Origin: Sedimentisphaerales bacterium
GTDB lineage: Bacteria; Planctomycetota; Phycisphaerae; Sedimentisphaerales; Anaerohalosphaeraceae
Length of the DNA: 64,000 bases
NCBI GenBank assembly: GCA_028282905.1
Contig: JANQGW010000070.1
Span: 1 to 64,000 of the forward strand
Direction: 5' to 3'
Part shown: piece by piece, positions 1-64,000 of the stretch
How the letters are laid out: every line of letters begins with the position of its first letter
Position numbering within the stretch: position 1 is the first letter of the stretch
Program-made: the position numbers and the translations under genes
Notes under the pieces: generated by a model
What the model saw: the letters and a program-made list of their open reading frames with translations, nothing else
Databases searched by the model: none
What the model was told of the DNA's origin: nothing

Positions 1-1
1 G

Positions 2-454
2 GAAGGCCGGCTGGTGGTTAAAGACGATGTGCTGTTTTTCTCCGGTGACGGCAAGCACCGCAGCAAAATCGGCATCGGCCCCAAACGCGCCAAACCCATT
101 GCCGGCAGTTACGATGCGGATGGTCAGGTGCTGACGCTGGTGCGTTACACGGTGCCGAAGGGAGCGGGCGATTATGTGAATTCAATGTGGGAGTTGCAGG
201 ACGACCCGTTCGGCGGTGATGTGGTCAATTCCTATAATGACGGCCCTCCGGCACCGGGTAAAAAGCCGATGGGCCCGTTCTATGAACTGGAAACGTCATC
301 ACCGGCCGCAGCTTTGAATCCGGGCCAGTCCATCCAGCACTTCCAGCAGACGATTCATCTGAAAGGCACTCCGGCCGAACTGGACAAAATCGCCCGGGCC
401 ACCCTCGGCGTCAGTCTCGAAGAGATCATGTCAGCGATTTCAACAAAAAGGTAA
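2..454 (+). CDS. C-terminal fragment of a DUF6786-like protein
   Basis: The reading frame is open to the left edge of the window, so the gene is truncated and its start lies outside. About 150 residues are visible. They resemble the C-terminal part of DUF6786-family proteins common in Planctomycetota and Bacteroidota: a 'VNSYNDGPP' segment, then 'GPFYELETSSPAA' and an 'H..TIHL' strand, which suggests a beta-sandwich fold like those in carbohydrate-related proteins. The family assignment is from memory of these motifs and the biochemical role is unknown. A GTG at position 14 is an internal codon and not the start. An intrinsic terminator follows 6 bases after the stop. Confidence 0.6.
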   Translation, partial: EGRLVVKDDVLFFSGDGKHRSKIGIGPKRAKPIAGSYDADGQVLTLVRYTVPKGAGDYVNSMWELQDDPFGGDVVNSYNDGPPAPGKKPMGPFYELETSSPAAALNPGQSIQHFQQTIHLKGTPAELDKIARATLGVSLEEIMSAISTKR

Positions 455-459
455 AAAAG

Positions 460-491
460 TGGGCAGGCGCTTAAGGCCTGCCCGCATTTTT
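460..491 (+). terminator. Intrinsic terminator after the DUF6786-like gene
   Basis: An 8-bp GC-rich stem (GGGCAGGC at 461-468 pairing with GCCTGCCC at 476-483) with a 7-base loop is followed closely by five T residues. It separates this gene from the convergent sulfatase. Confidence 0.85.
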
Positions 492-533
492 ATTGTAAAT
501 TACATGTGCAAGAATCATGAAATTCAGGCACAA

Positions 534-1886
534 TTATGCATTCATTGGTTTTTCGATTGCTTTGATCTGCTGCAGCAGTGTTTGGTGCAGTTTCTGCTGA
601 AGCTGTTTGTGTTCCGGCTTATCAATAAGATTGTTTGTTTGATACGGATCGACAAGATTGTCATATAAAACATAGCCGGTTTCTTTATTGGCGTGCCATG
701 CGTAGGTGTATTGTCTTGTGCGAATGCCGCGCCAGGCGGTTTCTTTATCGGGGGCGCCGATTGTCAGATAGACAATTTCATTCTCCTTGCCTGTTGTTTT
801 TGTGAATACATGTGAAAGATCGCTGCCGTCCAGGTCTTTGGGTTTATCGAGCTTACTCAGGCCGCACAGGGTTGGGTAAATATCGATGGTCGAAAACAGC
901 GAGGCGGTTTGGCGTCCGGCCGGAATCCCCTTGGCCCAGCGGGCAATAAACGGCACACCAATGGATTCTTTCCACGGTTTGGATTTATAGCTCTCGCCTT
1001 GTGAACGGTGCATGTCGCCGTGGTCGGACGTAAAGCAAATGAGCGTGTCGTCTGCAATTCCAAGGCTGTTCAGTGTTTTGAGCAGTTTGCCGATACAGTC
1101 ATCGAGGCACATGTAGTGGGCATAGTAACCGTGCAGGGCTTTTCGGTGTCTTTCGTTCATGTTCTTGACATTGGGTCGCAGCGAGAACGACTTGGGATCA
1201 ACTTTGTCCATATATTCCTTGGGGGCGGTATAAGGCATGTGCGGCCCGCCGTATGAAACCATCAAAAACCAGGGAGCGTCGGTTTTGGACTTCGTGCCGA
1301 TAAAGTCAATGGCCAGGTCCGTCTGATGCACCGGCTCGAAAATACCTTCCGGCACTTTTTTCTTTTCTTCCGAGTCGGTAAAGTACACACCTCTGTTGAA
1401 AGCGTGTCCCCGATTGAAGCCGGCCCAGTATTTCCAACCCTGTCGATAGCGGACATGGCCGGGCTTTGATGGGCCGTCGAGATGCCATTTTCCGATATAG
1501 CCGGTTTCGTAGCCAGCTTTACCGAAATGTTCAGCGATGCAATGTTCATCCGGTGCCATTAAGTCATTATTATGCCAGACATTGGTTTGCGAGGCATATT
1601 TACCTGTCATCAAAATGGCTCGATGCGGCGTGCAGACCGGAGAGTTGGAATAAGCGTGAGTCAGATGGATACCGTCTTTAGCAAGTGAGTCAATATGCGG
1701 CGTTTTAAGATTGGTATCGCCCGCACAGCTCAGTACTTGCGCCCGCCATTGGTCGGTGAGAAGATACAAAATATTCGGGCCTTTTTTGTTTTTTGGTTTA
1801 TTCGCCGCGGCCAGCAACGGATTGCCTGCCGCTAAAAGTGCGGCCGCTCCGGTTATCTTTAAAAAGGCTCGTCTGTTTAAACGCAT
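534..1886 (-). CDS. Secreted sulfatase (type I, Tat signal)
   Basis: A 450-aa alkaline-phosphatase-superfamily sulfatase that would hydrolyse sulfate esters, probably on algal or host glycans. The N-terminus carries a twin-arginine signal (RRAFLK at residues 5-10 followed by an Ala/Leu-rich stretch), so export in folded form is expected. The metal-binding start of the fold (LLTDQWR, about residues 42-48) and the sulfatase signature C-T-P-H-R with Cys85 are visible. Cys85 would be converted to formylglycine; because the residue is Cys, either FGE or the anaerobic radical-SAM anSME could do it, and neither gene is in the window. An 'FTSDHGDMHRSQG' motif supplies further metal ligands. A GGAG ribosome site lies 7 bases before the ATG. 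It follows the PhoD-like gene by 22 bases and is probably co-transcribed with it. Confidence 0.93.
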   Translation of the reverse strand: MRLNRRAFLKITGAAALLAAGNPLLAAANKPKNKKGPNILYLLTDQWRAQVLSCAGDTNLKTPHIDSLAKDGIHLTHAYSNSPVCTPHRAILMTGKYASQTNVWHNNDLMAPDEHCIAEHFGKAGYETGYIGKWHLDGPSKPGHVRYRQGWKYWAGFNRGHAFNRGVYFTDSEEKKKVPEGIFEPVHQTDLAIDFIGTKSKTDAPWFLMVSYGGPHMPYTAPKEYMDKVDPKSFSLRPNVKNMNERHRKALHGYYAHYMCLDDCIGKLLKTLNSLGIADDTLICFTSDHGDMHRSQGESYKSKPWKESIGVPFIARWAKGIPAGRQTASLFSTIDIYPTLCGLSKLDKPKDLDGSDLSHVFTKTTGKENEIVYLTIGAPDKETAWRGIRTRQYTYAWHANKETGYVLYDNLVDPYQTNNLIDKPEHKQLQQKLHQTLLQQIKAIEKPMNA

Positions 1887-1908
1887 AATAAACTCCGGTG
1901 ATTTTGTT

Positions 1909-2148
1909 TTAGTTCTCTAATTCAATCTTCAGAACGCTGTTGTTTTCTGCTGCCGCTTTTAGATTTTTAATTGTTTTCATGTTGTTCGTTCCCGGTTCAC
2001 CAATCTTAACGGTATAGGTACCCTCGGCAAATACCTTGGGTCGGTAGGAGCGGCCTTTAATCCGGACGGTATAAACGATTTTCTGGTTCTTTTCGTCGAT
2101 GACCTGGACGACCGGGTCGGACATGCCTTTTGTGACCAGCTCCGGCAG
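1909..2148 (-). pseudogene. C-terminal 79 codons of the PhoD-like gene, beyond an in-frame TGA
   Basis: This segment lies in exactly the same frame as the PhoD-like gene and directly follows its TGA stop at 2149-2151. It runs without another stop to the TAA at 1909. The translation continues plausibly from the upstream protein (LPELVTKGMSDPVVQV, then a beta-rich tail with 'FAEGTYTVKIGEPG'), as in intact relatives where this tail follows 'GRKA.AW'. A Trp codon TGG changed to TGA would explain the break. A separate start at the ATG 2122-2124 is possible but has no convincing ribosome site. It is best read as the severed or read-through end of the upstream gene. Confidence 0.7.
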
Positions 2149-4902
2149 TCAGGCGGCTGCTTTGCGCCCATAGTTGTCATACATATCGATGGTTTTGGGC
2201 CAGCCTAAATACTGCCCGCCGGTGGACGGGTCTTTGGGGTTGGCGTAGCGTGGCCAGATTTCCATCGTGATCGTTCGGTCCTTCTTGTCAAACCGGGCGA
2301 TGCCGTATCCGGGCATTCTATCGTGCAGGATGGACGGTTCTCTGCCGGTATCGGCGCCGGGGTTGGCTGCTGCCCAGACGGTTACCTTATTGCCGTAACC
2401 GTCCAGATATTGTCCGGTGTAGTTCGGCATTCCTTCCTGATGATTTTTGCCTTTGTAAGAGGGCGTCCAATGCCTCGGGTAGAAATTGGCGATGGACGGC
2501 ACACACAAACTCCAGCCGGCGTCGTCATGGGCATCGATGCCGTGATGGACGGTCGTGGCCAGATGCTGGTCGCCGGCCAGCATAAACGCATATCCCTTGC
2601 GAAGTTCACGCAGTGCGCGGTTGCGTCCCGCGACGGGCCAGCCGTTGGTATCTTTGTCAACGGACGGTGTTCCCGGATTGCCGCGGCCTCTGCTGGCCCA
2701 GCCGGTATGCATCGCCGCGAAGATGGTTTGGCTCAAGGCGGTTTTAAACCGCACGCCATCGCTCCAGTCGGCACACCAGTCCGCCAAAAAGGCCAACTGT
2801 CGCTCGCCCAGCAGCACATGTTTAGACTCATCATCAGACTCGGCTTCTTCGGATTTTTGACCAATCTTAAACTTACGGTCCTCCAGTATCGCGAAGTCAA
2901 CCTGTCCGCACTTCATCGACGTGTAGTAAACACCGATGCCTTGCTCGATCGGCGTTGGGTCGTACGGATCGGGCAGATTTGAGGTTTGCGTCCGTTCCAC
3001 CATCTTCACGAAATCAGCCGGTTGGACATACCCTCCGTCATCCTGGCGTTTGGCTTTACGGCCGCCCTGGCCCCAGAGGTTGCCCTGGTACACATCATGG
3101 TCGTCCGGCACACAGATGCAGGGAATATCTTTGGCCAGATCACGAAACGCCCAGCACCACAAATACCACTTGTACAGATAATCCAGCTCAAGGTTTTTCC
3201 GGTCGGCAAAGGTCGGACTGGCACCTTCATAGACCTGGTCGCCGCTGAAGAAAAGCACGTCCGGCTGGTGTGCTGCCACATGTTTGACAATGTCATTATG
3301 CGGGAACCACAATGTATCATTGTTCCACTTGTAACCGGCTTTGCCGAATCCCCGCTTATTGTTATGATTGCCGGTAAAACCTGCGATAACGATCTGCCGC
3401 TTGTCAACAGGGTCTTTGGCAATGGTGCCGCCCCAGTAATACCGGCGACTTTTATCCGCTGACACTTTAAGGTCATAGGCAACACGGTACTGGCAATCTT
3501 TTGTGTCGTCCCAGTTTTCCACCTTAAACGTCGCGGTGTATCCCGGTACGATAATCTCCGCTTTGGCGATATCTTTCCATCCGAACATCTGCTTGACCTG
3601 CAGGATAGCCTTTTTCGCATCCGTCTGGCTAATCGGCATTAACTGCGCCGTTAGTTTTAAGATTTTATCTGACAAGGTGTATTGGGTGGACAAAACTGGT
3701 CCGGCTAACCGATCTGGGAAGGCTTTTATTTTCGAGCCGCTAATGCTCAGCTCATTAAACCAGAAACCTGTTCCTTTTTTACTGCCATAGTTTGAGACTA
3801 AGGCGATATTGCCGATGATGGCTTCGGCATCGATACCGTTTTTTTCAACTTCAGCAATTTTTTGGCCGGTTGTTGGATTATGTGCGCTGAGCAGCAGATG
3901 ATAGCTATTTTGTTGCGATGTGCCCTTGACCTCAAGTACCAGTTCAGAGACGTCTAACTGGCTTTCATTGCTCTGCATACTTTCAAGTCCCTGTTCCGCG
4001 GCATTCGCATCGAGCACTGCCAGTTCTGCGACGACGCCGGCGGGTCTGTCCAGATGGCCCGAGATTGCGACCAACCGAATATAACGGGCTTTGACAGGGG
4101 CAAACTTGATAATTTCCGGCTTGTCGCTATCAGCCAAATTGCCCTTGGCCACGGCATTGCCCCACTGTGATTTATCAGTGGAGGCATAAAATTTATAGCC
4201 TTTGATGCGTCCAACCGAACTTTCCTTCCGGGGCCAATAGACAAAACCGTTAATCGACTGCGTGCGGCCCATATCAATCTGTAATTCGTGGGGGTACGGG
4301 ACTTTCTTGTCTTTCCATTGCGTATGCCAGATGGTTGCCGGGTCGCCGTCAAAGACATTCTCCGCTTTTGTGGCGCCTTCAACGCTGTCAACATGGATAA
4401 CCTTCCAGGCATCGGTCGGCACAGTGCCTTTGATGCCGATGTCTTTGTGCCATCCGTTTTCTTTGGAATTATCCGCAATCACAAGCCGCCCGTCACCGCT
4501 GACGCCGGCAAAGAAGCCGCCGTCAGCGCCGGGGCCTTCCTGGACCAGTGCCGCGGCCCGATAGTCCAGATCGCTGCTGCCGGCGCCGATAAGAAAGCCC
4601 GCCGCACTTTGCGCCGAAGTGTCATTGACATCGATAGCACCCAGTTTAACACGCAGGGATATCTCGCCTTTACCGGCACCAATCCGACGGGTCAGCAGGT
4701 GGACCGTCCGTCCGCTCAGCGTATGCTCAATACACTCAAGGCGGCCATTGCTGATTTGCCAGTCCTGCAGACGGTTGGCCCAGAATTCCGGCCCAACCCA
4801 CGTTCGGTCCGGCACGTCCGACCAGTCAGTGGAGTAATTCGCGGATAAACAAGGGCAGGTGAAGCATGCCAACACTAAAAACGAGTAAACGATTGATTTC
4901 AT
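2149..4902 (-). CDS. Secreted PhoD-like phosphoesterase with discoidin domain, stopped early by in-frame TGA
   Basis: A 917-aa exported protein with a signal peptide at residues 1-20 and a GGAGG ribosome site 4 bases upstream. An N-terminal beta-sandwich (about 25-165) is followed by an F5/8 type C (discoidin) carbohydrate-binding domain (about 175-300, containing 'NVFDGDPATIWHTQW' and 'ARYIRLVAISG'). A further beta domain precedes a PhoD/calcineurin-like metallophosphatase domain (about 500-900) with the metal ligand motifs 'FSGDQVYEG', 'VPDDHDVYQGN' and 'AGDQHLATTVHHG'. It probably cleaves phosphoesters outside the cytoplasm. The frame ends at a TGA after 'GRKAAA', yet homologous sequence continues in frame for 79 more codons, so a nonsense mutation, sequencing error or recoding event is likely. 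It probably forms an operon with the sulfatase. Confidence 0.88.
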   Translation of the reverse strand: MKSIVYSFLVLACFTCPCLSANYSTDWSDVPDRTWVGPEFWANRLQDWQISNGRLECIEHTLSGRTVHLLTRRIGAGKGEISLRVKLGAIDVNDTSAQSAAGFLIGAGSSDLDYRAAALVQEGPGADGGFFAGVSGDGRLVIADNSKENGWHKDIGIKGTVPTDAWKVIHVDSVEGATKAENVFDGDPATIWHTQWKDKKVPYPHELQIDMGRTQSINGFVYWPRKESSVGRIKGYKFYASTDKSQWGNAVAKGNLADSDKPEIIKFAPVKARYIRLVAISGHLDRPAGVVAELAVLDANAAEQGLESMQSNESQLDVSELVLEVKGTSQQNSYHLLLSAHNPTTGQKIAEVEKNGIDAEAIIGNIALVSNYGSKKGTGFWFNELSISGSKIKAFPDRLAGPVLSTQYTLSDKILKLTAQLMPISQTDAKKAILQVKQMFGWKDIAKAEIIVPGYTATFKVENWDDTKDCQYRVAYDLKVSADKSRRYYWGGTIAKDPVDKRQIVIAGFTGNHNNKRGFGKAGYKWNNDTLWFPHNDIVKHVAAHQPDVLFFSGDQVYEGASPTFADRKNLELDYLYKWYLWCWAFRDLAKDIPCICVPDDHDVYQGNLWGQGGRKAKRQDDGGYVQPADFVKMVERTQTSNLPDPYDPTPIEQGIGVYYTSMKCGQVDFAILEDRKFKIGQKSEEAESDDESKHVLLGERQLAFLADWCADWSDGVRFKTALSQTIFAAMHTGWASRGRGNPGTPSVDKDTNGWPVAGRNRALRELRKGYAFMLAGDQHLATTVHHGIDAHDDAGWSLCVPSIANFYPRHWTPSYKGKNHQEGMPNYTGQYLDGYGNKVTVWAAANPGADTGREPSILHDRMPGYGIARFDKKDRTITMEIWPRYANPKDPSTGGQYLGWPKTIDMYDNYGRKAAA

Positions 4903-5917
4903 AAGACCTCCGGTTTGTCTTTACTTTTCAGATGTACTATTCAGATTCTAAAATTTTTGCCTTCTCTTGCTTACATTTGCACGTTGCACACGATAATTAG
5001 CATAGTCTCTTGATATAACACCAATATCTCTATTATATCCACCATAAATTAGCTTGGACTCAATGAGCATATTCCCCAAAGCAGCAGATAAAGGCCTTTT
5101 GATCAATGATTTACCCCCGTATTGGGTATTATTTCCTGTAAGGGATTTATTTACTTAGTATTGTCCGTAGAAAAGAGGTTTTTGCAGAATTTTTCCACAT
5201 TTTGCTAAACTAATTTACGTGAAACAGATTGGAAATATTCTATATTTGGTTTTGATAAAGCGATTTGATTTAATTTTATAAAATCACCATTATTTTGTAA
5301 AAACAGGGAGAAATTCTGCAAATTAACACATGACTATGTTGTTAAATTATGTAGTGGTCTGTTTAAAAATATAATATTAACCAGAAATTGTATGCTTATG
5401 GGACGTTGGCGGATTTCTCGGTGTTTTTTTGCGTGAATTTTAAGTGTTTTCCATCTGCAAGCCCGGAAAATAATCATTGTTTTGCGAAAAAATGGGGAGG
5501 TGGCCCATTCGGGTCGGTTGACGGGGGACATCGGACTGTATGGCTTTCTTTGAACCTCTAATTTAGATGGTTTTACGCTATTTCGCGGAACAATACCTGC
5601 ATAATTGCTTATTGTGAATCTTTCAGCGGATTTTACTGAACCGGGGATGAATCCCAATGGAATAGAGAATAAGTGCCTTATGACTACGATATGGCAACCT
5701 TGATCTTATTGCCATAGTATTAATACGACTGTGATTTAATAAAAAATGTCAAATTTATATGATTGTCGGGATAGAATAATAGGGGGTACTGTCCACCGGC
5801 TAAAAAATGAAAAGACTCATTGTGTTTCCGAAGTGGTTTCAATAAAATAAGAGAACGTATAGTGTGAATATGACAGAGTTACCTTCCAATGATAGCACGC
5901 ATTATTCAGGGCGACGT
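4903..5917. other. Gene-free, AT-rich region between divergent operons
   Basis: About 1 kb separates the leftward PhoD/sulfatase genes from the rightward Mo/W operon. It is AT-rich and should contain both promoters. No frame in it looks protein-like; a 107-codon leftward frame at 5334-5657 has atypical composition and no ribosome site. The notable structure is a pair of 16-nt inverted repeats at 5181-5196 and 5307-5322, described separately. Confidence 0.6.
5181..5322. repeat. MITE-like element with 16-nt terminal inverted repeats
   Basis: The left arm (5181-5196, beginning TTTGCAGAATTT) and the right arm (5307-5322, ending AAATTCTGCAAA) are reverse complements over 16 positions with one T/G mismatch, 110 bases apart. 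The interior is AT-rich and non-coding. No transposase is nearby and no clear target duplication is visible, so a miniature inverted-repeat element is only one reading. A paired regulatory site is another. Confidence 0.45.
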
Positions 5918-7171
5918 ATGAAAAAAGTGATTCATCCTTCATTCTTTCTGTGGCTGTTTGTCCTCCTTTGCATGGGGCATTCTGTGTTTGCGTGTAAATA
6001 TAATGTGCGTGACATGGGGTTTGTGGACTTGGAAGACAGGCCTTATTTGCTGAATCTTTATCTGGACAGCCCCTTTTCCGACTCTGACGTTCAGAATTTG
6101 ACGCGGTTTCTTCAGACACAGCTTAAGGGAACTAATATCCGCGGTCAGGCGGTTCATCGGGTTCATCAGAAAACACATCCGGCTCTGTCATGGCTGGAGG
6201 ATGCGTCCGCAGGTTCCGGCTGTCAGTTATTGCTTGTTAATCCGGACGGTCAACCGTATCCGGTTTGGAACCTGGATAAGGAAAAGAACATTGAGGAGCA
6301 GATTCGCTCTGTCGTTACATCGATTCTGACGTCGCCGATGCGGAACGCCATTCAGGAAAAAAGCCTTGATATATTCGGCGTGGTTTTGCTGATTGAGGGC
6401 CGGCGGGAACATGAAAATGAGCAGGCTCGTCAGTCTGCACAGGATGCGATCAAAAGGATCGAGCAGGCAATGGGTACACTGCCCAAGCCGATTTCCCGTC
6501 CGCCGGAGCTGATGGCCCTGCCCTGGCAGGACCGCCCGGCTGAGTCGCTGCTGCTCTGGTCTCAGGGACTTGAGGATAAATCGGTTGTCGAGCCGTCGAT
6601 TGTTGTGCTCTATGGCCGGCTTCGCCGGATGGGACCGGTGTTAAGCGGTCTCGAAATTACCACGGAAAAAATCACAAGCCTGCTGTCGGTCATTGGGGCC
6701 GATTGCGAATGCGGGCTGGACCGAAGCTGGCTGCAGGGTGAAATGATGCCGGCCAAATGGGACAGTACTCAATTAGCGGAATTAGTCCGGCAGTTAGACT
6801 TTGATACTGAAAACCCCATGATTAAGATTGAAATGAGTCAAATCCTGCAAAAAGGGCGTCAAAATGCCAGTCCCGCCGGTTTTGAAGCCATCAAAGGGGT
6901 TCACATTGGCTACCGGGAAATCGAGGTGACGTTTGATCCGCCTCCCGAACTGCAGCAGGATAGTCAGCAAGAGACTCCTGCGGCCGAACCAACACCGGAG
7001 GTGACATTCAGCAGTCATACGGAAGATACTGCTTCAGCTGAACAGGAGGTTGAAACTGCTGAAGATGAATTTGTCTTGTGGAATCCATTATATATGGTCG
7101 GCGGGATAGGGATTGTTGTGCTGGTCGTTGGTGTGGGATTGATGATTGTTCGTTCAGGGAGGAAAACATGA
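5918..7171 (+). CDS. Exported single-pass membrane protein of unknown function
   Basis: A 417-aa protein starting MKKVIHPSFFLW, with an N-terminal signal sequence and a cleavage-like site near 'HSVFAC'. An upstream in-frame GTG at 5864 would add 18 polar residues before the signal, so the ATG at 5918 is preferred. A long extracytoplasmic part is followed by a Glu/Thr-rich linker, one C-terminal transmembrane helix ('MVGGIGIVVLVVGVGLMIV') and a short Arg/Lys tail. No family is recognised. It is translationally coupled (overlapping ATGA) to the ABC permease, so it is probably an accessory or periplasmic partner of that exporter. Confidence 0.75.
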   Translation: MKKVIHPSFFLWLFVLLCMGHSVFACKYNVRDMGFVDLEDRPYLLNLYLDSPFSDSDVQNLTRFLQTQLKGTNIRGQAVHRVHQKTHPALSWLEDASAGSGCQLLLVNPDGQPYPVWNLDKEKNIEEQIRSVVTSILTSPMRNAIQEKSLDIFGVVLLIEGRREHENEQARQSAQDAIKRIEQAMGTLPKPISRPPELMALPWQDRPAESLLLWSQGLEDKSVVEPSIVVLYGRLRRMGPVLSGLEITTEKITSLLSVIGADCECGLDRSWLQGEMMPAKWDSTQLAELVRQLDFDTENPMIKIEMSQILQKGRQNASPAGFEAIKGVHIGYREIEVTFDPPPELQQDSQQETPAAEPTPEVTFSSHTEDTASAEQEVETAEDEFVLWNPLYMVGGIGIVVLVVGVGLMIVRSGRKT

Positions 7172-8319
7172 TTTTCTTTCGTTTGATTCTAAAAGAAATT
7201 GTCCATCGGAAGGTCAACTTCCTGCTGTCAGTTCTGGCAGTTATTTTAGCGGTAGGGCTGTATGTGGCGTTTACCATGCTTGGAAGAGCGTCCGCGAATG
7301 AAACCCGCAAGCTTATGCTGGAACTGGGCCAGAACCTGCGGATTATCCCAAAAGAAACGCAGATGGATGAGTTCTGGATTACCGGATTTTCGGATGTGAC
7401 CATGCCGGAAGATTATGTGTATCGTTTTGCCGAAAAGAGCGGCTACAGTTATACGCATTTGACGGCGACGCTGCATCAAAAAATCCAGTGGCAAGGCAAC
7501 ACCGTCATTTTGACCGGGGTTCTGCCGGAAGTGCTGCCGCCGGATAAGAGTTTTCAAAAGCCGATGACGTTTACCGTCAAGCCCGGCACCGCTTACATCG
7601 GGGCGGAACTGGCGTCAAGTCTTCAGATTCAGGAGAACGATGACATTGACGTTGCCGGTGTTCCCTTGAAGGTCGCCAGGATATTGACATTTAAGGGAAG
7701 CATTGATGATATCCGCCTCTATTGCCATCTGCATGAGGCTCAGACAATTTTGAACCTGCCCGAGCAGATCAACGAAATCAAGGCCCTGGAGTGTATGTGC
7801 TACACGGCGACGGACTTGGACCCGTTGACGGCCGCGCAGAAGCAGTTGAAGGATTTGCTGCCGGAGGGCAGGGTGCTGCTGCTGGACGGGATTGCCCAAA
7901 TCCGCATCAAGCAGCGAACCTCGATACGCAAACACATGAATTTCATCATGTCCGGCACGTTTCTCGGCTGTGGTGGCGTCATCGCCATTTTGGCGATGAT
8001 TAATGTACGTGACCGAAAATCGGAAATCGGCTTACTGCGAGTCCTTGGCTATCAGGGAGCCGGGATTTCGTTGATGTTTCTTGGCAAGGCGCTGGTGACG
8101 GGAATTTTGGGTGCTGTCATTGGATATTATGCGGGGACGCAGTTGGCACTGACCTATGGTCCTGAGATTTTCCCCGTGACGGCCAAGTCGATTGCCGCCG
8201 ACCGGTCGTTGCTGAATGATGTCCTAATCTGGGCGCCGGCGTTTGTCATGATTGCCAGTTGTCTGCCGATGGTGTTTGCGATTACCAGTGACCCGGCCGT
8301 TTTGCTGAGGGAGGAATAA
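7168..8319 (+). CDS. ABC transporter permease, FtsX/MacB-LolC type
   Basis: A 383-aa inner-membrane permease. The chosen ATG at 7168 overlaps the previous stop and has a GGGAGG ribosome site at 7157-7162; the frame is open further upstream but that part overlaps the preceding gene. One N-terminal transmembrane helix (about residues 17-35) leads into a large periplasmic domain, followed by three C-terminal helices (about 275-375), the FtsX/MacB layout. A 'RDRKSEIGLLRVLGYQG' loop between helices matches the coupling helix seen in this family. Together with the next gene's ATPase it should form a mechanotransmission-type transporter moving lipoproteins, lipids or small molecules outward. The substrate cannot be read from the sequence. 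Confidence 0.85.
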   Translation: MIFFRLILKEIVHRKVNFLLSVLAVILAVGLYVAFTMLGRASANETRKLMLELGQNLRIIPKETQMDEFWITGFSDVTMPEDYVYRFAEKSGYSYTHLTATLHQKIQWQGNTVILTGVLPEVLPPDKSFQKPMTFTVKPGTAYIGAELASSLQIQENDDIDVAGVPLKVARILTFKGSIDDIRLYCHLHEAQTILNLPEQINEIKALECMCYTATDLDPLTAAQKQLKDLLPEGRVLLLDGIAQIRIKQRTSIRKHMNFIMSGTFLGCGGVIAILAMINVRDRKSEIGLLRVLGYQGAGISLMFLGKALVTGILGAVIGYYAGTQLALTYGPEIFPVTAKSIAADRSLLNDVLIWAPAFVMIASCLPMVFAITSDPAVLLREE

Positions 8320-8320
8320 G

Positions 8321-8974
8321 ATGATTCAATTTGAAAATGTCCAAAAACGTTTTGTCTCGAAAGACGGCCCGGTCAATGCACTGGATGGTGTTGATCTGAC
8401 GATTGAAAAAGGGCAGTTCGCGGTGATTCGCGGTCCCAGCGGCTGCGGCAAATCAACCTTATTGATGACCATGGCGGGCACTCTCGGCCCGACCGGCGGA
8501 ACCGTTAAAATTGACGGCAATGATTTGTATGCCATGACCGGTCGAAAACGCAATAAGATTCGGGCCAAATATTTCGGATTTGTGTTTCAGATGTTTCATT
8601 TGGTGCCGTATTTGAATGTGGTTGAAAATGTCGTATTGGCGGGGCCGGCCGACGGACGAAAGGCCGATAAAGCCCGTGCCCGGCAGTTGCTGGAGGCATT
8701 GGGCCTTTCGGGTCGTATGGGCCACCGAACCGGCCAACTCAGTTCCGGCGAAAAACAGCGGGTGGCACTGGCCAGAGCGTTGTTTAACGAACCGCCGATT
8801 TTAATTGCCGACGAACCGACGGGTAATCTGGATACGGAAAACGCGGCTGCCGTGCATGAACATCTCTCAAAATATCATCAGCAGGGCGGGACGGTCATCC
8901 TGGTGACGCATGACAGTCATACGGATGTGCAGGCAGACAGAGAACTTTGCATGGAAAAAGGAAAACTGATATGA
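8321..8974 (+). CDS. ABC transporter ATP-binding protein, LolD/MacB type
   Basis: A 217-aa cytoplasmic ATPase with Walker A 'GPSGCGKST', Q-loop in 'FVFQMFHLVP', signature 'LSSGEKQRVALARAL', Walker B 'ILIADEPTGNLD' and switch His in 'LVTHD'. The 'DEPTGNLD' form is typical of the LolD/MacB/FtsE group and fits the FtsX-type permease encoded one base upstream. It powers that exporter. Its TGA overlaps the ATG of the next gene, so the exporter and the Mo/W importer are translationally coupled in one operon. Confidence 0.92.
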   Translation: MIQFENVQKRFVSKDGPVNALDGVDLTIEKGQFAVIRGPSGCGKSTLLMTMAGTLGPTGGTVKIDGNDLYAMTGRKRNKIRAKYFGFVFQMFHLVPYLNVVENVVLAGPADGRKADKARARQLLEALGLSGRMGHRTGQLSSGEKQRVALARALFNEPPILIADEPTGNLDTENAAAVHEHLSKYHQQGGTVILVTHDSHTDVQADRELCMEKGKLI

Positions 8975-10566
8975 AAAAAGCGGCTATTATTTTTGGAATG
9001 GTATTAATTGTTGTTTTTGTTGCTGTGTCGGGGTGCTCTCGAACACCCGTCGGCGAAGAGCCGCTGATCTGTCATGTGGGCGGGACGATGAAGCCGGTTA
9101 TTACCGAGTTGGCAAAGCGGTATGAAGAGAAAACCGGCCAGGCGGTCGAAATCAATTCCGCCGGCTCCGGTGAGTTGTTGGCCCACATTAATCTGCATAA
9201 GCGGGGCGATGTCTATGTTTCACATGACCCATTCCTGGACATCCTCATGCAGAAATACAACATGGGCGTTGACGGCTGGCTGATGGCCGAACTGACGCCG
9301 GTGATTGCAGTTCAAAAGGGCAATCCGAAAAATGTTCGCGGCATCAGCGACCTGACGCGGGACGATGTGGAAGTGATTTTGACGGACTACAAAGGTTCTT
9401 CTTTAGGGCGGATGCTCAGTACGATTTTCGGCAAAGCGGGAATTGATTTTGCCAAACTCAATGAAACCAAAAAGATTCACACCAATCGCAGCGGCGGTTA
9501 TGCGGCTAATTTTGTCATGACCGGCAATGCCGATGCGACAATGGTCTGGAATGCCGTCGCACATTTAAGGTTGGATAAAATGGATATTGTCCGGATTGAC
9601 AGTCACCTGCCGGTGCCGCATGTCGATGCCGTTACCAGCGCAACCGGGATTTCCTATAAGCTGACGCCGATGCGGGTGACAGCCGCGACACTGACCTGTT
9701 CAAAGCAGCCGGCTGCGGCAGCGAAGTTTCTGGCGTATCTGGTTTCTGAAGAAGCAAATGCCGTGGTTAAGGAATTCGGCTTTACCACCTGCCCGGTGGC
9801 CAAGCTCTATGATCAAGGCAAGATGGTTGCGGGAGCACCGCATAAAGAAGCATGGCAAACTACCTCGCAGGCCGAGCAGGTCATCAAACTTTACGCCGGC
9901 GCCGGTTTGCGGAAAGGCATCGATCAGTTGATTACGGCTTTTGAGGCCGATTCCGGGATTCAGGTCAGTGTTGAGTACGGCGGCAGCGGCATCATGCTGA
10001 CACGCGTCCAGATGAACAAGGACGGCGATTTGTTTATGCCCGGCGATATCTCATGGGTGCAAATCCTGCAGGAAAAAAGCGGCCAGGTTGAGTCCATGAC
10101 GCCGGTGTCATGGTTTGTGCCGGTCATCGTCGTCGCCAAGGGCAACCCGAAGAAAATTCAGACGGTTCAGGATTTTTATCGGGAAGATGTCTCGGTGGGT
10201 TTAGGACGCGCCGAAGCCTGTGAAGTCGGGAGAGCCGCCACGAAGATACTGGCTGGTTACGAACTTGACCGGTCAGCATTGGAACACAAAGAATCGCTGA
10301 CGGTTAATGAGATTGGCGTCTGGGTCAAAATGAGAGATGTGGATGCCGGGATTGTCTGGGACGCGATTGCCGCCAACATGACCGATTCATTGGATAAAGT
10401 AGCCATTCCCGCCGACAAGAATGTGATTTCAACGATCGTTGCCGGCCTGCTGAAAGAATCGAAGAACAAGCAGGCCGCTCAGCAGTTTATCGACTTTATG
10501 AGAAGCGACAAGGGACAGCGCATTTTGAATGAGAATGGTTACCAGACCGAGGAGCCTGCCTTGTGA
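8971..10566 (+). CDS. Lipoprotein with two tandem molybdate/tungstate-binding (ModA-like) domains
   Basis: A 531-aa lipoprotein with the lipobox 'AVSGC' near residue 19. The ATG at 8971 overlaps the previous stop, while an earlier in-frame ATG would put polar residues before the signal. Two ModA/WtpA-like solute-binding domains follow one another (about 30-290 and 300-531). Each has an anion-binding Ser-Gly start ('NSAGSGELL' and 'EYGGSGIML') and a later 'ATMVWNAVA' or 'AGIVWDAIA' hinge segment. The protein should capture molybdate or tungstate for the permease and ATPase encoded next. Two binding domains in one chain are unusual, since ModA is normally about 250 aa. The anion preference cannot be told from the sequence. 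Confidence 0.88.
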   Translation: MKKAAIIFGMVLIVVFVAVSGCSRTPVGEEPLICHVGGTMKPVITELAKRYEEKTGQAVEINSAGSGELLAHINLHKRGDVYVSHDPFLDILMQKYNMGVDGWLMAELTPVIAVQKGNPKNVRGISDLTRDDVEVILTDYKGSSLGRMLSTIFGKAGIDFAKLNETKKIHTNRSGGYAANFVMTGNADATMVWNAVAHLRLDKMDIVRIDSHLPVPHVDAVTSATGISYKLTPMRVTAATLTCSKQPAAAAKFLAYLVSEEANAVVKEFGFTTCPVAKLYDQGKMVAGAPHKEAWQTTSQAEQVIKLYAGAGLRKGIDQLITAFEADSGIQVSVEYGGSGIMLTRVQMNKDGDLFMPGDISWVQILQEKSGQVESMTPVSWFVPVIVVAKGNPKKIQTVQDFYREDVSVGLGRAEACEVGRAATKILAGYELDRSALEHKESLTVNEIGVWVKMRDVDAGIVWDAIAANMTDSLDKVAIPADKNVISTIVAGLLKESKNKQAAQQFIDFMRSDKGQRILNENGYQTEEPAL

Positions 10567-11411
10567 TCTTCCGATTGCCAGAGTCATCGACCGAAGTGGT
10601 CAAAAGTAAGCGCAACGGACTTTTCGTCGTGACGATTGCCTGTCTGGCGATATTTGTGGTCATGGTGTGTTTATTGATTCTGGCAGATATCTTCTACCTG
10701 ATGCACTGGGGTGTTGGTCTTAAAAAGCTTGGGCAAATCCTGTCGTCGCCGCAGGTGCTGGACTGCCTGCGCCGCAGTTTTGTGACATCAATCATTGCGT
10801 TGCTGCTGATTCTGATGACGGCCGTTCCCGTGGGCTATGCCCTGAGCCGTTACCGTTTTTTCGGTCATTCCATCATTAACACGTTTATCGATATGCCGAT
10901 TGTCCTGCCGCCGGTGGTATTGGGCATTTCTCTGCTGGCTTTCTTTGGATCGCCGCTGGGCCACTGGATCAAAGTGGGTCTGCAGCATTACGGGATTTCG
11001 CTTGTTTCCTCGCTGGGTATCGTGATGTGTCAGTATATTGTCTCGGTTTCTTATTGTATTCGGGCGGTCAAGGCGTCATTTGATAATGTGGACCGGCGGC
11101 TGGAGCATGCGGCTTTAACGCTCGGCTGCAGTCAGTTTCAGACCTTCCGGTGGGTTACGATACCACTGGCCCGCAATGGGTTAATTGCCGGCGGAATTAT
11201 GGCCTGGGCCAGGGCTATCGGCGTCTTCGGTCCGTTGATGGTCTTTGTCGGAACCGGCTCGCGTGTGCAGGTGATGCCGACGAATATGTGGCTTGAGCTG
11301 AATGTCGGAAATATTGAGACGGCGTTGGTCGTGGCGCTAATTACGATGACCATTGCCTCGATTGCCTTAGTGGTGGCCCATTTCCTGGCCCCGGGTAGGA
11401 AGTGGAGCTGA
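10563..11411 (+). CDS. Molybdate/tungstate ABC permease (ModB/WtpB-like)
   Basis: A 282-aa membrane protein of the binding-protein-dependent transport (BPD) permease family, with about six transmembrane helices. The EAA cytoplasmic loop motif is visible ('EHAALTLGCSQFQTFRWVTIPLARNGLIAGGIMAWARAIG', given here only as a landmark: the EHAALTLG-to-AWARAIG stretch). It starts with a GTG that overlaps the stop of the binding-protein gene (GTGA). ModB proteins are usually about 225 aa, and the extra length is an N-terminal extension before the first helix. It should form the importer channel with the next gene's ATPase. Confidence 0.9.
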   Translation: MIFRLPESSTEVVKSKRNGLFVVTIACLAIFVVMVCLLILADIFYLMHWGVGLKKLGQILSSPQVLDCLRRSFVTSIIALLLILMTAVPVGYALSRYRFFGHSIINTFIDMPIVLPPVVLGISLLAFFGSPLGHWIKVGLQHYGISLVSSLGIVMCQYIVSVSYCIRAVKASFDNVDRRLEHAALTLGCSQFQTFRWVTIPLARNGLIAGGIMAWARAIGVFGPLMVFVGTGSRVQVMPTNMWLELNVGNIETALVVALITMTIASIALVVAHFLAPGRKWS

Positions 11412-11412
11412 T

Positions 11413-12120
11413 ATGCTGAAGTTAGACCACATTTCTCTAAAGGCTGGCGATTTTACCGTGGATGATGTTGATTTAACGGTCGCATCCAAAGAGTATTTCG
11501 TGCTGATGGGGCCGACCGGTTCGGGCAAAAGCCTGCTGGTCAAAGCGGTGTGCGGGATACTTCCCGTCCAAAGCGGAACCATCTGTATCGATGGCAATGA
11601 TGTGACGGATCTGGAACCGGGAAAACGACAAGTCGGCTATGTGCCTCAAAACTCGAGCCTGTTTCCGCATCTGTCTGTGCTGGACAATATTTTGTTTCCG
11701 TTGAAGGTTCGAAAACTTCCTAAAAAGAAGGCAATGTCAAACATTGAACCTGTGATTGAGGCACTGGGGATTGGCTCCTTGCTAAGCCGAAGCACGGTCA
11801 ATCTAAGCGGCGGCGAACAGCAAAAGGTGGCTTTGGCCCGTGCGCTATCGTTTAATCCAAAACTGCTGATGCTGGATGAGCCGGTCAGTGCACTGGATGA
11901 GCCGACACGCTGTGAAATATGCGGTTTGCTGAAACGAATCCAGCAGGATTTTTCGATTGCGACGGTTCATATCTGTCACAACCTGGAAGAGGCCCGAATC
12001 GTCTCGGACCGTATCGCGGTGATTGCCGACGGGCGGATTGCCCAAATCGATACGCTGAAGAATCTTATGGACAAACCCAAAGCTAACGTGGTAAAAAAGA
12101 TATTGCGGCTGGCAGATTAA
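11413..12120 (+). CDS. Molybdate/tungstate ABC ATPase (ModC/WtpC-like, short form)
   Basis: A 235-aa ATPase encoded one base after the permease. It has Walker A 'GPTGSGKS', a Q-loop at 'VGYVPQNSSLFPHLSV', signature 'LSGGEQQKVALARAL', Walker B 'LLMLDEPVSALDE' and switch-His 'HICHNLEEA' (normally THD or TH). The 'NSSLFPHLSV' segment is typical of molybdate, tungstate and sulfate importers. It lacks the C-terminal mop/TOBE regulatory domain found in Escherichia coli ModC, so anion feedback through the ATPase is not expected. Confidence 0.88.
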   Translation: MLKLDHISLKAGDFTVDDVDLTVASKEYFVLMGPTGSGKSLLVKAVCGILPVQSGTICIDGNDVTDLEPGKRQVGYVPQNSSLFPHLSVLDNILFPLKVRKLPKKKAMSNIEPVIEALGIGSLLSRSTVNLSGGEQQKVALARALSFNPKLLMLDEPVSALDEPTRCEICGLLKRIQQDFSIATVHICHNLEEARIVSDRIAVIADGRIAQIDTLKNLMDKPKANVVKKILRLAD

Positions 12121-12169
12121 CGCCGGTTGCTAAGTGAAAAGATAATCAATGAAATGTTTAGGAGAAACA

Positions 12170-12775
12170 ATGAAGTACTGGCTGTTAATCTGTGGAATGT
12201 GTGTTTTGGTTACCGGATGTTTGATTTCAGGTTGTGAGAAGGATGATACTGTTGTTGCCGCAACTGCCGCGACGCCTCATGCGTCAGTATCGCTGCCGCC
12301 GGAAGGGCAATTCTATCGGGTGATTGGAAACGCCAAAGGCATTGAAGGGTATATTATTCAGTATGATCAGACCATGTACCGCGGCGGTGAGCCGAGTTCG
12401 GCGGCAGGCATGGAAGAACTGAAAAAATACGGTATCGCGACGATTATCTCCATTACGCCGACGGATTTTGAGCGGCAAGAGGCTCAAAAACACGGCATCA
12501 AGCTGGTGGAGTTGCCGTTTGAGAAAAGCGGCGTGCCGGCTCAGGCGCTTGAAGCATTTCTTCAATCCATCGATGAGGACAAGGGACCATTTTATGTGCA
12601 TTGCCACGGCGGTACGCACCGGGCGGCGATTTTGTGTATGGCCTGGAGAGTCCATCGGCAGCAGTGGGATTATGAGAAAGCTATGATTGAGTTTGGGCGT
12701 CTGGGAGGCAGCCTGAGAGATGATTATAGAATGCTGGAGTCAATTCGGTCGGTTCCGACAACTTCCCAGCCGTGA
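12170..12775 (+). CDS. Lipoprotein with dual-specificity/tyrosine phosphatase domain
   Basis: A 201-aa protein. The ATG at 12170 has an AGGAGA ribosome site; an ATG 21 bases upstream would run through that site. Tandem Cys-containing motifs ('LVTGC' and 'LISGC') near residues 16-21 form a lipobox, so the protein is probably membrane-anchored outside the cytoplasm. The C-terminal half has the phosphatase loop 'HCHGGTHRA' (CX5R) preceded by 'PFYV', the hallmark of cysteine-dependent tyrosine/dual-specificity phosphatases. 'QTMYRGGEPS' near the start of the domain also fits this group. Its substrate and its reason for being in a Mo/W operon are not evident. Confidence 0.82.
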   Translation: MKYWLLICGMCVLVTGCLISGCEKDDTVVAATAATPHASVSLPPEGQFYRVIGNAKGIEGYIIQYDQTMYRGGEPSSAAGMEELKKYGIATIISITPTDFERQEAQKHGIKLVELPFEKSGVPAQALEAFLQSIDEDKGPFYVHCHGGTHRAAILCMAWRVHRQQWDYEKAMIEFGRLGGSLRDDYRMLESIRSVPTTSQP

Positions 12776-12808
12776 CCATCGAATTGAACCATTGGGATGG
12801 ACATTATA

Positions 12809-13240
12809 ATGGAAAATTGGTGGCTTTACATCGTGATCGGGTTTTGCTGTGGGATATTTGGCGCCAGTTTTGGTGTAGGCAGCGGGATTATACTGGTTCC
12901 GGTGCTGGCGATTTTGTTTAGTTTCCCGCAAAAATCCGCCCAAGGCATGAGCCTTGCCGTCATGGTTCCGCTGGCGCTGATGGGAGCCTGGCGTTATTAC
13001 CAAAACCCGGATATCGAAATCCGGCTTGGCGTGGTGCTTTTCCTGTCTATTGGCGCAGTTGTCGGGGCGTTTTTAGGCGCAAAAATCGCCGGGATGCTGC
13101 CGGCCCATATCCTTCGGAAGCTATTCGCGATCTTTCTGATTGCTGCGGCAGTGAAAATGCTGTTTTTCTCGCCCGGGAAAAAGCCGCCGCCCAAGGAACC
13201 GCTTTCTGAAATCAACATGCCAGAGAAAGGCCCGAATTAA
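12809..13240 (+). CDS. Half-length TauE/SafE-family membrane protein
   Basis: A 143-aa protein with about four transmembrane helices. The motif 'GIFGASFGVGSGIILVPVLA' near the N-terminus is the TauE/SafE (sulfite/sulfonate exporter, DUF81) signature. The family normally has two such repeats in about 250 aa and only one is present, so it may work as a dimer. The ATG at 12809 has a GGATGG site 8 bases upstream, and an ATG at 12797 is an alternative. Its stop abuts the next start (TAAATG). Anion export or sulfur handling linked to cofactor synthesis is an inference from context. Confidence 0.75.
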   Translation: MENWWLYIVIGFCCGIFGASFGVGSGIILVPVLAILFSFPQKSAQGMSLAVMVPLALMGAWRYYQNPDIEIRLGVVLFLSIGAVVGAFLGAKIAGMLPAHILRKLFAIFLIAAAVKMLFFSPGKKPPPKEPLSEINMPEKGPN

Positions 13241-14062
13241 ATGCAAATTCAAGTCAATGAAGTCTGGACCGAAATTGCGGTCGGCACAATGCTGTTTTCT
13301 CTGCGTGATAAAATCCGCCCCGCAGCGGATGTTGTCGTGAGAAATGGGGCGCCCGCAAAAAAAGATATTGTACTCGAAGAGGGCGATCAGGTGGTTTTCA
13401 TTACGCGCGGTGAAGTACCGGGGCCAGATGAACTGGAAAGCCTGATGGCCGCTCGCCATACGCCCGGTGTGCATGCAGTCGTCAAGAAGGCCGCGGTTGG
13501 GATTGCAGGCCTTGGCGGTCTTGGTTCGGCGATTGCTGTGGCGCTGGCGCGTGTTGGTGTCGGCAGGCTGGTTCTGGCGGATTTTGATGTGGTGGAACCG
13601 AGCAATCTCAATCGCCAGCAATATTTCGTCGATCAGATTGGCATGTATAAGACAGAGGCGCTTCAGCAAAATCTCCAACGCATCAACCCCTATGTTGAAA
13701 TTGAAACTCATGCCGTGATGCTGACTTCGGATAATGTGCCTGAAATTTTTAAGAGTGTCGATGTGCTCACGGAAGCGTTTGACACCCCGGACGGAAAAGC
13801 TATGCTGCTGGAAGCATTTTCTAAAAGCTGTCCGGATAAACCGATTGTTATGGCATCCGGACTTGCGGGGTTTGAGCCAAGCAATACGGTCGTTACGCAA
13901 CGAATGGGGCAAAATCTGATTATGGTGGGTGATCTTGTCACGGCGGCTCGGCCGGGAACCGGTTTGATGGCGCCGCGTGTGGGTGTGGCGGCTCATCATC
14001 AGGCCAATGCGGTACTGCGAATTTTACTGGGAAAAGACCCCGTAGGAGATAAAGAATCATGA
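13241..14062 (+). CDS. ThiS-like/ThiF fusion adenylyltransferase
   Basis: A 273-aa protein. Residues 1-65 resemble a ThiS/MoaD-type beta-grasp domain ('VVRNGAPAKKDIVLEEGDQVVFITRGE') but lack the C-terminal Gly-Gly needed to be adenylated. Residues 75-270 are a ThiF/E1-like Rossmann domain with 'GIAGLGGLGSA', the 'LADFDVVEPSNLNRQQYF' ATP-site segment and 'VDVLTEAFD'. It matches the ThiF family 2 layout. The Zn-binding CxxC pairs of MoeB are absent. Next to moaD and a MoeB-like gene it most likely helps activate the sulfur carrier for molybdopterin or tungstopterin, though a thiamine-pathway role cannot be excluded. Its last codons overlap moaD. Confidence 0.85.
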   Translation: MQIQVNEVWTEIAVGTMLFSLRDKIRPAADVVVRNGAPAKKDIVLEEGDQVVFITRGEVPGPDELESLMAARHTPGVHAVVKKAAVGIAGLGGLGSAIAVALARVGVGRLVLADFDVVEPSNLNRQQYFVDQIGMYKTEALQQNLQRINPYVEIETHAVMLTSDNVPEIFKSVDVLTEAFDTPDGKAMLLEAFSKSCPDKPIVMASGLAGFEPSNTVVTQRMGQNLIMVGDLVTAARPGTGLMAPRVGVAAHHQANAVLRILLGKDPVGDKES

Positions 14063-14337
14063 AAGTTACTGTAAACTATATGGGACAGTTAAAGGCGGCC
14101 GCAGGCAAAGGCTCAGAGATCATTGAATGCTCCGATGACGCTGCTTTGAGTGATCTGCTGGCTGCGGCGGCCGGTCAATACGGCAGCAGTTTTGTTAATA
14201 TTATTCAGGATGAAACCGGCGCAATTCGCCCGTCTCTGATTGTCATCATCAACGATGTTACAGCCAACAAAGATGCGTCTCCGTCGTTGTCAGATGGCGA
14301 CACGGTAACCCTGTTGACAGCAATTGCGGGGGGATAG
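14059..14337 (+). CDS. moaD: MoaD-like sulfur carrier
   Basis: A 92-aa beta-grasp protein ending in Gly-Gly ('VTLLTAIAGG'), the C-terminus that is adenylated and thiocarboxylated in sulfur carriers. It would donate sulfur to precursor Z in molybdopterin synthesis, together with MoaE, which is not in the window. The 'IIVNDV..NKDASPSLSDGDTVTLL' pattern is like MoaD ('I.VNG......L.DGDEV'). The start overlaps the ThiF-like gene (ATGA) and the MoeB-like gene starts 10 bases after it. Confidence 0.88.
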   Translation: MKVTVNYMGQLKAAAGKGSEIIECSDDAALSDLLAAAAGQYGSSFVNIIQDETGAIRPSLIVIINDVTANKDASPSLSDGDTVTLLTAIAGG

Positions 14338-14347
14338 GAGAGCGACG

Positions 14348-15109
14348 ATGACCGAGTGGACACAACCCCAAAAATTAACGGATGAAGAACGCGCCACCTA
14401 TGAATGGCAAATGTGGGTACCCGGCTATGGCGAAGCGGGGCAGGAAAAACTCAAAGGCGCAACAGCCTTGGTTTCCCGATGCGGCGGCCTTGGCAGTCCT
14501 GTTGCGTTGGAGCTTGCCGCCGCGGGAATCGGCAAATTAGTAATTGCTCACGGCGGAAATGTCAAACACAGCGACCTGAATCGACAGTTGCTGATGACCT
14601 ACGACTGGCTTGGTAAACCGCGCGTCGAGTCGGCCGAAAGACGGTTGAAAGAACTGAACCCCCGGCTGGAGGTTGAGGCAGTCGCGGAAAACATCAATGA
14701 AGCCAATGCCGCAGAGCTTGTCGGCATGGCCGATATTGTGTTTGATTGTGCGCCGCTGTTTACCGAACGTTTTCTCATGAACCGGGAATGTGTTCGGCAG
14801 GGTAAGCCCCTGATCGAATGCGCGATGTACAGTCTGGAAGGGCAGGTCACGACGATCATCCCGGGCCAGACGCCGTGTCTGACGTGCATATACCCGGAAG
14901 ACCCGCCCGCATGGAAAAGAGAGTTCCCGGTCTTTGGCGCCGTCTCAGCGCTGGCAGGAAATATAGGAGTGATGGAAGGAATTAAATTGATCAGCGGGAT
15001 GAAGCCGGCCCTGGCCGGGAAGATGTTATATTATGATACAGAAGCGATGACATTTCAGAGAATCGCGATCTCCCGCAATATAGACTGTCCTATCTGCCGC
15101 GATATTTGA
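14348..15109 (+). CDS. MoeB/HesA-like sulfur-carrier adenylyltransferase
   Basis: A 253-aa E1-like enzyme that should adenylate the MoaD C-terminus. It has the nucleotide-binding loop 'SRCGGLGSPVALELAAAGIG', the 'HSDLNRQLL' segment (Asp and Arg of the ATP site) and two CxxC pairs ('CLTC' and 'CPIC') that bind structural zinc. The acceptor Cys lies in the 'PCLTCIYP' region. The ATG at 14348 has an AGGAG site 7 bases before it, and an upstream GTG/TTG-type start would overlap moaD. It is the last gene of the operon that begins at 5918. HesA-like copies next to MoaD often accompany aldehyde:ferredoxin oxidoreductase genes, but none is present here. Confidence 0.87.
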   Translation: MTEWTQPQKLTDEERATYEWQMWVPGYGEAGQEKLKGATALVSRCGGLGSPVALELAAAGIGKLVIAHGGNVKHSDLNRQLLMTYDWLGKPRVESAERRLKELNPRLEVEAVAENINEANAAELVGMADIVFDCAPLFTERFLMNRECVRQGKPLIECAMYSLEGQVTTIIPGQTPCLTCIYPEDPPAWKREFPVFGAVSALAGNIGVMEGIKLISGMKPALAGKMLYYDTEAMTFQRIAISRNIDCPICRDI

Positions 15110-15253
15110 TGTCCGGCCTAAATTTACTATTAGCATTTTAGGGAGTGTAAAGTATAATAAGAAAAAAGAGCGGTCGCACAGCTTTTATTGGTAAAGTAAT
15201 CCAAAACTGTTAAAAATTGGCTGGAAGTTATTCATAACAGGGAAGGTAGATTT

Positions 15254-18037
15254 GTGACAAAAGTTAAATTGATTCTCTCGATATTATTGGTGTTTTCTGT
15301 TGGTGTCTATGCCGAGGTGGCGACTGAAATCAAGGTTGAAGAACACGTGGAAAACAAGGATGTGGATCAAACTCTGCAGACGAAACTTGAGGACGCACGC
15401 CGTCAGCTGCGGACTGAGTTGATGAATGATCCGGCATTGTTTGAAGCCGGTCAAACCAGGGTCTATCGCGGCAAGCATTTAGACGCCATCGAGTTTCCCG
15501 TAGGGGGTATCGGCAGTGGCTGTCTCTTGATGGATGGAACCGCTCGGCGTCGAGCCTGGCAGATATTTCACAATTTTACTTACAATGTTATCCCTGATTC
15601 ATTCTTTGCGATTCGCATGAAGCAGGCCGACGGCAAACCGCAGGTTCGCACTTTGCAGACTGTTTCCGAAGGGCCTTTCGAAAAGATGACCGCGTTGAGT
15701 ATGCGAGGTGAATATCCGTTTGCCTGGTATGATTTTGAAGATGCTAAGTTGCCCGCAGAGGTGTCACTGGAAACATATAATCCGTTTATCCCGTTGGATG
15801 CAAAAAACTCGGCGATTCCCTGTGCCGTGTACAACATAACGGTCAAGAATGTTTCAGGTAAACCGCTCGGCGTCATTCTGCTGGGCACGCAGCAGAATGC
15901 CGTGGGCTATGTCCCTCCCAAGGCCGAATACAGAGATGTAAGCTTTGACGAGGTCTTTGACAACGGCAATCAATACAGGGATCCGATTGTCATAAAAGCA
16001 AGAAAGTTTGGAACCTATGGCCAAAACTGCAATCAGGTTCGGACTGAAGATGGGTTCTGCTCCATCGACATGACCATTCAGCAATCAGCCGATTCGAGAG
16101 CATACGGAAGCATGTCGTTGAGTGTTTTAAATGCTGATTCCACAACAGCAATTGCCTCGTGGGACGACATCAATGTGCTGCACACGGATTTTTGTGAAGA
16201 TGGAAAACTATCATCCGATATCGCCAAAGCCGGTCCGTCGCCGGACGGTGAAACGCTGAACGGAGCCATTGCCGCTGACATACAACTGGCTCCCGGCCAA
16301 AGCCGAACTGTCTCTTTTCTGCTGACGTGGCATTTCCCCAATGATCTTTTGGGCGGCTTTATTAACCCGCCGAAATGGAACGCGAGAGCCTGGGGTGGCG
16401 GCCAGTGGGGCGGCAAAGGTAATATGTATGGAAACTGGTGGGAAAATGCCTCCGAGGTGGCCGATTATGTCTCTGTAAATTTTGAGAAGCTCGAAACGGA
16501 GACCCGGCAATTCCATCAGACATTTTATCAAACGAATTTGCCGCACTGGCTGCTGGATCGCATCAGCGGTCAGATGGCCATCTTAAAATCAATGACCTGC
16601 TTTTGGACAAAGGATAACTATTTCGGCGGCTGGGAAGGAACCGGATCGGTGGATGGATCCTGCGCGGGCAACTGCTCACATGTCTGGCATTATGCACAGG
16701 CCCACAGCCGACTGTTTCCGGAACTGGCTCGCCTGATGCGTCAGCAGGAATTAGGCGCCATGAAACCGGATGGAATGATTCCATTTCGTCAGATTGATAA
16801 CGGTCACCCGGCCCTGGACGCGCAATGCGGCATTATTCTGGGGGCTTATCGGGAACACCTGGTCTCAGAAGACGGGGACTGGCTGAAGCAGTATTATCCG
16901 GCGATCAAAAAAGCCATGGAATACGCCATTGGTCACTGGGACAGCGACGAAGACGGCTGGCTGACAGGCTCTCAGCACACCACACTGGACTGTGCCCTGA
17001 GCGGAAACTCCTCATGGCTGGGTTCGATGTACGCGGCGGCACTGGCGGCAAGTGAAAAAATGGCACTCCTGCAGGATGACACTCCACATGCCAAACGCTG
17101 CAGAAAGATACTGGATGGGGCAACGAACTTGCACAATGAAAAGCTTTGGAACGGAAAATACTTTTTCCAGATTCCAGGAAAGCAACCTCTGTCCGATTAC
17201 AACAACGGCTGTGCGATTGACCAGATGCTGGGCCAGTGGTGGGCCTGGCAGGTTGGTTTGGGCGATCTCTATCCGCGCCCGCGGATTAAGTCTGCCATGG
17301 CATCGGTCTTCAACAATAACTTCCGCGCCAATTTTGTAGGAATCCAGCAAAAGCCGCGAGAGTTTGTCAAATCCGATGAAGCGGCGATGCAGATTATCAC
17401 TTGGCCGGGCAAGGACCGACCAGCTCGTCATACAGCCTATGCGGATGAAGTGATGTCCGGTTTTGAGTATGCCGCCGCAGCAAACATGCTCGAAACAGGA
17501 TTAGACACGCAGGCCCTGACCGCGCTGAAAGCCATTTCCGATCGCTATGACGGGCGACTTCGTACCGGCTACAAGCCCGGCTGGGGAAATCTGGGCTACA
17601 GCGGTAATCCCTTTGGTGATGATGAGTGCGGCAAGTTTTACAGCCGTTCTCTCAGCATCTATTCGGTTCTGCTGACAAGTCAGGGCTATCACTACGTTGG
17701 CCCGCAAGATGTACTGGCCTTTAGCCCGGTCTGGAAAAAGCAGAATCACCGATCTTTCTTTACGACCGCAACGGGCTGGGGCCTGTTTACACAAAAAATT
17801 GACAGCACCGAGCAATCCAATGCACTTGATGTTAAGTGGGGAAAGGTCAAATTGAAAAAACTAACTTTGGCTGTTCCAGAGAAAAAAACAGTTGCCAAAA
17901 TAAGAGTCCGCCACAATGAAGAACACTTGCGGACTACTTTCAAGCAGGCCGCATCCGGCGCTGTTGAGATTTTGTTCAATGACACGCTAACAATTTCAAA
18001 AGATCAGAAGCTTAAGGTGGATATTTCACTGAAATAA
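15254..18037 (+). CDS. Secreted GH116 family glycosidase (GBA2/DUF608 type)
   Basis: A 927-aa exported enzyme starting with GTG and carrying a signal peptide (residues 1-20, ending 'GVYAE'). The N-terminal half is the GBA2_N-like beta domain beginning at 'FPVGGIGSGCLLMDG'. The C-terminal half is an (alpha/alpha)6 barrel of DUF608 type with 'WEGTGSVDGSCAGNCSHVWHYAQ' (W460, E461) and 'TTLDCALSGNSSWLGS' (Asp579), corresponding to regions that hold the catalytic residues of GH116. Characterised relatives are beta-glucosidases, beta-xylosidases or glucosylceramidases, and the substrate here is unknown. It stands alone between the Mo/W operon and the imino acid island. Confidence 0.88.
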   Translation: MTKVKLILSILLVFSVGVYAEVATEIKVEEHVENKDVDQTLQTKLEDARRQLRTELMNDPALFEAGQTRVYRGKHLDAIEFPVGGIGSGCLLMDGTARRRAWQIFHNFTYNVIPDSFFAIRMKQADGKPQVRTLQTVSEGPFEKMTALSMRGEYPFAWYDFEDAKLPAEVSLETYNPFIPLDAKNSAIPCAVYNITVKNVSGKPLGVILLGTQQNAVGYVPPKAEYRDVSFDEVFDNGNQYRDPIVIKARKFGTYGQNCNQVRTEDGFCSIDMTIQQSADSRAYGSMSLSVLNADSTTAIASWDDINVLHTDFCEDGKLSSDIAKAGPSPDGETLNGAIAADIQLAPGQSRTVSFLLTWHFPNDLLGGFINPPKWNARAWGGGQWGGKGNMYGNWWENASEVADYVSVNFEKLETETRQFHQTFYQTNLPHWLLDRISGQMAILKSMTCFWTKDNYFGGWEGTGSVDGSCAGNCSHVWHYAQAHSRLFPELARLMRQQELGAMKPDGMIPFRQIDNGHPALDAQCGIILGAYREHLVSEDGDWLKQYYPAIKKAMEYAIGHWDSDEDGWLTGSQHTTLDCALSGNSSWLGSMYAAALAASEKMALLQDDTPHAKRCRKILDGATNLHNEKLWNGKYFFQIPGKQPLSDYNNGCAIDQMLGQWWAWQVGLGDLYPRPRIKSAMASVFNNNFRANFVGIQQKPREFVKSDEAAMQIITWPGKDRPARHTAYADEVMSGFEYAAAANMLETGLDTQALTALKAISDRYDGRLRTGYKPGWGNLGYSGNPFGDDECGKFYSRSLSIYSVLLTSQGYHYVGPQDVLAFSPVWKKQNHRSFFTTATGWGLFTQKIDSTEQSNALDVKWGKVKLKKLTLAVPEKKTVAKIRVRHNEEHLRTTFKQAASGAVEILFNDTLTISKDQKLKVDISLK

Positions 18038-18280
18038 TAAGATTGCTTACTAAAAACAGACAGCAATCGCTGATTTTAACATCAAGGCAGTGTTATCGTA
18101 ATTAATAGCAAATAAGAAAATAAGATACATCCAAATAGTTCGTATTCCACGGATTGTGCCGATAGTAAAGAATTTTCTGGGCTATCCTGCAAGACTTGCA
18201 GGCTTGTTTTCGGTTAAACTACGCCGTTATTTCTCCTTCAATATGTACCCATACGGAAAACAACTGGCGGGATTTATACG
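18038..18280. promoter_or_regulatory. Leader/promoter region of the imino acid island with a 17-bp dyad
   Basis: This non-coding stretch precedes the fused dehydrogenase gene. It contains a perfect dyad at 18186-18202 (CCTGCAAG, one central base, CTTGCAGG) about 80 bases before the start codon, which looks like a regulator operator. The dyad is followed by a short T-rich stretch, so a weak terminator for the glycosidase gene is an alternative reading. Confidence 0.45.
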
Positions 18281-21200
18281 ATGTACAGAATTACGACTCA
18301 TCCGATTTTAGATGTAACAGAAAAGCAGAAGGTCAGCTTTATGTATAATGGCCATCGTATTGATGGTGAGAAGGGCTTTACGATTGCCGCCGCACTGCAT
18401 CAGGCCGGCTTTCCGGTTCACAGCCACAGTTTAAAAAATCGAAAGCGCAGCCTGGAATGCGGCATCGGTAAATGCGGGGCCTGCGAAATGCTGGTGGACG
18501 GCCAGATCAAACGCATTTGTATTACTAAAGTTGATGATGTCAAAGAAGTCGGTGATATTCCGCTTGATTACGAACCATCACCTCAATTGCCTGCGAATCC
18601 CGCGTCGATTAATGTTTATAAAACAACCGTTGCGATTATCGGTGCCGGCCCGGCCGGTCTTGCCGTCCGCGAAACACTGAACAAGGCGGGCGTGCCTAAT
18701 ATCGTTGTAGATAACAACGGCCATATCGGTGGTCAGTTTCTTATGCAGACGCACTCGTTTTTCTTTTTTGAAAAGGAAAAAAAATTCGGCGGTATGCGGG
18801 GATTTGATATTGCCGATTCACTGGCGGGTGACAATCCTGATGATATCTTTTTGAACAGTACCGTTTGGGATATCCTCGAAGGCCAGCGGTTGGCCATCAA
18901 AAATATTGTCACCGATGAGATTTATCATATTGACGCCGAGTTTCTGGTCGTTGCCGCCGGTGCGGTGCCGTTTATGCCGCCGTTTGAAAATGACGATCTG
19001 CCGGGCGTTTATACCGCGGCGGTCATTCAAAAAATGATGAACACAGAGTTTACCCTGCTGGGTAAAAACGTGCTGACAGTCGGCGCCGGTAACATTGGCT
19101 ACCTGACTTCCTATCAACTGACACAAGCCGGCGCCAAGGTCAAGGCTATTCTTGAAGCCCAGCCGGCCGCTGGCGGTTTTCCCGTTCAGGCCAACCGTGT
19201 CCGTCGCCTGGGAATTCCGATTTTACTGGAGCATGTGCTTATCAAGGCCATTCCCAATGAAAATCACGATGGGATTACCGGGGCCGTTGTCGCCCGTGCG
19301 GAAAATTTCAAGCCGGTTCCCGGAACGGAAAAAATCATCACTGGTATCGAGGCAATCAATATCTGCACCGGGCTTGTACCGGACGATACGCTGCTGCGAA
19401 AAGGGTTTGAGGTTTTCGGCCGCAACTGCTACGGCGCCGGCGATACGCTGCGAATCGGCGAAGGCACCAGTGCCGTGCTGCGGGGAACACAGGTTGCCTA
19501 TGAAATCCTGCAGGAGTTGAATCTCGATTACGATTATAATCAGTACTTAGCGGTTTCCAAGGAATACATCGACTCTCAGCAGCATCCGATCCGGGTGCTG
19601 GAGAAACCGCATCTGCCTTCCGAAGAGCGAATGCAAAAACCGTTTGTGCTGATCGACTGTCTTTACGGCTTTGCGTGCAACCCCTGTGCATTTGCCTGTC
19701 CGTTCGGGGCGATTCGCAAAAGCTCCACCAGTTCCGTTCCGCAGATTGATTATGAAAAATGTACCGGCTGTATGCAGTGTATCAGCCTGTGTCCGGGACT
19801 GGCAATTTTCGGTTATGATGTAAAAAAACAGATTCTGCACCTTCCCATTGAACGTGAAGTGGATGAAGGGCATGAAGTCTTCTTAGTTGACAACGACGGC
19901 CGGAAATGCGGCATGGGCAGAGTTCTGAAAGTTCAGAAAAAGCCCACCAAGATACATGTTGCCAGAGTGCAGGTTACTGAATTGCAGGCCGACGATTTGC
20001 TGCAGGTGCGTGGATTCCTCATGGCCGAAGAATGCCCCGACCCAATTATATTTGAGCCGAATACGCAGGACATTGATGCCGAAACCTATATCTGCCATTG
20101 TGATGATGTTAAGCTGGACGAAATTTTAAAGGTCATTGGCGACCGGAAATTTATTTCAATTGACGAAATCAAACACACGACCCGCTTGGGCATGGGGGCC
20201 TGCCGGGGCAAACGCTGTATCGGCCGCTTGAAGCCGATTTTAGCAGGATTAGGTATTTCAACCGTCGGCGAAGCGACTCCCCGCGCACCGCTGTCTAATC
20301 AGGTGACAATGGGCGAGCTGTATCAAAAAGATTCCGCCCAGACTCTGCATGTAAAAAGTACCGGGCCTGTGATTGAAACCGAGTATTTCATAGCCGGCGG
20401 CGGTATCGGCGGAAGTGCCTTGTTCCGCTATTTAGCTGAATCCGGAAAAAAGCCGCTGATGGTCAATTACGGTCACGGTTCTTCCTGGCGGAACATCGCG
20501 GGCGGCCGGACGGTATTTACGCTGCCGGAGTTGAGCGAAATTGCCGTACAAAACAAAATTATCTTTGAGGAATTACAGACGCTAAAAAACATTGACTATT
20601 GTCCGACGCAGTATGTGACCTTTGCTAACGATCAGCAGAGTTACGATGTGCTGGAGGCGTCAATTGCCTGGTCGGATGCCAAGATGGTCGAGCCGAAGGA
20701 TTTTCAGCGGACCATCAGCCCTTATATGAATCCGCAAAACACCAAGTATATCGCTGCTCTGATTACGCAGAATTGCTGGCAGGCCTCACCGGGTAAACTG
20801 GTCGATTTGATTCGTACTATCGGTGTCGAACAGGGCGGTCGCGTGATGGAGGATTGTGAACTGGTTGACGTTGAGCGAGACGGCGACGGTTTTACCGTGC
20901 TGCTGCGGGACCATACACGACAATATCGTACCTGTCGAACACGTTACTTTATTAACGCACTCGGAAGCGAGGCCGAGCAGTTTTCCAATAAACTGGGCTA
21001 TAACACGGGCCTGTATCCGGTTAAGCACCAGGCGTTTATCACCCGGCGGATGCCGTTTATGGGCGTTGACGGAAAGCCCTTGGGAATGCTGATTGACCGC
21101 CGCAATTACAAAGGCTTTGTCGCGGTGTACGGCCAGCAGCTTCTGGAAACGGGCCAGATCATCGGCTGCGCGACACCGCAGATCGACCCGCAGGAGACCA

Positions 21201-21502
21201 ATAAGAATCTCAAAATCAATTCCGACGATTTTGTCCGTATTATTTCCGAAATCTTCGTCGATTGGATCCCCGAATTGTCCTCGGTCGGCCTGCAGGCCGT
21301 CTGGGCGGGCAATTATGTGGAGCCGCGGATGATTATCGACCCGGATAAGGGGCTTTTCGTCGGCCTTCGAGGCCAGGGCTTCATGCTGGCGCAGTACCTG
21401 GCCAAGCTGTATGTCGATAAGCTGTTGGGCAAGCCGGTTCCGGCTTATTTTGCCCGACTGGCTTTAGAGGGTGACGGTTTACTGGAAAAAGCCCTCAAAT
21501 AG
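18281..21502 (+). CDS. Fused iron-sulfur flavoprotein amine dehydrogenase (HcnA-HcnB-HcnC type in one chain)
   Basis: A 1073-aa cytoplasmic enzyme joining modules that are normally separate subunits. Residues 15-95 form an HcnA-like [2Fe-2S] domain (C60, C65, C68, C80). Residues 115-450 form an FAD/NAD(P) disulfide-reductase-like domain (GAGPAG at 121-126 and a second dinucleotide loop 'TVGAGNIGYL'). Residues 455-510 carry two iron-sulfur motifs (C461/C466/C469/C473 and C494-x2-C497-x2-C500-x3-C504). Residues 600-650 form a BFD-like [2Fe-2S] domain (C605-x-C607, C641-x4-C646). Residues 700-1073 are a DAO-type FAD oxidase/dehydrogenase (GGGIGG from 706). Three-subunit relatives oxidise proline, D-hydroxyproline, sarcosine, opines or glycine. 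The neighbouring P5C dehydrogenase makes proline or D-hydroxyproline the likely substrate, by inference. Confidence 0.87.
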   Translation: MYRITTHPILDVTEKQKVSFMYNGHRIDGEKGFTIAAALHQAGFPVHSHSLKNRKRSLECGIGKCGACEMLVDGQIKRICITKVDDVKEVGDIPLDYEPSPQLPANPASINVYKTTVAIIGAGPAGLAVRETLNKAGVPNIVVDNNGHIGGQFLMQTHSFFFFEKEKKFGGMRGFDIADSLAGDNPDDIFLNSTVWDILEGQRLAIKNIVTDEIYHIDAEFLVVAAGAVPFMPPFENDDLPGVYTAAVIQKMMNTEFTLLGKNVLTVGAGNIGYLTSYQLTQAGAKVKAILEAQPAAGGFPVQANRVRRLGIPILLEHVLIKAIPNENHDGITGAVVARAENFKPVPGTEKIITGIEAINICTGLVPDDTLLRKGFEVFGRNCYGAGDTLRIGEGTSAVLRGTQVAYEILQELNLDYDYNQYLAVSKEYIDSQQHPIRVLEKPHLPSEERMQKPFVLIDCLYGFACNPCAFACPFGAIRKSSTSSVPQIDYEKCTGCMQCISLCPGLAIFGYDVKKQILHLPIEREVDEGHEVFLVDNDGRKCGMGRVLKVQKKPTKIHVARVQVTELQADDLLQVRGFLMAEECPDPIIFEPNTQDIDAETYICHCDDVKLDEILKVIGDRKFISIDEIKHTTRLGMGACRGKRCIGRLKPILAGLGISTVGEATPRAPLSNQVTMGELYQKDSAQTLHVKSTGPVIETEYFIAGGGIGGSALFRYLAESGKKPLMVNYGHGSSWRNIAGGRTVFTLPELSEIAVQNKIIFEELQTLKNIDYCPTQYVTFANDQQSYDVLEASIAWSDAKMVEPKDFQRTISPYMNPQNTKYIAALITQNCWQASPGKLVDLIRTIGVEQGGRVMEDCELVDVERDGDGFTVLLRDHTRQYRTCRTRYFINALGSEAEQFSNKLGYNTGLYPVKHQAFITRRMPFMGVDGKPLGMLIDRRNYKGFVAVYGQQLLETGQIIGCATPQIDPQETNKNLKINSDDFVRIISEIFVDWIPELSSVGLQAVWAGNYVEPRMIIDPDKGLFVGLRGQGFMLAQYLAKLYVDKLLGKPVPAYFARLALEGDGLLEKALK

Positions 21503-21531
21503 CCCCAAAATACCATTATCTTGACAATATT

Positions 21532-21570
21532 GCCTCGTTGGCGGCCAAAGCACGCCGGCGGGGCATTTTT
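21532..21570 (+). terminator. Intrinsic terminator after the fused dehydrogenase
   Basis: A 12-bp stem including three G-U pairs (21532-21543 with 21553-21564), 9-base loop, then ATTTTT. It ends the transcript of the fused dehydrogenase before the AraC-type regulator. Confidence 0.85.
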
Positions 21571-21685
21571 ATTATTTCTCCAATGGAAATTATTTGGCTA
21601 TTTATGATAAAATAAGTATGATACCCCTTGGACAGGCCAGTACGAGAAAATCGGGATAAAATTAGTTTGATGTTGGATCAGTGAT

Positions 21686-22432
21686 ATGAATCTTTCTCAA
21701 GCACAATTGATGTTTTTTGAGCAGCTTTTTGAACCCTTTACCGGCGAATCACTCTTTGACCAGTTGACGGATTTGGTCTTTTTCATCAAAAACTCGAAGG
21801 GCCAGTATGTTGTGGTCAATCAGGCGTTAGTGGAACGCTGCGGGTTTAAGTCCAAAGAGGAGTTGATCGGGCGCAAGCCCGAAGAGGTCTATCCCAATCC
21901 TTTTGGCCAAGAGTACCGCCAGCAGGACGAAGAGATTCTCAGCCAGGGCAAGCCGATCATCAATAAGCTGGAGCTTCAAATTGCCGCATCGCTGGATTTG
22001 TGCTGGTGTTTGACTACGAAGGTGCCGCTTCACGGCCAGGACCGCTCCATTGTCGGGATTGCCGGTGTTTCACGCGATTTGAAGCGATACGACAAGAAAA
22101 GCGAGGACTACGGTCGGATCGCCGAATCGGTCACCTTTATCAAGGAACACTATTCTGAGACGCTTAAAGTGGACGAGTTGGCGAAAATGGTGGACATGTC
22201 CACATACCGTTATGAGCAGCGCATGCAGAAGATTTTCTCGCTGACCGCCGGCCAGTTCATCCAGAAAACGCGCATCGAAGCCGCTTTATGGCAGCTTCGG
22301 GAAACCACTAACCCGGTGATTCATATTGCGCTGGATTGCGGCTATGCCGACCAGAGCGCATTTTCACGCCAGTTTAAAAAGACAATTGGACTTTCTCCGG
22401 TCAGATACAGACAAATCTTCAGCGAAAAGTAG
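21686..22432 (+). CDS. PAS-domain AraC-family transcriptional regulator
   Basis: A 248-aa cytoplasmic regulator. Residues 20-125 form a PAS sensor ('LTDLVFFIKNSKGQYVVVNQALVERCGF' region, then 'GRKPEEVYP'), and residues 145-248 are an AraC/XylS double helix-turn-helix with the ending 'GYADQSAFSRQFKKTIGLSPVRYR'. It sits between the fused dehydrogenase and the glycyl radical enzyme genes, so it probably controls one or both in response to a small molecule or redox state bound by the PAS domain. PAS-AraC proteins of this size are frequent in Planctomycetota and Verrucomicrobiota. The 17-bp dyad at 18186 is a candidate site, but this is untested. Confidence 0.87.
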   Translation: MNLSQAQLMFFEQLFEPFTGESLFDQLTDLVFFIKNSKGQYVVVNQALVERCGFKSKEELIGRKPEEVYPNPFGQEYRQQDEEILSQGKPIINKLELQIAASLDLCWCLTTKVPLHGQDRSIVGIAGVSRDLKRYDKKSEDYGRIAESVTFIKEHYSETLKVDELAKMVDMSTYRYEQRMQKIFSLTAGQFIQKTRIEAALWQLRETTNPVIHIALDCGYADQSAFSRQFKKTIGLSPVRYRQIFSEK

Positions 22433-22511
22433 CAAATTTTCGGCGATATATGCCGAATAAGAAGCGAACATTTCTCAAATTTACAAGAACAGGGCCGCTA
22501 TTTGGGATATA

Positions 22512-23516
22512 ATGTGTCCTGTCATGCATCGGTTTGCCGACAGCATCTGCGTTTTCGAGTCGAATTCACAGCATTTTTTGAGGTTGAAAGGTTTGACACA
22601 AACGGCACGGGACATCACTGGGATTGTCTTTGACATCAAGAAATACGCCATCCATGATGGTCCGGGTATCCGTACAACCGTTTTTATGAAGGGCTGTCCC
22701 CTGCGATGCCGATGGTGTCATAATCCGGAAAGCTGGTCGGCCGGCCCTGAGTTGATGTTCTCCAATGCCCGCTGCATTCGGTGCGGCGATTGCGTGCGAA
22801 GCTGCCCTCAAAAGGCGATTGCCATGACCAATGGGCAGTGCCCGGAAACGGATGCCTCTTTATGTACATTTTGCGGCCAATGTGTCGAAGTATGCCCGAC
22901 CCAGACACGAAAAATTGCCGGTTTTACCGTGACTGTCGATCAGGTCATGCGGGAAGTGCTGAAGGATTCCGTTTTTTATGATGAATCGGGCGGCGGCGTC
23001 ACCTTTTCCGGCGGCGAACCGCTGGCTCAGCCGATTTTTCTGAGAGCGGCCCTGAGTCGCCTTCGGCAGGTTGGGTTGCATACGGCAGTGGATACCTGCC
23101 TGTATGCGCCGCAGTCAGTAGTGGAAGATATTGTGCCTGAGACAGACTTGTTTTTATGCGATCTCAAGCATATCGATAGTGAAAAGCATCACGAATGGAC
23201 CGGCTGCGAGAACAGTCAGATTCTTGACAATTTAAAATATCTCGCCGCCGCCGGTGCGGAAATCATTGTAAGAATTCCGGTGGTTCCCGGTTTTAATGAT
23301 ACCGCTGAGGAGATAAAGAATCTCGCTACCTTTATTGAGTCGCTGCAAACCGTCCGGCAGGTCAATCTTCTGGTCTATAACAGCGGCGGCGTCTCCAAAG
23401 GCCAACGGCTGCTGGAGTCTAAGGATATTCTGCAGTGCCGGCTGCCGGAGGCAGCGAAAATGAAAGAACTGGAAGAAATCGTGGAAAGTTTTGGCTTTCA
23501 AGTGAAAGAAGGTTAA
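22512..23516 (+). CDS. Glycyl radical enzyme activase (radical SAM)
   Basis: Up to 334 aa. It installs the glycyl radical in the enzyme encoded 4 bases downstream. The radical SAM cluster motif C62-x3-C66-x2-C69 ('CPLRCRWC') follows 'DGPGIRTTVFMKG', and an inserted pair of [4Fe-4S] ferredoxin motifs ('CIRCGDCVRSCP', 'CTFCGQCVEVCP') is typical of activases for dehydratases and decarboxylases but not of PflA. 'TFSGGEPLAQP' is the SAM-binding GGE motif. The start is uncertain: homologues begin near 'TARDITGIVFDIKKYA', and a TTG at 22593 preceded by GAGG would give 307 aa. Confidence 0.92.
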   Translation: MCPVMHRFADSICVFESNSQHFLRLKGLTQTARDITGIVFDIKKYAIHDGPGIRTTVFMKGCPLRCRWCHNPESWSAGPELMFSNARCIRCGDCVRSCPQKAIAMTNGQCPETDASLCTFCGQCVEVCPTQTRKIAGFTVTVDQVMREVLKDSVFYDESGGGVTFSGGEPLAQPIFLRAALSRLRQVGLHTAVDTCLYAPQSVVEDIVPETDLFLCDLKHIDSEKHHEWTGCENSQILDNLKYLAAAGAEIIVRIPVVPGFNDTAEEIKNLATFIESLQTVRQVNLLVYNSGGVSKGQRLLESKDILQCRLPEAAKMKELEEIVESFGFQVKEG

Positions 23517-23520
23517 TTAT

Positions 23521-25884
23521 ATGAACGAACGGATTACAAAACTTCGCAATCAAAGTGTTCAGGCCCGGCCCTATATCAGCGACGAACGGGCCCAATTAGT
23601 GACCGCGTTTTACCAAAGCGGTGTGGCTATGCAGAATTCTGCGCCGGTCACACGAGCCATGGCACTGAAATATATCATGGAAAACAAGGCCATCTGTGTC
23701 AATGACGATGAATTGATTGTCGGCGAACGCGGCCCGGCCCCGAAGGCAACGCCCACCTATCCCGAGTTGTGTTGCCATACCCTGAACGATTTTGACGTGA
23801 TGAGTGCTCGCCAGCGAACGGCATTTGATGTCAGCGATGACGTCAAGCAGGTGTACGCCGATACGATTATCCCGTTCTGGCAGGGCAAAACCATGCGGGA
23901 AAAGGTCTTTGCCGCTATGAACGATAACTGGCAGCAGGCGTTCGAGGCAGGGGTGTTTACCGAATTTATGGAACAGCGTGCCCCCGGCCATGCCATTCTC
24001 GACGGAAAAATTTACACCCGCGGCCTCCTGGATTTCCAGGACGATATCCGCCAGCACCTGCGCAGCCTGGACTATCTCAACGACCCCGAGGCTTACGATA
24101 AACAGCAGCAGCTCAAGGCCATGTCGATTGCGATTGACGCGGTTCTGATTTTGGCGTCTCGTTATGCCGACAAATGCGAAGAACTGGCTAAAACCGAAGG
24201 CAACGCCGTCCGGAAGCAGGAACTGGAGCAGATGGCCGCGATTTGCCGTCATGTGCCCGCCTATGCGCCGCGTACCTTCCACGAGGCTTTGCAGGCCTAT
24301 TGGTTTGTCCATCTGGGCGTGATAACCGAACTGAATGTCTGGGATTCTTACAACCCGGGCCGGCTGGATCAGCATTTAGGTCCGTTTTACGCCGCCGAGA
24401 AAGCCGCCGGGGCAATGGATGAAGATAAGGCATGCGAACTGCTGCAATGCTTCTGGGTAAAATTCAACAATCAGCCCGCACCGCCCAAGGTCGGCATCAC
24501 CGAAGAACAGAGCGGCACCTATACCGATTTTGCCCTGATTAACGTTGGCGGCGTCGATCCCAAGACCGGCGGCGACGCGGTCAATGACGTGTCATTTCTG
24601 ATTCTGGACGTGGTCGAAGAAATGCAGTTGGTTCAGCCAAGTGCCTGCATCCAGATCAGCGCCAAAAATCCCGACCGGTTCGTCAAACGGGCCTGCAAGG
24701 TCATCAAGACCGGCCTCGGCCAGCCGTCGGTGTTCAATACCGATGTGATTATCCGCGAAATGCTGCACGACGGCAAGAACATGGAAGATGCCCGCACCGG
24801 CGGCCCCAGCGGCTGCGTGACCATCAGCGCTTTCGGTAAAGAAAGCTGCACGCTGACCGGCTACTGCAACTGGCCGAAAATCCTCGAACTGGCGATGAAC
24901 AACGGCCTTGACCCGCGTACGGGCAAACAGATTGGCCCCGAAACCGGCCCAATATCTGAACTGACCAGTTTCGATGACATAATGGAAGCCTACCGCAGAC
25001 AATTAAAATATTTCCTCGATTTAAAAGTCGAAGGCAACAACGTCATCGAGCGGCTGTATGCTAATTACATGCCCAGCCCGTTTATGTCGGTCCTCGTCGA
25101 TGACTGCATCAAACGCGGCAAGGACTATCACAACGGCGGCCCGCGCTACAATCCGACCTATATCCAGGGCGTCGGACTCGGTACCCTGACCGATGCACTG
25201 ATGGCGATGAAATATCATGTCTTTGACCGGCAGAATATTGCGATGGACGAACTGACCGCCGCACTGGCGACGGATTTTGAAAATAACGAAAAGCTCCGGC
25301 TGCTGCTGGAAAATCAAAGTCCCCGCTACGGCTGTGACGATAATTACGCAGACGATATCGCGGTTGAAGTCTTTAATATTTACTATGACCTGCTCAACGG
25401 CCGGCCCAATACCAAAGGCGGTCGCTACCGCGTCAACCTGCTGCCGACGACGGTGCATATCTATTTCGGGCAGGTCACCGGCGCACTGCCGCACGGCCGC
25501 AGGGCGGGTGTTCCGCTGTCGGACGGCATTTCGCCGACACAGGGCACCGATTCGCACGGCCCGACCGCGGTCGCCAAGTCTGCCGCGAAAATCGACCACG
25601 CCCGCACCGGCGGAACGCTGCTGAATATGAAATTCAACCCGCAGGTGCTGGAAGGCGCGGGGCTGGATAAAATGACCGGACTGATCCGCGGCTACTTCCG
25701 ACTCGACGGCCACCACGTCCAGTTCAATGTGATTGATAAGGAAACCCTGCTGGCCGCCCAGCAAAACCCCGCCGACTACAAAGACCTCATCGTCCGCGTC
25801 GCCGGCTACAGCGACTACTTCATCGACCTCGGCACCGACCTCCAAAACGAAATCATCGCCCGAACCGAAATGACAGAACTTTAG
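23521..25884 (+). CDS. Glycyl radical enzyme, HypD-like (4-hydroxyproline dehydratase family?)
   Basis: A 787-aa glycyl radical enzyme. The radical-bearing loop is 'RVAGYSDYF' with Gly762, and the thiyl Cys is Cys432 in 'GPSGCVTIS'. The flanking sequence 'AFGKES..LTGYCN.PKILELAMNNG', the 'RAPGHAILDGKIY' segment (His157) and 'ITELNVWDSYNPG' (Asp275) resemble trans-4-hydroxy-L-proline dehydratase HypD, whose known catalytic His, Asp, Cys and Glu are H160, D278, C434 and E436 in Clostridioides difficile. Here the Glu two residues after the Cys is Thr434. HypD makes 1-pyrroline-5-carboxylate, the substrate of the dehydrogenase encoded next, which supports a hydroxyproline role. The missing Glu means the true substrate may differ. 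Confidence 0.85.
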   Translation: MNERITKLRNQSVQARPYISDERAQLVTAFYQSGVAMQNSAPVTRAMALKYIMENKAICVNDDELIVGERGPAPKATPTYPELCCHTLNDFDVMSARQRTAFDVSDDVKQVYADTIIPFWQGKTMREKVFAAMNDNWQQAFEAGVFTEFMEQRAPGHAILDGKIYTRGLLDFQDDIRQHLRSLDYLNDPEAYDKQQQLKAMSIAIDAVLILASRYADKCEELAKTEGNAVRKQELEQMAAICRHVPAYAPRTFHEALQAYWFVHLGVITELNVWDSYNPGRLDQHLGPFYAAEKAAGAMDEDKACELLQCFWVKFNNQPAPPKVGITEEQSGTYTDFALINVGGVDPKTGGDAVNDVSFLILDVVEEMQLVQPSACIQISAKNPDRFVKRACKVIKTGLGQPSVFNTDVIIREMLHDGKNMEDARTGGPSGCVTISAFGKESCTLTGYCNWPKILELAMNNGLDPRTGKQIGPETGPISELTSFDDIMEAYRRQLKYFLDLKVEGNNVIERLYANYMPSPFMSVLVDDCIKRGKDYHNGGPRYNPTYIQGVGLGTLTDALMAMKYHVFDRQNIAMDELTAALATDFENNEKLRLLLENQSPRYGCDDNYADDIAVEVFNIYYDLLNGRPNTKGGRYRVNLLPTTVHIYFGQVTGALPHGRRAGVPLSDGISPTQGTDSHGPTAVAKSAAKIDHARTGGTLLNMKFNPQVLEGAGLDKMTGLIRGYFRLDGHHVQFNVIDKETLLAAQQNPADYKDLIVRVAGYSDYFIDLGTDLQNEIIARTEMTEL

Positions 25885-25908
25885 CAGATATATCGAGATT
25901 CCACATAA

Positions 25909-25945
25909 AAAGCCCCACTCTTTCAATAAAGAGCGGGGCTTTTAT
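25909..25945 (+). terminator. Bidirectional intrinsic terminator after the glycyl radical enzyme
   Basis: A 13-bp stem with one mismatch (AGCCCCACTCTTT at 25911-25923 with AAAGAGCGGGGCT at 25928-25940) has an A-run before and a T-run after. It can end both the rightward enzyme gene and the leftward small gene. Confidence 0.88.
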
Positions 25946-25963
25946 ATCGCAGAGTTAATCACT

Positions 25964-26191
25964 TTAATCTGCAAATTTACGAATTAGTTCTTTAATCTTA
26001 TCTTTGCCGAATATTTCGCCATTACTTTTAAATATTTCGATCTCAATCTCGCCAGACTCAAAGAATTCTATCTCCCATCGCTCACCCGGAACATCAGCGC
26101 GAACCATGATAGACTTTTCTCTATAAGTGTTTAATGTGAAATAGATTTTATTCTGACGTAAAGTCTCTATAAAAGTATATACTGTTGGCAT
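25964..26191 (-). CDS. Small conserved hypothetical protein
   Basis: A 75-aa protein with the pattern 'IMVRADVPGERWEIEFFESGEIEIEIFKSNG', which I recognise as recurring in short uncharacterised bacterial proteins, often encoded beside mobile or toxin-related genes. The predicted fold is mostly beta with a C-terminal helix. No ribosome site stands out and no function can be given. It lies between two terminators on the strand opposite to the glycyl radical enzyme, so it is probably an independent small transcript. Confidence 0.62.
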   Translation of the reverse strand: MPTVYTFIETLRQNKIYFTLNTYREKSIMVRADVPGERWEIEFFESGEIEIEIFKSNGEIFGKDKIKELIRKFAD

Positions 26192-26421
26192 CTTCAGGAT
26201 CTCGATTATTAAAAGTTTTTTTTACAAAGATTAAGTTGCATTATCCAGTTGGACACTCTGGTCGTCAATTGAAATCTGGCAAGTCTTTTTCCGTGAGATA
26301 TCCGTGTATTCCGTGGTTCTTCTTTGTTTTTAAAAATCGGTGTCCTCAGTGTCCTCGGTGGTTCAATGTAAAACCTCTGGATTCCCGCTTTCGCGGGAAT
26401 GACAACATGTGATAAAAATAA
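26192..26421. repeat. Intergenic repeats: two GTGTCCTCGGTGG-like copies and a 20-bp palindrome
   Basis: TCCGTGTATTCCGTGGTTC (26301-26319) and TCAGTGTCCTCGGTGGTTC (26346-26364) are 19-base imperfect copies, 45 bases apart. They resemble short GTG-rich motifs that recur in intergenic DNA of many bacteria. Just after, ATTCCCGC (26381-26388) and GCGGGAAT (26393-26400) form a perfect hairpin with loop TTTC, a widespread REP-like sequence. No gene is seen here. Confidence 0.6.
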
Positions 26422-26455
26422 AACAGGCCCACTCTTGGGTTAGAGCGGGCCTGTT
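26422..26455 (-). terminator. Intrinsic terminator of the P5C dehydrogenase gene
   Basis: A 14-bp stem with one mismatch (26422-26435 with 26442-26455) is followed, on the minus strand, by TTTTATTTTTATC. It lies about 40 bases after the stop at 26497. Confidence 0.87.
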
Positions 26456-26496
26456 ACTGTTTCTTACTGTGCGGACGGGACGTCCGCGTTCCCATT

Positions 26497-28125
26497 TTAT
26501 CCCATGAACGGATAGGTATAATCCGTCGGCGGGATGAAGTTTTCTTTGATCGTCCGGGTGGAAACCCATCGCAGCAGGTTCTGCATCGAGCCGGCTTTGT
26601 CATTGGTTCCGCTGCCGCGGCCGCCGCCAAACGGCTGCTGACCCACCACTGCGCCGGTCGGCTTGTCGTTGATGTAGAAGTTGCCGGCAGTATGACGCAG
26701 TTTGTTAGAAGCCGTTTCGATAGCATAGCGATCCCGGGCGAAGACACAGCCGGTCAAGGCGTACATGCTGGCGGTGTCGCACAGTTCGAGCGCCTTGTCA
26801 AAGTCGGCATCTTCATAGACATACGCCGTCAGTACCGGGGCAAAGATCTCATCGACCATGGACTCATACGTCGGGTTGGTCGTGACAATCATCGTCGGCT
26901 CGATAAAGTAGCCGCTGCTGTCATCACAGGTGCCGCCGAATACAACCTCGGCATCCGAAGCGGCCTGAGCGTTTTCGATGTACTTTTTCGCATTATTGAA
27001 CGAGGACTGGTCGATCACGGCGTTCATGAAATTGCCAAAGTCCTGAACCGGACCCATCTTGATCGTTTTCAGTTGAGCGATGACCTTTTCCTGTACTTCC
27101 GGCCACAGGCTCTTCGGAATATACATCCGCGACAGGGCCGAGCACTTCTGGCCCTGGTACTCGTAAGCCCCGCGAACAATGGCCGTGGCCATTGCGTCAA
27201 CATCCGCCGATGGGTGAGCGACCATAAAGTCCTTGCCGCCGGTTTCGCCGACAATCCGCGGATACGACTTGTACTGGTGGATGTTGTCGCCGATCATCTT
27301 CCACATATTCTGGAATACCTCGGTGCTGCCGGTAAAGTGGATGCCCGCAAACAGCGGAGACGCCATGACCGGATCGCCCACCTGGCCGCCTGAGCCGGGG
27401 ATAAAGTTGATCACGCCGTCCGGCAGACCCGCTTCCTGCAGGAGCTTCATGGTAAAGTAGCCAGAATAAACCGCGGTCGAGGCCGGTTTCCACAGGATGG
27501 TGTTACCCATCATCGCCGGGGCGGTCGGCAGGTTGCCGCCGATAGCCGTGAAGTTAAACGGCGTGACCGCAAAGATGAACCCTTCCAGCGGGCGGTATTC
27601 AACACAGTTCAAAATCCCGTTCGGCGAATACAGCGGCTGGTCCTTATACAGTTCCTGCATGAAATACGTATTAAAACGCCAGAAGTCGATCAGCTCGCAG
27701 GCACTGTCAATCTCCGCCTGAAAGGCGCTCTTGCTCTGGTTGAGCATCGTCGCGGCGTTCAGCGTATAGCGGTATTTGGTCGCCAGCAGTTCAGCAGCCT
27801 TGATAAAGACCTTGGCCCGGTCAATCGCCGGAAGGGCTTCCCACTCGGCCTTAGCAGCCTGGGAGGCTTCGATCGCCATCTGAACCTCTTTTTCGCCGGC
27901 CTTGTGATAGGTGGCCAGCACATTCTGATGGTTATGCGGTTCAACGCAGGTGCCGGTATTGCCGGTTTTGATCTCTTTGCCGCCAATAATCAGCGGAATC
28001 TCAATCTGCTGGCCGCCCAGACGCTCCAGTTCAGCTTTCAGCAGTTCACGCTCCGGCGTGCCGGGGGCATACGAATAGATCGGTTCATTGGTTGGTTTTG
28101 GAATGTTACTTATGCTGTTCTGCAT
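26497..28125 (-). CDS. 1-pyrroline-5-carboxylate dehydrogenase
   Basis: A 542-aa aldehyde dehydrogenase of the P5C dehydrogenase class (RocA/ALDH4-like), oxidising 1-pyrroline-5-carboxylate (as glutamate semialdehyde) to glutamate with NAD+. Catalytic Cys328 lies in 'YEYQGQKCSALSR', a motif typical of P5CDH. 'VGETGGKDFMVAHPSADVD' holds the general-base Glu and 'FTGSTEVFQNMWK' the NAD-binding loop. The length fits the stand-alone eukaryote-like ALDH4 form without a proline dehydrogenase domain. An AAGGGG ribosome site lies 8 bases before the ATG. It is the metabolic bridge between the dehydrogenase/glycyl radical genes on its left and the glutamate mutase operon on its right. Confidence 0.93.
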   Translation of the reverse strand: MQNSISNIPKPTNEPIYSYAPGTPERELLKAELERLGGQQIEIPLIIGGKEIKTGNTGTCVEPHNHQNVLATYHKAGEKEVQMAIEASQAAKAEWEALPAIDRAKVFIKAAELLATKYRYTLNAATMLNQSKSAFQAEIDSACELIDFWRFNTYFMQELYKDQPLYSPNGILNCVEYRPLEGFIFAVTPFNFTAIGGNLPTAPAMMGNTILWKPASTAVYSGYFTMKLLQEAGLPDGVINFIPGSGGQVGDPVMASPLFAGIHFTGSTEVFQNMWKMIGDNIHQYKSYPRIVGETGGKDFMVAHPSADVDAMATAIVRGAYEYQGQKCSALSRMYIPKSLWPEVQEKVIAQLKTIKMGPVQDFGNFMNAVIDQSSFNNAKKYIENAQAASDAEVVFGGTCDDSSGYFIEPTMIVTTNPTYESMVDEIFAPVLTAYVYEDADFDKALELCDTASMYALTGCVFARDRYAIETASNKLRHTAGNFYINDKPTGAVVGQQPFGGGRGSGTNDKAGSMQNLLRWVSTRTIKENFIPPTDYTYPFMG

Positions 28126-28759
28126 AATGCGTTCCCCTTAATAATTAGCGTTGATATTTGTCCACAATAAAAAAGAAGCCGAGTCTGAAAACACTGTCTT
28201 CTGCATTTATCATCACATCTTCAGTCCAGGGTATTCATAGATCAAGCGGTGATAAACCAAGGTCGTTGGCTGCATCCTGCTTTCATTCTCGGCTGAAAAG
28301 TCTCAGGGCTGCCGAAAACAGGTCTTTGTCTAAGCCCGTTTCCATCGGCGTTGCTTCTGTTGCGATAAGCCAATAAGCCGCTCTCTACCGAGTGCCATAG
28401 TGTAATCGGCGGCCGGCCCATCGTCTTGTTTGGAGCCGGAGTAAAAACTTAATTTTCTGCACAATCAATTTTACGCCAAAAAGCATTAATAAAAAAACTA
28501 ACCGAACAATGGTTTTGTGTCAAGATTGATTGTCAAAATCTCCGATGTAGTGGGTTAGAGCTTTCTTGGAATTAAAAAAAGAAAGAAAAACAAAATTTGC
28601 CGATATTCAAGTTATTTGTGAAGTATCAGACAAGACATTGATGTCTCTATTTGACATGATGGAATTAGGACAGGGAGTTAATAATATAAACGGTGCAAAA
28701 GGTCACAAGCTGGGACAAACTGAGTCTTGGAATTTCGGTTAGAGGGTAATCACAAAATC
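28126..28759. promoter_or_regulatory. Divergent promoter region between P5C dehydrogenase and the glutamate mutase operon
   Basis: About 630 bases with no convincing gene. A 6-2-6 dyad AGACAT-TG-ATGTCT lies at 28633-28646, directly before a TTGACA hexamer (28651-28656), and makes a plausible activator or repressor site for the glm operon. No riboswitch consensus was recognised, including cobalamin. The stretch 28141-28440 has protein-like codon use in places on the minus strand but is interrupted by stops. Confidence 0.4.
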
Positions 28760-29224
28760 ATGAAAGAGGATACGGTTATCTTGGGAGTCATCGGCTCCGA
28801 TTGCCATGCCGTGGGCAACAAAATTCTGGAGAGGGTTTTCGCCGAGGCAGGATTTCACGTGGTCAATCTGGGCATCATGGTCAGCCAGCAGGAGTTCATC
28901 GACGCGGCCATTGAAACCAACGCGAAGGCCATCCTGATTTCTTCACTCTACGGACAGGGGGAACTGGATTGCGACGGCATGCGGAGCAAGTGCATCGAAA
29001 TGGGGCTGGACGACATCCTTCTCTATGTTGGGGGTAATCTGGTCATCGGTAAGACCGATTTTAAAATTGTCGAGCAAAAATTCCTTAATATGGGGTATGA
29101 TCGCGTATTTAAACCGGAAGATGATCTTCAGCAGGCGGTGCAGCTGCTCAAGAAGGATATCACCCAAAAGAAGGTAAACGCCCTGCAAGCCGGTCAAGAT
29201 GAACGCCGAACCAAAGCATCCTGA
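28760..29224 (+). CDS. glmS: Glutamate mutase (methylaspartate mutase) small subunit, cobalamin-binding
   Basis: A 154-aa adenosylcobalamin-binding subunit that, with GlmE, rearranges L-glutamate to (2S,3S)-3-methylaspartate. The base-off motif D-x-H-x-x-G is 'SDCHAVG', with the cobalt-ligating His at residue 16 when translation starts at the ATG 28760, the same number as in Clostridium tetanomorphum GlmS. 'SSLYGQGELDC' and 'LYVGGNLVIG' are further family motifs. An in-frame TTG upstream is less likely. The C-terminus has a Lys/Gln-rich extension relative to the usual 137 aa. It overlaps the start of glmL by 26 bases. Confidence 0.95.
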   Translation: MKEDTVILGVIGSDCHAVGNKILERVFAEAGFHVVNLGIMVSQQEFIDAAIETNAKAILISSLYGQGELDCDGMRSKCIEMGLDDILLYVGGNLVIGKTDFKIVEQKFLNMGYDRVFKPEDDLQQAVQLLKKDITQKKVNALQAGQDERRTKAS

Positions 29225-30650
29225 ACACGTCATCAGTCTCGATATTGGCTCAACATTTACCAAAGCAGCACTGTTTAAGGTAAATGATGAACAATTGAAG
29301 TTTCAGCAGTCGGCCCGCGCAGCTACCACGGTGGACTCTCTGATACGGGGTGTCCGACAGGTTGTCAAAGAGCTGGGTTGCCTGGACTCTCGGACCGACC
29401 GGTCGGCGTATCCGGTCTTCTTTTCCTCCTCGGCCAAGGGCGGCCTGCATGTAGTTGCCGTGGGGATCGTACCGGAACTGACCCTGAAGGTGGCCCGGTT
29501 AACGGCACTGTCAGCCGGTGCCCGGGTAACTCAATCATTCGGCTATAAGCTGACCGACCGCGATATCCGGGAGATCGAAGGCCTGTCGCCGGATATTATC
29601 CTGCTTTCGGGCGGGACCGATGGCGGTAATGAAGTCTATGTCCGCCATAATGTCAAATTGCTGGCCGGGATGAAGTCCCGGCCGCAGATTATCTATGCCG
29701 GCAACCAGGTGATGTGTGATGAAGTCTGCAAGTTACTGTCTGATTTCCCCGTACATGCCGTTTCAAATATCCTGCCCGAACTGGACCGGCCTTGTGTGCA
29801 GCAGGCCCGGGATAAGATTTGCGAGGTCTTTCTGGAAACTATCGTCTCCGGCAAGGGGCTTGGCGATGTGATCGATTGGCTCGGCGCAACGCCGATTCCG
29901 ACTCCGCTGGCGGTGATGGAACTGGTCGAGGCCGTTCGCGAAAGCTGTCCGCAGTGGGGCGATTTCTGTCTGCTGGATATGGGCGGTGCGACGACTGATT
30001 TTTACTCGGCCTGCCGGGATGACCGCACTGAATCCGACGTTATTTATCGGGGCATTCCCGAACCGGCGATCAAACGAACGGTTGAGGGCGACCTAGGCAT
30101 TCGAGTCAATGCCTCCTCCGTAATAATGGCGGGCAGTGAGTTCCTGCAGGAGTCCAAGAGTACCGACGAGTTAGTGGCACTGATGGACTATGTTGACAAA
30201 ATCACACAACGGACGGATTTTCTGCCGCAGACTTCACGTCATCGGGAACACGACCGCCTGCTGGCTGAAATTTGTATGACACAGGCTGTTAAACGTCATG
30301 CCGGTGTGCGAAAACGTGTTTTTACTGAACGCGGCGAAACATTTATACAAACCGGAAAAGACCTGCGTCCCCTCCGGAAGATGATTCTAACCGGCGGCTT
30401 TTTCAGCGGTCTGACTGAGCCGGACTTTTCCGGCCAATTTCAGGCTCAGATCAAAGCAGTTAACCGGCCGGATAGTGATCAGATTTATTTGGTGCCGCGG
30501 GATATTCAATATTTTCAGGATAACGTTTATTTACTGCCGCTGCTGGGCAACCTGGTACGAGGCTATCGGGGCCGGGCGGCACAGACGGCAATACACCATT
30601 TGACGCTTTTGCCATCACATTGTCATCAATCAACGGAGAGTGCATGTTGA
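29199..30650 (+). CDS. glmL: GlmL (MutL) glutamate mutase-associated ASKHA ATPase
   Basis: A 483-aa protein of the MutL family with the actin/hexokinase/Hsp70 ATPase fold: phosphate-1 motif 'SLDIGSTFTKAAL' and phosphate-2 'LLDMGGATTDFYS'. MutL-type proteins lie between glmS and glmE in classical clusters and are thought to reactivate the mutase by exchanging damaged cobalamin. The start codon lies inside the end of glmS and the last codons overlap glmE, so the three are translationally coupled. The order S-L-E matches Clostridium clusters. Confidence 0.94.
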   Translation: MNAEPKHPEHVISLDIGSTFTKAALFKVNDEQLKFQQSARAATTVDSLIRGVRQVVKELGCLDSRTDRSAYPVFFSSSAKGGLHVVAVGIVPELTLKVARLTALSAGARVTQSFGYKLTDRDIREIEGLSPDIILLSGGTDGGNEVYVRHNVKLLAGMKSRPQIIYAGNQVMCDEVCKLLSDFPVHAVSNILPELDRPCVQQARDKICEVFLETIVSGKGLGDVIDWLGATPIPTPLAVMELVEAVRESCPQWGDFCLLDMGGATTDFYSACRDDRTESDVIYRGIPEPAIKRTVEGDLGIRVNASSVIMAGSEFLQESKSTDELVALMDYVDKITQRTDFLPQTSRHREHDRLLAEICMTQAVKRHAGVRKRVFTERGETFIQTGKDLRPLRKMILTGGFFSGLTEPDFSGQFQAQIKAVNRPDSDQIYLVPRDIQYFQDNVYLLPLLGNLVRGYRGRAAQTAIHHLTLLPSHCHQSTESAC

Positions 30651-32089
30651 CAAAAACGCAGAAAATTGAGCTGTCGGATTTCCACGAGCAGCGGCAAGAG
30701 GTACTTGGCGGTTGGCCGACCGGCCGGGAGGTTGACCTCGACCATGCCATCGAATATCAGAAGGCCTTGCCCGATGCCAAGCGGTTTTCGCTGGCCATGA
30801 AAACCGCCGAACAGCAGGGCTCGCTTCTGCTCCAACCGCGTGCGGGCGTGGCACTTGTGCCGGAGCATATTGCACTGCTGAAGTTTCTGGAAAAGCACTG
30901 TGACCTGCTGCCGACGACGATTGATGCCTACACGCGTCAGAATCAGTACCAGGAAGCGGAAAAAGGCATTGCCAAATCGTCCGGTTCGGGTCAGTCCTTT
31001 TTAAACGGCTTTCCCGCGGTCAATCACGGTTTGGCTGCCTGTCGCGAGGTCGTCGAAAGCGTCAGCAAACCGCTTCAGGTCCGTCACGGTACACCGGATG
31101 CCAGGCTGCTGGCGGAAATTACGCTGGCAGCGGGCTTCACCGCCTATGAAGGCGGCGGTATTTCCTACAACATACCCTATACCAAAAAAGTGCCGCTGGA
31201 AAAGTCCATTCGTGACTGGCAGTACGTGGACCGTTTGATTGGCGTGTATGAGGAGGCGGGCGTCACGATAAATCGTGAGCCGTTTGGCCCGCTGTCGGGA
31301 ACGCTGGTGCCGCCGTTTATCAGCCATACCGTAGGGATCATCGAGGGTCTGCTGGCGCTGGAGCAGGGGGTTCGCTCCATTACGCTGGGATACGGGCAAT
31401 TGGGTAATCTCATTCAGGATGTTGCCGCGATTCGAAGCCTGAAAGAGCTGGCCAACGAGTATTTCCAAAAGCATGGCTATACTGATTATGAACTGTCCAC
31501 GGTATTACATCAGTGGATGGGCGGTTTTCCTGAAAAAGAAACAAAAGCCTACTCGGTCATCACCTGGGGTGGTGCTGCGGCGGTCTTTTCCGGGGCGACC
31601 AAAGTGATTATCAAAACTCCTCATGAGGCGATGGGCATTCCCACCAAGGAAGCCAACGCCCAGGGATTGGAATCCACCCGGCAAATTGCCAATATGCTCA
31701 AGGACCAGTATCTGCCCGAATCAGAGGAACTGAAAACGGAAATCGAACTGATCAAACAGGAAGTTCGCACGGTCATGGACAAGGTGCTGGAACTGGGTGC
31801 CGGCGATTTGACCGCCGGGGCCGTCCGGGCGTTTGAAGCGGGTGTGATCGATATCCCGTTCTCGGCTTCAATCTACAATAAAGGTAAACTGCTGTCGGTT
31901 CGAGACAATCATGGGGCCATTCGCATCTTTGAAAAGGGTAGTGTGCCGATGGCCGATTCCGTCTATGCCTTTCATGCCGACAAACTTTCAGAACGTGCCG
32001 CTATCGAGGGTCGCGAGCCTTGCTTCCAGATGGTAGTGGATGATATTTATGCGATCAGTAAAGGATGTTTAGTGGGGAGACCTCGATGA
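30644..32089 (+). CDS. glmE: Glutamate mutase (methylaspartate mutase) large subunit
   Basis: The 481-aa TIM-barrel catalytic subunit that binds glutamate and the upper face of adenosylcobalamin. The ATG at 30644 follows GGAGAG at 30635-30640 and gives a length close to the 483 aa of characterised GlmE. Family landmarks include 'QPRAGVAL', 'VRHGTPDARLL', 'GGISYNIPYTKKVPLEKSI', 'EPFGPLSGTLVPPFISH', 'HQWMGGFPEKE' and 'TKVIIKTPHEAMGIPT'. Arg residues in the first motifs correspond to the substrate-carboxylate clamp of the family. It overlaps glmL at the start and mal at the end. Confidence 0.96.
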   Translation: MLTKTQKIELSDFHEQRQEVLGGWPTGREVDLDHAIEYQKALPDAKRFSLAMKTAEQQGSLLLQPRAGVALVPEHIALLKFLEKHCDLLPTTIDAYTRQNQYQEAEKGIAKSSGSGQSFLNGFPAVNHGLAACREVVESVSKPLQVRHGTPDARLLAEITLAAGFTAYEGGGISYNIPYTKKVPLEKSIRDWQYVDRLIGVYEEAGVTINREPFGPLSGTLVPPFISHTVGIIEGLLALEQGVRSITLGYGQLGNLIQDVAAIRSLKELANEYFQKHGYTDYELSTVLHQWMGGFPEKETKAYSVITWGGAAAVFSGATKVIIKTPHEAMGIPTKEANAQGLESTRQIANMLKDQYLPESEELKTEIELIKQEVRTVMDKVLELGAGDLTAGAVRAFEAGVIDIPFSASIYNKGKLLSVRDNHGAIRIFEKGSVPMADSVYAFHADKLSERAAIEGREPCFQMVVDDIYAISKGCLVGRPR

Positions 32090-33363
32090 AGATTCAATCA
32101 GTCGTATTTTCGGCCGGAAGAACCGGTTTTTTCTTTGACGATCAAGCAGCGGTTAAAGCAGGATTACCGCGGGATGGGTTTTGGTATCAGGGCCATCCGG
32201 TGACCGACGGTTTTAAAAGTGTCCGCCAGGCCGGTGAATCCATCTCCGTGATGCTGGTTTTAGAAGATGGTCAAGTGGCAGTGGGTGATTGTACCGCAGT
32301 GCAGTACTCCGGTGCCGGCGGACGCGATCCTCTATTTTTGGCTGAAACTTATATCCCGTTTTTAGATGAACATATTCGTCCACTGCTGGAAGGTGCTTCA
32401 GTTGATGCCTTCCGGCCATTGGCTGAGATGCTGGACACTTTGGAAGTCGATGGCAGACGAATTCATACCGCTCTGCGGTATGGTTTGTCGCAGGCAGCAC
32501 TGGATGCCGTTGCTAAATCACAGAATATGCAGAAGATTGAGGTTGTGTTGAATGAATACCAACTGCCGTTTGTGCCGAAGCCGGTGCCGATCTTTGCCCA
32601 GTCCGGCGATGACCGTTATTTGTGTGTCGATAAGATGATTATTAAAGAGGCCGATGTTCTGCCTCATGCCCTCATCAATAATATTGATGAGAAGCTTGGC
32701 AGAAACGGCGAAAAACTGAAGGAATATATCGTCTGGCTTAAAAACCGTATAGAATCATCCGATGCCTTTCCATCGTATCATCCAGATCTTCATATTGATG
32801 TTTATGGAACGATAGGTCAGATTTTCGAACATGACCCGGACCGTATCGCGGCCTATCTGGCAGAACTGGAAAAGGCTGCCGGCGATTTTGCCCTTTATAT
32901 CGAAGGTCCGGTGGACATGGGCCAAAAATCGGCACAGATTGAAGTCATGGGCCGGATTCGCAAAAGCCTTCAGGAGATCGGGTGCGGTGTCAAGCTGGTT
33001 GCCGACGAGTGGTGCAATACCTATGAAGATGTTCGGGACTTTACCGACAGCCAATGCTGTGACATGGTACAGATCAAAACACCGGATCTGGGTAGTATTC
33101 ATAATACGATTGAAAGCGTTCTCTATGCCAAACAAAATGGCATGGAAGCCTACCAAGGCGGTACCTGCAACGAGACAGATGTATCAGCCCGAACTTGTGT
33201 ACATCTGGCCCTTGCCACGCAAGCGGACCGGATGCTGGCCAAGCCCGGCATGGGGTTTGACGAGGGATATTGTATCGTCAAAAATGAAATGAATCGAGTG
33301 TTGAGTGTTTTAAGGCATAAAAGAGGTAAGAATTTAAATATACCGGAGGTAATGAATGGCTAG
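32086..33363 (+). CDS. mal: Methylaspartate ammonia-lyase
   Basis: A 425-aa enolase-superfamily enzyme removing ammonia from 3-methylaspartate to give mesaconate. Starting at the ATG 32086 (GGGGAG 6 bases upstream) places the two catalytic bases at His194 ('ADVLPHAL') and Lys331 ('MVQIKTPDLG'), identical to the numbering in characterised clostridial enzymes. This supports both the start and full activity. Mg2+ ligands are expected in 'LHIDVYGTIG', 'LYIEGPVDMG' and 'LVADEW'. The C-terminus is slightly longer than the usual 413 aa. It overlaps the SucC-like gene by 8 bases. Confidence 0.96.
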   Translation: MKIQSVVFSAGRTGFFFDDQAAVKAGLPRDGFWYQGHPVTDGFKSVRQAGESISVMLVLEDGQVAVGDCTAVQYSGAGGRDPLFLAETYIPFLDEHIRPLLEGASVDAFRPLAEMLDTLEVDGRRIHTALRYGLSQAALDAVAKSQNMQKIEVVLNEYQLPFVPKPVPIFAQSGDDRYLCVDKMIIKEADVLPHALINNIDEKLGRNGEKLKEYIVWLKNRIESSDAFPSYHPDLHIDVYGTIGQIFEHDPDRIAAYLAELEKAAGDFALYIEGPVDMGQKSAQIEVMGRIRKSLQEIGCGVKLVADEWCNTYEDVRDFTDSQCCDMVQIKTPDLGSIHNTIESVLYAKQNGMEAYQGGTCNETDVSARTCVHLALATQADRMLAKPGMGFDEGYCIVKNEMNRVLSVLRHKRGKNLNIPEVMNG

Positions 33364-34564
33364 AGTACTTGAAATCATTGGAAAAGAGATTTTAAAGAAG
33401 AATCGCATTCCGATCCCTGAATGTGAAGCTGCAAAAACTGTTGATCAGGCATGTGATGCTGCAGAGAGAATCGGTTATCCTGTTGTCATTAAAGCGCTCA
33501 TTACCGTTGGCAAACGGGGCAAGGCCGGCGCGGTGAAATTTGCCGGCAGTCGAACCGAAGTGCAGCAAGCGGCCAAAGAAATTTTGAACATGACCGTGCG
33601 GAATTTTCCTGTGGATCAACTGCTGATCGAACAGAAGCTCGACATCGCACAGGAACTCTACTTCTCAATCACATATGACTCGACCCGAAAAATGCCTGTG
33701 ATTATCGCAAGCAGCGAAGGCGGCGTCGATATTGAAGAGATTGCGGAAAAACACCCGGATAAGGTGTTTAAAGTACATGTTGACCCAATACGCGGATTTG
33801 AACAGTATCAGGCAAAAGAACTTGCTGCCGGGTTGGGCCTGAAGGGCAAGCAATTAGCAAAGGGAACCGTCCTTTTCTGGAGACTCTATAATGTCTTTAG
33901 AGATTATGACGCGACCATTTTGGAAATAAATCCAATCGCCATTACCGGCAGCGGAGATTTAGTGGCTGCGGCGATTCTGTTTGGTGCCGATGATGACGCA
34001 CTTTACCGGCAGCCTGATCTTTCAGAAAGAGTCGAATCCGGCAGTGACCGGTCATGGCGACCTCTTACTGATCTTGAAAAACAGATGGTCGCCGTTGATG
34101 AAGCGGATGCGTATCGAGGTACCGCACGCTATACTGAAATGGACGGTGGCGATATCGGTTTCTTGTGCGGTGGAGGCGGAGGCAGCCTTCTGGCCTTTGA
34201 CGCACTCCTGGCCCACGGCGGTCAGCCTGCCAACTATACCGAACTGGGCGGCAATCCCCCTCAGAACAAAGTCGCGGGTCTGGTCAAAGGCGTCTTGTCA
34301 AAACCCGGCGTCAAAAGCCTCTTTGTGGCGCTCAATATAACCAACAATACCCAGACCGATGTCTTGGCAAAAGGGATTGTGCAGGCCTTTGAGGAACTTG
34401 GCATCGACCCTGCCGCTTATCCAACCGTGGCACGTCTGGCCGGCGTCAATGACGATGAGGCAAGGACGATAGCAAGCGAGGCAGGGATTGAGTATTATGG
34501 TGATGAAATCACAATTGATGACGCCGCACGGATTATGTGCGAAAAAATGAAATCTATGGTATAG
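33356..34564 (+). CDS. SucC-like acyl-CoA ligase beta subunit (proposed citramalate- or mesaconate-CoA ligase)
   Basis: A 402-aa ATP-grasp protein like the beta subunits of succinyl-CoA and malyl-CoA ligases. The N-terminal ATP-grasp domain (about 1-235) includes 'PVVIKALITVGKRGKAGAVKFAG' and the metal-binding 'ILEINPIAI'. The C-terminal CoA-ligase domain has 'GFLCGGGGGSLLAFDALL' and 'YTELGGNPPQNKV'. A GGAGG site lies 6 bases before the ATG. It sits next to an alpha subunit and a CitE-like lyase and not with TCA-cycle genes. With methylaspartate-pathway genes upstream, activation of citramalate (or mesaconate) is the best inference, by analogy with malate-CoA ligase plus malyl-CoA lyase. Confidence 0.85.
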   Translation: MARVLEIIGKEILKKNRIPIPECEAAKTVDQACDAAERIGYPVVIKALITVGKRGKAGAVKFAGSRTEVQQAAKEILNMTVRNFPVDQLLIEQKLDIAQELYFSITYDSTRKMPVIIASSEGGVDIEEIAEKHPDKVFKVHVDPIRGFEQYQAKELAAGLGLKGKQLAKGTVLFWRLYNVFRDYDATILEINPIAITGSGDLVAAAILFGADDDALYRQPDLSERVESGSDRSWRPLTDLEKQMVAVDEADAYRGTARYTEMDGGDIGFLCGGGGGSLLAFDALLAHGGQPANYTELGGNPPQNKVAGLVKGVLSKPGVKSLFVALNITNNTQTDVLAKGIVQAFEELGIDPAAYPTVARLAGVNDDEARTIASEAGIEYYGDEITIDDAARIMCEKMKSMV

Positions 34565-34575
34565 GAGAAGATACG

Positions 34576-35481
34576 ATGGGTATCTTAGTCAATAAAAATT
34601 CAAAGATCGCAATCCAAGGTATCACCGGAAGAGAAGCCTCTATGGTGACAAAACACGCTCTCGCTTACGGCACGAAAATCTGTGCCGGTGTCACGCCCGG
34701 CAAAGGCGGCCAGGATGTCGAAGGCATTCCGGTTTACGATACGATGAAAGAAGCGTGCCAAGAGCACGGTATCGATACGACGGTTGTCTATGTGCCGCCG
34801 GCCTTTGCTTATGATGCCGTCATGGAAGCGATTGGCAACGGAATCAAGACCATTCTGATCATCACAGAGCGTATTCCGAGACGGGATACGGCAAAATTTC
34901 TATGTGCCGCCAAAGAAGCCGGCGCCAGAGTGGTCGGCCCCAATTCCGTGGGAATCTTAAATCCGGTGGACCGTGTGAAACTGGGTGCCATCGGCGGCGA
35001 TAACGAGGACCGTTGCTTTGTTCCCGGCGAAGTGGGCGTTGTTTCCCGTAGCGGAGGCATGACCGCCGAGTGTTCATGGATGGTCAAACATGCAGGTTTC
35101 GGCGTCAGTACCAGCGTCAGCATCGGAGGCGACCCTCTCATCGGGTCATCGCCCAAAGAGATACTTGAATTGTTTGAAGCGGACCCGCAGACAAAAGCCG
35201 TTGTCATGTGGGCCGAGCCGGGAACCGCTTACGAAGAAGAGGTCGCCGACTTTATTAAAGACGGCGGCTTTACCAAGCCGTTCATTCCATACGTTGCGGG
35301 ACGATTTGTTGAAAATATGCCCGAGGGGACGGTTTTCGGCCATGCCGCCTCTATCGTACAGGGCTCATCAGGACGGCCCTCATTAAAAATGAAGCGTCTA
35401 AAAGAAGCGGGCGCTTATGTCGCAGACAATTTTAATGATATCGTTGAACATTTGAAAAATGTTATGGGGAGGCAGGCATGA
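34576..35481 (+). CDS. SucD-like acyl-CoA ligase alpha subunit
   Basis: A 301-aa partner of the SucC-like subunit. The ATG at 34576 follows AGGAGA. It has the CoA-binding Rossmann start ('SKIAIQGITGREAS'), 'GGVTPGKGG'-like loop ('AGVTPGKGGQDVEGIPVYD'), 'VVGPNSVGILNP', 'GVVSRSGGMTAE' and the phospho-His loop 'VFGHAASIVQGSSG' with His256. In SucD the equivalent His carries phosphate between ATP and the acid. The pair should form an ATP- or GTP-dependent acyl-CoA ligase, and the acid specificity is inferred from the operon only. Confidence 0.86.
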   Translation: MGILVNKNSKIAIQGITGREASMVTKHALAYGTKICAGVTPGKGGQDVEGIPVYDTMKEACQEHGIDTTVVYVPPAFAYDAVMEAIGNGIKTILIITERIPRRDTAKFLCAAKEAGARVVGPNSVGILNPVDRVKLGAIGGDNEDRCFVPGEVGVVSRSGGMTAECSWMVKHAGFGVSTSVSIGGDPLIGSSPKEILELFEADPQTKAVVMWAEPGTAYEEEVADFIKDGGFTKPFIPYVAGRFVENMPEGTVFGHAASIVQGSSGRPSLKMKRLKEAGAYVADNFNDIVEHLKNVMGRQA

Positions 35482-36365
35482 ATCTATTGAGAACATTACT
35501 GTTCACCCCCGGCAATAATGAGCGGATGATTCAAAAGGTCATCAATCTGCCGACGGATGCGATTATTTTTGATCTGGAAGATTCTGTGCCCATGGCCGAC
35601 AAGGAAACGGCTCGGCAATTAGTTTGTGACAGCCTTCAGACAGCTGCGCAGAACGATACGTGCATCTTAGTGCGGGTTAATGCGCCCGATACCGGGTTGT
35701 TTGACGACGATTTGGATTCGGTTGTTCAGCCGGGACTCAGCGGCATTGTGCTGCCGAAAGCCGAATGTGCCAAAGACATTAAAGTTCTCTCAGCAAAACT
35801 GGATCAGCTTGAAAAGGATCGGAATCTGGAACCGTCCAGTGTCTGCATTGTTCCGATTCTTGAAACGGCCAAAGGCGTAATTCATGCGTATGATGTTGCT
35901 TCGGCCTGCCCGCGGATTGCGGCAGTGGCGTTTGGCGGGGTTGATTTTTCAAGAGATATGGGGATAACCCTCACCAAAGAAGGCGATGAACTTGCGTATC
36001 CCCGTGCACAAATCGCTGTCTGCGCCAAAGCGGCCGGCGTACTGGCGATTGACACGCCATGTATTGATGTGCGAAATATTGAGCAATTGAATGTGGAGGC
36101 CAACACTGCTAAGCAGCTTGGATTTACCGGTAAACTCCTGATCCATCCCGCCCAGATCGGCCCGGTCAATGAGGTTTTTTCGCCAACGGAGGCACAGGCC
36201 GAATATGCACAAAAAATCATCGCGGCTTTTGAACAGGCGCAGACCCAGGGGTTGGGTGCCATTTCTTTGGAAGGGAAAATGATTGACGTCGCCAATTATC
36301 GCCAGGCCAAAGACCTGTTAGCATCCTATGAGGCGATTTGCCGGAGAAGGGAGTCGTTGTCCTGA
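35478..36365 (+). CDS. CitE-like aldolase (proposed citramalyl-CoA lyase)
   Basis: A 295-aa HpcH/HpaI/CitE-family TIM-barrel lyase. Landmarks: 'RTLLFTPGNNERMI', 'DAIIFDLEDSVPMADKETAR' (metal-binding Glu/Asp), 'ILVRVNAPDTGLFDDDLD', 'GIVLPKAE', 'IVPILETAKGV', 'AVAFGGVDFSRDMG' and 'FTGKLLIHPAQIGPVNEVF'. Relatives act on citramalyl-CoA, malyl-CoA or citryl-ACP. No citrate-lyase alpha or acyl-carrier (CitF, CitD) genes are present, whereas a CoA ligase is encoded just upstream, so cleavage of citramalyl-CoA to acetyl-CoA and pyruvate is the natural end of this pathway. The start overlaps sucD-like (ATGA). Confidence 0.85.
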   Translation: MNLLRTLLFTPGNNERMIQKVINLPTDAIIFDLEDSVPMADKETARQLVCDSLQTAAQNDTCILVRVNAPDTGLFDDDLDSVVQPGLSGIVLPKAECAKDIKVLSAKLDQLEKDRNLEPSSVCIVPILETAKGVIHAYDVASACPRIAAVAFGGVDFSRDMGITLTKEGDELAYPRAQIAVCAKAAGVLAIDTPCIDVRNIEQLNVEANTAKQLGFTGKLLIHPAQIGPVNEVFSPTEAQAEYAQKIIAAFEQAQTQGLGAISLEGKMIDVANYRQAKDLLASYEAICRRRESLS

Positions 36366-36456
36366 AAAATCTTCTTGACGGGAAGGTTTGGCTGGAATAA
36401 TTTGAATGCGGTTTAACATGTGAAGATGTCGTCCATTTTGTCTATGAGGATTGATT

Positions 36457-37392
36457 ATGCTGCGAATGCCGATTAAAGATACGCTGATTTATGCCAGTTA
36501 CTATGCGCCGCGCGGACGCAAGCGCATGTATATCCTGGGCAATCAGTTGTCCAAGATGTATTTATATCCGTCCGATTTGATTATCGGTGTCATCGGCAGC
36601 GAAGGCTCGGGAAAATCCACTTTGATTAAGGGCCTGTTTCCCGGTTTGGAACTGACCAATGATGACGATGGGGTCAACTTACGGCCATGCCCCATCTTCA
36701 CTTTTTCTGAGGATGATTTCTTTTCCGGCCATACCTTTCATCTGGATATTCGATACGAAATGGCGTTTCGCCAGAAATTTGAAATCATCGAGGCCATCAA
36801 CAAGGCACTGGCCTGTGAGCGGCGCGTGGTCATTGAGCATTTTGACCTGATTTATGACCAACTCGGATACAATGCTCAAGTGTTGATCGGCATCGGTGAG
36901 GAAGTGCGGGTGTACCGGCCCTCGGTCTTCGGGCCTTCGCCCCTGGCGGTCAAAAAACGGACGGAAGAAAATCTGCGATATCGTTTGATGACGCACACCG
37001 CCGAAGACCTCGTGCAGTATATTCTCAGCCGGGATTATGGATTTGTCCCGACAATTCAGCATTCCGATGTGCGTCACGGGTTCGTGATCGGGTTTCCCGA
37101 AAGGCCTGAGATTAATCTCGAAGAGGTTGAGCGGGAAGTGTTAAATATTATTGCCGACGATGTACCTGTTAAACCGGATAAGGGCGACAATATCCGCGCC
37201 GGTGCCGAGATGCTTCCCTGTTCCGGTAAACGCATTCATGTCAAATCAACCGGCGAGATCGAGAATTTCCGTCTGATCAAAGACTTTGTCTATGACAAAA
37301 TCTCTAATCAATACCTGATTGTCGGCATTGTCGGCCGCGAAGAAATCGAAGGCTTCGACGAAGAAGGCATCGTCAGCACCAGCCCCGCATAG
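36457..37392 (+). CDS. P-loop protein with AlaX-type 'second additional domain'
   Basis: A 311-aa protein whose N-terminal domain has a Walker A loop 'GSEGSGKST' (about residues 48-56) with 'GLELTNDDDGVNLRP' after it. Its C-terminal part has 'QHSDVRHGFVIGF' and 'CSGKRIHVKSTGEIENFRLI', which look like the His and Cys/His zinc site of the alanyl-tRNA editing (SAD/AlaX) fold. It matches, from memory, a conserved uncharacterised family named for the alanine-tRNA synthetase second additional domain, found in anaerobic Firmicutes. The ATG at 36457 follows GAGGA. It lies 90 bases after the CitE-like gene. Kinase-like and deacylase-like activities are both guesses. Confidence 0.72.
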   Translation: MLRMPIKDTLIYASYYAPRGRKRMYILGNQLSKMYLYPSDLIIGVIGSEGSGKSTLIKGLFPGLELTNDDDGVNLRPCPIFTFSEDDFFSGHTFHLDIRYEMAFRQKFEIIEAINKALACERRVVIEHFDLIYDQLGYNAQVLIGIGEEVRVYRPSVFGPSPLAVKKRTEENLRYRLMTHTAEDLVQYILSRDYGFVPTIQHSDVRHGFVIGFPERPEINLEEVEREVLNIIADDVPVKPDKGDNIRAGAEMLPCSGKRIHVKSTGEIENFRLIKDFVYDKISNQYLIVGIVGREEIEGFDEEGIVSTSPA

Positions 37393-37492
37393 AAATTAAT
37401 GAGGCTGCCGGAAAATTATTGCCTAAGTATCCAGCCCCGCTTAAAATGCCCGCTTGTTGAGTATAGAAATTAGTTAAGCGGGAAACAAACGC

Positions 37493-38278
37493 ATGTCACT
37501 TTATTTTCGATCGATTTGCAGCAGCAGTGCGGGTAATTGTCTGGCACTTTGGTCCGATTCCACCAAATTGCTGATTGACTGCGGCCTGTCATCCATGAAA
37601 CGTACCCGGGCGGCTTTGACAAGTCTTTTTGACGATCCGACGCAAATTGACTCTGTATTACTGACGCATACACATTCCGATCATATCGCGTATTATCCTT
37701 TGCGGGTATTGGATGAATATGGCCTGATGATTCGTTTGCATGATGATTGTGTAAACCAGCTTGCCGACAAGCATTTTCGGGAGTATGCGTTTAAAAATGT
37801 CCAACTAAAACCCTACAAAAGCAAGGCGTTTACGGTAGGGGATTTCCATATCCAGCCGTTTGAGGTCGCTCACAATCCATATTACCCGACTTATGGATAC
37901 CAAATCCGGTTTCAGGACACAAAAATTGTTATCGCGACCGATTTCTGTGACTGGGGGAGTGTATTTGAATACTTTGTTGATGCGGATTTCATATTTGTCG
38001 AGTCCAATCATAACCTGGAACTGCTTCGGCAGTATTACAATCCCAACAGCCGATTTCACCTGCCTAATCCGGATGCAGGCGAGATGTTGGTGACAATCTG
38101 TCAGGAAAGTCAAAAACCTCCTCAACAGGTGATATTAGGTCATTTGAGTGACCAAAGGAATGAGCCTGCGATTGCCCTGCAGGAAACAAGGCAGGCCTTT
38201 CAAGACGCCGGCGTCGAGATGAATTTTAATCTGGATGTTGCACCTCTGCGCCAGCCGTCAGAAATTTTGAAGCTATGA
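37493..38278 (+). CDS. Metallo-beta-lactamase-fold hydrolase, YycJ/WalJ-like
   Basis: A 261-aa cytoplasmic protein with the metal motif 'LTHTHSDHI' (HxHxDH), later His and Asp ligands ('VAHNPYYPTYGYQI', 'ATDFCDWG') and the distal 'LGHLSDQRN'. The N-terminus 'FRSICSSSAGNCLAL' is the start motif of YycJ-type proteins, which are nuclease-like hydrolases linked to cell-wall signalling or DNA repair in other bacteria. It is a single gene, convergent with the response regulator that follows. Confidence 0.85.
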   Translation: MSLYFRSICSSSAGNCLALWSDSTKLLIDCGLSSMKRTRAALTSLFDDPTQIDSVLLTHTHSDHIAYYPLRVLDEYGLMIRLHDDCVNQLADKHFREYAFKNVQLKPYKSKAFTVGDFHIQPFEVAHNPYYPTYGYQIRFQDTKIVIATDFCDWGSVFEYFVDADFIFVESNHNLELLRQYYNPNSRFHLPNPDAGEMLVTICQESQKPPQQVILGHLSDQRNEPAIALQETRQAFQDAGVEMNFNLDVAPLRQPSEILKL

Positions 38279-38293
38279 TATGCTGCAGGATGA

Positions 38294-38707
38294 TCAGGAA
38301 GAAGCCTTGGCTGGAGCCGCAAAACCCAGCTTTTCAAGCTCATCAATCAGTTCCTGCTTATGAATCGGCTTAATGAGATAACCTTCACAGCCGGCCCGAA
38401 AAGCCTCAAAAATGTCTTCTGAAAAGCCCTTGGCTGTCGTCATCATGATCTTGACGCCGCTCAAGCCTGAAAAACCTTTCTCAGCTTCGATTTCACGAAT
38501 TTTTCGAACCGCCTCAAGACCGTCCACATGAGGCATCATAATATCCATGCAGACCAGATCGTAAGGACTGTCTTCAAGAAGGGACTGTTCAATCGCCTCA
38601 ATCGCCTCCTGCCCATTGCCGGCGGTAAAACACTGTCCGTATTCGGCCAGATGAATCTGTAATAGTTTCCGGCTGGTGAATTCGTCTTCAACAATTAGGA
38701 TTTTCAT
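38294..38707 (-). CDS. Single-domain response regulator (CheY-like)
   Basis: A 137-aa receiver domain with no output domain. Acidic pocket Glu7/Asp8, phospho-acceptor Asp55 in 'VCMDIMMPHVDG', Thr-containing 'IMMTTAKG' and Lys in 'GYLIKPIHKQEL' are all present, so it should be phosphorylated. No kinase is adjacent. It could receive signals from a hybrid kinase such as the one at 52835 or act on chemotaxis or diguanylate partners. Confidence 0.9.
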   Translation of the reverse strand: MKILIVEDEFTSRKLLQIHLAEYGQCFTAGNGQEAIEAIEQSLLEDSPYDLVCMDIMMPHVDGLEAVRKIREIEAEKGFSGLSGVKIMMTTAKGFSEDIFEAFRAGCEGYLIKPIHKQELIDELEKLGFAAPAKASS

Positions 38708-39084
38708 AACTTTTACCTTAGCTTAAGGAGCAATAATTCTCTGATTTAGGGTTATTTCGCTCGTTTTAGGGAAGAACTTAACCTTGAAATGGGTGAATTT
38801 ACGGATGTTTTTGAAAAGGCAAGGATTGATGGTTTTTACTTGGACAAGTATATTTCTCTGCAAATTTATCGATAATTACAGAGAAAAGCGTATTATCAAT
38901 ACTAATATTCCGATTTTATTAAAACAATCTTCGGGTCAGGACGATATATAACAGCGTGCCCCGAACAATTTCATTGCAAAGTGGATATGGTTTTGACGGA
39001 ACAGTGTTGGCGTTCTCGATTTTTGAAAGCCCGCTTGACTGCGATGGGAGGGGTGATATAATAGAGATAAATGAGGAGGTTATC
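38708..39084. promoter_or_regulatory. Divergent promoter region, no gene seen
   Basis: About 375 AT-rich bases separate the leftward response regulator and the rightward HEAT-like gene. A GAGGAGG ribosome site at 39073-39079 belongs to the latter. No operator or RNA structure was recognised. Confidence 0.5.
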
Positions 39085-39552
39085 ATGGCTGATACACAAC
39101 CTGAAAGAGAAAGACATCCGGATACAGTGGAGCGTCTTAAAAACCTCCGGACTAAACTGTTTTCCGATCACATATCGACTGCGCGCGTTGCCGCTTATAA
39201 TCTGGCCTGGCTTCAGGATGATGGCCTGACGATTCTTAAAGAAGCCCTCTTCGGTGACTATTCCCGTACCACCAAAAAAGCCGCCGCTTATGGTTTGCGG
39301 AATATGAAGGGCCGCATGAAAAAACAGGCGATTGAAGTCCTTGAGCAGGGCCTGACCCATCGGGATAAAACCACCCAGTCCGCAAGTCTGAAATCATTAC
39401 AGTTACTGCGAGGCGAAGTCGTTCCCGAAAAGAAACCGCCCCGGCGAAAACAACAAGGCAGACGCCGAATTCAGGGCGTTGGACGAAGCAATCACCAAAG
39501 CGGCAATCGACGGCCTGCGCCGACAGGTAAAGATCAGCGGTTTAATCGCTGA
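39085..39552 (+). CDS. HEAT-repeat-like small protein with basic tail
   Basis: A 155-aa protein chosen from the ATG at 39085, which has a strong GAGGAGG site (the frame is open upstream). Residues 10-110 form alpha-helical repeats resembling HEAT/PBS-lyase repeats ('ARVAAYNLAWLQDDGLTILKEAL', 'TTKKAAAYGLRNM'). The last 40 residues are very basic and Gln/Arg-rich ('KKPPRRKQQGRRR'), suggesting nucleic-acid contact. The next gene, a GGQ release-factor-like protein, begins 18 bases later. A ribosome-associated role is possible but only inferred. Confidence 0.75.
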   Translation: MADTQPERERHPDTVERLKNLRTKLFSDHISTARVAAYNLAWLQDDGLTILKEALFGDYSRTTKKAAAYGLRNMKGRMKKQAIEVLEQGLTHRDKTTQSASLKSLQLLRGEVVPEKKPPRRKQQGRRRIQGVGRSNHQSGNRRPAPTGKDQRFNR

Positions 39553-39569
39553 TTGCATGCGAGGCAGGT

Positions 39570-39968
39570 GTGGTGATCAACTTTGGCGTGACCGAACAAA
39601 AGCAGCGGGCATTGACCGAGCGAATGGCCGCCTGCGGCATTTCCGAACAGGATCTTCAGGAAACCTTTACCCGCAGCAGCGGTCCAGGCGGTCAGCATGT
39701 CAACAAAACTGCCACCTGCGTACACCTGACCCATCAACCGACCGGCCTGACAGTCAAAATGCAGAAGGCACGAACGCAAGGCCTCAATCGCTACTATGCC
39801 CGCAAGCGGTTATGTGAACTGTTGGAAAATCAGCAATCTCCCGGCCAAAGCGACGAAGCCAAACGCATTGCCAAAATCCGAAAACAAAAGAATCGCCGCC
39901 GCCGTCGTCGTACCTCCAAGGATTCTACACCAACGGTTATTTCAAGCAAAGCTGATTCGTCAGAGTGA
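39570..39968 (+). CDS. RF-1-domain (GGQ) peptidyl-tRNA hydrolase-like protein
   Basis: A 132-aa protein starting with GTG preceded by GAGG. 'TRSSGPGGQHVNKTAT' contains the catalytic GGQ motif of class I release factors, and the C-terminal tail is rich in Arg and Lys ('KQKNRRRRRRTS'), as in ArfB/YaeJ and related rescue proteins. It may free peptides from stalled ribosomes or from peptidyl-tRNA. Compared with ArfB the segment 'EQDLQETFTRSSGPGGQ' is closer to the RF-1-like 'prfH/YaeJ-like' families, so the exact subgroup is left open. Confidence 0.88.
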   Translation: MVINFGVTEQKQRALTERMAACGISEQDLQETFTRSSGPGGQHVNKTATCVHLTHQPTGLTVKMQKARTQGLNRYYARKRLCELLENQQSPGQSDEAKRIAKIRKQKNRRRRRRTSKDSTPTVISSKADSSE

Positions 39969-39997
39969 ATAGCTGCTGCCGGATAGTGTTAATAGTG

Positions 39998-40489
39998 TTA
40001 CTCGTTGTTTAGAATTTCTTCTTTAAGCATCGCCAGGTATTCATCGAGACGTTGCTGAATCGGCTCGTTTAAGTGCATCTGCTGGGTGATGCTGACCGGT
40101 TCGATGCCGAAGATGACAATTTCTTCCGGGCTTTGTCCCAGGTCGCCGGCCAGTTCGATGACTTTCAGGATATCCACCTCGTGCAGTGACAGATGCGCCA
40201 TTTTCTTGACGGTTTTGACATCCTCCGGTGTAAAACGTACAATCGTTCCCGGTTCATGCCCCATCAGGGCGCAGTCGATCATAATCACCTTTTTTCGGCC
40301 GGCAATCGAGTGCAGCAGGTACATCCCGCCGCAGCCGCCGTCCAGGTATTCCACGTTTTCACTCGGCAACTCCCCGGCAACAGCCAGCTTTGCCAGTTTG
40401 TCGGCCAGAACCGTACCAATCCCCTCATCAGCCATCAGCGGATTGCCTAATCCAATGACAATTGTTTCTTTCGGTGTTCCAAAATCCAT
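39998..40489 (-). CDS. Hydrogenase maturation protease (HycI/HyaD family)
   Basis: A 163-aa endopeptidase that trims the C-terminus of a [NiFe]-hydrogenase large subunit after nickel insertion. 'IVIGLGNPLMADEGIG' holds the first Ni-sensing Glu or Asp, 'YLDGGCGGMYLLHSI' the second Asp, and 'LSLHEVDIL' the His ligand. No hydrogenase structural gene is in the window, so the target is encoded elsewhere. It implies H2 metabolism in the organism. Confidence 0.92.
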   Translation of the reverse strand: MDFGTPKETIVIGLGNPLMADEGIGTVLADKLAKLAVAGELPSENVEYLDGGCGGMYLLHSIAGRKKVIMIDCALMGHEPGTIVRFTPEDVKTVKKMAHLSLHEVDILKVIELAGDLGQSPEEIVIFGIEPVSITQQMHLNEPIQQRLDEYLAMLKEEILNNE

Positions 40490-40579
40490 TATGGTTCTCT
40501 TTTCTTTGCTGTCTGGTGTCTAAATATGAATCGTATTTATAGCGGGTCCGATTATAGACGAAAGGCAGGCGGCTGAAAA

Positions 40580-40611
40580 TAAAAAAACCGGGCTCGATGA
40601 GAAAGCCCGGT
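40580..40611 (-). terminator. Leftward intrinsic terminator with T7 tail
   Basis: Stem CCGGGCT/AGCCCGG (40588-40594 with 40605-40611 on the plus strand) is followed on the minus strand by seven T residues. It lies upstream of the hydrogenase protease gene and would stop transcription entering from the right. Confidence 0.8.
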
Positions 40612-40677
40612 CCTTGCAAAAATGATGATGAGAAGCTTATGTCGAAACTGTCCGAAACAGTCTCAAATTTCAAATCA

Positions 40678-40708
40678 AAAGGCAGGCAAGCGGAGAAGGC
40701 TTGCCTGC
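40678..40708 (-). terminator. Second leftward terminator-like hairpin
   Basis: A perfect 10-bp stem (GCAGGCAAGC at 40682-40691 with GCTTGCCTGC at 40699-40708) is followed on the minus strand by CTTTTGATTTG. Its T-run is shorter than that of the hairpin at 40588. Confidence 0.65.
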
Positions 40709-40938
40709 ATAACCCGTCAGCACGATTTTGCGCTGTCGAGAGAATCCCTTCTCCCGGGTTTCCCTCTGCCGGAAAACATCAATCAAGGAGTCTTTCATCG
40801 TTATCAGTCTTCAAGCAATACAACGGCAGACTGAGAATGAATATTGGGAAATGGTTGAGGTACTCTCCACACCTGTCCTTCCATCTCACCATCCTCTATT
40901 TTCACCTGTCTATATTACAGAAAATTCCGGATAGAACA

Positions 40939-40955
40939 ATCGTGGTAATTACGGG
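40939..40955. promoter_or_regulatory. ATCGTGGTAA motif, copy 1
   Basis: ATCGTGGTAATTACGGG, followed by TTTTTC. Shares 15 or more of 17 positions with copies at 45589 and 47183 and centres on a GTA-N2-TAC dyad, here the perfect palindrome GTAATTAC. It is about 185 bases downstream of the beta-helix gene and no start codon is near. Confidence 0.6.
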
Positions 40956-41076
40956 TTTTTCAAAAAAGGTGATTATTGGCCTGATATCCGGGTTTTTGAG
41001 ATGTTTTTTCTGGAAAAATATACGATTAGGGATACTGCTTCCTGCTGGGAAAAGAAATTGCTTAAGTGTTTAAAAT

Positions 41077-41108
41077 ACAGGGCTGCAAGCGAGTACCTGC
41101 AGCCCTGT
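41077..41108 (-). terminator. Intrinsic terminator of the beta-helix gene
   Basis: A perfect 11-bp stem (ACAGGGCTGCA at 41077-41087 with TGCAGCCCTGT at 41098-41108) followed on the minus strand by ATTTTAAA, 32 bases after the stop of the beta-helix gene. Confidence 0.82.
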
Positions 41109-41140
41109 TTGTTAACATTTATGTCTGCATTCTAACGTTG

Positions 41141-44100
41141 TTAGGGTGCTGTGACGCCTTCCAGCCAGTTGCCGGCCAGAATCGCAAAATCATTCAAATC
41201 CACGTCACAATCATAATCCAGATCGCCCCGCGGACACGGGTTGTTCGAACTTTGCAGTGGTGCCAGCAGCCATGGGCAATAAGGTGCATTTTCAGAAACT
41301 GTATCGCCCAGACCGTCAGCATTCAATAAATCCTCGACAGGTATTGAACAATCGATGCCGTCGGTTTCAATGACGCCGTTCGGGTCATTGGGACCGGTTG
41401 GATCACCCCACCAGTTATACGTGGCGTCTACATCAACAGCCGGCTTGGTAAAGATACCTTGGTCCGTATTGCCGACGAGGTTGTTATAGTTGGCGATAAC
41501 AACAGAAGCGTCGGTATCGGCATACCCGGCGAAAACACCGCGTGTACAGCTGCTAATCGTATTGCGGAGCAGCGTTGCCTGTGTGCCGGTTCCATAGTAA
41601 TCGGTTACGAGAATACCAGCCGAGGTTGAGCCGTCAGAACTCGCGACACCGGTACAGTCTGAGATGAAACAGTCCTGAACAGTTCCTTGTCCACCGCCGC
41701 CGAATTCGACACCGTAGTCGAGCCAATCGCCGTTGCCTTTTCCAATAAAGACGCAATTTTCAACAGTGGCGTACGGGTTCGGTGCCGCAACCGCACCGCG
41801 GATATGGACGCCGATGCGCTGGATGCCGCTGAATTGACAGTTTCTAACCAGGTTGTCCGTTCCGTCCAGCAAACAGATACCCCAGCCAAGATAAATATGG
41901 CTCTGGATATTCTTGATAACACAGTCCTCAATCACGCAGGTACCGCGTGACTGAATTGCCATCCGGATGAGTTTTCCTGCGCCGTCAAGTGTGATACCGC
42001 TCAGGTTGAAATTGATGCCGCTGCCAACGGCTACCCAGCCGCTTGAAGGATCATAACCATTGTTGCTGGTATCCTGATTTGGAAGGATAATCGTCGTATC
42101 CGCATCGTCACCGATAATAGTCAGGTCTTTGTCAATCACAATCTGGCCGTCTTCCAGATAGGTTCCTTTGGCAACCGAAATGGTATTGCCTGCGATTGCC
42201 GTGGCGATGGCTTCCTGAACCGTCGCAAACGCATCAACGCCCATGAAGTAGTCGTTGCCGCTGACATTGACAATGGTATAGTCGGAAAGTCCTGCCCAGT
42301 CATCGTCAACGACAATGTCGCCGACATTGACAATCACATCGCCGCAGTCGGTGCTGAGCAGCCACGGATAGTAGTCAATATTTACCGAAACCGTGTCACC
42401 GCTGCCGGGTCCTTCCCCGCCGGGACCAGTGACGTCACCCCACCAGTTGTTCTCAGCATCGATGATATTGACTGTTCCGGTCGTCTCGACACCGGCGTCG
42501 TTGCCCGCAATGCTGTTGCAATGGATGGTGGCCGTGGACGTATCGTTTTCGTCGTAACCCAGGATAACTGCCGTTGTGTTACCGGAAAGCGTATTACTGA
42601 GAACATCAGCATTTGTTCCGGCACCATAGTGGGTCGTCAACATAACAGCCGCCGAGGTGGAACCGTCAGAGGAGGCCACGCCGCGGCAATTGGTGAGGGT
42701 GTTGTTCTGGACAGTGACCGAAGCACCGGCACTGATATCCAGTGCGTAATCAAGCCAGTCGCCGTCGCCTTTACCGGTGTAAGTATTGCCGCTGTAAACC
42801 GATCCGGAGCAGCCTTCACCGAAATAGAGAACGCCCACGCGACCGATTTCTTCAAAGACACAATCAGTGACATTGACAGGGTTGCCTGCTGCGCCAAAAA
42901 CGGCCAGCGCTACACCGCCATAGGTCGGACCGGATTCATTGAATTTAATGTTTTTGAAATCACAGTTGGTAAAGCCGCCGTTTCCTTTATGACGGAAGGC
43001 CTGATAGATCAGGTGACCGCTGCCGTCAAAAATCATGTTGCTGATATTCAATGTGATACTGTCGTTGATCAGGAACCAGCCGCGGGCGTCACCGGAAGAG
43101 CCGGTGTCGATATCAGTATTAACGATCGGCCGGTTGACACTGTCGCCGATAATTGTCAGGTTCTTATCAATTACAATCTGGCCGGCTTCGGGGTATGTCC
43201 CTTCGCCAACCAGCAGCGTATCATCGCTGTCAGCATCCACAACCGCGTCTTTGATTGTCAGGTACCAGGTGCCTTTAGTGATGTTGTGAACGTTATTCTG
43301 ATAAAACAGGTTGATCATTTCCTGTTCGGCCCAGCAGGGATATACCACGACATTGCCGAAGACTTGATCCGTCGGATCGGTATCACCCCACCAGTTGGGA
43401 CTTGCGTCAATGCTGGTTGAAGCGGTCATATTGATCAAATCGCCATAAGCCGAACCATCGCTGCCGCTGTACTGCTGAATGTTATTCATCAGAATACAGT
43501 TTTCGACGGTAACATTCGTCGGCGTGGTATTGCCTTTACCCGGCTCGCCGAAACGCAGACCGCGTTCGTTGCCGGTAATCGTACAGCCAATCACATCAAC
43601 ATTATCGACTGTCGCGGGGAAAGCACCGTAAGTGCCGCCGTCATCGCGTGCCTTGGCTGTCAGACCGACGCCTTCTTTTGATTCATCAATCGCATTATTG
43701 GTGACAACGCATTCCGAGAAGGCGATGTTCGCATAAGTTCCTGCTTTGAGGTTAACATCAATGCCGCAGCTCCACGGAGCAAAATAACTGGGCAGAGCTG
43801 CCGAGTCGTTGCCATTGCTGTCAGCGGTACAGCCGGTGAAAGTCGCATCGGACAGCTTTTCGGCATATATGCCCTTATGGTTGTTTGCGTTAAAGGTTGT
43901 GTTATCAACCGTAACATACTGTACTGTGCTGGTATCGGCGCTGACTTCTTTCTGGAAGTACCAGCCGTAGGTCAGGTTGTCAAACGCACAATCGGAGATC
44001 GACAGGTTCGTCAGTGACGAGGTCAGATCAACATAAAGACCGCGTTCCTGCTCAGTACTTGGATTGGTGTTGGTTCCGATGACTTTGATATTGTTCATTT

Positions 44101-45385
44101 CAACAAAGGCGACATCGGTTCCGGTACCTTCCGTGAAACGACCCACACTGATGCCTGCCATGCCGACCGGCTCGATGCGAAGGTCTTGCAGCAGCAGCGG
44201 TTGGGCCGCTGAAGCACCCGAACCGGTCAATTGAATGACGCCGATTTTAGTGTCGCCTGCGCCGGCTGTATCCTGGGTGATGACCGTATCTGTTGATTCG
44301 CTGCCGGCACCAATCAGATTGATTTGCTTATCAATCGTGATATTTTCCGTGTAAACGCCGGGAGAAATATAAATGGTATCACCCGCAACGGTAGCATCAA
44401 TAGCCGTTTGGATAGTACATCCTGGCGTAATATAAAGCTGTGTTCTGTCGGTCAGGCTTTCAATGTACATATCGTTGCCGGTCCAGTGCCCGATGGGTGC
44501 GGCGATGGGCAGCAGGGCGGCATTGCCCAGGCTGGATACAAACCAGATACGTATCTGATCCGGAGAATCGTCCTGTTCGCCGTGGACGGAAAATCCAAAG
44601 TCCGCTGCCTGCACGGTAACATCGGCACCGTCAGCGGGATTGGTGCTGTAGGTAATAATTGCGTCACCTGCTGGAGCGACGCCGGGATTATTATAATCGC
44701 CCATCTCAAGCTGGAACAGGTCGCCGAAATCATTTGTGCCGCTGAAAACGATGCCGCTGGTGCCCAGAGGGCTGTAACGACCCCAGGTGACGACACTGAC
44801 ATTTTGCCAAGCGTTGCCGGTGGAAGTTAAGTCTGTTACGACTACGCCGTTGCAATCGACCAGTGACAGGCCGTGCCCGCCGTTATTCAGGCAGTTCACA
44901 TTGGAGACGGTCATATTGCTGGCTCCCAGCATATCCACGCCGGAACGGTAGATGTCCTGAACAGTGACATTCTCGATAGTTCCGCCGTTCACCTCTCCGA
45001 ATTTAATCCCGTAACGCGGCAGACTGGAACCGTCCGTTAGAAGCGTAAAACCGCTCAGTGTAACGTTGTCAGCTTCGACATAAAGTCCGGCGTTATTGCT
45101 TGCCAGGCCTGTTGCATCAAAAATGACCGGTCCATCTCCCGCAGTCGTGAGGGTGAGCCCGATTGTTGAGATCGTCAGGGCTTCGTAATAAGTTCCCGCA
45201 TGAACTTCGATCACGTCGCCCTCATTGGCAGCGTTGATTGCCTGCTGGATGCTGGTGAAAACGCCTCCGTCTATAGAGCCGGGAGATCCCGATGTTGAAG
45301 TTAATACGGCCAGGTTGCTCGCCTGCATGATTCCGCTGGTAAAAATCAATGCGGCGAGGAAACAAAATGTGCGTAGTTTTCTCAT
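41141..45385 (-). CDS. Giant secreted right-handed parallel beta-helix protein with dockerin-like C-terminus
   Basis: A 1414-aa exported protein with signal peptide 'MRKLRTFCFLAALIFTSGIMQA'. The ATG ending at 45385 has a GGAG site, while a longer frame reaching 45547 lacks one. Most of the chain is pectate-lyase-like beta-helix: repeated 'IQ.AINAA..GD.I.V..GTY.E', 'NNT....' and 'NWWGD.TGP' segments. Three 'tandem' arrays start with the IQxAI signature (near residues 45, 330 and 1030), and two long repeats share 'KGDGDWLDY' and 'GVASSDGSTSA'. The last 30 residues, 'GDLDYDCDVDLNDFAILAGNW', are a single dockerin-like calcium-binding motif common in Phycisphaerae and presumably a sorting or attachment tag. 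No polysaccharide-lyase catalytic signature was recognised. Confidence 0.88.
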   Translation of the reverse strand: MRKLRTFCFLAALIFTSGIMQASNLAVLTSTSGSPGSIDGGVFTSIQQAINAANEGDVIEVHAGTYYEALTISTIGLTLTTAGDGPVIFDATGLASNNAGLYVEADNVTLSGFTLLTDGSSLPRYGIKFGEVNGGTIENVTVQDIYRSGVDMLGASNMTVSNVNCLNNGGHGLSLVDCNGVVVTDLTSTGNAWQNVSVVTWGRYSPLGTSGIVFSGTNDFGDLFQLEMGDYNNPGVAPAGDAIITYSTNPADGADVTVQAADFGFSVHGEQDDSPDQIRIWFVSSLGNAALLPIAAPIGHWTGNDMYIESLTDRTQLYITPGCTIQTAIDATVAGDTIYISPGVYTENITIDKQINLIGAGSESTDTVITQDTAGAGDTKIGVIQLTGSGASAAQPLLLQDLRIEPVGMAGISVGRFTEGTGTDVAFVEMNNIKVIGTNTNPSTEQERGLYVDLTSSLTNLSISDCAFDNLTYGWYFQKEVSADTSTVQYVTVDNTTFNANNHKGIYAEKLSDATFTGCTADSNGNDSAALPSYFAPWSCGIDVNLKAGTYANIAFSECVVTNNAIDESKEGVGLTAKARDDGGTYGAFPATVDNVDVIGCTITGNERGLRFGEPGKGNTTPTNVTVENCILMNNIQQYSGSDGSAYGDLINMTASTSIDASPNWWGDTDPTDQVFGNVVVYPCWAEQEMINLFYQNNVHNITKGTWYLTIKDAVVDADSDDTLLVGEGTYPEAGQIVIDKNLTIIGDSVNRPIVNTDIDTGSSGDARGWFLINDSITLNISNMIFDGSGHLIYQAFRHKGNGGFTNCDFKNIKFNESGPTYGGVALAVFGAAGNPVNVTDCVFEEIGRVGVLYFGEGCSGSVYSGNTYTGKGDGDWLDYALDISAGASVTVQNNTLTNCRGVASSDGSTSAAVMLTTHYGAGTNADVLSNTLSGNTTAVILGYDENDTSTATIHCNSIAGNDAGVETTGTVNIIDAENNWWGDVTGPGGEGPGSGDTVSVNIDYYPWLLSTDCGDVIVNVGDIVVDDDWAGLSDYTIVNVSGNDYFMGVDAFATVQEAIATAIAGNTISVAKGTYLEDGQIVIDKDLTIIGDDADTTIILPNQDTSNNGYDPSSGWVAVGSGINFNLSGITLDGAGKLIRMAIQSRGTCVIEDCVIKNIQSHIYLGWGICLLDGTDNLVRNCQFSGIQRIGVHIRGAVAAPNPYATVENCVFIGKGNGDWLDYGVEFGGGGQGTVQDCFISDCTGVASSDGSTSAGILVTDYYGTGTQATLLRNTISSCTRGVFAGYADTDASVVIANYNNLVGNTDQGIFTKPAVDVDATYNWWGDPTGPNDPNGVIETDGIDCSIPVEDLLNADGLGDTVSENAPYCPWLLAPLQSSNNPCPRGDLDYDCDVDLNDFAILAGNWLEGVTAP

Positions 45386-45588
45386 GATACCACTCCAAAA
45401 AAATGTTAATTGTGTCTTAATGACGATATAGTTGAAATACAAACAACCGCCTTCGGATTTCAAAAAAATGGGGACAGACCTCGCCCCGCCAAAACATTTT
45501 GGAAATAGCAAGACATGAATCCTTTCATCTCTCTTTTCTAACCCCATAACTCCAGTGAACTATTGTACAGATCGAGATTAGCGAAACA

Positions 45589-45605
45589 ATCGTGGTAAAT
45601 ACTGG
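45589..45605. promoter_or_regulatory. ATCGTGGTAA motif, copy 2
   Basis: ATCGTGGTAAATACTGG lies about 200 bases upstream of the beta-helix start and about 80 bases after the end of the PAS-LuxR gene. It carries the GTA-N2-TAC dyad and is preceded by AACA as in copy 1. It is a candidate operator for the beta-helix gene. Confidence 0.6.
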
Positions 45606-45683
45606 ATTATTACGAGAACGCCCTTTTTACTTAAGTATTAGGGCTTCGGGAGGCAAAAAACGGTTAAAAAGTTGATTAATTAA

Positions 45684-47039
45684 CTATTTTTCCAGTGTCA
45701 GGTTGGATGATAACCCTTTTTTGGCAAGATCGATCAGGTTGTGTACGCCCAGTTTCTGCATAATATGGGCACGATGATCTTCAATCGTGCGGATGGATCG
45801 ATTGGTTTCTGCGGCGATTTCCTTATTCGTTTTGCCTTGCAGCAGTTGGGTCAGTATCTTCTTCTCTGTTTTTGTCAGGAGTTTCTGAATAGTGATATCC
45901 GTCAGTGCCCCCTCAATATATCCATGTTCACTGTTCAGTTCCGCGGAAATCGAAACCCAGAAGCAGCGTCCGTCACTTTTTTTCAATTCAGCGTCAAAGT
46001 GCTGGACTTTCTTGTGTTTTTTCAATTTGTCAATAAACTGCTTTCGACGGTTTTTGTCAACATAGGAATCAGTCACAGAAAATGTTGTTGGTAAGCTTTC
46101 GTTCACAGGGTACCCGAAAAATCTCCGGGCTGCCTGGTTGCAGTCCAGCAGCGTTCCATCGAGTGCAGTGCGGAACAGGGCGACCTGGGCGTTTTCATAC
46201 AACTCCCGGTATTTCTTTTCACTCTCGGACAAGCGTTGCTGCAGCTTCTTCTGCTGTGTCAGGTCTCGGAAAGCCGCGATACGCAGAATTTTCTGGCCGT
46301 CGTTAACGGTTCGTACACGCACTTCCGTCGGAATTTCTGTTCCGTCCTTTCGCAATCCGAAGGCTTCATAAGGGCCTTCAAAACCGCTGACAATATACTG
46401 TTTGACCATTTCCCGGGATTGCGGGGCGATCAATTCCATCCCATTCTTGCCTTTGATTTCATCTGCTTCATAACCAAGCATATCGCAGAATTGTTGGTTG
46501 GCGTCCAGAATAATCCCCTGTTCATGGATCATAACGCCTTCAAATGCCGCCTCAGCCAGCCGTTTATACCGTTCCTGGCTGATTTTCAGGGCCTGTTCGG
46601 TTATTCTGTGATCTGTTATGTCACGGGCATTACCGACGACGGCAACAATCTTCCCGCTTTCGTTCCGAACGATAGAAATATTATCACTGCGGTGAATGTA
46701 ATGCCCGTCTTTATGGCGGGTGCGGTATTCAAGGGTAAGATTGGAAGTTTCAAGGGTGTTATCGACTAGTCTTCCGTATACTTCCATGAAGGACGCTTTG
46801 TCATCCGGATGAAGTGATTCCAGCAGATGGCTGACGCCCACTGATTTGATTTCACCACAGGTATGCCCCGTTATTTGCTCGATATTGCCGCTGAGATAAT
46901 CGTATTGACCGGTCTCAAAATTATAGCGATACAGAATGTCCTGTGAATCATTTAAAATACCTGAAAGTGTGGATTGTTGTTGTTCAATGACTGCATCGCG
47001 CTGAGCGATGTGTTCACAATTCTGGCATTGTTCATTCAT
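45684..47039 (-). CDS. Multi-PAS LuxR-type (NarL/FixJ) transcriptional regulator
   Basis: A 451-aa cytoplasmic protein with no transmembrane helix. It has three PAS domains (about 25-140, 150-265 and 275-385; the first two end in 'VGNARDITDH' and 'IAAFRDLTQQ') and a C-terminal LuxR helix-turn-helix ('TEKKILTQLLQGKTNKEIAAETNRSIRTIEDHRAHIMQKLGV'; only the KTNKEIA to RTIEDHR core is the diagnostic part). There is no receiver or kinase domain, so signals are sensed directly by the PAS domains. Three near-identical motifs with a TAC dyad surround it, one about 145 bases upstream of its start, consistent with autoregulation and control of the beta-helix gene. Confidence 0.9.
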   Translation of the reverse strand: MNEQCQNCEHIAQRDAVIEQQQSTLSGILNDSQDILYRYNFETGQYDYLSGNIEQITGHTCGEIKSVGVSHLLESLHPDDKASFMEVYGRLVDNTLETSNLTLEYRTRHKDGHYIHRSDNISIVRNESGKIVAVVGNARDITDHRITEQALKISQERYKRLAEAAFEGVMIHEQGIILDANQQFCDMLGYEADEIKGKNGMELIAPQSREMVKQYIVSGFEGPYEAFGLRKDGTEIPTEVRVRTVNDGQKILRIAAFRDLTQQKKLQQRLSESEKKYRELYENAQVALFRTALDGTLLDCNQAARRFFGYPVNESLPTTFSVTDSYVDKNRRKQFIDKLKKHKKVQHFDAELKKSDGRCFWVSISAELNSEHGYIEGALTDITIQKLLTKTEKKILTQLLQGKTNKEIAAETNRSIRTIEDHRAHIMQKLGVHNLIDLAKKGLSSNLTLEK

Positions 47040-47182
47040 ATGTCACCGATTTTCCTTCCGCCGGGCTTTCCGTCAAAGTTGCTTCCCTGTTGGATTATAA
47101 ACGTAAAAGCAAGTACGCTTAAGTGCGGCCTTTTATTGCATTATATTATATCAAAATGCTCGGAAAATACTACCGTTTTGGT

Positions 47183-47199
47183 ATCGTGGTAACTACGGG
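47183..47199. promoter_or_regulatory. ATCGTGGTAA motif, copy 3
   Basis: ATCGTGGTAACTACGGG followed by TTTTTC, about 145 bases upstream of the PAS-LuxR gene start. It is the closest match to copy 1 (16 of 17). Confidence 0.62.
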
Positions 47200-47285
47200 G
47201 TTTTTCAGGAAAAATAGCCTTTTTTGAAAATAAATGTGCCTTTTGGGTGTCAAGAGGTCTTATTTAGGCAGGTACTAAAGGAAAA

Positions 47286-47312
47286 CAAAGCCCTGAAGGC
47301 ATCAGGGCTTTG
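47286..47312 (-). terminator. Intrinsic terminator of the cupin gene
   Basis: A perfect 11-bp stem (CAAAGCCCTGA at 47286-47296 with TCAGGGCTTTG at 47302-47312) with a 5-base loop is followed on the minus strand by TTTTCC. Confidence 0.85.
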
Positions 47313-47332
47313 TGGTTTGAATTTCGATATGT

Positions 47333-47656
47333 CTAAGCAGCAGGGGTGACGCAGAAGATATACACCAATGGTTCGGTGCCGGTGTTGAGGATATTATGCT
47401 GTGTCTGAGGCGGGATATAGCATACCTTGCCAACGCCGACAGGGATGTCTTCTTCGCCGATAATCGCGGTTCCGGTCCCGGACAGGAAAACAAGCTGTTC
47501 TTCTTTGTCTTCGGTGCTGTGAACCCCGCAGTCAGCTCCCGGTTCCAGATAAACTCGTCCCGATTTCATCCCGTGAGTAGTCGGAGCCCCCGGGATTAGC
47601 CGCTGATAGCCCTTTTCGTCGTTCAGTTCAATCACAAATGCTTTCTTTGTGTCCAT
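47333..47656 (-). CDS. Cupin-domain protein
   Basis: A 107-aa single-domain beta-barrel. The ATG ending at 47656 has an AAAGGATGA site; an upstream in-frame ATG at 47701 would add 15 polar residues. The cupin motifs are 'GVHSTEDKEEQLVFLSGTG' (His and Glu ligands) and 'PPQTQHNILNTG' (His ligand). It probably binds a metal and a small carboxylate or sugar acid. It has its own terminator and no functional neighbour. Confidence 0.85.
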   Translation of the reverse strand: MDTKKAFVIELNDEKGYQRLIPGAPTTHGMKSGRVYLEPGADCGVHSTEDKEEQLVFLSGTGTAIIGEEDIPVGVGKVCYIPPQTQHNILNTGTEPLVYIFCVTPAA

Positions 47657-47775
47657 ATCTTCATCCTTTGGTATTGGTTGACTGCTGTTGTCTGATTTCA
47701 ATTACATTCGAAATGACGATTATCACGACATGGGGTTGGTTATCAAGCCAAAAAGATCAAAATCAAATCAAATAA

Positions 47776-47809
47776 AAAACCGGCACATGTGTTTAGACAC
47801 ATGTGCCGG
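47776..47809 (-). terminator. Intrinsic terminator of the prepilin-like gene
   Basis: A perfect 13-bp stem (CCGGCACATGTGT at 47780-47792 with ACACATGTGCCGG at 47797-47809), 4-base loop, then six T residues on the minus strand. Confidence 0.9.
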
Positions 47810-47832
47810 TTTATGGACGAAATGAGCAGTCT

Positions 47833-48642
47833 TTACCGAAGACTTTCGTAAGGGTAATTACGTTTCATATATTCGAGGTCTTTGGTTCCGAGTTTGACGC
47901 CGGCGTTGATTTTACCTTCGCGGGCCGCTTCTATTGTTTCTTCATCGACCCAGCGATGTTTTTCCGCGTGACCGTCAGCAAAGCCCAAATTGCTTCGTTC
48001 ATTATGCCAAATGGCTACCGGATCAATCCAATTGGATCCGTCAGGTGCCGGATCGACGATCCACGAATTGATGTTCCAACCGCGAGGGTCTGCTTCTTCG
48101 ACCAGAACATACTTATCCCCTGGACTTTTTAATTTGTTGAGATTTTCAATGCGGACATAGCCGGCTTCTTCGCCGTTCATGCCGCCTACAATCGAATAGC
48201 TCCGCCAGCCGCCGACGCCGTTGTTATAGGAGGGGTGGAGTGGCGTGTCCAGGAATCGTTTATCGCCGGGACAGTGAAACACATCGACTGCCTCAAGATA
48301 AGGGTAGAGCAATCCCCGTTTCATACCATACTGTTTTTCCTCAACAGTCGAACCAACGGTGCCGCCTCTGTCGCTGCCGGTCTCGGTCTGGGGTGTGCAG
48401 ACCCACGGATAGTAGCCACCGCCAGGTGCGTTTCTGTTATTGGCCCCGACCACCAAACCATTATTATTGTCCGCATATTGATACCACGACAGGGTTACCT
48501 GCCGAAGATGGGCCAGGCAGACAATAGCTGATGCCTGTTGTTTGACAACTTTTAAGGCTGGCATGATAATAGCCATCAGAAGGGCGATGATCGCGATGAC
48601 AACGAGCAGTTCGATGAGGGTAAATCCTTTGCGTTTCTTCAT
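47833..48642 (-). CDS. Type II secretion/prepilin-like protein (DUF1559-like)
   Basis: A 269-aa protein with a type IV prepilin signal: 'KKRKGFTLIELLVVIAIIALLMAI', cleaved between Gly and Phe by a prepilin peptidase, followed by the hydrophobic helix. The C-terminal 'NLGFADGHAEKHRWVDEETI' is the H-x-DG type ending of planctomycete pseudopilin-like proteins, which are very numerous in these genomes. The ATG at 48642 has AAAGG 8 bases upstream, and an ATG 6 bases earlier is too near. It may be a surface or secretion-system minor pilin. Confidence 0.9.
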   Translation of the reverse strand: MKKRKGFTLIELLVVIAIIALLMAIIMPALKVVKQQASAIVCLAHLRQVTLSWYQYADNNNGLVVGANNRNAPGGGYYPWVCTPQTETGSDRGGTVGSTVEEKQYGMKRGLLYPYLEAVDVFHCPGDKRFLDTPLHPSYNNGVGGWRSYSIVGGMNGEEAGYVRIENLNKLKSPGDKYVLVEEADPRGWNINSWIVDPAPDGSNWIDPVAIWHNERSNLGFADGHAEKHRWVDEETIEAAREGKINAGVKLGTKDLEYMKRNYPYESLR

Positions 48643-48835
48643 AAACATATCCTTTAATGAAGGTTAGAAGAATACATTACGGGGCAAAAATCCCCATTAA
48701 AACCCAAAGATGCAAATTTTGTCTTTCCTGTATTGTACCCTTAAGGGCTTAAGTTTGCAAGAGTTTTGTTTTCAGGGTAGGCAAAAACACCTAATAGAGC
48801 CATACTCTCGCCAGAAATAGAAAAAAATATGAGGC

Positions 48836-49549
48836 TTACAGTGGTTTTTTCTTGATCATCCCGAAAACACGAGGATATGTTGTGGCCGTTGAAGTTCTTT
48901 TTTTGCAAATTATGAGTGAAAAATTGACCCTGTCAAGCGAGTAGCCGGCAATTTGATCGACTGCGGCCCCCATTTTCTGAATAGCGTTTTGGCCTGCTGA
49001 TAATTCATCTGCAGCACCGGCGCCTTTCCAGAAGATTGCCCGCCCATGTGGCCGTACAAAGCCCAGCAGAAGTTCCGCCAGCATCGGTACCGCCGCGACA
49101 GCCCGCGCGCAGGCAATGTCAAATTGTTCACGAAACTTTGGCAGATGTGCGATTTCTTCCGCCCGTCCGTGTATCACCTCCAGGTTTTTCAATCCTAAGT
49201 GCTTACAGGCATTTTGCTGGAACGTTACTTTCTTTCCCGTGGCTTCAAGCGAGCAGAAAGTCCATTCGGGCCGTACAATCGCCAAAACCAGCGAAGGAAA
49301 TCCCGCACCCGATCCGACATCGATAATTCGTAGCGGTTTGCCCGTTTCAGTCGCAATAGCATCCAGCACCGGGACTGCCGCCAGAGAATCCAGAAAATGT
49401 CGGGTTTGTATCTGCTCCAGTGAGGTAATACGTGTCAGATTATATTTCTGGTTTTCCGCAATCAGAAAGTCCGCGAGTGTCTCAAAAGCTTCGCTGTGTG
49501 CATCCAGAAGCGCTTGAAGTGGTTCAATTTGGATGGAGGATTCAATCAT
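48836..49549 (-). CDS. rsmG: 16S rRNA (guanine-527-N7) methyltransferase
   Basis: A 237-aa SAM-dependent methyltransferase (GidB/RsmG). 'IIDVGSGAGFPSLVLAI' is the SAM loop and 'RAVAAVPMLAELLLGFVRPHGRAIFWKG' the family core. 'QNQKYNLTRITSLEQIQTRHFLDSL' near the N-terminus is diagnostic. It modifies G527 of 16S rRNA in the ribosome decoding region. The start overlaps the end of trmB (ATGA), making a two-gene methylase operon. The C-terminal 25 residues are a basic extension. Confidence 0.93.
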   Translation of the reverse strand: MIESSIQIEPLQALLDAHSEAFETLADFLIAENQKYNLTRITSLEQIQTRHFLDSLAAVPVLDAIATETGKPLRIIDVGSGAGFPSLVLAIVRPEWTFCSLEATGKKVTFQQNACKHLGLKNLEVIHGRAEEIAHLPKFREQFDIACARAVAAVPMLAELLLGFVRPHGRAIFWKGAGAADELSAGQNAIQKMGAAVDQIAGYSLDRVNFSLIICKKRTSTATTYPRVFGMIKKKPL

Positions 49550-50178
49550 AGCTTTTGCAGTGCCAGCGTGTGTGTGCGGCGGCCTTCCGGGATATATTTG
49601 CGTTCATAGTTTGTGCCCACTAATTCACCCTCCTGGGCACCGGCAGGGCGGATAAAGTCGATCTCCTTAAATGTTCCGGCCTTAACGGCTTTACGGGCCA
49701 CCTCCGTCATCTGTTCATAATAGTTCTCATGGTCAGTTGCCACATTGATAATACCGTTCGGTCCAAGAATACGATGAAGCTGTGCCAGATTCTCGTCACA
49801 GAAAAACCGCCGCTTATGATGACGTTTTTTAGGCCACGGATCGGGAAAATACAGGTGAAATTTTTGAATGGAGGTATCCGGCACAAACTTTTCGATAAAT
49901 TCGGCCGCGTCCGTACGAAGCATGCGCACATTTTCATACTGCCATCGCCCAATTCTATCTACGGCGTATTTATAATACTTGTTCGCCCATTCAATCCCCA
50001 GATAATTGACCTTCGGGAAAGCTTTCGCCTGAGCCACCAGAAACGTCCCCTTGCCGGAGCCGACTTCCATTTCAACCGGCCCGGAATGCTGGAAAATTGC
50101 CGTAAAGTCAATCGTTTCGACAATGCTGTCCGCCTCGATGGCGACATTTGGATAAATAGTCAGTTTTTTACGTAACAT
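49546..50178 (-). CDS. trmB: tRNA (guanine-46-N7) methyltransferase
   Basis: A 210-aa enzyme forming m7G46 in tRNA variable loops. 'PVEMEVGSGKGTFLVAQAKAFP' is the SAM site, 'LGIEWANKYYKYAVDRIGR' and 'HLYFPDPWPKKRHHKRRFF' are the TrmB signatures, the latter containing the catalytic Asp. It is the first gene of the trmB-rsmG pair. Confidence 0.95.
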   Translation of the reverse strand: MLRKKLTIYPNVAIEADSIVETIDFTAIFQHSGPVEMEVGSGKGTFLVAQAKAFPKVNYLGIEWANKYYKYAVDRIGRWQYENVRMLRTDAAEFIEKFVPDTSIQKFHLYFPDPWPKKRHHKRRFFCDENLAQLHRILGPNGIINVATDHENYYEQMTEVARKAVKAGTFKEIDFIRPAGAQEGELVGTNYERKYIPEGRRTHTLALQKL

Positions 50179-50325
50179 TCAATATTTCCTATTTTTACAA
50201 TCAAAATAGTCCGCTCTTATCGGAACCTGTATTTTCTTCTGAAAATACGTTAAGTCAAGCATTCTTCCGTTCGATATGTTCAATGAACCGAGAACCTGCG
50301 GACGTTTTCGGACGTATTTAATAGC

Positions 50326-51063
50326 ATGGAAGCGCTGAAAATACCAACGAATTATTTTGATGAAGCTGAAATGATCAGGCCAATCATTACATTACGGAAA
50401 AAGCGAGTGCTGATTGACGTCGATACCCAGCGGGATTTGTTTCTGGCCGACGGCAGGGCGTGCATTCGCAACCATCGCCGGGTGTTGACCAATATTCGGC
50501 GGGTCATGGCCTGGACACGCCGGGACCGTGTGCGAGTTATTTCAACGGCACAGGTTCATTTCCCGGATGACCATGAGCATCATCATGATTTCTGCATCGC
50601 CGGCACTGACGGCATCTGTAAAATTCCCTATACCCTGCGGAATCGCCATGTCACCTTTGAATCCGGCGACAGTACCGATTTGCCCCGTGACCTGCTCAAA
50701 GACTATGATCAGATCGTTTTGTGCAAGCGAACTGACGACCCATTCGATGAGCCGCGGGCCGAACGCATCTTGACCGAAATCAAGGCGTCGGAACTGGTCG
50801 TCATCGGCGGCCCGACAGAAACTTCCGTACTGCATACGGTTTTAGGATTGCTGCTTCGCGGCAAACCCGTAACAGTGATTACCGATGCCCTGGGTTCTCA
50901 TGAAAAAGGCGCCGCCGAAATCGCTCTGCGAAAGATGCAGGCCAAAGGCGCCAAGCTGGTTGACAGCAAAACACTGTTTGGCAATTCCCGTCTGCAAAAA
51001 GTCCACGCCTGCAATTGCGAACGTTGCCGGGGCCTCCTCCAGAAAGCCACCCTCAGCGCATAA
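50326..51063 (+). CDS. Isochorismatase-fold protein lacking the catalytic Cys
   Basis: A 245-aa protein of the cysteine-hydrolase (isochorismatase) fold. 'VLIDVDTQRDLFLADG' holds the first acidic residue and 'VVIGGPTETSVLHTVLGLLLRG' aligns with the usual 'GxxTDxCVxxT' motif, but the nucleophile position is Ser167 where amidases have Cys. Isochorismatases proper also lack Cys, so a non-amidase role or loss of hydrolysis is possible. The C-terminus adds a Cys cluster 'CNCERCRG' that may bind metal. The gene stands alone. Confidence 0.83.
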   Translation: MEALKIPTNYFDEAEMIRPIITLRKKRVLIDVDTQRDLFLADGRACIRNHRRVLTNIRRVMAWTRRDRVRVISTAQVHFPDDHEHHHDFCIAGTDGICKIPYTLRNRHVTFESGDSTDLPRDLLKDYDQIVLCKRTDDPFDEPRAERILTEIKASELVVIGGPTETSVLHTVLGLLLRGKPVTVITDALGSHEKGAAEIALRKMQAKGAKLVDSKTLFGNSRLQKVHACNCERCRGLLQKATLSA

Positions 51064-51239
51064 TCATTGTTGTTTAAATAGAAGTGACACACCTCATATA
51101 TTTCAATTTCAAAAATGCTTTGATAGCGATTGTGCGCAATGAAATGTGTCCGAGCGAACAGCAGATGAGTTCAAGGCAGATAGATTAAAGTTGTCGCAAA
51201 CCTGAAGCAGCCCAAACACCTCGGTTGCGACCCATATTT

Positions 51240-51279
51240 GGATAGCATAAGCAAACCCCCCGGTCTGCCTATGCTATCC
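51240..51279 (-). terminator. Hairpin spanning the stop codon of the LacI-type gene
   Basis: GGATAGCATA (51240-51249) and TATGCTATCC (51270-51279) are perfect 10-bp arms, extended by an inner stem with one mismatch around CCCC. The arm includes the TAG of the LacI-family gene. No strong T-run follows, so the hairpin could protect the mRNA end or act as a weak terminator. Confidence 0.5.
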
Positions 51280-52342
51280 TAGGAGGAGGAGATGTAGTTT
51301 GGGCTTCGAATAATTTACAGGGCAGCATCACCTTCAGCGGAGGGCTGGCGGGATGCTTGACCCGGTTGATTAACCGTCGCAGCGCTTCGGCCCCAATCCG
51401 AAGCGCCGGCACAGTGATACTGGTAAGCTTGGGGCATCCGAGCGTGTTATCCTCGGTGTCGTCGAATCCGACGATAGATACGTCTCTCGGGATCGTATAA
51501 CCCCGATCGATAAGTCCTCGGCAAAGCAAATAACCCACCCAATCGCTGGCACAGACCCACGCTCGAACCCCTTGCTCTTCAATTCGTCGGATAACGGATT
51601 CAATCTGTCCAGCCAATATAATCTCTTTATCTTCTAAGTGTCCGGCTTCAACGTCGATCACATTCGAAAGATCCAAATCAAGGCCCAACTGAGCCAGCGT
51701 GCTGAGATAGGCGCTGAAACGCATTCTCGCACTGTACACCGTGCCGCAATTGCCGAAAAATCCAATTTTCCGGTGTCCCTGTGCATACAGATGACGCATC
51801 AATTGCTCAATGCCCAGTGCTTCATCGACACCGATGACATCCATTTTAGCCTTACGGTAGGCGTTTTGAATGGAAACACAGGGGATTTGTGTTGCGAGTT
51901 TGGCAACGATTTCTTCGGGCCAGTGATTGACCAAAATCAGCCCGGAAAGTTCGCCGTCACGCATGGCAGGCGGTTGATTCTCTTTATCTAAAATGAGATG
52001 GCAGTTTTCTTCGTTGACGTAGTGCAGGATCAGTGAGACGTTCAGTTTCGAACATTTTTCGGTCATCCCGGCAAAGAAATTCGTGTGCTGCCACTCATGG
52101 ATTTTACGGAGGATGAGGACCCCCACCATATACCGCTTGGTTTCTTCCTCATCCAAAATTGCATGCTGCTTGCGGCTTCCCCAGTCGTAACCCAATTGAC
52201 TGGCGCGATTGACCACCCGATCACGGGTTTCGGCGTTCACATCGGCATAATCCCCCCGGAGTGCCTTGGAAACCGTCGCAACAGACAGGTTTAAGCTGTC
52301 AGCAATATCTTTTTGGTTTATTTTCCGTTTCTCCATACTCAT
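51269..52342 (-). CDS. LacI-family transcriptional regulator
   Basis: A 357-aa repressor-type protein: N-terminal helix-turn-helix 'NQKDIADSLNLSVATVSKALRGDYADVNAETRDRVVNRASQLGY' (core SVATVSKAL) and a periplasmic-binding-protein-like effector domain ('IGFFGNCGTVYSARMRF', 'DWVGYLLCRGLIDRGYTIPRDVSIVGFDD'). It probably senses a sugar. No sugar gene is adjacent, so it may regulate distant loci and itself; its upstream region carries phased CGAAA repeats. Confidence 0.92.
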   Translation of the reverse strand: MSMEKRKINQKDIADSLNLSVATVSKALRGDYADVNAETRDRVVNRASQLGYDWGSRKQHAILDEEETKRYMVGVLILRKIHEWQHTNFFAGMTEKCSKLNVSLILHYVNEENCHLILDKENQPPAMRDGELSGLILVNHWPEEIVAKLATQIPCVSIQNAYRKAKMDVIGVDEALGIEQLMRHLYAQGHRKIGFFGNCGTVYSARMRFSAYLSTLAQLGLDLDLSNVIDVEAGHLEDKEIILAGQIESVIRRIEEQGVRAWVCASDWVGYLLCRGLIDRGYTIPRDVSIVGFDDTEDNTLGCPKLTSITVPALRIGAEALRRLINRVKHPASPPLKVMLPCKLFEAQTTSPPPRIA

Positions 52343-52834
52343 AATTTAGCGAAAATATCGAAATGCGTCAACGAAAAAACGAAAATTTTACGAAAATTAC
52401 GAAACGCCTTAAATAGTTTCGTTTTATCGATTTTATTGTAAATACTTTTGTAATATGAATTTAACCGCGTTTTTGAGGCTTGTTAAAAGCTGTCCGAAAT
52501 TTTTATTTAGAGCCGGTTTATTCATTGGATTGCCGTAAAACTAAAATTAAAAAGGATTTTTCGGTGTTTCTGAAACAATTTCGTGAGTTTCAGAGAATGT
52601 TGACGGCTGGTGTGTTTTTCAGCCCAGAAAACGCAGCTCTTATCTGGGATTTCGTGTTTATAAGACCTAAGCATCCTTTTTTTGTGTCATTTTGCCAAAA
52701 ATCCTTGTTTTGAGTGTGTATTCGCCTGTTATGAGGGTTTGGCGTTAATTGCCCCCGTATTTGGGCCGATATAGCGCTGAATATTGCCGTTGTGTTGGTT
52801 TTCGACGGTTTATGTGAAAGGTCATTTGGCGAAT
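52343..52834. promoter_or_regulatory. Region upstream of LacI gene and hybrid kinase with phased CGAAA repeats
   Basis: CGAAA occurs at 52350, 52359, 52372, 52380, 52391 and 52400, spaced 8-13 bases, directly upstream of the leftward LacI-family gene. It is either a curved A-tract promoter or a set of half-sites. The rest of the region (52410-52834) has no gene that can be supported and contains the promoter of the rightward kinase. Confidence 0.5.
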
Positions 52835-54910
52835 ATGCAATCTCGAACAAGCATAGGCATGAAGTTTTTGCTGGCGATAGGTCTGTTATTGACGGCCTTC
52901 TCGTTGTTTCTGGTTCACCAGACTCGCCAGACCGGCTATGCGCATCTGCAGCAAATCATACGACAGCAGACTGAGTTGGCATCAACTTTTGATATTGCCG
53001 TCAAGCAGTCGATTGAGAGGGCGATTAAGCGGACACAGTCGGGCGAATGCCAAATTGATTCGATTGACGCTGACTCGTGTTCGACGCGCATTGCTGAGAA
53101 TGTTTTTGACCAGGTTCGCCGACAGTACCCGCATGAAATTATTTTCGCCAAAGGGCCGGTCCTTGATGAAATGTGGTCTTCGATGGATTCGGAATCCGCT
53201 CAAATCTCCACGATCTTTCAGCAAGACCCCTCCATGGATTCTATGAGCGCTCAGATTCTGATTAACGGCCAGATCTGCAGCGCAAAATTTATGGCGATTC
53301 GCGATGACGCTCAAGAGATTGTTGATTTACAGATGATCGCCATGCCGATGACCGGTTTCAGCAGCCGAATTGATGAACAAACTTTTGGGCGGCTGTCGAT
53401 ATTGATGTTCGGATTGTTAGGTTTGCTGGCAGCGGTGTATGCATCGTTTCAGCTTGTCGCCGGGCGTCATTTGAAACGTTTTGCGCGGCATCTGAAAGCC
53501 GCTGCCGAACAGTCCGATGAGTTTCATTTTGAGCCTCTGGAAATCCATACGAATGACGAGGTTGGGTTGATGGCCGACCGTTACAATCAATTGGGTCGGA
53601 CACTGGAGCAAATGTATCGCACGCTGGAGTCACAGGTTCGCAACCGAACGTTTGAACTCCAGCAGGCGAACGAAAGCCTGCGGCACAAAATAAATGAGTG
53701 TCGCTATGCCGAAGAGCAGGCCCACGTTCTGGCGCATGAAGCGATGGCGGCCAACCGGGCTAAAAGCGAATTCCTGGCAAATATGAGCCACGAATTGCGG
53801 ACGCCGATGAATGCGATTGTCGGTTTCAGCGAAGTGCTGTCGGAAACGCCGCTTCAGGAAGAGCAGCGGGCCTTTGTTAAGATGATTTCAGACAGCAGTG
53901 CGTCACTGTTGGAATTGATTACGGATCTGCTGGACTTTTCGATGATTGAAGCAGATCAACTGACCATCGAGCCGAAGAATTTCAAGATTGGCGAATTGTT
54001 GTCAGAAATTGAATCATCGATGCGGCCGGCGGCCATACAAAAAGGCATCCGATTTGAGGTGCTGCAGTGTGATTTGATTCAGGAAGTTCTGCAAAGCGAT
54101 CCGGTCCGCTTACGTCAGTGTCTCATGAATCTGATCAGCAACGCCATTAAATTTACCCAAAAAGGTTACGTCTATATCAATGTTCTGCTGGAAGACATCG
54201 ACGGACGGAAATTCCTGCGCTTTGATGTCGAGGATACCGGCATCGGCATTGCCGCCGATAAACTGGACTGTATCTTTGATTCGTTTACTCAGGCTGATGG
54301 CGCCATGAACCGCCAGTATGGCGGCACCGGTTTGGGGCTGGCGATTACGAAGAAACTGTCAGAGATGATTGGCGGGCATTTGTCCGTTCGAAGTCAGGAG
54401 GGCGTTGGATCGACATTTACGATTTGCATTCCGGCTGCCATACAGCCGTCGGAAATTTGGAATAAGTACAAACAAATTGATGAACTGAATGATGAGTTAG
54501 AATATTTTCAACTTTCGGGAGAGAAAGGAACTGCTATGAACAACGGTAAGATATTAGTGGCAGAAGACAATCCGTCCAATCAGAAACTGATGACCATTTT
54601 GCTCCAGAAGATGGGGGTCGAAGTAACCATCGCCGAAGACGGGCAAAAGGCTGTTGAAAAATGTCAGGACGAGACCTATGACATGATTTTGATGGATATG
54701 CAAATGCCGAACGTCAACGGCTATGAGGCGACGCGTCAACTGCGCAGCCAGGGCCTTAAGACGCCGATTATCGCGGTGACGGCCAATGCCATGATGGGCG
54801 ATGAGGAAAAATGCCTCGAAGCCGGCTGTGATGGTTATATTTCCAAGCCAATTGACCGTGTTAAACTGGCCGAGGTAATCAATTCACACCTCAGTGCACA
54901 GGTTGGTTAA
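52835..54910 (+). CDS. Hybrid sensor histidine kinase/response regulator
   Basis: A 691-aa membrane sensor. The ATG at 52835 is used; the frame is open to a TTG at 52784. One transmembrane helix near residues 11-28, a periplasmic region to about 180, a second helix ('LSILMFGLLGLLAAVYASF'), a HAMP segment, coiled coil, HisKA with His319 in 'FLANMSHELRTPMNAIVGF', HATPase (N box 'LMNLISNAIKFT', 'DTGIGI', 'GGTGLGLAI') and a C-terminal receiver with Asp621 in 'MILMDMQMPN'. An in-frame ATG at 54536 with AAAGGAA just before it could allow separate synthesis of the receiver. No output gene is adjacent. Confidence 0.92.
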   Translation: MQSRTSIGMKFLLAIGLLLTAFSLFLVHQTRQTGYAHLQQIIRQQTELASTFDIAVKQSIERAIKRTQSGECQIDSIDADSCSTRIAENVFDQVRRQYPHEIIFAKGPVLDEMWSSMDSESAQISTIFQQDPSMDSMSAQILINGQICSAKFMAIRDDAQEIVDLQMIAMPMTGFSSRIDEQTFGRLSILMFGLLGLLAAVYASFQLVAGRHLKRFARHLKAAAEQSDEFHFEPLEIHTNDEVGLMADRYNQLGRTLEQMYRTLESQVRNRTFELQQANESLRHKINECRYAEEQAHVLAHEAMAANRAKSEFLANMSHELRTPMNAIVGFSEVLSETPLQEEQRAFVKMISDSSASLLELITDLLDFSMIEADQLTIEPKNFKIGELLSEIESSMRPAAIQKGIRFEVLQCDLIQEVLQSDPVRLRQCLMNLISNAIKFTQKGYVYINVLLEDIDGRKFLRFDVEDTGIGIAADKLDCIFDSFTQADGAMNRQYGGTGLGLAITKKLSEMIGGHLSVRSQEGVGSTFTICIPAAIQPSEIWNKYKQIDELNDELEYFQLSGEKGTAMNNGKILVAEDNPSNQKLMTILLQKMGVEVTIAEDGQKAVEKCQDETYDMILMDMQMPNVNGYEATRQLRSQGLKTPIIAVTANAMMGDEEKCLEAGCDGYISKPIDRVKLAEVINSHLSAQVG

Positions 54911-55075
54911 GTGCGCGTCAAGGACAAAAGCGGGTTTTGTGTGGTTTGGAAGAGCTGAGTGTTAACGAGTGCGCTCAGTACCCTGACCACGAGAGAGCTT
55001 GACTTATGCAAAAATTGTGATGATTGAGATTGGATAATTTCGCTTCTCAATTATCAGTGTTTTAGATAAGAAAAC

Positions 55076-55103
55076 CGCTTGCCTTTGGGCAGGCGATTTT
55101 TTT
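55076..55103 (+). terminator. Intrinsic terminator downstream of the hybrid kinase
   Basis: An 8-bp stem (CGCTTGCC at 55076-55083 with GGCAGGCG at 55088-55095, one G-U pair), loop TTTG, then A and seven T residues, 165 bases after the stop. Confidence 0.82.
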
Positions 55104-55130
55104 GTATGGGATGGATGTAATTGTCATGTT

Positions 55131-55898
55131 TTAAAGGTGGATGCCGCAGTAGTCGATTTCGTTGCAGATTTTTCGCAGGCGATTCCATACCTGTTCGTCA
55201 CTGACCATCGAAACCGCCAGCGGAAATAATGCCCGGTCCTCACGGAACAGGTGCTCTCGTAGCAGCGGGCACAGATACCGAACAGTGGACATCAGACGGG
55301 TTTTGAAATTTCCGAACGGCATCTTGTCAAACGCCATGACGAGTTTGACCAGGTCGTTAATGGATAACTGGATATGCACATGCTCGCTTTCGATATGCTC
55401 GAATAGACTTCTCCAGCCGTGGTCTTTTAACGCGGGATACAGCACATCATCTTCGCGGTCCATGTGTTCGTCCAGTGCGTTCAGGTGCTCAACGATATGC
55501 GCCAGACGCATGAATTCCCGGCTGGCCGGACCGAGCCGCTCGGCCTGCTGAATTTGCAGGGCGACCTCTTCAAGGTCGGCCAGAAAGCAGCGAATCATTT
55601 CATGCTCGGCCATGACCTTTCGCAAAATATGATTGGCACTGAGCCGGCTGCGCAGACTTTCCATGTCGCCTTCCAATACGCCCATCAGTACAAAGGTGGC
55701 CGATAACTGTTGAATTTTCTTGACCGGAAAACCGCTGCGAGCCAACCGTTGTTCCGCCCGGGCAATGTCTTTCGGTGTAATATTGGAAATGAGCCGGGTG
55801 GCCTGTTTTCGAAGCCGAGTATCGTTTTGCCCCTCGTTGAGTTTCATCAGGAAACCCGTTAGTTCCTCGGCAAGACTGTTGTTTTTGCACTTATCCAT
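55131..55898 (-). CDS. Hemerythrin-domain protein with DUF438-like N-terminus
   Basis: A 255-aa protein. The N-terminal part ('NSLAEELTGFLMKLNEGQN') matches DUF438. The C-terminal part is a hemerythrin-like four-helix bundle with the di-iron ligand pattern ('MAEHEMIRCFLADLEEV', 'HIVEHLNALDEHMDREDDVLYPAL', 'ESEHVHIQLSINDL', 'LREHLFREDRALFPLAV'). Such proteins sense or scavenge O2 or NO in anaerobes. The start ending at 55898 follows GGGAG. Upstream in-frame starts reach 56036 and would overlap the rsmE gene. Confidence 0.86.
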   Translation of the reverse strand: MDKCKNNSLAEELTGFLMKLNEGQNDTRLRKQATRLISNITPKDIARAEQRLARSGFPVKKIQQLSATFVLMGVLEGDMESLRSRLSANHILRKVMAEHEMIRCFLADLEEVALQIQQAERLGPASREFMRLAHIVEHLNALDEHMDREDDVLYPALKDHGWRSLFEHIESEHVHIQLSINDLVKLVMAFDKMPFGNFKTRLMSTVRYLCPLLREHLFREDRALFPLAVSMVSDEQVWNRLRKICNEIDYCGIHL

Positions 55899-56014
55899 CG
55901 TCCGCTCCCAATCTAAAGGTGTCATTTCACCTATTACTACGAACTTAAGTGGCTGGCAGTTGTATAAAAAAAATGCAAAAGAATAAAAAAATTGAGGACT
56001 TGAAATGGGGCGGT

Positions 56015-56722
56015 CTATTGGGCCAGAAGGGCACAAAATGCCACCGCGGCGGTTTCCACTCGCAAAACATTTGGGTTGATCTTTGCCGAACGGGCGTCTA
56101 TCGAAGTCAGAAAATCCAGTTCCGGCTGAGTGAATCCGCCCTCGGGTCCGATAAAAACCACAATGTCTTTTGAGTTTTCCGATTGGGATGTTACGGGCAA
56201 TAATTCACCGTTTGGGTCGCCATAGAGAAGTGTGCTGTCGGGATAGTCCGCAGTCAGCAGGTCGGCGGTTTCCTGAAGTTTGGCCGGGCCGGTCAGGCGG
56301 GGCAGAAAAAGACGCTTGGATTGTTTGGCTGCGGAAAGCGTGATTTTCTCTAACCGCTGAACCGCCGAAGCCTTACCGAGTTTGACGGTACGGTCGAACT
56401 GGACGGCCGCGATGTGATTGACACCGAGTTCGGTACATTTTTCAACCATCCACTCAAATCGCTGGCCCTTGGCAAAGCTGACGGCCAGGATAATCCGTCT
56501 GTGCTGTCGAGGCGAGTGCTGTTGGATGTCGGTCGTACGAATCGTCACCTGTTTGCGGTTGATTTGTTCAACGACGCCTTCGGCCAGCATTCCTTGTCCG
56601 TCAAAGAGTTCTACTGCCGCTCCCACTGGCAGTCGCAGTACGCGCGCCAAGTGATTGGACTCAATCGGGTCCAACACTGACATTTTCTCAATGGATTTGC
56701 AATAAAAACGTACTGTTCGCAT
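56015..56722 (-). CDS. rsmE: 16S rRNA (uracil-1498-N3) methyltransferase
   Basis: A 235-aa SPOUT-family methyltransferase. The N-terminal PUA-like domain has 'HLARVLRLPVG', and the SPOUT knot region includes 'FEWMVEKCTELGVNHIAAVQFDRTVK', 'IGPEGGFTQPELDFL' and 'NVLRVETAAVAF', all family signatures. It methylates U1498 of 16S rRNA. The start near 'MRTVRFYC' is preferred because homologues begin there, and an ATG 15 bases upstream is possible. Confidence 0.94.
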   Translation of the reverse strand: MRTVRFYCKSIEKMSVLDPIESNHLARVLRLPVGAAVELFDGQGMLAEGVVEQINRKQVTIRTTDIQQHSPRQHRRIILAVSFAKGQRFEWMVEKCTELGVNHIAAVQFDRTVKLGKASAVQRLEKITLSAAKQSKRLFLPRLTGPAKLQETADLLTADYPDSTLLYGDPNGELLPVTSQSENSKDIVVFIGPEGGFTQPELDFLTSIDARSAKINPNVLRVETAAVAFCALLAQ

Positions 56723-56786
56723 AAGCTTTCTGTTCAAAAACTGTTATGGAATTATAGTACGGCAAAGGGTGGGCAAAAGGCAAATA

Positions 56787-56819
56787 AAAAACGGTGCGGT
56801 TTTGGGCCGCACCGTTTTT
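56787..56819 (-). terminator. Bidirectional intrinsic terminator between rsmE and the DUF1080 gene
   Basis: ACGGTGCGG (56791-56799) and CCGCACCGT (56807-56815) with A- and T-runs extending the stem to 13 bp. On the minus strand TTTTTTATTT follows, ending the DUF1080 gene transcript. Confidence 0.88.
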
Positions 56820-56848
56820 GAAGACTGATGATAAAACGATCAGGTCAA

Positions 56849-59053
56849 TTACAGTTGTTTGATCCGGAGATTACGATATTCGACGTAGTCGCCATGACCG
56901 AGGAAGCCGATATGGCCCTTCTTGTTGAACAGGCCGGGGTGTTTTTTGCCGGACAGGGTCTCGGTGCCGTTTACTGATTTTTCCCTGATGTTGCCGTCAA
57001 CAATTGTCTTGCCGTTGACTTTGACAATAATGTGGTCGCCGTTGGCAATGACTTCTTCAGTATTCCACTCGCCTACCGGCTTAAAGGCACTGGTTCTCAA
57101 TGTTGGGTCAGCGGCGATAATGCCGTACACCGAACCATGATACTGCCAGTCGTGCAGATTGCTGTACTTCTGGGCAGTATTATCCAGGATTTGCAGTTCC
57201 ATACCGACATAAGCAGCGTCACCGGTCGTGGGAGTGCGAATCCCGAGGCCGTTGTTCGTGCCGGGGTCCAGTTTAAAATCAAATCGCATTACAAAGTTGT
57301 CATACTCTTTCTCGGTGTAGATATTGCGGCCGGTACCCTTGCGGCAGAACAGCACGCCGTCTTTAACGCCGTAGCTGTCAGTCGAACCGACCCAGCCGGT
57401 CAGGTCCTTGCCGTTAAACAGCTGGACAAAGCCGTCGGCTTTTTCCTGTGCCGTCAGCGTGTTAATCGGCTTGTCCTTTTTAATTTCGCGGATGAAAATG
57501 TTCTTGAAATGAATCGGGTCGCCGTGACACTGCAGCTCGATCTGTTCTGAGGGGAAGATCGGCCGGTTGCGGTCCCAGTAGTTTTCGAGGGTGACGTTAT
57601 CGACGATGAGTTTTCCGTTAAGGTGAACAGTGACCTTTTCACCGATCATTTTGATGCGGAAGGTATTCCACTCGCCAATGGGGTTGTCGGCGATCATCGA
57701 CGGCTTGCTTGGATTCTTTTTATTGTTATACAGGCCGCCTGAACCGGTTTTGTGTTGATCGGGATCCCAGATTTGAACTTGGGGTGTACCGCGAAGGTAA
57801 ATGCCGCTGTCGCCTCTCGGGTTAATGATCTTCCAGTCAACGAGCATCTCGAAGTCTTCATAATTCTTGATGGTGGCCAGGCTGAAGCCGTCTCCATCGA
57901 ACTCAAGGACGCCATCGACGACCTTCCAGTGCTTACGCATCAGTGCGTCGGCCTTTTTTTGCTCGACGGCAAGTTGTTCAGGAGTCAGCGCGGCACGCTT
58001 GATGGGGTTGTCGTAAGGCTTTGCCAGCAGGCCCTTCCAGCCGGTTAGGTCTTTGCCATTAAACAGCGAAACAAAGCCGGCCGGTGCCTGCGGAGCGGCC
58101 TCGGCGATCAGCGTTTTAACCTTTGCGCGAAGCTCGGTGTCGGTAACGGCGTTGAGATTGCCGCCGACAGCCTTTGCGAGTGTCTCAATCGCGGCCAGGC
58201 GGACATTCGGTGCGTCGCCTTTGCGCTGTGCGAGCCGGGTGCAGATTTTTGCACAGCGAGTCACATCGCCGTTTTCCGCCAGCCGTTGTGCGTAGGTCAA
58301 ATACAATGCGGTGTACTGGCCGCGCTGGTAGGTATCCTTAGTGCGGCTGGCTTTGTTCAGGACTTTCTGAGAGGCCGGGTCGCCGATATTCGCCAAGGCA
58401 TACAGGGCGACGTCGCGTGTTGCGCGGTCACTGCTGTCGGCATACGGGGCGATTTTCTTGGCTGCGGACTTACTTTGTATTTCACCTAATGCCTTGATAA
58501 GCGTGACTTTGTTGGTGTCGTTTGCTTTATCGAATGCTTTCAGAAAGGTTGCTTCGGCATTGCTTCCACCGATGGTCAGCAGGGCACGCGTGGCGTAACC
58601 GCACAGCACATCATCATTCAGAAAAGCGGCCAGCGGAGCAACAGCTTCCTGCTTGCCGATACGCTGGAGCTGGGTGATGACGAATCCCTGGTTTTGCTTG
58701 TCATTCAGTGTCGGCAGGGCTTTGACCAGTGCCTCGGCGTAAACTTTACGTTTCGCTTCGTTGCGGCTGGTGTAGTGTGTCAAGGCGCTGAGGCCGTAAC
58801 GCGCGGCGTTGTCGTCGGCCGGGTCCGTCACCGGTTTCAGCGTTTCGGTCATGATGGCGGTTGCCTGCGGGTTGAGTGCAGCCAGTTCGGCGGATAGTTT
58901 TTCCAGTTGCTGTGTATCTTTGGCGGGCATCTGGCTGATAATCGCCGTGACCTGTGCTTCGCTGACGGCTGCCGTGACGGCCGATGTCTGACCGCAGCCG
59001 GCCACGATGGCCAGCAGACTGATCGTCAATAAGAAATTGTTCATTCGTTTCAT
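56849..59053 (-). CDS. Lipoprotein with HEAT repeats and two DUF1080 (3-keto-disaccharide hydrolase) domains
   Basis: A 734-aa lipoprotein (lipobox 'IVAGC' at about residue 20). Residues 60-320 are alpha-helical HEAT-like repeats. Two DUF1080 jelly-roll domains follow (about 335-545 and 550-734), each starting 'GFVSLFNGKDLTGW' or 'GFVQLFNGKDLTGW' and containing 'NPRGDSGIYLRGTPQVQIWD' or 'PGTNNGLGIRTPTTGDAAYVGMELQILD'-type cores. DUF1080 members include lyases and hydrolases that split 3-keto-glycosides. The Gfo/Idh/MocA gene upstream on the same strand fits a 3-keto oxidation/cleavage route for disaccharides or glycosides. An AGAGGTG site precedes the ATG. Confidence 0.92.
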   Translation of the reverse strand: MKRMNNFLLTISLLAIVAGCGQTSAVTAAVSEAQVTAIISQMPAKDTQQLEKLSAELAALNPQATAIMTETLKPVTDPADDNAARYGLSALTHYTSRNEAKRKVYAEALVKALPTLNDKQNQGFVITQLQRIGKQEAVAPLAAFLNDDVLCGYATRALLTIGGSNAEATFLKAFDKANDTNKVTLIKALGEIQSKSAAKKIAPYADSSDRATRDVALYALANIGDPASQKVLNKASRTKDTYQRGQYTALYLTYAQRLAENGDVTRCAKICTRLAQRKGDAPNVRLAAIETLAKAVGGNLNAVTDTELRAKVKTLIAEAAPQAPAGFVSLFNGKDLTGWKGLLAKPYDNPIKRAALTPEQLAVEQKKADALMRKHWKVVDGVLEFDGDGFSLATIKNYEDFEMLVDWKIINPRGDSGIYLRGTPQVQIWDPDQHKTGSGGLYNNKKNPSKPSMIADNPIGEWNTFRIKMIGEKVTVHLNGKLIVDNVTLENYWDRNRPIFPSEQIELQCHGDPIHFKNIFIREIKKDKPINTLTAQEKADGFVQLFNGKDLTGWVGSTDSYGVKDGVLFCRKGTGRNIYTEKEYDNFVMRFDFKLDPGTNNGLGIRTPTTGDAAYVGMELQILDNTAQKYSNLHDWQYHGSVYGIIAADPTLRTSAFKPVGEWNTEEVIANGDHIIVKVNGKTIVDGNIREKSVNGTETLSGKKHPGLFNKKGHIGFLGHGDYVEYRNLRIKQL

Positions 59054-59111
59054 ATTTTCACCTCTTTAGTTTGAGTCTTATGTTATCTTGGACATACGAA
59101 ACCGTTAAGCG

Positions 59112-60410
59112 TTAGATAACCCACGGGGCACGCATCGGCTGGCACATCAGGCGGTTTGCTTCATCGTCGCCAATGAACCGCTGGGTGTCCGGATCGAACC
59201 GGAGATTGCGGCCCAGGCGAATCGCGATGATCGCCATATTGACCAGCGTGCATGAGCGGTGTCCGTTTTCTTCATTCAGGGCAAATTTCTTCCGGGTGCG
59301 AACTGACTCGTTAAAGTCGGTGATGACCGGTTCCAGATCCGGCATCTCAGCGAGCTTTTCCTTCAGGTTCGGAATGTCCGACCTGAAGTCCTTGAACAGC
59401 TTGCCGTTGCTGCCTTCGATAAAGGCGGCATTCTTGTCGCTGTCTTCACCGTCCAGAACGATTTCGCAGCCGTCGGCGTATTTCAGTGTGACTTTACGCC
59501 ACGGCAGAGCGGCGTCCGGGTGCTGCTGCGGCGTATCAACTTCAACAGCAATCGGGCTGGTGTTGTCTTTGCCGAGGATGAACTGAGCCGGGTCCAGATA
59601 GTGCTGGCCCATGTCGCCGAGTCCGCCGCCGTCGTAGTCCCAGTATCCGCGGAACGAACTATGTACGCGGTGTGGGTGATAGGGCTTGTACGGGGCAGGA
59701 CCGAGCCACATATCATAATCGAGATTTTTCGGAATGGCCTGCGGCGTCAGGTTGGTGCGTCCGCTCCAGGTGTCCAGCTTGAGATTCAGACCGGTGGTCC
59801 GGCTGATAGTGACCTTCAGGGGCCAACCCAAGAGGCCGCTCTTAACGAGTTTGCGGGTGGGCCGAACTTCGGCGCCGGTGCCGTCATAAGTGTGGTAGCC
59901 GCCGGCGAATCCGCCTTTGAATCGGAACCAGGTATTGATACGCAGCACTCGCTTGTTACGTTTAACGGCTTCGACAACTTTTTGGCCTTCATAGATCGTG
60001 CGTGTGAAGGGTTTTTCGCACCAGATGTCCTTGCCGGCGTTTGCCGCGGCGACTGCCATCAGCCCGTGCCAGTGCGGGGGAGTGGCAATGCGAACAATAT
60101 CGACGTCCGGGCGAGCCAGTACTTCCCGGAAATCATGGTAACCGTCACAGCCGCCTTTAATCGTGGCCAGTTTTCCCTTCAAATGGTTTGAGTCCACATC
60201 ACACATCGCAACCAATCTGGCTTGAGGATCGTTTTTGATATTATCGATGTGGGAGCCACTGATCCCGCCGGCGCCAATGATGGCATGGTTCAGCTTATCA
60301 CTGGGGGCGGTGTAGCCGTTGCCGCCAAGGACGTGACGCGGAACAATGGTAAAGGCCCCGACCGTCAGTGCGGCTTGCTTTAGAAATGTTCTTCGACTGT
60401 TTCTCTCCAT
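59112..60410 (-). CDS. Tat-exported Gfo/Idh/MocA-family oxidoreductase
   Basis: A 432-aa NAD(P)-dependent oxidoreductase. Tat signal 'SRRTFLKQAALTVGAF' (twin Arg at residues 6-7) and dinucleotide loop 'HAIIGAGGISGSH' at about residues 41-53. 'IVRIATPPHWHGLMAVAAANAGKDIWCEKPFTRTIYEG' contains the family's 'EKP' motif (core 'WCEKPF'). Planctomycete members commonly act on glycoside or inositol hydroxyls, probably as glycoside 3-oxidoreductases paired with DUF1080 enzymes. It is the first gene of the leftward pair and diverges from the XylR-like regulator. Confidence 0.93.
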   Translation of the reverse strand: MERNSRRTFLKQAALTVGAFTIVPRHVLGGNGYTAPSDKLNHAIIGAGGISGSHIDNIKNDPQARLVAMCDVDSNHLKGKLATIKGGCDGYHDFREVLARPDVDIVRIATPPHWHGLMAVAAANAGKDIWCEKPFTRTIYEGQKVVEAVKRNKRVLRINTWFRFKGGFAGGYHTYDGTGAEVRPTRKLVKSGLLGWPLKVTISRTTGLNLKLDTWSGRTNLTPQAIPKNLDYDMWLGPAPYKPYHPHRVHSSFRGYWDYDGGGLGDMGQHYLDPAQFILGKDNTSPIAVEVDTPQQHPDAALPWRKVTLKYADGCEIVLDGEDSDKNAAFIEGSNGKLFKDFRSDIPNLKEKLAEMPDLEPVITDFNESVRTRKKFALNEENGHRSCTLVNMAIIAIRLGRNLRFDPDTQRFIGDDEANRLMCQPMRAPWVI

Positions 60411-60491
60411 AATGCGTACTCCAAACGAATTTTAGTGAATGTGTTTGTTATACCGTTTCAAGAATTGACATTGTAGGGAGCAATTGAATCG

Positions 60492-60505
60492 AAATGGTAC
60501 CATTT
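60492..60505. promoter_or_regulatory. Perfect 14-bp palindrome, probable operator
   Basis: AAATGGTACCATTT is a perfect palindrome between the divergent Gfo/Idh gene and the XylR-like regulator. A further half-site-like CACCATTTA follows at about 60519-60527. It is a strong candidate binding site for the regulator encoded from 60597. Confidence 0.7.
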
Positions 60506-60596
60506 TTTGTTTTTTTTTCACCATTTATTGCATATAATGATTGCCGGTCAAAATGATAAAATTGACAAAATAGCTGATTTTTGCGGAAAAAACCGT

Positions 60597-61760
60597 ATGA
60601 CGGCATTGCCGAAAATCCTGTTGATGATTGAGTCGTCGCGAACCTGTGAACGTGAGTTTCTGCGCGGAATTGCTCGTTTTGCCCGTCTTCATGGCCCCTG
60701 GACATTCTATCATAAGCCCAAATTCTATCTGAAATCCACCCGCCGGACGATGTCGGTGTCACAGATTAAGAATTTCGATCCGGATGGGATTATCGTTTCG
60801 GATACGGAGAAAATCGATGACATCCTGAGCTTGGGATGCCCGGTAATTATTCATACATTCAAAAGCGACCAATACGATGTGCCGACGGTTTTGGGCGATA
60901 CTGCCCAGGCCGGACAGATGGGCGCCGAACATTTGTTAAGTCTGGGCTGTGACCACTTTGCCTATTGCGGCATTGGCGATTATTACTGGTCGCGGGGGCG
61001 ATTTGAAAGTTTTCAGAAGACGGTTGAACGGGCGGGCTTTTCTACGTCTTATTATGAGTTGAATCCGCGTTGGATTCGTGATCGGCGTCAAAAAGAGTTG
61101 CGGCTGTTGGCCGATTGGCTGACTTCGCTGCCGACACCACTGGGGCTGATGACCTGTGCCGATGACTGTTCGCAGCATGTCGTTGAGGCCTGCAAGGCGT
61201 CTAATATGCATATACCGGAACAGATCAGTATTATTGGGGTGGATAACGATGATATGATTTGTGAACTTTCCAATCCGCCGCTATCGAGCATTGCGCTGAA
61301 CTTTGAAATCGCCGGCTATCACACTGCCGAACTGCTGGACAGTCTCATGAATCATCGTCAAGTGGGTGAGACGTCCGTCAAAGTTTTGCCGTCCCATGTG
61401 GAAGTGCGTGCTTCTACGGACATCTTAGCCGTCAATGACCCCGATGTCGCAGCCGCTTTGAAATTCATTCGTGAAAATTCAAACAAGTTAATACAGACCG
61501 CTGATGTGATGAATGTTGTGGCTTGTTCGCAGCGAACACTGCACAATAAGTTTCTAAAAAATATCGGGCGAAGTGTTCACCATGAAATTAAGCGTTCTCG
61601 CGTGGAGCGTATTGCAAAAATGCTGCGTGAAACAGATCTGACGGTCACGCAGATTGCGCGGCAATTGGGCTATTTTAACGTCAATCACATCTCTCGTTAC
61701 TTTGAACAGGAAATGGGGATCAAGCCGCTGGCCTATCGCAAGAAAGCGGGGGGCAGTTAA
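60597..61760 (+). CDS. XylR-like transcriptional regulator (LacI-type sensor plus AraC helix-turn-helix)
   Basis: A 387-aa cytoplasmic regulator. Residues 1-275 form a periplasmic-binding-like sugar sensor ('PKILLMIESSRTCEREFLRGIARFA', 'VPTVLGDTAQAGQMGAEHLLSLG', 'SIIGVDNDDMICELSNPPLSSI'), and residues 285-387 are an AraC double helix-turn-helix ('QRTLHNKFLKNIGRSVHHEIKRSRVE', 'QLGYFNVNHISRYFEQEMGIKPLAYR'). The architecture matches XylR of Escherichia coli. The frame is open upstream to 60507, but homologues begin near 'MTALPKILLM'. It probably activates the divergent Gfo/Idh-DUF1080 pair on binding a glycan-derived sugar. Confidence 0.92.
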   Translation: MTALPKILLMIESSRTCEREFLRGIARFARLHGPWTFYHKPKFYLKSTRRTMSVSQIKNFDPDGIIVSDTEKIDDILSLGCPVIIHTFKSDQYDVPTVLGDTAQAGQMGAEHLLSLGCDHFAYCGIGDYYWSRGRFESFQKTVERAGFSTSYYELNPRWIRDRRQKELRLLADWLTSLPTPLGLMTCADDCSQHVVEACKASNMHIPEQISIIGVDNDDMICELSNPPLSSIALNFEIAGYHTAELLDSLMNHRQVGETSVKVLPSHVEVRASTDILAVNDPDVAAALKFIRENSNKLIQTADVMNVVACSQRTLHNKFLKNIGRSVHHEIKRSRVERIAKMLRETDLTVTQIARQLGYFNVNHISRYFEQEMGIKPLAYRKKAGGS

Positions 61761-61834
61761 CGTTTCGCCAATATCGCATTTGCCTAAGATTTTGTATAAA
61801 TTGGAGGGGAAGAATGTTGAAACTTAAGTATAAA

Positions 61835-61871
61835 AAAGCCGCTCTTTTCCGGGCATGAAAAGAGCGGCTTT
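61835..61871 (+). terminator. Bidirectional terminator after the XylR-like gene
   Basis: A perfect 15-bp stem (AAAGCCGCTCTTTTC at 61835-61849 with GAAAAGAGCGGCTTT at 61857-61871). It also serves the leftward zinc-ribbon gene. Confidence 0.9.
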
Positions 61872-61908
61872 GAGAGTGTATGTCGGATAAAAATAATTGC
61901 AGTACTGC

Positions 61909-62136
61909 TTAGGATTCCGCTTCGATCTCTACGGTTGGAGCGGTTTTTTCAACTTTCGACAACTCTTTCAATAAATCATTATACGCGGCGATACTGTCGC
62001 CATTGCCCAAGGTTTCACTTTCCGGTTGAGGAATAGTGTTGACTTGACTGCAACCTTTACACCGGACACGTTTTCCGGCATACTCATCGGACACACGATA
62101 AGACTGGCCGCACTCACTGCAGCTGAATTTAATCAT
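61909..62136 (-). CDS. Small zinc-ribbon protein
   Basis: A 75-aa protein with two CxxC pairs ('CSECGQSYRVSDEYAGKRVRCKGC') forming an N-terminal zinc ribbon of the kind that precedes many planctomycete proteins, then an acidic low-complexity tail. Stand-alone short versions may be adaptor or nucleic-acid-binding proteins. Function is unknown. Confidence 0.83.
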   Translation of the reverse strand: MIKFSCSECGQSYRVSDEYAGKRVRCKGCSQVNTIPQPESETLGNGDSIAAYNDLLKELSKVEKTAPTVEIEAES

Positions 62137-62468
62137 TTCTGACTCCTGTGCTTCTTCTCTAAAAAGGCTTCGGTTTCTCTTTTTCTCTTTTTCTTAAACT
62201 CGCTCCGTCTATATATATATGTCACTTTCGGTGCTTTTATTACTACTAATCTTTCAAAAAAGACAACTTTTTCACGTTTGACCCGTTTTAGACGTGATAA
62301 CCAAGTTATTATCACACGTCAATGTACGAGCAAACGTCTTGGATTTCGGACATTCCAAGCTATAGTATAGCAAAGAACGGTGGTTTCCGGCGGTATATTT
62401 TAGCTATTACAACGTCCATTATTAATCAGCACAGGTCATTTGAAATGCTGACATCAGGGCAGAAAAAA
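62137..62468. other. Gene-free stretch between the zinc-ribbon gene and rpmA terminator
   Basis: AT-rich; contains the zinc-ribbon gene's promoter. A dyad GTGATAA (62294-62300) and TTATCAC (62309-62315) flanked by CGT/ACG could be an operator or a hairpin. No gene is seen. Confidence 0.45.
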
Positions 62469-62498
62469 AGCCCTGGTGATTAAAATTTCATCAGGGCT
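62463..62498 (-). terminator. Intrinsic terminator of rpmA
   Basis: An 11-bp stem with one G-U pair (62469-62479 with 62488-62498) is followed on the minus strand by seven T residues, 45 bases after the rpmA stop. Confidence 0.87.
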
Positions 62499-62542
62499 GT
62501 AAAATGCAGCTCTGCAATCAGTGTAGAAACGCCGAAATACAG

Positions 62543-62782
62543 TTAGTTTTGAATAATATCAATCTTTTTGCCGCGGAAGCTGACTTTGCCGTCAACCTTG
62601 GCGAACAGGGTGCAGTCTTTGCCCATGCCGACATTGAAGCCGGGGTGAAATTTCGTGCCGCACTGGCGAACGATAATTGCACCGGCCTTAGCAAACTGGC
62701 CGCCATAGAGCTTTACGCCGCGATATTGCGGATTACTGTCGCGTCCGTTCCTGGTAGAACCTTGTCCCTTCTTATGTGCCAT
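62543..62782 (-). CDS. rpmA: 50S ribosomal protein bL27
   Basis: A 79-aa ribosomal protein beginning '[17 protein letters not shown]' with the conserved '[32 protein letters not shown]' core. The N-terminus reaches the peptidyl-transferase centre. There is no cleavable extension as in Firmicutes. It stands alone: rplU (bL21), normally its operon partner, is not adjacent. Confidence 0.97.
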
Positions 62783-63382
62783 GATATATTTCCCTAAAAT
62801 TACTGCGTTTCAATCGTCGTTTATGTACGCTCTCTACACGTCAAGAGCCAAATAATATAGCAATTTCCATTCATCGCGTCCAGAGGAAAATTCCCGGATT
62901 ACGCATTTATATACAATATTCGGGGCAACTGTCCTTTGTTTGAGCTGTTTCAGCATATCCGCACAGCGGAGCAACCAACGTGAGTGGCCAAAAGCAGGCA
63001 AATGTATCTTTCATTTACCTGCTTGAAGGCAGTCGGGGTGACAGAACTTGAACCTGCAACCTCATGCCCTCTGGGGCGCACATGTCTATTGTTGTAAGTG
63101 TAATCAAATCAAAAAGTTAGATGTTAATCCAAAAACAATGATTTGCCACAGTCCGAATGATGTCTGAACAGCGTCCGAGCGGCAAACGTGCACGGTCGGC
63201 ATATATCAAGACCGATTCAATCTTGTATGCCTTCCAATCATTTCATGTATCACCATCCTCCTCTCTCACTTTTATTCTGCATCTGGTCCATCCTCTTTGG
63301 CATGACTTAAAATTAATCGCTTGACACTCAAATACACGCGAAGTCTAATGATTGACGGATAGAGAATGAAAGGGAGATTCTT
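62783..63382. other. Gene-free region with a tRNA-Pro-like 3' remnant
   Basis: Apart from the rpmA promoter and the tRNA-like fragment at 63032-63078, nothing gene-like is seen. The right part contains the promoter and the AGGGAG ribosome site of the next gene. Confidence 0.5.
63032..63078 (-). pseudogene. tRNA-Pro-like 3'-end remnant (possible att site)
   Basis: On the minus strand the sequence reads as a complete T-arm (GCAGG, loop TTCAAGT, TCTGT) followed by an acceptor strand CACCCCG and A. An acceptor partner CGGGGTG would be expected 5', as in tRNA-Pro, but the sequence upstream does not fold into a D-arm or a normal anticodon arm. It therefore looks like the 3' third of a tRNA-Pro gene, the part typically carried by integrating elements. 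No integrase gene is in view. Confidence 0.6.
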
Positions 63383-63817
63383 ATGAGAAAACTATTATTC
63401 ACAATTTTCATTGCAGCGAGTTTCAATTATTTCCTGCCTGCTCTGGCTATCGCCGAGGAGCATGAAGATATTGACATGGAGCGAATCCAGCATCGATTTG
63501 AAATCGAAGAACAGGAAATGGAACTTGAGCAGCGGCGTCGTGAAATGGAGCATGACAATCAGCTCCGTGAATTGGAACTTGAAAAACATCGTGCTCAATT
63601 GAAACATTTTCAGCACCGTCCGCATAAAGACAAGTTCATGCCCCTGATTCTTATCTGCTTGGTGGTACACATTCTGGTGGCTGTCTGGGTCTACCAGGAT
63701 ATTCGGGTACGAGGGACCGGTTCCGGCCTCTGGATTGTCATCGCCTTGCTCGCGGGCCTGCCGGGAGTACTGGTTTATGCTGTGGTACGTCTGGGTGATG
63801 CCAAAAAATCCGATTAA
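63383..63817 (+). CDS. Exported coiled-coil membrane protein of unknown function
   Basis: A 144-aa protein with a signal peptide (residues 1-24), a highly charged Glu/Arg/Gln coiled coil (about 28-75, e.g. 'EEQEMELEQRRREMEHDNQL'), and two transmembrane helices at the C-terminus ('MPLILICLVVHILVAVWVYQDI' and 'GLWIVIALLAGLPGVLVYAVV'). The 'VYQDIRVRG.GSGLWIVIALLAGLPGVLVYAVVRLGD' ending resembles small phospholipase-D-nuclease-like/PLDc_N membrane segments. No function is assigned. An AGGGAG ribosome site precedes the ATG. Confidence 0.8.
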   Translation: MRKLLFTIFIAASFNYFLPALAIAEEHEDIDMERIQHRFEIEEQEMELEQRRREMEHDNQLRELELEKHRAQLKHFQHRPHKDKFMPLILICLVVHILVAVWVYQDIRVRGTGSGLWIVIALLAGLPGVLVYAVVRLGDAKKSD

Positions 63818-64000
63818 GGCTGTATGAACAGGACTCAAATAAGGCTTGTAGAGGCAACATGCGCCTGATGTGGCGTTTTAACTGATGTCCCTGGCCCCAT
63901 AGCCTTGCATTTGCCGCTTCTGCAAGCTATATTCCTGTTCCTCCGAAAAGTGAATTAGCAATTCTCTGAATCATCATCAAGGAAACAATAATCAGTTGAT
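63818..64000. other. Window end, nothing recognised
   Basis: The last 180 bases hold no supported gene, terminator or repeat. Confidence 0.4.

What the first reader, a model, noticed from the sequence alone, without database searches (positions are those of the whole stretch)
2122..2160. Single in-frame TGA interrupts the PhoD-like gene
The TGA at 2149-2151 is followed in the same frame by 79 codons that look like the natural C-terminus of the protein, up to a TAA. Other genes in the window end normally at TGA, so the codon is not generally recoded. A TGG to TGA change in a Trp codon fits. I see no convincing bacterial SECIS hairpin just after the TGA.
Basis: partly seen in the sequence, partly recalled or inferred. 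Interest (0 to 1): 0.55.

Follow-up and report, generated by a model that had tools for sequence, protein, structure and literature searches.

The report
Stray stop codon in phosphatase gene
A single "stop" triplet cuts a bacterial phosphatase gene just before its last domain; the relatives examined lack it and the known signs of deliberate re-reading are absent, so it looks like an ordinary recent mutation or a sequence error.

Summary
The PhoD-like gene on the minus strand (4902..2149) meets an in-frame TGA at 2149-2151, followed by 79 codons to a TAA at 1909-1911; these encode a conserved C-terminal beta domain. Of 69 homologue rows with a residue at this column, 34 have Tyr, 17 Trp (TGG), 6 Phe, 4 His and 8 others; none has Cys or a stop.

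This TGA still fails the Sec tests: no Cys or TGA in homologues, no hairpin within the published bacterial SECIS limits. RF2 is present, tRNA-Trp is canonical, and no suppressor tRNA was found in a capped tRNA list.

Best reading: a recent nonsense mutation, or else a consensus error, that leaves the catalytic domain and removes a domain which three relatives also lack. Low interest. A control turned up something better: an apparently uncatalogued selenoprotein family on another contig (Noticed in passing).

The parts
2152..4902 (-). PhoD-like metallophosphatase ORF upstream of the in-frame TGA (917 codons), with F5/8 type C domain and PhoD domain
   Evidence: ORF list; Pfam F5_F8_type_C residues 175-287 and PhoD residues 537-806
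2149..2151 (-). in-frame TGA, codon 918
   Evidence: sequence, translation; homologues with a residue here carry sense codons
1912..2148 (-). 79 codons beyond the TGA: conserved C-terminal all-beta domain
   Evidence: homologue alignment; six strands in the model, pLDDT about 90-98; codon-usage survey
1909..1911 (-). TAA, end of the full-length frame
534..1886 (-). sulfatase gene directly downstream on the same strand, starting 22 bases after the TAA
   Evidence: ORF list; Pfam Sulfatase E 2.5e-52

Best explanation
A recent single-base nonsense change in an otherwise normal gene. Shown: the TGA, the open conserved frame behind it, its absence from the 69 homologue rows that have a residue there, and no recoding signal found at it. 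Inferred: the earlier codon was Trp (TGG). Inferred: ribosomes stop here through RF2 and release a 917-residue protein that keeps the metallophosphatase domain but lacks the C-terminal beta domain, with at most ordinary leaky read-through. The cell may tolerate this because two paralogues without an internal stop sit elsewhere in the genome and because some relatives have no such domain.
For: Column 918 in 73 homologue rows: Tyr 34, Trp 17 (TGG), Phe 6, His 4, eight single others, 4 rows without the tail; no stop and no Cys. The tail still shows constraint: pN/pS 0.51 (bootstrap 0.34-0.75) against the nearest homologue, and its tail-to-body identity ratio is 43rd of 67 from the lowest, so it has not visibly decayed. 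One stop only in the 997-codon frame. RF2 gene at 501.9 bits. No suppressor tRNA among the 52 tRNA matches listed. tRNA-Trp is CCA with a 5-bp anticodon stem. Two paralogues in the same genome, 58% and 53% identical over their best stretches, without stops inside. In the model the beta domain begins at about the TGA, and most invariant Asp, His and Asn residues of the alignment lie before it.
Against: No reads, no second genome of this species and no expression data were available, so a consensus error cannot be excluded. The tail has a higher pN/pS than the catalytic part (0.51 against 0.16), which could mean relaxed selection; but the tail is less conserved than the body in all 67 sequences ranked, so this cannot date the change. 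An open constrained frame is also what functional read-through would give.
Confidence: 0.68

Rival explanations
1. Sequence artefact: a wrong consensus base, or a minority strain's base, in a draft assembly; the real gene is intact.
For: Draft of 243 contigs, 93.45% complete, 3.26% contamination by the tool's figures, probably from a metagenome (inference). The tail frame is otherwise open and constrained.
Against: Substitution errors in consensus sequence are rare (general knowledge). Of the 46 other segments in the survey I looked at 14, and saw no other unexplained interruption, though 8 of those 14 were judged by eye only.
Confidence: 0.2
2. Functional read-through: near-cognate tRNA-Trp reads this UGA part of the time, giving a short and a long form of the enzyme.
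For: TGA is the leakiest stop in E. coli and Trp the residue mostly inserted there (PMC11126739, passages read). Constrained frames behind in-frame stops are reported as widespread in bacteria (PMC7918605, abstract and first part of the Results read). The stop lies at a domain border, so both forms could fold.
Against: None of the 69 homologue rows with a residue here has a stop, so nothing shows that the stop is kept by selection. The same paper finds that such stops tend to persist only briefly. tRNA-Trp has a 5-bp anticodon stem, unlike the 4-bp variant linked to UGA reading (PMC13092985, abstract read).
Confidence: 0.07
3. Loss of the last domain: the short form is the new natural end of this protein.
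For: Three distinct homologous loci lack the domain: L071 (same locus as L012) ends 4 bases before the next ORF, and L022 and L024 end 18 residues after the last aligned residue, 905.
Against: In the window the tail is still present, in frame and constrained, which is expected only if the loss is very young; 68 distinct loci keep it.
Confidence: 0.04
4. Selenocysteine codon.
For: The genome has tRNA-Sec (70.9 bits, cut-off 47), SelB and SelD.
Against: No Cys and no TGA in 69 homologue rows. No hairpin within the published bacterial SECIS limits. No match of the region behind the TGA to a SECIS model built from a Sec-like gene of this order at E up to 10.
Confidence: 0.01

Closest known systems
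Nonsense mutations / in-frame stops in otherwise constrained bacterial genes (PMC7918605)
   Same: A single in-frame stop with an open, constrained frame behind it.
   Different: No second strain is available here to see whether the stop is shared.
PhoD-like metallophosphatases (Pfam PF09423)
   Same: Pfam match E 8.7e-15 over residues 537-806; among solved structures the model of residues 410-997 is most like wheat purple acid phytase 6git.
   Different: Carries an F5/8 type C domain in front and a C-terminal beta domain; the latter is cut off here.
Bacterial selenoproteins
   Same: In-frame TGA in a genome that has Sec machinery.
   Different: No Cys or TGA in the homologue rows and no SECIS hairpin found.
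UGA read as Trp (code 4; 4-bp anticodon-stem tRNA-Trp)
   Same: Trp is the likely original residue.
   Different: tRNA-Trp is CCA with a 5-bp stem, RF2 is present, TGA serves as an ordinary stop.

Membership tests
Selenoprotein gene | Sec insertion machinery in the genome | tested here: met
   tRNA-Sec, SelB and SelD above their cut-offs, all on contig C49; SelA not searched
Selenoprotein gene | TGA or Cys at the same position in homologues | tested here: not met
   0 of 69 rows with a residue there
Selenoprotein gene | bacterial SECIS hairpin downstream (loop 3-9 nt with G, stem 4-16 bp, 16-37 nt from UGA, energy at most -7.5; limits from PMC13188914, section read) | tested here: not met
   No hairpin qualifies in my search, which allows only unbroken stems; background 17 of 1500 sampled TGA triplets of the genome pass; 17 of 22 TGA-bearing members of a Sec-like family pass
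UGA reassigned to Trp | tRNA-Trp with UCA anticodon or 4-bp anticodon stem | tested here: not met
UGA reassigned to Trp | loss of RF2 and of TGA as a stop | tested here: not met
   prfB match 501.9 bits; 73 of 265 surveyed ORFs end in TGA, this one and shadow ORFs included
PhoD-like phosphatase | PhoD domain match above the curated score | tested here: met
   55.1 bits against 27
PhoD-like phosphatase | phosphatase or phosphodiesterase activity | not testable with these tools
   no assay
Nonsense mutation (gene interruption) | homologues with a sense codon one base away | tested here: met
   17 of 69 rows TGG
Nonsense mutation (gene interruption) | base confirmed in reads | not testable with these tools
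   no reads held

The most novel reading that the evidence does not exclude
The UGA is a kept, leaky stop at a domain border: tRNA-Trp reads it part of the time, so the cell makes a short enzyme and a small amount of a long one with the C-terminal beta domain, and the stop also sets how strongly the downstream sulfatase is translated.
Probability: 0.05. Interest if true: 0.4.

Novelty: already known. Interest (0 to 1): 0.12.

Why it matters
By itself, little: one interrupted gene in a draft genome, best annotated as a gene with an internal stop. Its use is as a contrast. In a genome that has selenocysteine machinery, it shows what a non-Sec in-frame UGA looks like beside a Sec-like one on another contig.

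Tried and rejected
Rejected: selenocysteine; genome-wide UGA recoding and suppressor tRNAs (capped list); a frameshift or several lesions (one stop only); natural end of the family (69 of 73 rows run on); an independent small gene starting at the ATG at 2124 (it lies inside the conserved tail; I saw no clear ribosome-binding site, by eye only).

Led nowhere: an Rfam search of 1000-5200 gave no match. A profile search of the phosphatase against sequences of solved structures gave nothing at E 0.001. The Foldseek list has purple acid phytases and SMPDL3A on top and then weak, mostly unrelated folds. Dating the stop by pN/pS failed because synonymous sites are saturated.

Limits of the controls. 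The survey ranks segments by codon usage alone. Of its 46 rows besides this one I printed 14: 5 are adjacent genes with a start within 7 codons, 1 is the Sec-like gene, 8 I judged by eye to be antisense shadow ORFs without testing them; 32 rows were not looked at singly. In one search, seven alignment rows were left out before ranking (L009, L010, L012, L071, L022, L024, L045: self, duplicates, tail-less or very divergent) and one more (L092) fell to the length filter. ARAGORN named 51 of the 52 tRNA matches; the last (C133:56978-57043) I folded, and its loop reads GCT, a Ser anticodon. In one search the SECIS model gave a chance-level match elsewhere in the same gene (3085-3120, minus strand, 12.3 bits, E 0.03); it does not begin with TGA, and the 71.7 bits on the C161 gene are expected, since that gene is one of the six the model was built from.

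Full report
WHAT IS THERE. The window is positions 1-64000 of contig C189 (64,097 bases) of a 5.71 Mb draft genome in 243 contigs. I therefore infer that the window comes from that family of Planctomycetota. On the minus strand an ORF runs from 4902 to an in-frame TGA at 2149-2151 (917 codons), and the frame stays open for 79 more codons to a TAA at 1909-1911. A sulfatase gene follows on the same strand, 22 bases after the TAA.

THE TAIL IS REAL. I aligned the protein with 73 homologue rows: 2 paralogues, 22 rows from relatives and 49 from the GTDB collection. In 69 rows the protein runs through this point. The aligned residue is Tyr in 34, Trp in 17 (TGG), Phe in 6, His in 4, and Pro, Val, Lys, Asn, Ser, Leu, Ala and Gln once each. 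No row has a stop or a Cys there. Four rows lack the tail. Of the tail-less, L071 ends 4 bases before the next ORF, which looks like an HtpX-type peptidase (recalled, not searched), and L022 and L024 end 18 residues after the last aligned residue, 905. So the family can do without this domain, but mostly keeps it.

CONSTRAINT. Against the nearest homologue the tail has pN/pS 0.51 (bootstrap 0.34-0.75), the N-terminal part 0.32 and the catalytic part 0.16; synonymous sites are saturated. The ratio of tail identity to body identity for the window protein is 43rd of 67 from the lowest, i.e. unremarkable. The tail has not visibly decayed. That fits a young stop, an error, or continued translation, and cannot tell these apart.

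STRUCTURE. A model of residues 410-997 with the TGA read as Trp (mean pLDDT 87, pTM 0.91) shows a metallophosphatase part followed, after the TGA position, by six strands with pLDDT about 90-98. The best solved matches by fold are wheat purple acid phytase (6git, E 1.2e-9) and human SMPDL3A (5ebb, E 2.5e-5). The conserved Asp, His and Asn residues that look like metal ligands lie before the TGA (the ligand role is by analogy, not tested). The 917-residue product would thus keep the catalytic domain and lose only the last domain.

IS THE UGA RECODED? The genome has tRNA-Sec (70.9 bits, cut-off 47), SelB (322 bits, cut-off 242) and SelD (372 bits, cut-off 125), all on contig C49. Sec was therefore a serious option. 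It fails: no Cys or TGA in the homologue rows; the 52 bases from the TGA fold no better than shuffles (z -0.62); no match there to a SECIS covariance model at E up to 10; and no hairpin meeting the limits given in PMC13188914 (SECIS section read), where 17 of 1500 sampled TGA triplets of the genome pass. General recoding fails too. RF2 is present. 73 of 265 surveyed ORFs end in TGA. The 52 tRNA matches listed all lie in loci that I scanned; 51 were named by ARAGORN and one I folded, and only tRNA-Sec has anticodon TCA. tRNA-Trp has a 5-bp anticodon stem rather than the 4-bp stem tied to UGA reading (PMC13092985, abstract read).

HOW IT MOST LIKELY WORKS. A Trp codon became TGA by one change (inferred). 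Ribosomes stop there and release a shorter, probably still folded enzyme (inferred). About 260 bases before the sulfatase start then go untranslated, which could lower sulfatase expression (speculation). UGA is the leakiest stop and is mostly misread as Trp in E. coli (PMC11126739, passages read), so a trace of full-length protein is likely, but nothing shows that this is selected. Two paralogues without internal stops (58% and 53% identity) may make the loss cheap.

A SIDE FINDING THAT DESERVES ITS OWN LOOK. While checking whether other genes of this genome are interrupted by TGA, I met a lipoprotein-like gene on contig C161 with TGA in the motif YL-UGA-NC. Among 77 other genomes searched, 5 have a match, and the matches in all 5 have an in-frame TGA (one, L199, also a TAG); in all 5 the TGA is at the same place. 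A profile search of 392 genomes of the phylum, this one included, gave matches in 16 (at most 4 candidates scored per genome). I lined up 23 loci from 21 genomes: 22 have TGA at the position and one (L213) has Cys (TGC); in all 23 the second codon on is Cys; one of the 22 (L223) is a weak match. Behind the TGA, 18 of the 22 TGA loci have a hairpin better than shuffles (p below 0.05), with its loop about 28 bases on and with letters that differ between subgroups; L200, L210, L211 and L212 do not. By the published SECIS limits 17 of the 22 pass, L200, L210, L211, L212 and L223 fail, and the Cys-bearing locus has none. Within the six closest sequences the stem is nearly invariant, and the covariation test there gives no support beyond shuffles (182 of 500). 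Neither Pfam nor NCBIfam matches the protein at E 0.1. The table of prokaryotic selenoprotein families in PMC13188914 (119 families or subfamilies; read) lists no entry that I could match by name or motif. Paper searches gave one paper on planctomycete selenoproteins (PMC4807772, passages read), whose candidate list is in supplements that I could not look up; in passages of PMC12013277 I saw nothing on Planctomycetes. Two papers on new selenoprotein families were not held. So novelty is likely but not proven.

VERDICT. It is an ordinary interruption of low interest; only reads can separate a real mutation from a consensus error.

Noticed in passing
L194 (G000:C161), - strand, TGA at 6523-6521; homologues L195-L200 and L209-L225: Probable uncatalogued selenoprotein family of Planctomycetota: lipoprotein-like, motif U-x-C, TGA in 22 of 23 aligned loci (own gene included) and Cys in one, SECIS-like hairpin within published limits in 17 of 22 TGA loci, no Pfam or NCBIfam match.
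   Followed up: partly
L097 and L170 (G000:C49:12000-31000): Selenocysteine locus of this genome: tRNA-Sec at C49:16574-16666, selD beside it at 17038-17961 and selB at 23928-25814. The open frame around selD (507 aa) is longer than the family model (311).
   Followed up: partly
L071 3986-6337: PhoD-like homologue without the C-terminal beta domain; it ends 4 bases before the next ORF, as if the tail had been deleted.
   Followed up: partly
window 39633-39881 (+): Release-factor-like match in an open frame of 140 aa, probably an ArfB-type ribosome rescue factor (name recalled, not tested).
   Followed up: no
G000:C161:5108-5557 (+) and others: Several F5/8 type C domain matches in this genome and its relatives have a TAA, TAG or TGA inside, e.g. 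one TAA in C161; not examined.
   Followed up: no
window 2152-4902; paralogues G000:C117:86902-88899 and G000:C133:26336-28429: Three copies of the phosphatase in one genome. The two paralogues were matched only outside the F5/8 type C part, and have no stop inside.
   Followed up: no

Follow-up and report, generated by a model that had tools for sequence, protein, structure and literature searches.

Hydroxyproline, an amino acid of collagen, is the substrate of HypD, the trans-4-hydroxy-L-proline dehydratase, of which the Clostridioides difficile enzyme (PDB 6vxc) is the closest described counterpart of the protein considered here. Glutamate two residues after the thiyl cysteine, the CXE motif, is regarded as a hallmark of glycyl radical enzyme (GRE) eliminases. 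In C. difficile HypD this residue, Glu436, is hydrogen-bonded to the hydroxyl of hydroxyproline and lies 2.5 A from His160 (PMC7077986). Asp278 has been proposed to deprotonate the ring nitrogen and to protonate the leaving hydroxyl, while Glu436, with His160, was assigned the positioning of the hydroxyl and not an acid/base role; a glutamate acting as base is described in the same paper for other GRE eliminases, not for HypD itself. The variants E436Q, H160Q, D278N, D339N and S334A were all inactive in the assay used (PMC7077986).

The window analysed here is a 64,000-nucleotide stretch of contig JANQGW010000070.1 (assembly GCA_028282905.1) from a Sedimentisphaerales bacterium of the Planctomycetota (Anaerohalosphaeraceae), and it encodes a HypD-type enzyme in which this glutamate is replaced by threonine. 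Positions 331, 333, 436, 547 and 649 are given below in HypD numbering.

Identity of the enzyme and mapping of its residues

The open reading frame is intact, begins with ATG and encodes a complete glycyl radical enzyme of 787 residues. Its product scored 1234.1 bits against NCBIfam NF043068 (trans-4-hydroxy-L-proline dehydratase), above the equivalog cut-off of 1100, and its top PDB sequence match was 6vxc (1017 bits), with 55% identity over 781 alignment columns. An AlphaFold2 model, used for fold matching only (pLDDT 84 overall, but under 50 for the loops of the active site at 150-156, 326-335 and 642-647), also had 6vxc as its best fold match (TM 0.96 against chain A).

Alignment to 6vxc placed F149, H157, D275, S331, D336 and F337 of the window enzyme at HypD F152, H160, D278, S334, D339 and F340, and C432, T434, Y448, T643 and G762 at C434, E436, Y450, T645 and G765. 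The hydroxyproline-binding and acid/base residues (H160, D278, S334, D339, F340, Y450 and T645) are thus identical in the two enzymes, both radical residues are present, and every HypD residue tested by mutation is kept except Glu436. The assignment of Cys432, Gly762, His157 and Asp275 to HypD positions in an earlier sequence-only reading was correct in all its coordinates, as was the placing of Thr434 in the column of the motif glutamate. In place of CXE the enzyme reads Cys-Val-Thr, and the general feature of GRE eliminases, a glutamate two residues after the thiyl cysteine, is thereby absent. Judged by its sequence the enzyme is a variant of HypD and not a typical member, and it is filed as such because CXE is one of the features by which HypD is defined. 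It is the only HypD-type enzyme of its genome.

Distribution of threonine at position 436

A scan of species genomes yielded 47 loci, nearly all from Planctomycetota. Whole-genome searches added further loci from the window's own phylum and class and from the phyla to which one Clostridiaceae and one Bacteroidales member belong. Among the resulting 130 distinct HypD-type sequences, from which duplicates had been removed, position 436 was threonine in 43 and glutamate in 87, and no other residue occurred. The threonine codon was ACN in 43 distinct homologues, with all four third bases in use, which rules out sequencing error as its source; threonine-type genes were also found in single-contig genomes (G287, G311, G331, G707 and G723). 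In the phylum of the Clostridiaceae member, the threonine pattern was seen in none of 299 sampled genomes, 51 of which carried a HypD-type enzyme, and all aligned Clostridia-side and Bacteroidota loci had glutamate. No relative was found in the viral contigs searched. No account of threonine variants, and no characterised threonine homologue, was found in a literature search that missed most subscription papers.

The Cys loop of nearly all threonine sequences reads V-T-[IV]-S-[AS]-F-G-K at HypD columns 435-442, and E443 occurs in threonine and glutamate sequences alike, so a glutamate supplied by a neighbouring position of this loop is ruled out. Acidic residues were also gained across the threonine sequences at 196, 198, 419 and 617, none of them next to an active-site residue; only 331 and 332 adjoin one. 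The catalytic Cys, Gly, His, Asp and Ser are invariant in the 43 intact threonine sequences wherever these columns are covered. One planctomycete genome (G417) holds two HypD-type genes (L075 and L067), both with threonine at 436, one with proline and the other with threonine at 547.

Phylogeny of the exchange

A tree was built with columns 436, 451, 547 and 649 left out. All threonine sequences fell inside one planctomycete clade, where they were mixed with glutamate sequences; the window enzyme itself adjoined glutamate members of its own genus (L063 and L064, 76% identity), and a threonine and a glutamate member (L078 and L079) were 81% identical. Such interchange of threonine and glutamate inside one clade, seen among 130 sequences, is the new observation here. 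Seven Thr/Glu changes are needed on the tree, with the starred branches forcing at least five, and each step requires two base changes (GAR against ACN). Grouping the threonine sequences as a single clade cost 378 log-likelihood units (p-AU 1.4e-12), and a single threonine clade of single origin was rejected.

Under a two-state model the ancestor in common with the sister clade had glutamate (P(T) 0.03), while the base of the clade had threonine (0.91 with L104, 1.00 without it). Reversions to glutamate were inferred for L017, L047, L124 and a group of ten sequences, with L104 uncertain, and a regain of threonine for L078; the reversions to glutamate also lose Pro547. In the best fit, threonine arose once from glutamate, reverted four or five times and was regained once. 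L104, which is sister to the whole mixed clade, has Glu436 and Val438, yet already carries Glu331, Gln333 and Ala161; as an intermediate it can help to establish in what order the changes arose.

Changes around the active site and co-variation with position 436

Clade-defining columns were taken as those with one residue in at least 93% of sequences inside the clade and at most 6% outside. Ten were found. Seven of them are no more than three positions away from a residue known to belong to the HypD active site, an enrichment with p 7.5e-5 when set against columns of equal conservation, and the new subgroup suggested by the sequence-only reading is borne out as a distinct planctomycete clade with a site remodelled around the missing glutamate. 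The changes include T161A and V162I near His160, A/L331E and E333Q near Ser334, and G438S. All 72 sequences outside the clade have Thr at 161 and Glu at 333, the latter being Gln inside. Glu331 is present in 43 of 43 threonine sequences, in L104 and in all covered glutamate sequences of the clade, whereas each of the 72 remaining sequences has Ala or Leu. Because the glutamate members of the clade share the clade-defining changes, these came before or with the first threonine and outlasted the reversions. Some of them, Glu331 for example, may make threonine tolerable.

Two further positions follow threonine itself. Proline stands at position 547 in 38 of the 43 threonine sequences, being absent from the other five, and in none of the 87 glutamate sequences. 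Dependent evolution with 436 was compared with independent evolution by likelihood ratio (LRT) over 490 variable columns, each coded by its commonest residue and with separately fitted two-state models. Columns 649 (LRT 32.7) and 547 (30.6) ranked first and second, against 23.3 for the third, a 99th percentile of 20.6 and a median of 4.9. With column 547 coded as proline against any other residue the ratio was 39.8, but this coding was picked after the data had been seen, and 30.6 is the fair comparison. Block gene conversion moving 436, 547 and 649 together was rejected, since trees of the separate segments still need 6-9 Thr/Glu changes. Positions 547 and 649 are linked to 436 by co-variation, a statement about alignment columns and not about distances in three dimensions.

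Gene context

Features of the window and key codons of the HypD-type gene
Feature	Position	Strand	Basis
1073-aa fused flavo-iron-sulfur protein (Fer2_4, Pyr_redox_2, Fer4, BFD, DAO)	18281-21502	+	domains; top PDB match 1y56
PAS + AraC-type regulator, upstream	21686-22432	+	domain search
Radical SAM activase of the enzyme (CX3CX2C + ferredoxin-like clusters)	22512-23516	+	NCBIfam
HypD-type glycyl radical enzyme, Thr variant, 787 aa	23521-25884	+	NCBIfam NF043068; PDB 6vxc match; AlphaFold2 fold match
Codon of His157 (HypD His160), kept; neighbour Ala158	23989-23991	+	alignment
Codon of Asp275 (HypD Asp278, proposed acid/base), invariant	24343-24345	+	alignment
Codon of Glu328 (HypD 331), three residues before essential Ser331 (HypD Ser334)	24502-24504	+	alignment
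Codon of Gln330 (HypD 333)	24508-24510	+	alignment
Codon of thiyl Cys432	24814-24816	+	alignment
Codon of Thr434, replacing HypD Glu436	24820-24822	+	alignment
Codon of Pro545 (HypD Thr547), co-varies with Thr434	25153-25155	+	residue counts; LRT 39.8 (coding picked after data seen)
Codon of Ile647 (HypD 649), co-varies with Thr434	25459-25461	+	LRT 32.7, rank 1 of 490 columns
Codon of radical Gly762 in RVAGYSDYF	25804-25806	+	alignment
L-glutamate gamma-semialdehyde (P5C) dehydrogenase	26497-28125	-	TIGR01236, 800 bits against cut-off 614
Methylaspartate (glutamate) mutase subunit S	28727-29224	+	NCBIfam
GlmL-family protein	29199-30650	+	NCBIfam
Methylaspartate mutase subunit E	30620-32089	+	NCBIfam
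Methylaspartate ammonia-lyase	32065-33363	+	TIGR01502
Succinyl-CoA-ligase-like subunits	33356-34564, 34537-35481	+	family/domain matches
CitE/citramalyl-CoA-lyase-like protein	35478-36365	+	family/domain matches

The activase gave its best NCBIfam match to NF043069 (HypD activase) at 358 bits, below the cut-off of 425, and scored above the cut-off of TIGR02494. The fused flavo-iron-sulfur protein matched no NCBIfam family above cut-off; its nearest solved relative, PH1363 (1y56), belongs to an archaeal L-proline dehydrogenase as its alpha subunit. The product is likely an enzyme of the L-proline dehydrogenase type, and likely a one-polypeptide version of the multi-subunit L-proline (or sarcosine/hydroxyproline) dehydrogenases. 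In locus L143, a glutamate-type HypD is immediately followed by a stretch that is 38% identical to it. No PF01619 proline dehydrogenase was found elsewhere in the genome, and ProC is present. The gene set of the window would fit a route from proline and hydroxyproline through P5C and glutamate to acetyl-CoA and pyruvate. Closing the methylaspartate cluster, 36451-37389 (+) encodes a protein of 313 residues with no Pfam or NCBIfam match.

The activase gene precedes that of the HypD-type enzyme in most loci. The proline/glutamate cluster of the window does not lie beside the enzyme in its relatives. A P5C dehydrogenase lies directly downstream of a glutamate-type Clostridiaceae HypD (L033/L141). 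Many planctomycete loci, threonine and glutamate alike, have downstream genes for an M2 (ACE-like) peptidase, a sodium:solute symporter (SSF) and an M24 Xaa-Pro aminopeptidase-like protein, sometimes joined by a prolyl-oligopeptidase-family S9 protein. The operon of activase, GRE, M2 peptidase, SSF symporter and Xaa-Pro aminopeptidase was seen in threonine loci (L008, L011, L020, L045, L127 and L128) and in glutamate loci (L017, L041 and L047), with parts of it in glutamate-type loci of the sister clade (L093, L095 and L111) and of Bacteroidota (L159, L161 and L166), the Bacteroidota loci including the M24 gene.

Further out in the window, 8321-15109 (+) holds ABC transporter genes followed by ThiS/MoaD-like and MoeB/ThiF-like genes, and within it 8947-10566 matches SBP_bac_11 twice, an apparently doubled extracellular solute-binding domain. 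This region, directly upstream of GH116 and the proline genes, is probably a molybdate/tungstate uptake and cofactor cluster. A sulfatase gene (534-1886, -) and a gene for a 1468-residue right-handed beta-helix protein with pectate-lyase-like regions (41141-45547, -) would be polysaccharide-degradation genes flanking the amino-acid cluster.

Proposed working and alternative explanations

We consider, with a probability of about 0.7, that the window enzyme truly acts as a 4-hydroxyproline dehydratase, belongs to the HypD lineage and has threonine in place of the CXE glutamate in a co-adapted site. In favour are the retention of the other mutation-tested HypD residues, the equivalog score, the adjacent P5C dehydrogenase and glutamate mutase genes, the operon common to threonine and glutamate members, the repeated switching, the co-variation and the clustering of clade-defining changes at the active site. 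The activase would generate a glycyl radical on Gly762 that is passed to Cys432, whose thiyl would take hydrogen from C5 of hydroxyproline, while Asp275 would deprotonate the ring nitrogen and protonate the leaving 4-hydroxyl to give P5C. This product would be converted by the neighbouring P5C dehydrogenase to glutamate, from which the methylaspartate pathway would yield acetyl-CoA and pyruvate. The positioning of the hydroxyl, which in HypD falls to Glu436 with His160, could be taken over by the hydroxyl of Thr434 or by a water between it and His157, or else by a relocated Glu328. The earlier clade changes (T161A, V162I, A/L331E, E333Q and G438S) would have enabled the threonine state, as would Pro547 and Ile649, which track threonine; in an unadapted site threonine is expected to fail, because no activity could be detected for the E436Q variant of C. 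difficile HypD. Also counting against the reading are the five threonine sequences that lack Pro547 and the absence of the window's proline/glutamate genes from beside the enzyme in its relatives. That the exchange amounts to a repeatedly reversible natural switch, with dehydration proceeding without the CXE glutamate through a Thr-water-His arrangement or a carboxylate at 331 and with Pro547 switching alongside, we hold to be an evenly balanced proposition.

The sequence-only reading had taken the glutamate to be the base in dehydration and suggested another base or another substrate for the threonine form. The former view is right for other GRE eliminases and not for HypD, and a new base is not needed for the published chemistry, in which acid/base catalysis is proposed for Asp278 rather than for Glu436. 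Use of another hydroxyproline isomer or proline derivative (cis-4-hydroxy-L-proline, a D-isomer or an N-methylated form), whose hydroxyl would point away from 436 and make the glutamate unneeded, is improbable. While the remodelled surroundings of the active site and the existence of GREs for N-methyl-cis-4-hydroxyprolines (PDB 8id1 and 8iof) would suit such a change, every residue that binds the carboxylate or amine of trans-4-hydroxy-L-proline is retained, and threonine and glutamate members interchange within genera-level groups and have operons with Pro-directed peptidases in common. Furthermore, 8id1 keeps its glutamate (CVETN), so an N-methyl-cis substrate alone demands no threonine, and neither a racemase/epimerase nor a demethylase was recognised next to the window gene. 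It is most improbable that the threonine enzymes are relics, impaired or devoid of dehydratase activity, as the inactivity of E436Q might imply, given the many distinct intact sequences with invariant catalytic residues, the activases that usually adjoin them, the recurrence of co-ordinated changes and the threonine form of the sole copy in the window's genome.

A doubtful but weightier alternative is that the carboxylate has been relocated, Glu328, on the helix of the essential Ser334, replacing Glu436 with the chemistry unchanged and position 436 drifting between glutamate and threonine. The sequence-only reading had asked whether a neighbouring position supplies a glutamate; none does in the Cys loop, but the clade did gain this one three residues before Ser334, and the strict distribution of Glu331 argues in its favour. 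Free drift, however, predicts further residues at 436, where only two occur, and no tight partner, whereas Pro547 tracks threonine; the AlphaFold2 model has pLDDT below 50 at 326-335, so the direction of the side chain at 331 is unreliable in it. We retain, as the simplest reading, a hydroxyproline dehydratase with a co-adapted threonine site. Matched pairs such as L078 and L079 allow the role of the glutamate to be separated from those of Asp278 and His160. For annotation, the HypD label should not be equated with the CXE motif, and the findings point to anaerobic use of collagen or hydroxyproline proteins by planctomycetes of sediments and digesters.

Comparison with known systems

HplG, the hydroxyproline C-N lyase (7vua), has the same fold and acts on hydroxyproline, but is only about 30% identical to the window enzyme (398 bits against 1017 for HypD), and its reaction, C-N lysis according to the entry title, depends on downstream genes. 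The N-methyl-cis-4-hydroxy-L-proline and -D-proline dehydratases (8id1 and 8iof) have the same fold and are likewise glycyl radical dehydratases of hydroxyproline derivatives, with about 33% identity (464-476 bits, far below the 1017 bits for HypD). The glutamate-type HypD proteins of the same clade (L116, L117, L121, L119, L017 and L047) are 68-76% identical and carry the clade-defining residues, and several (L017, L041 and L047) sit in the peptidase/symporter operon; they differ in having Glu at 436 and Thr or Ser at 547. C. difficile HypD resembles the window enzyme in fold, in its substrate and acid/base residues other than Glu436, and in its adjoining activase and P5C-using genes, while the window enzyme departs from it in having Thr434 for Glu436, Pro545 for Thr547, Glu328 for Leu331, Gln330 for Glu333, Ala158 for Thr161, Ser436 for Gly438 and Cys443 for Tyr445.
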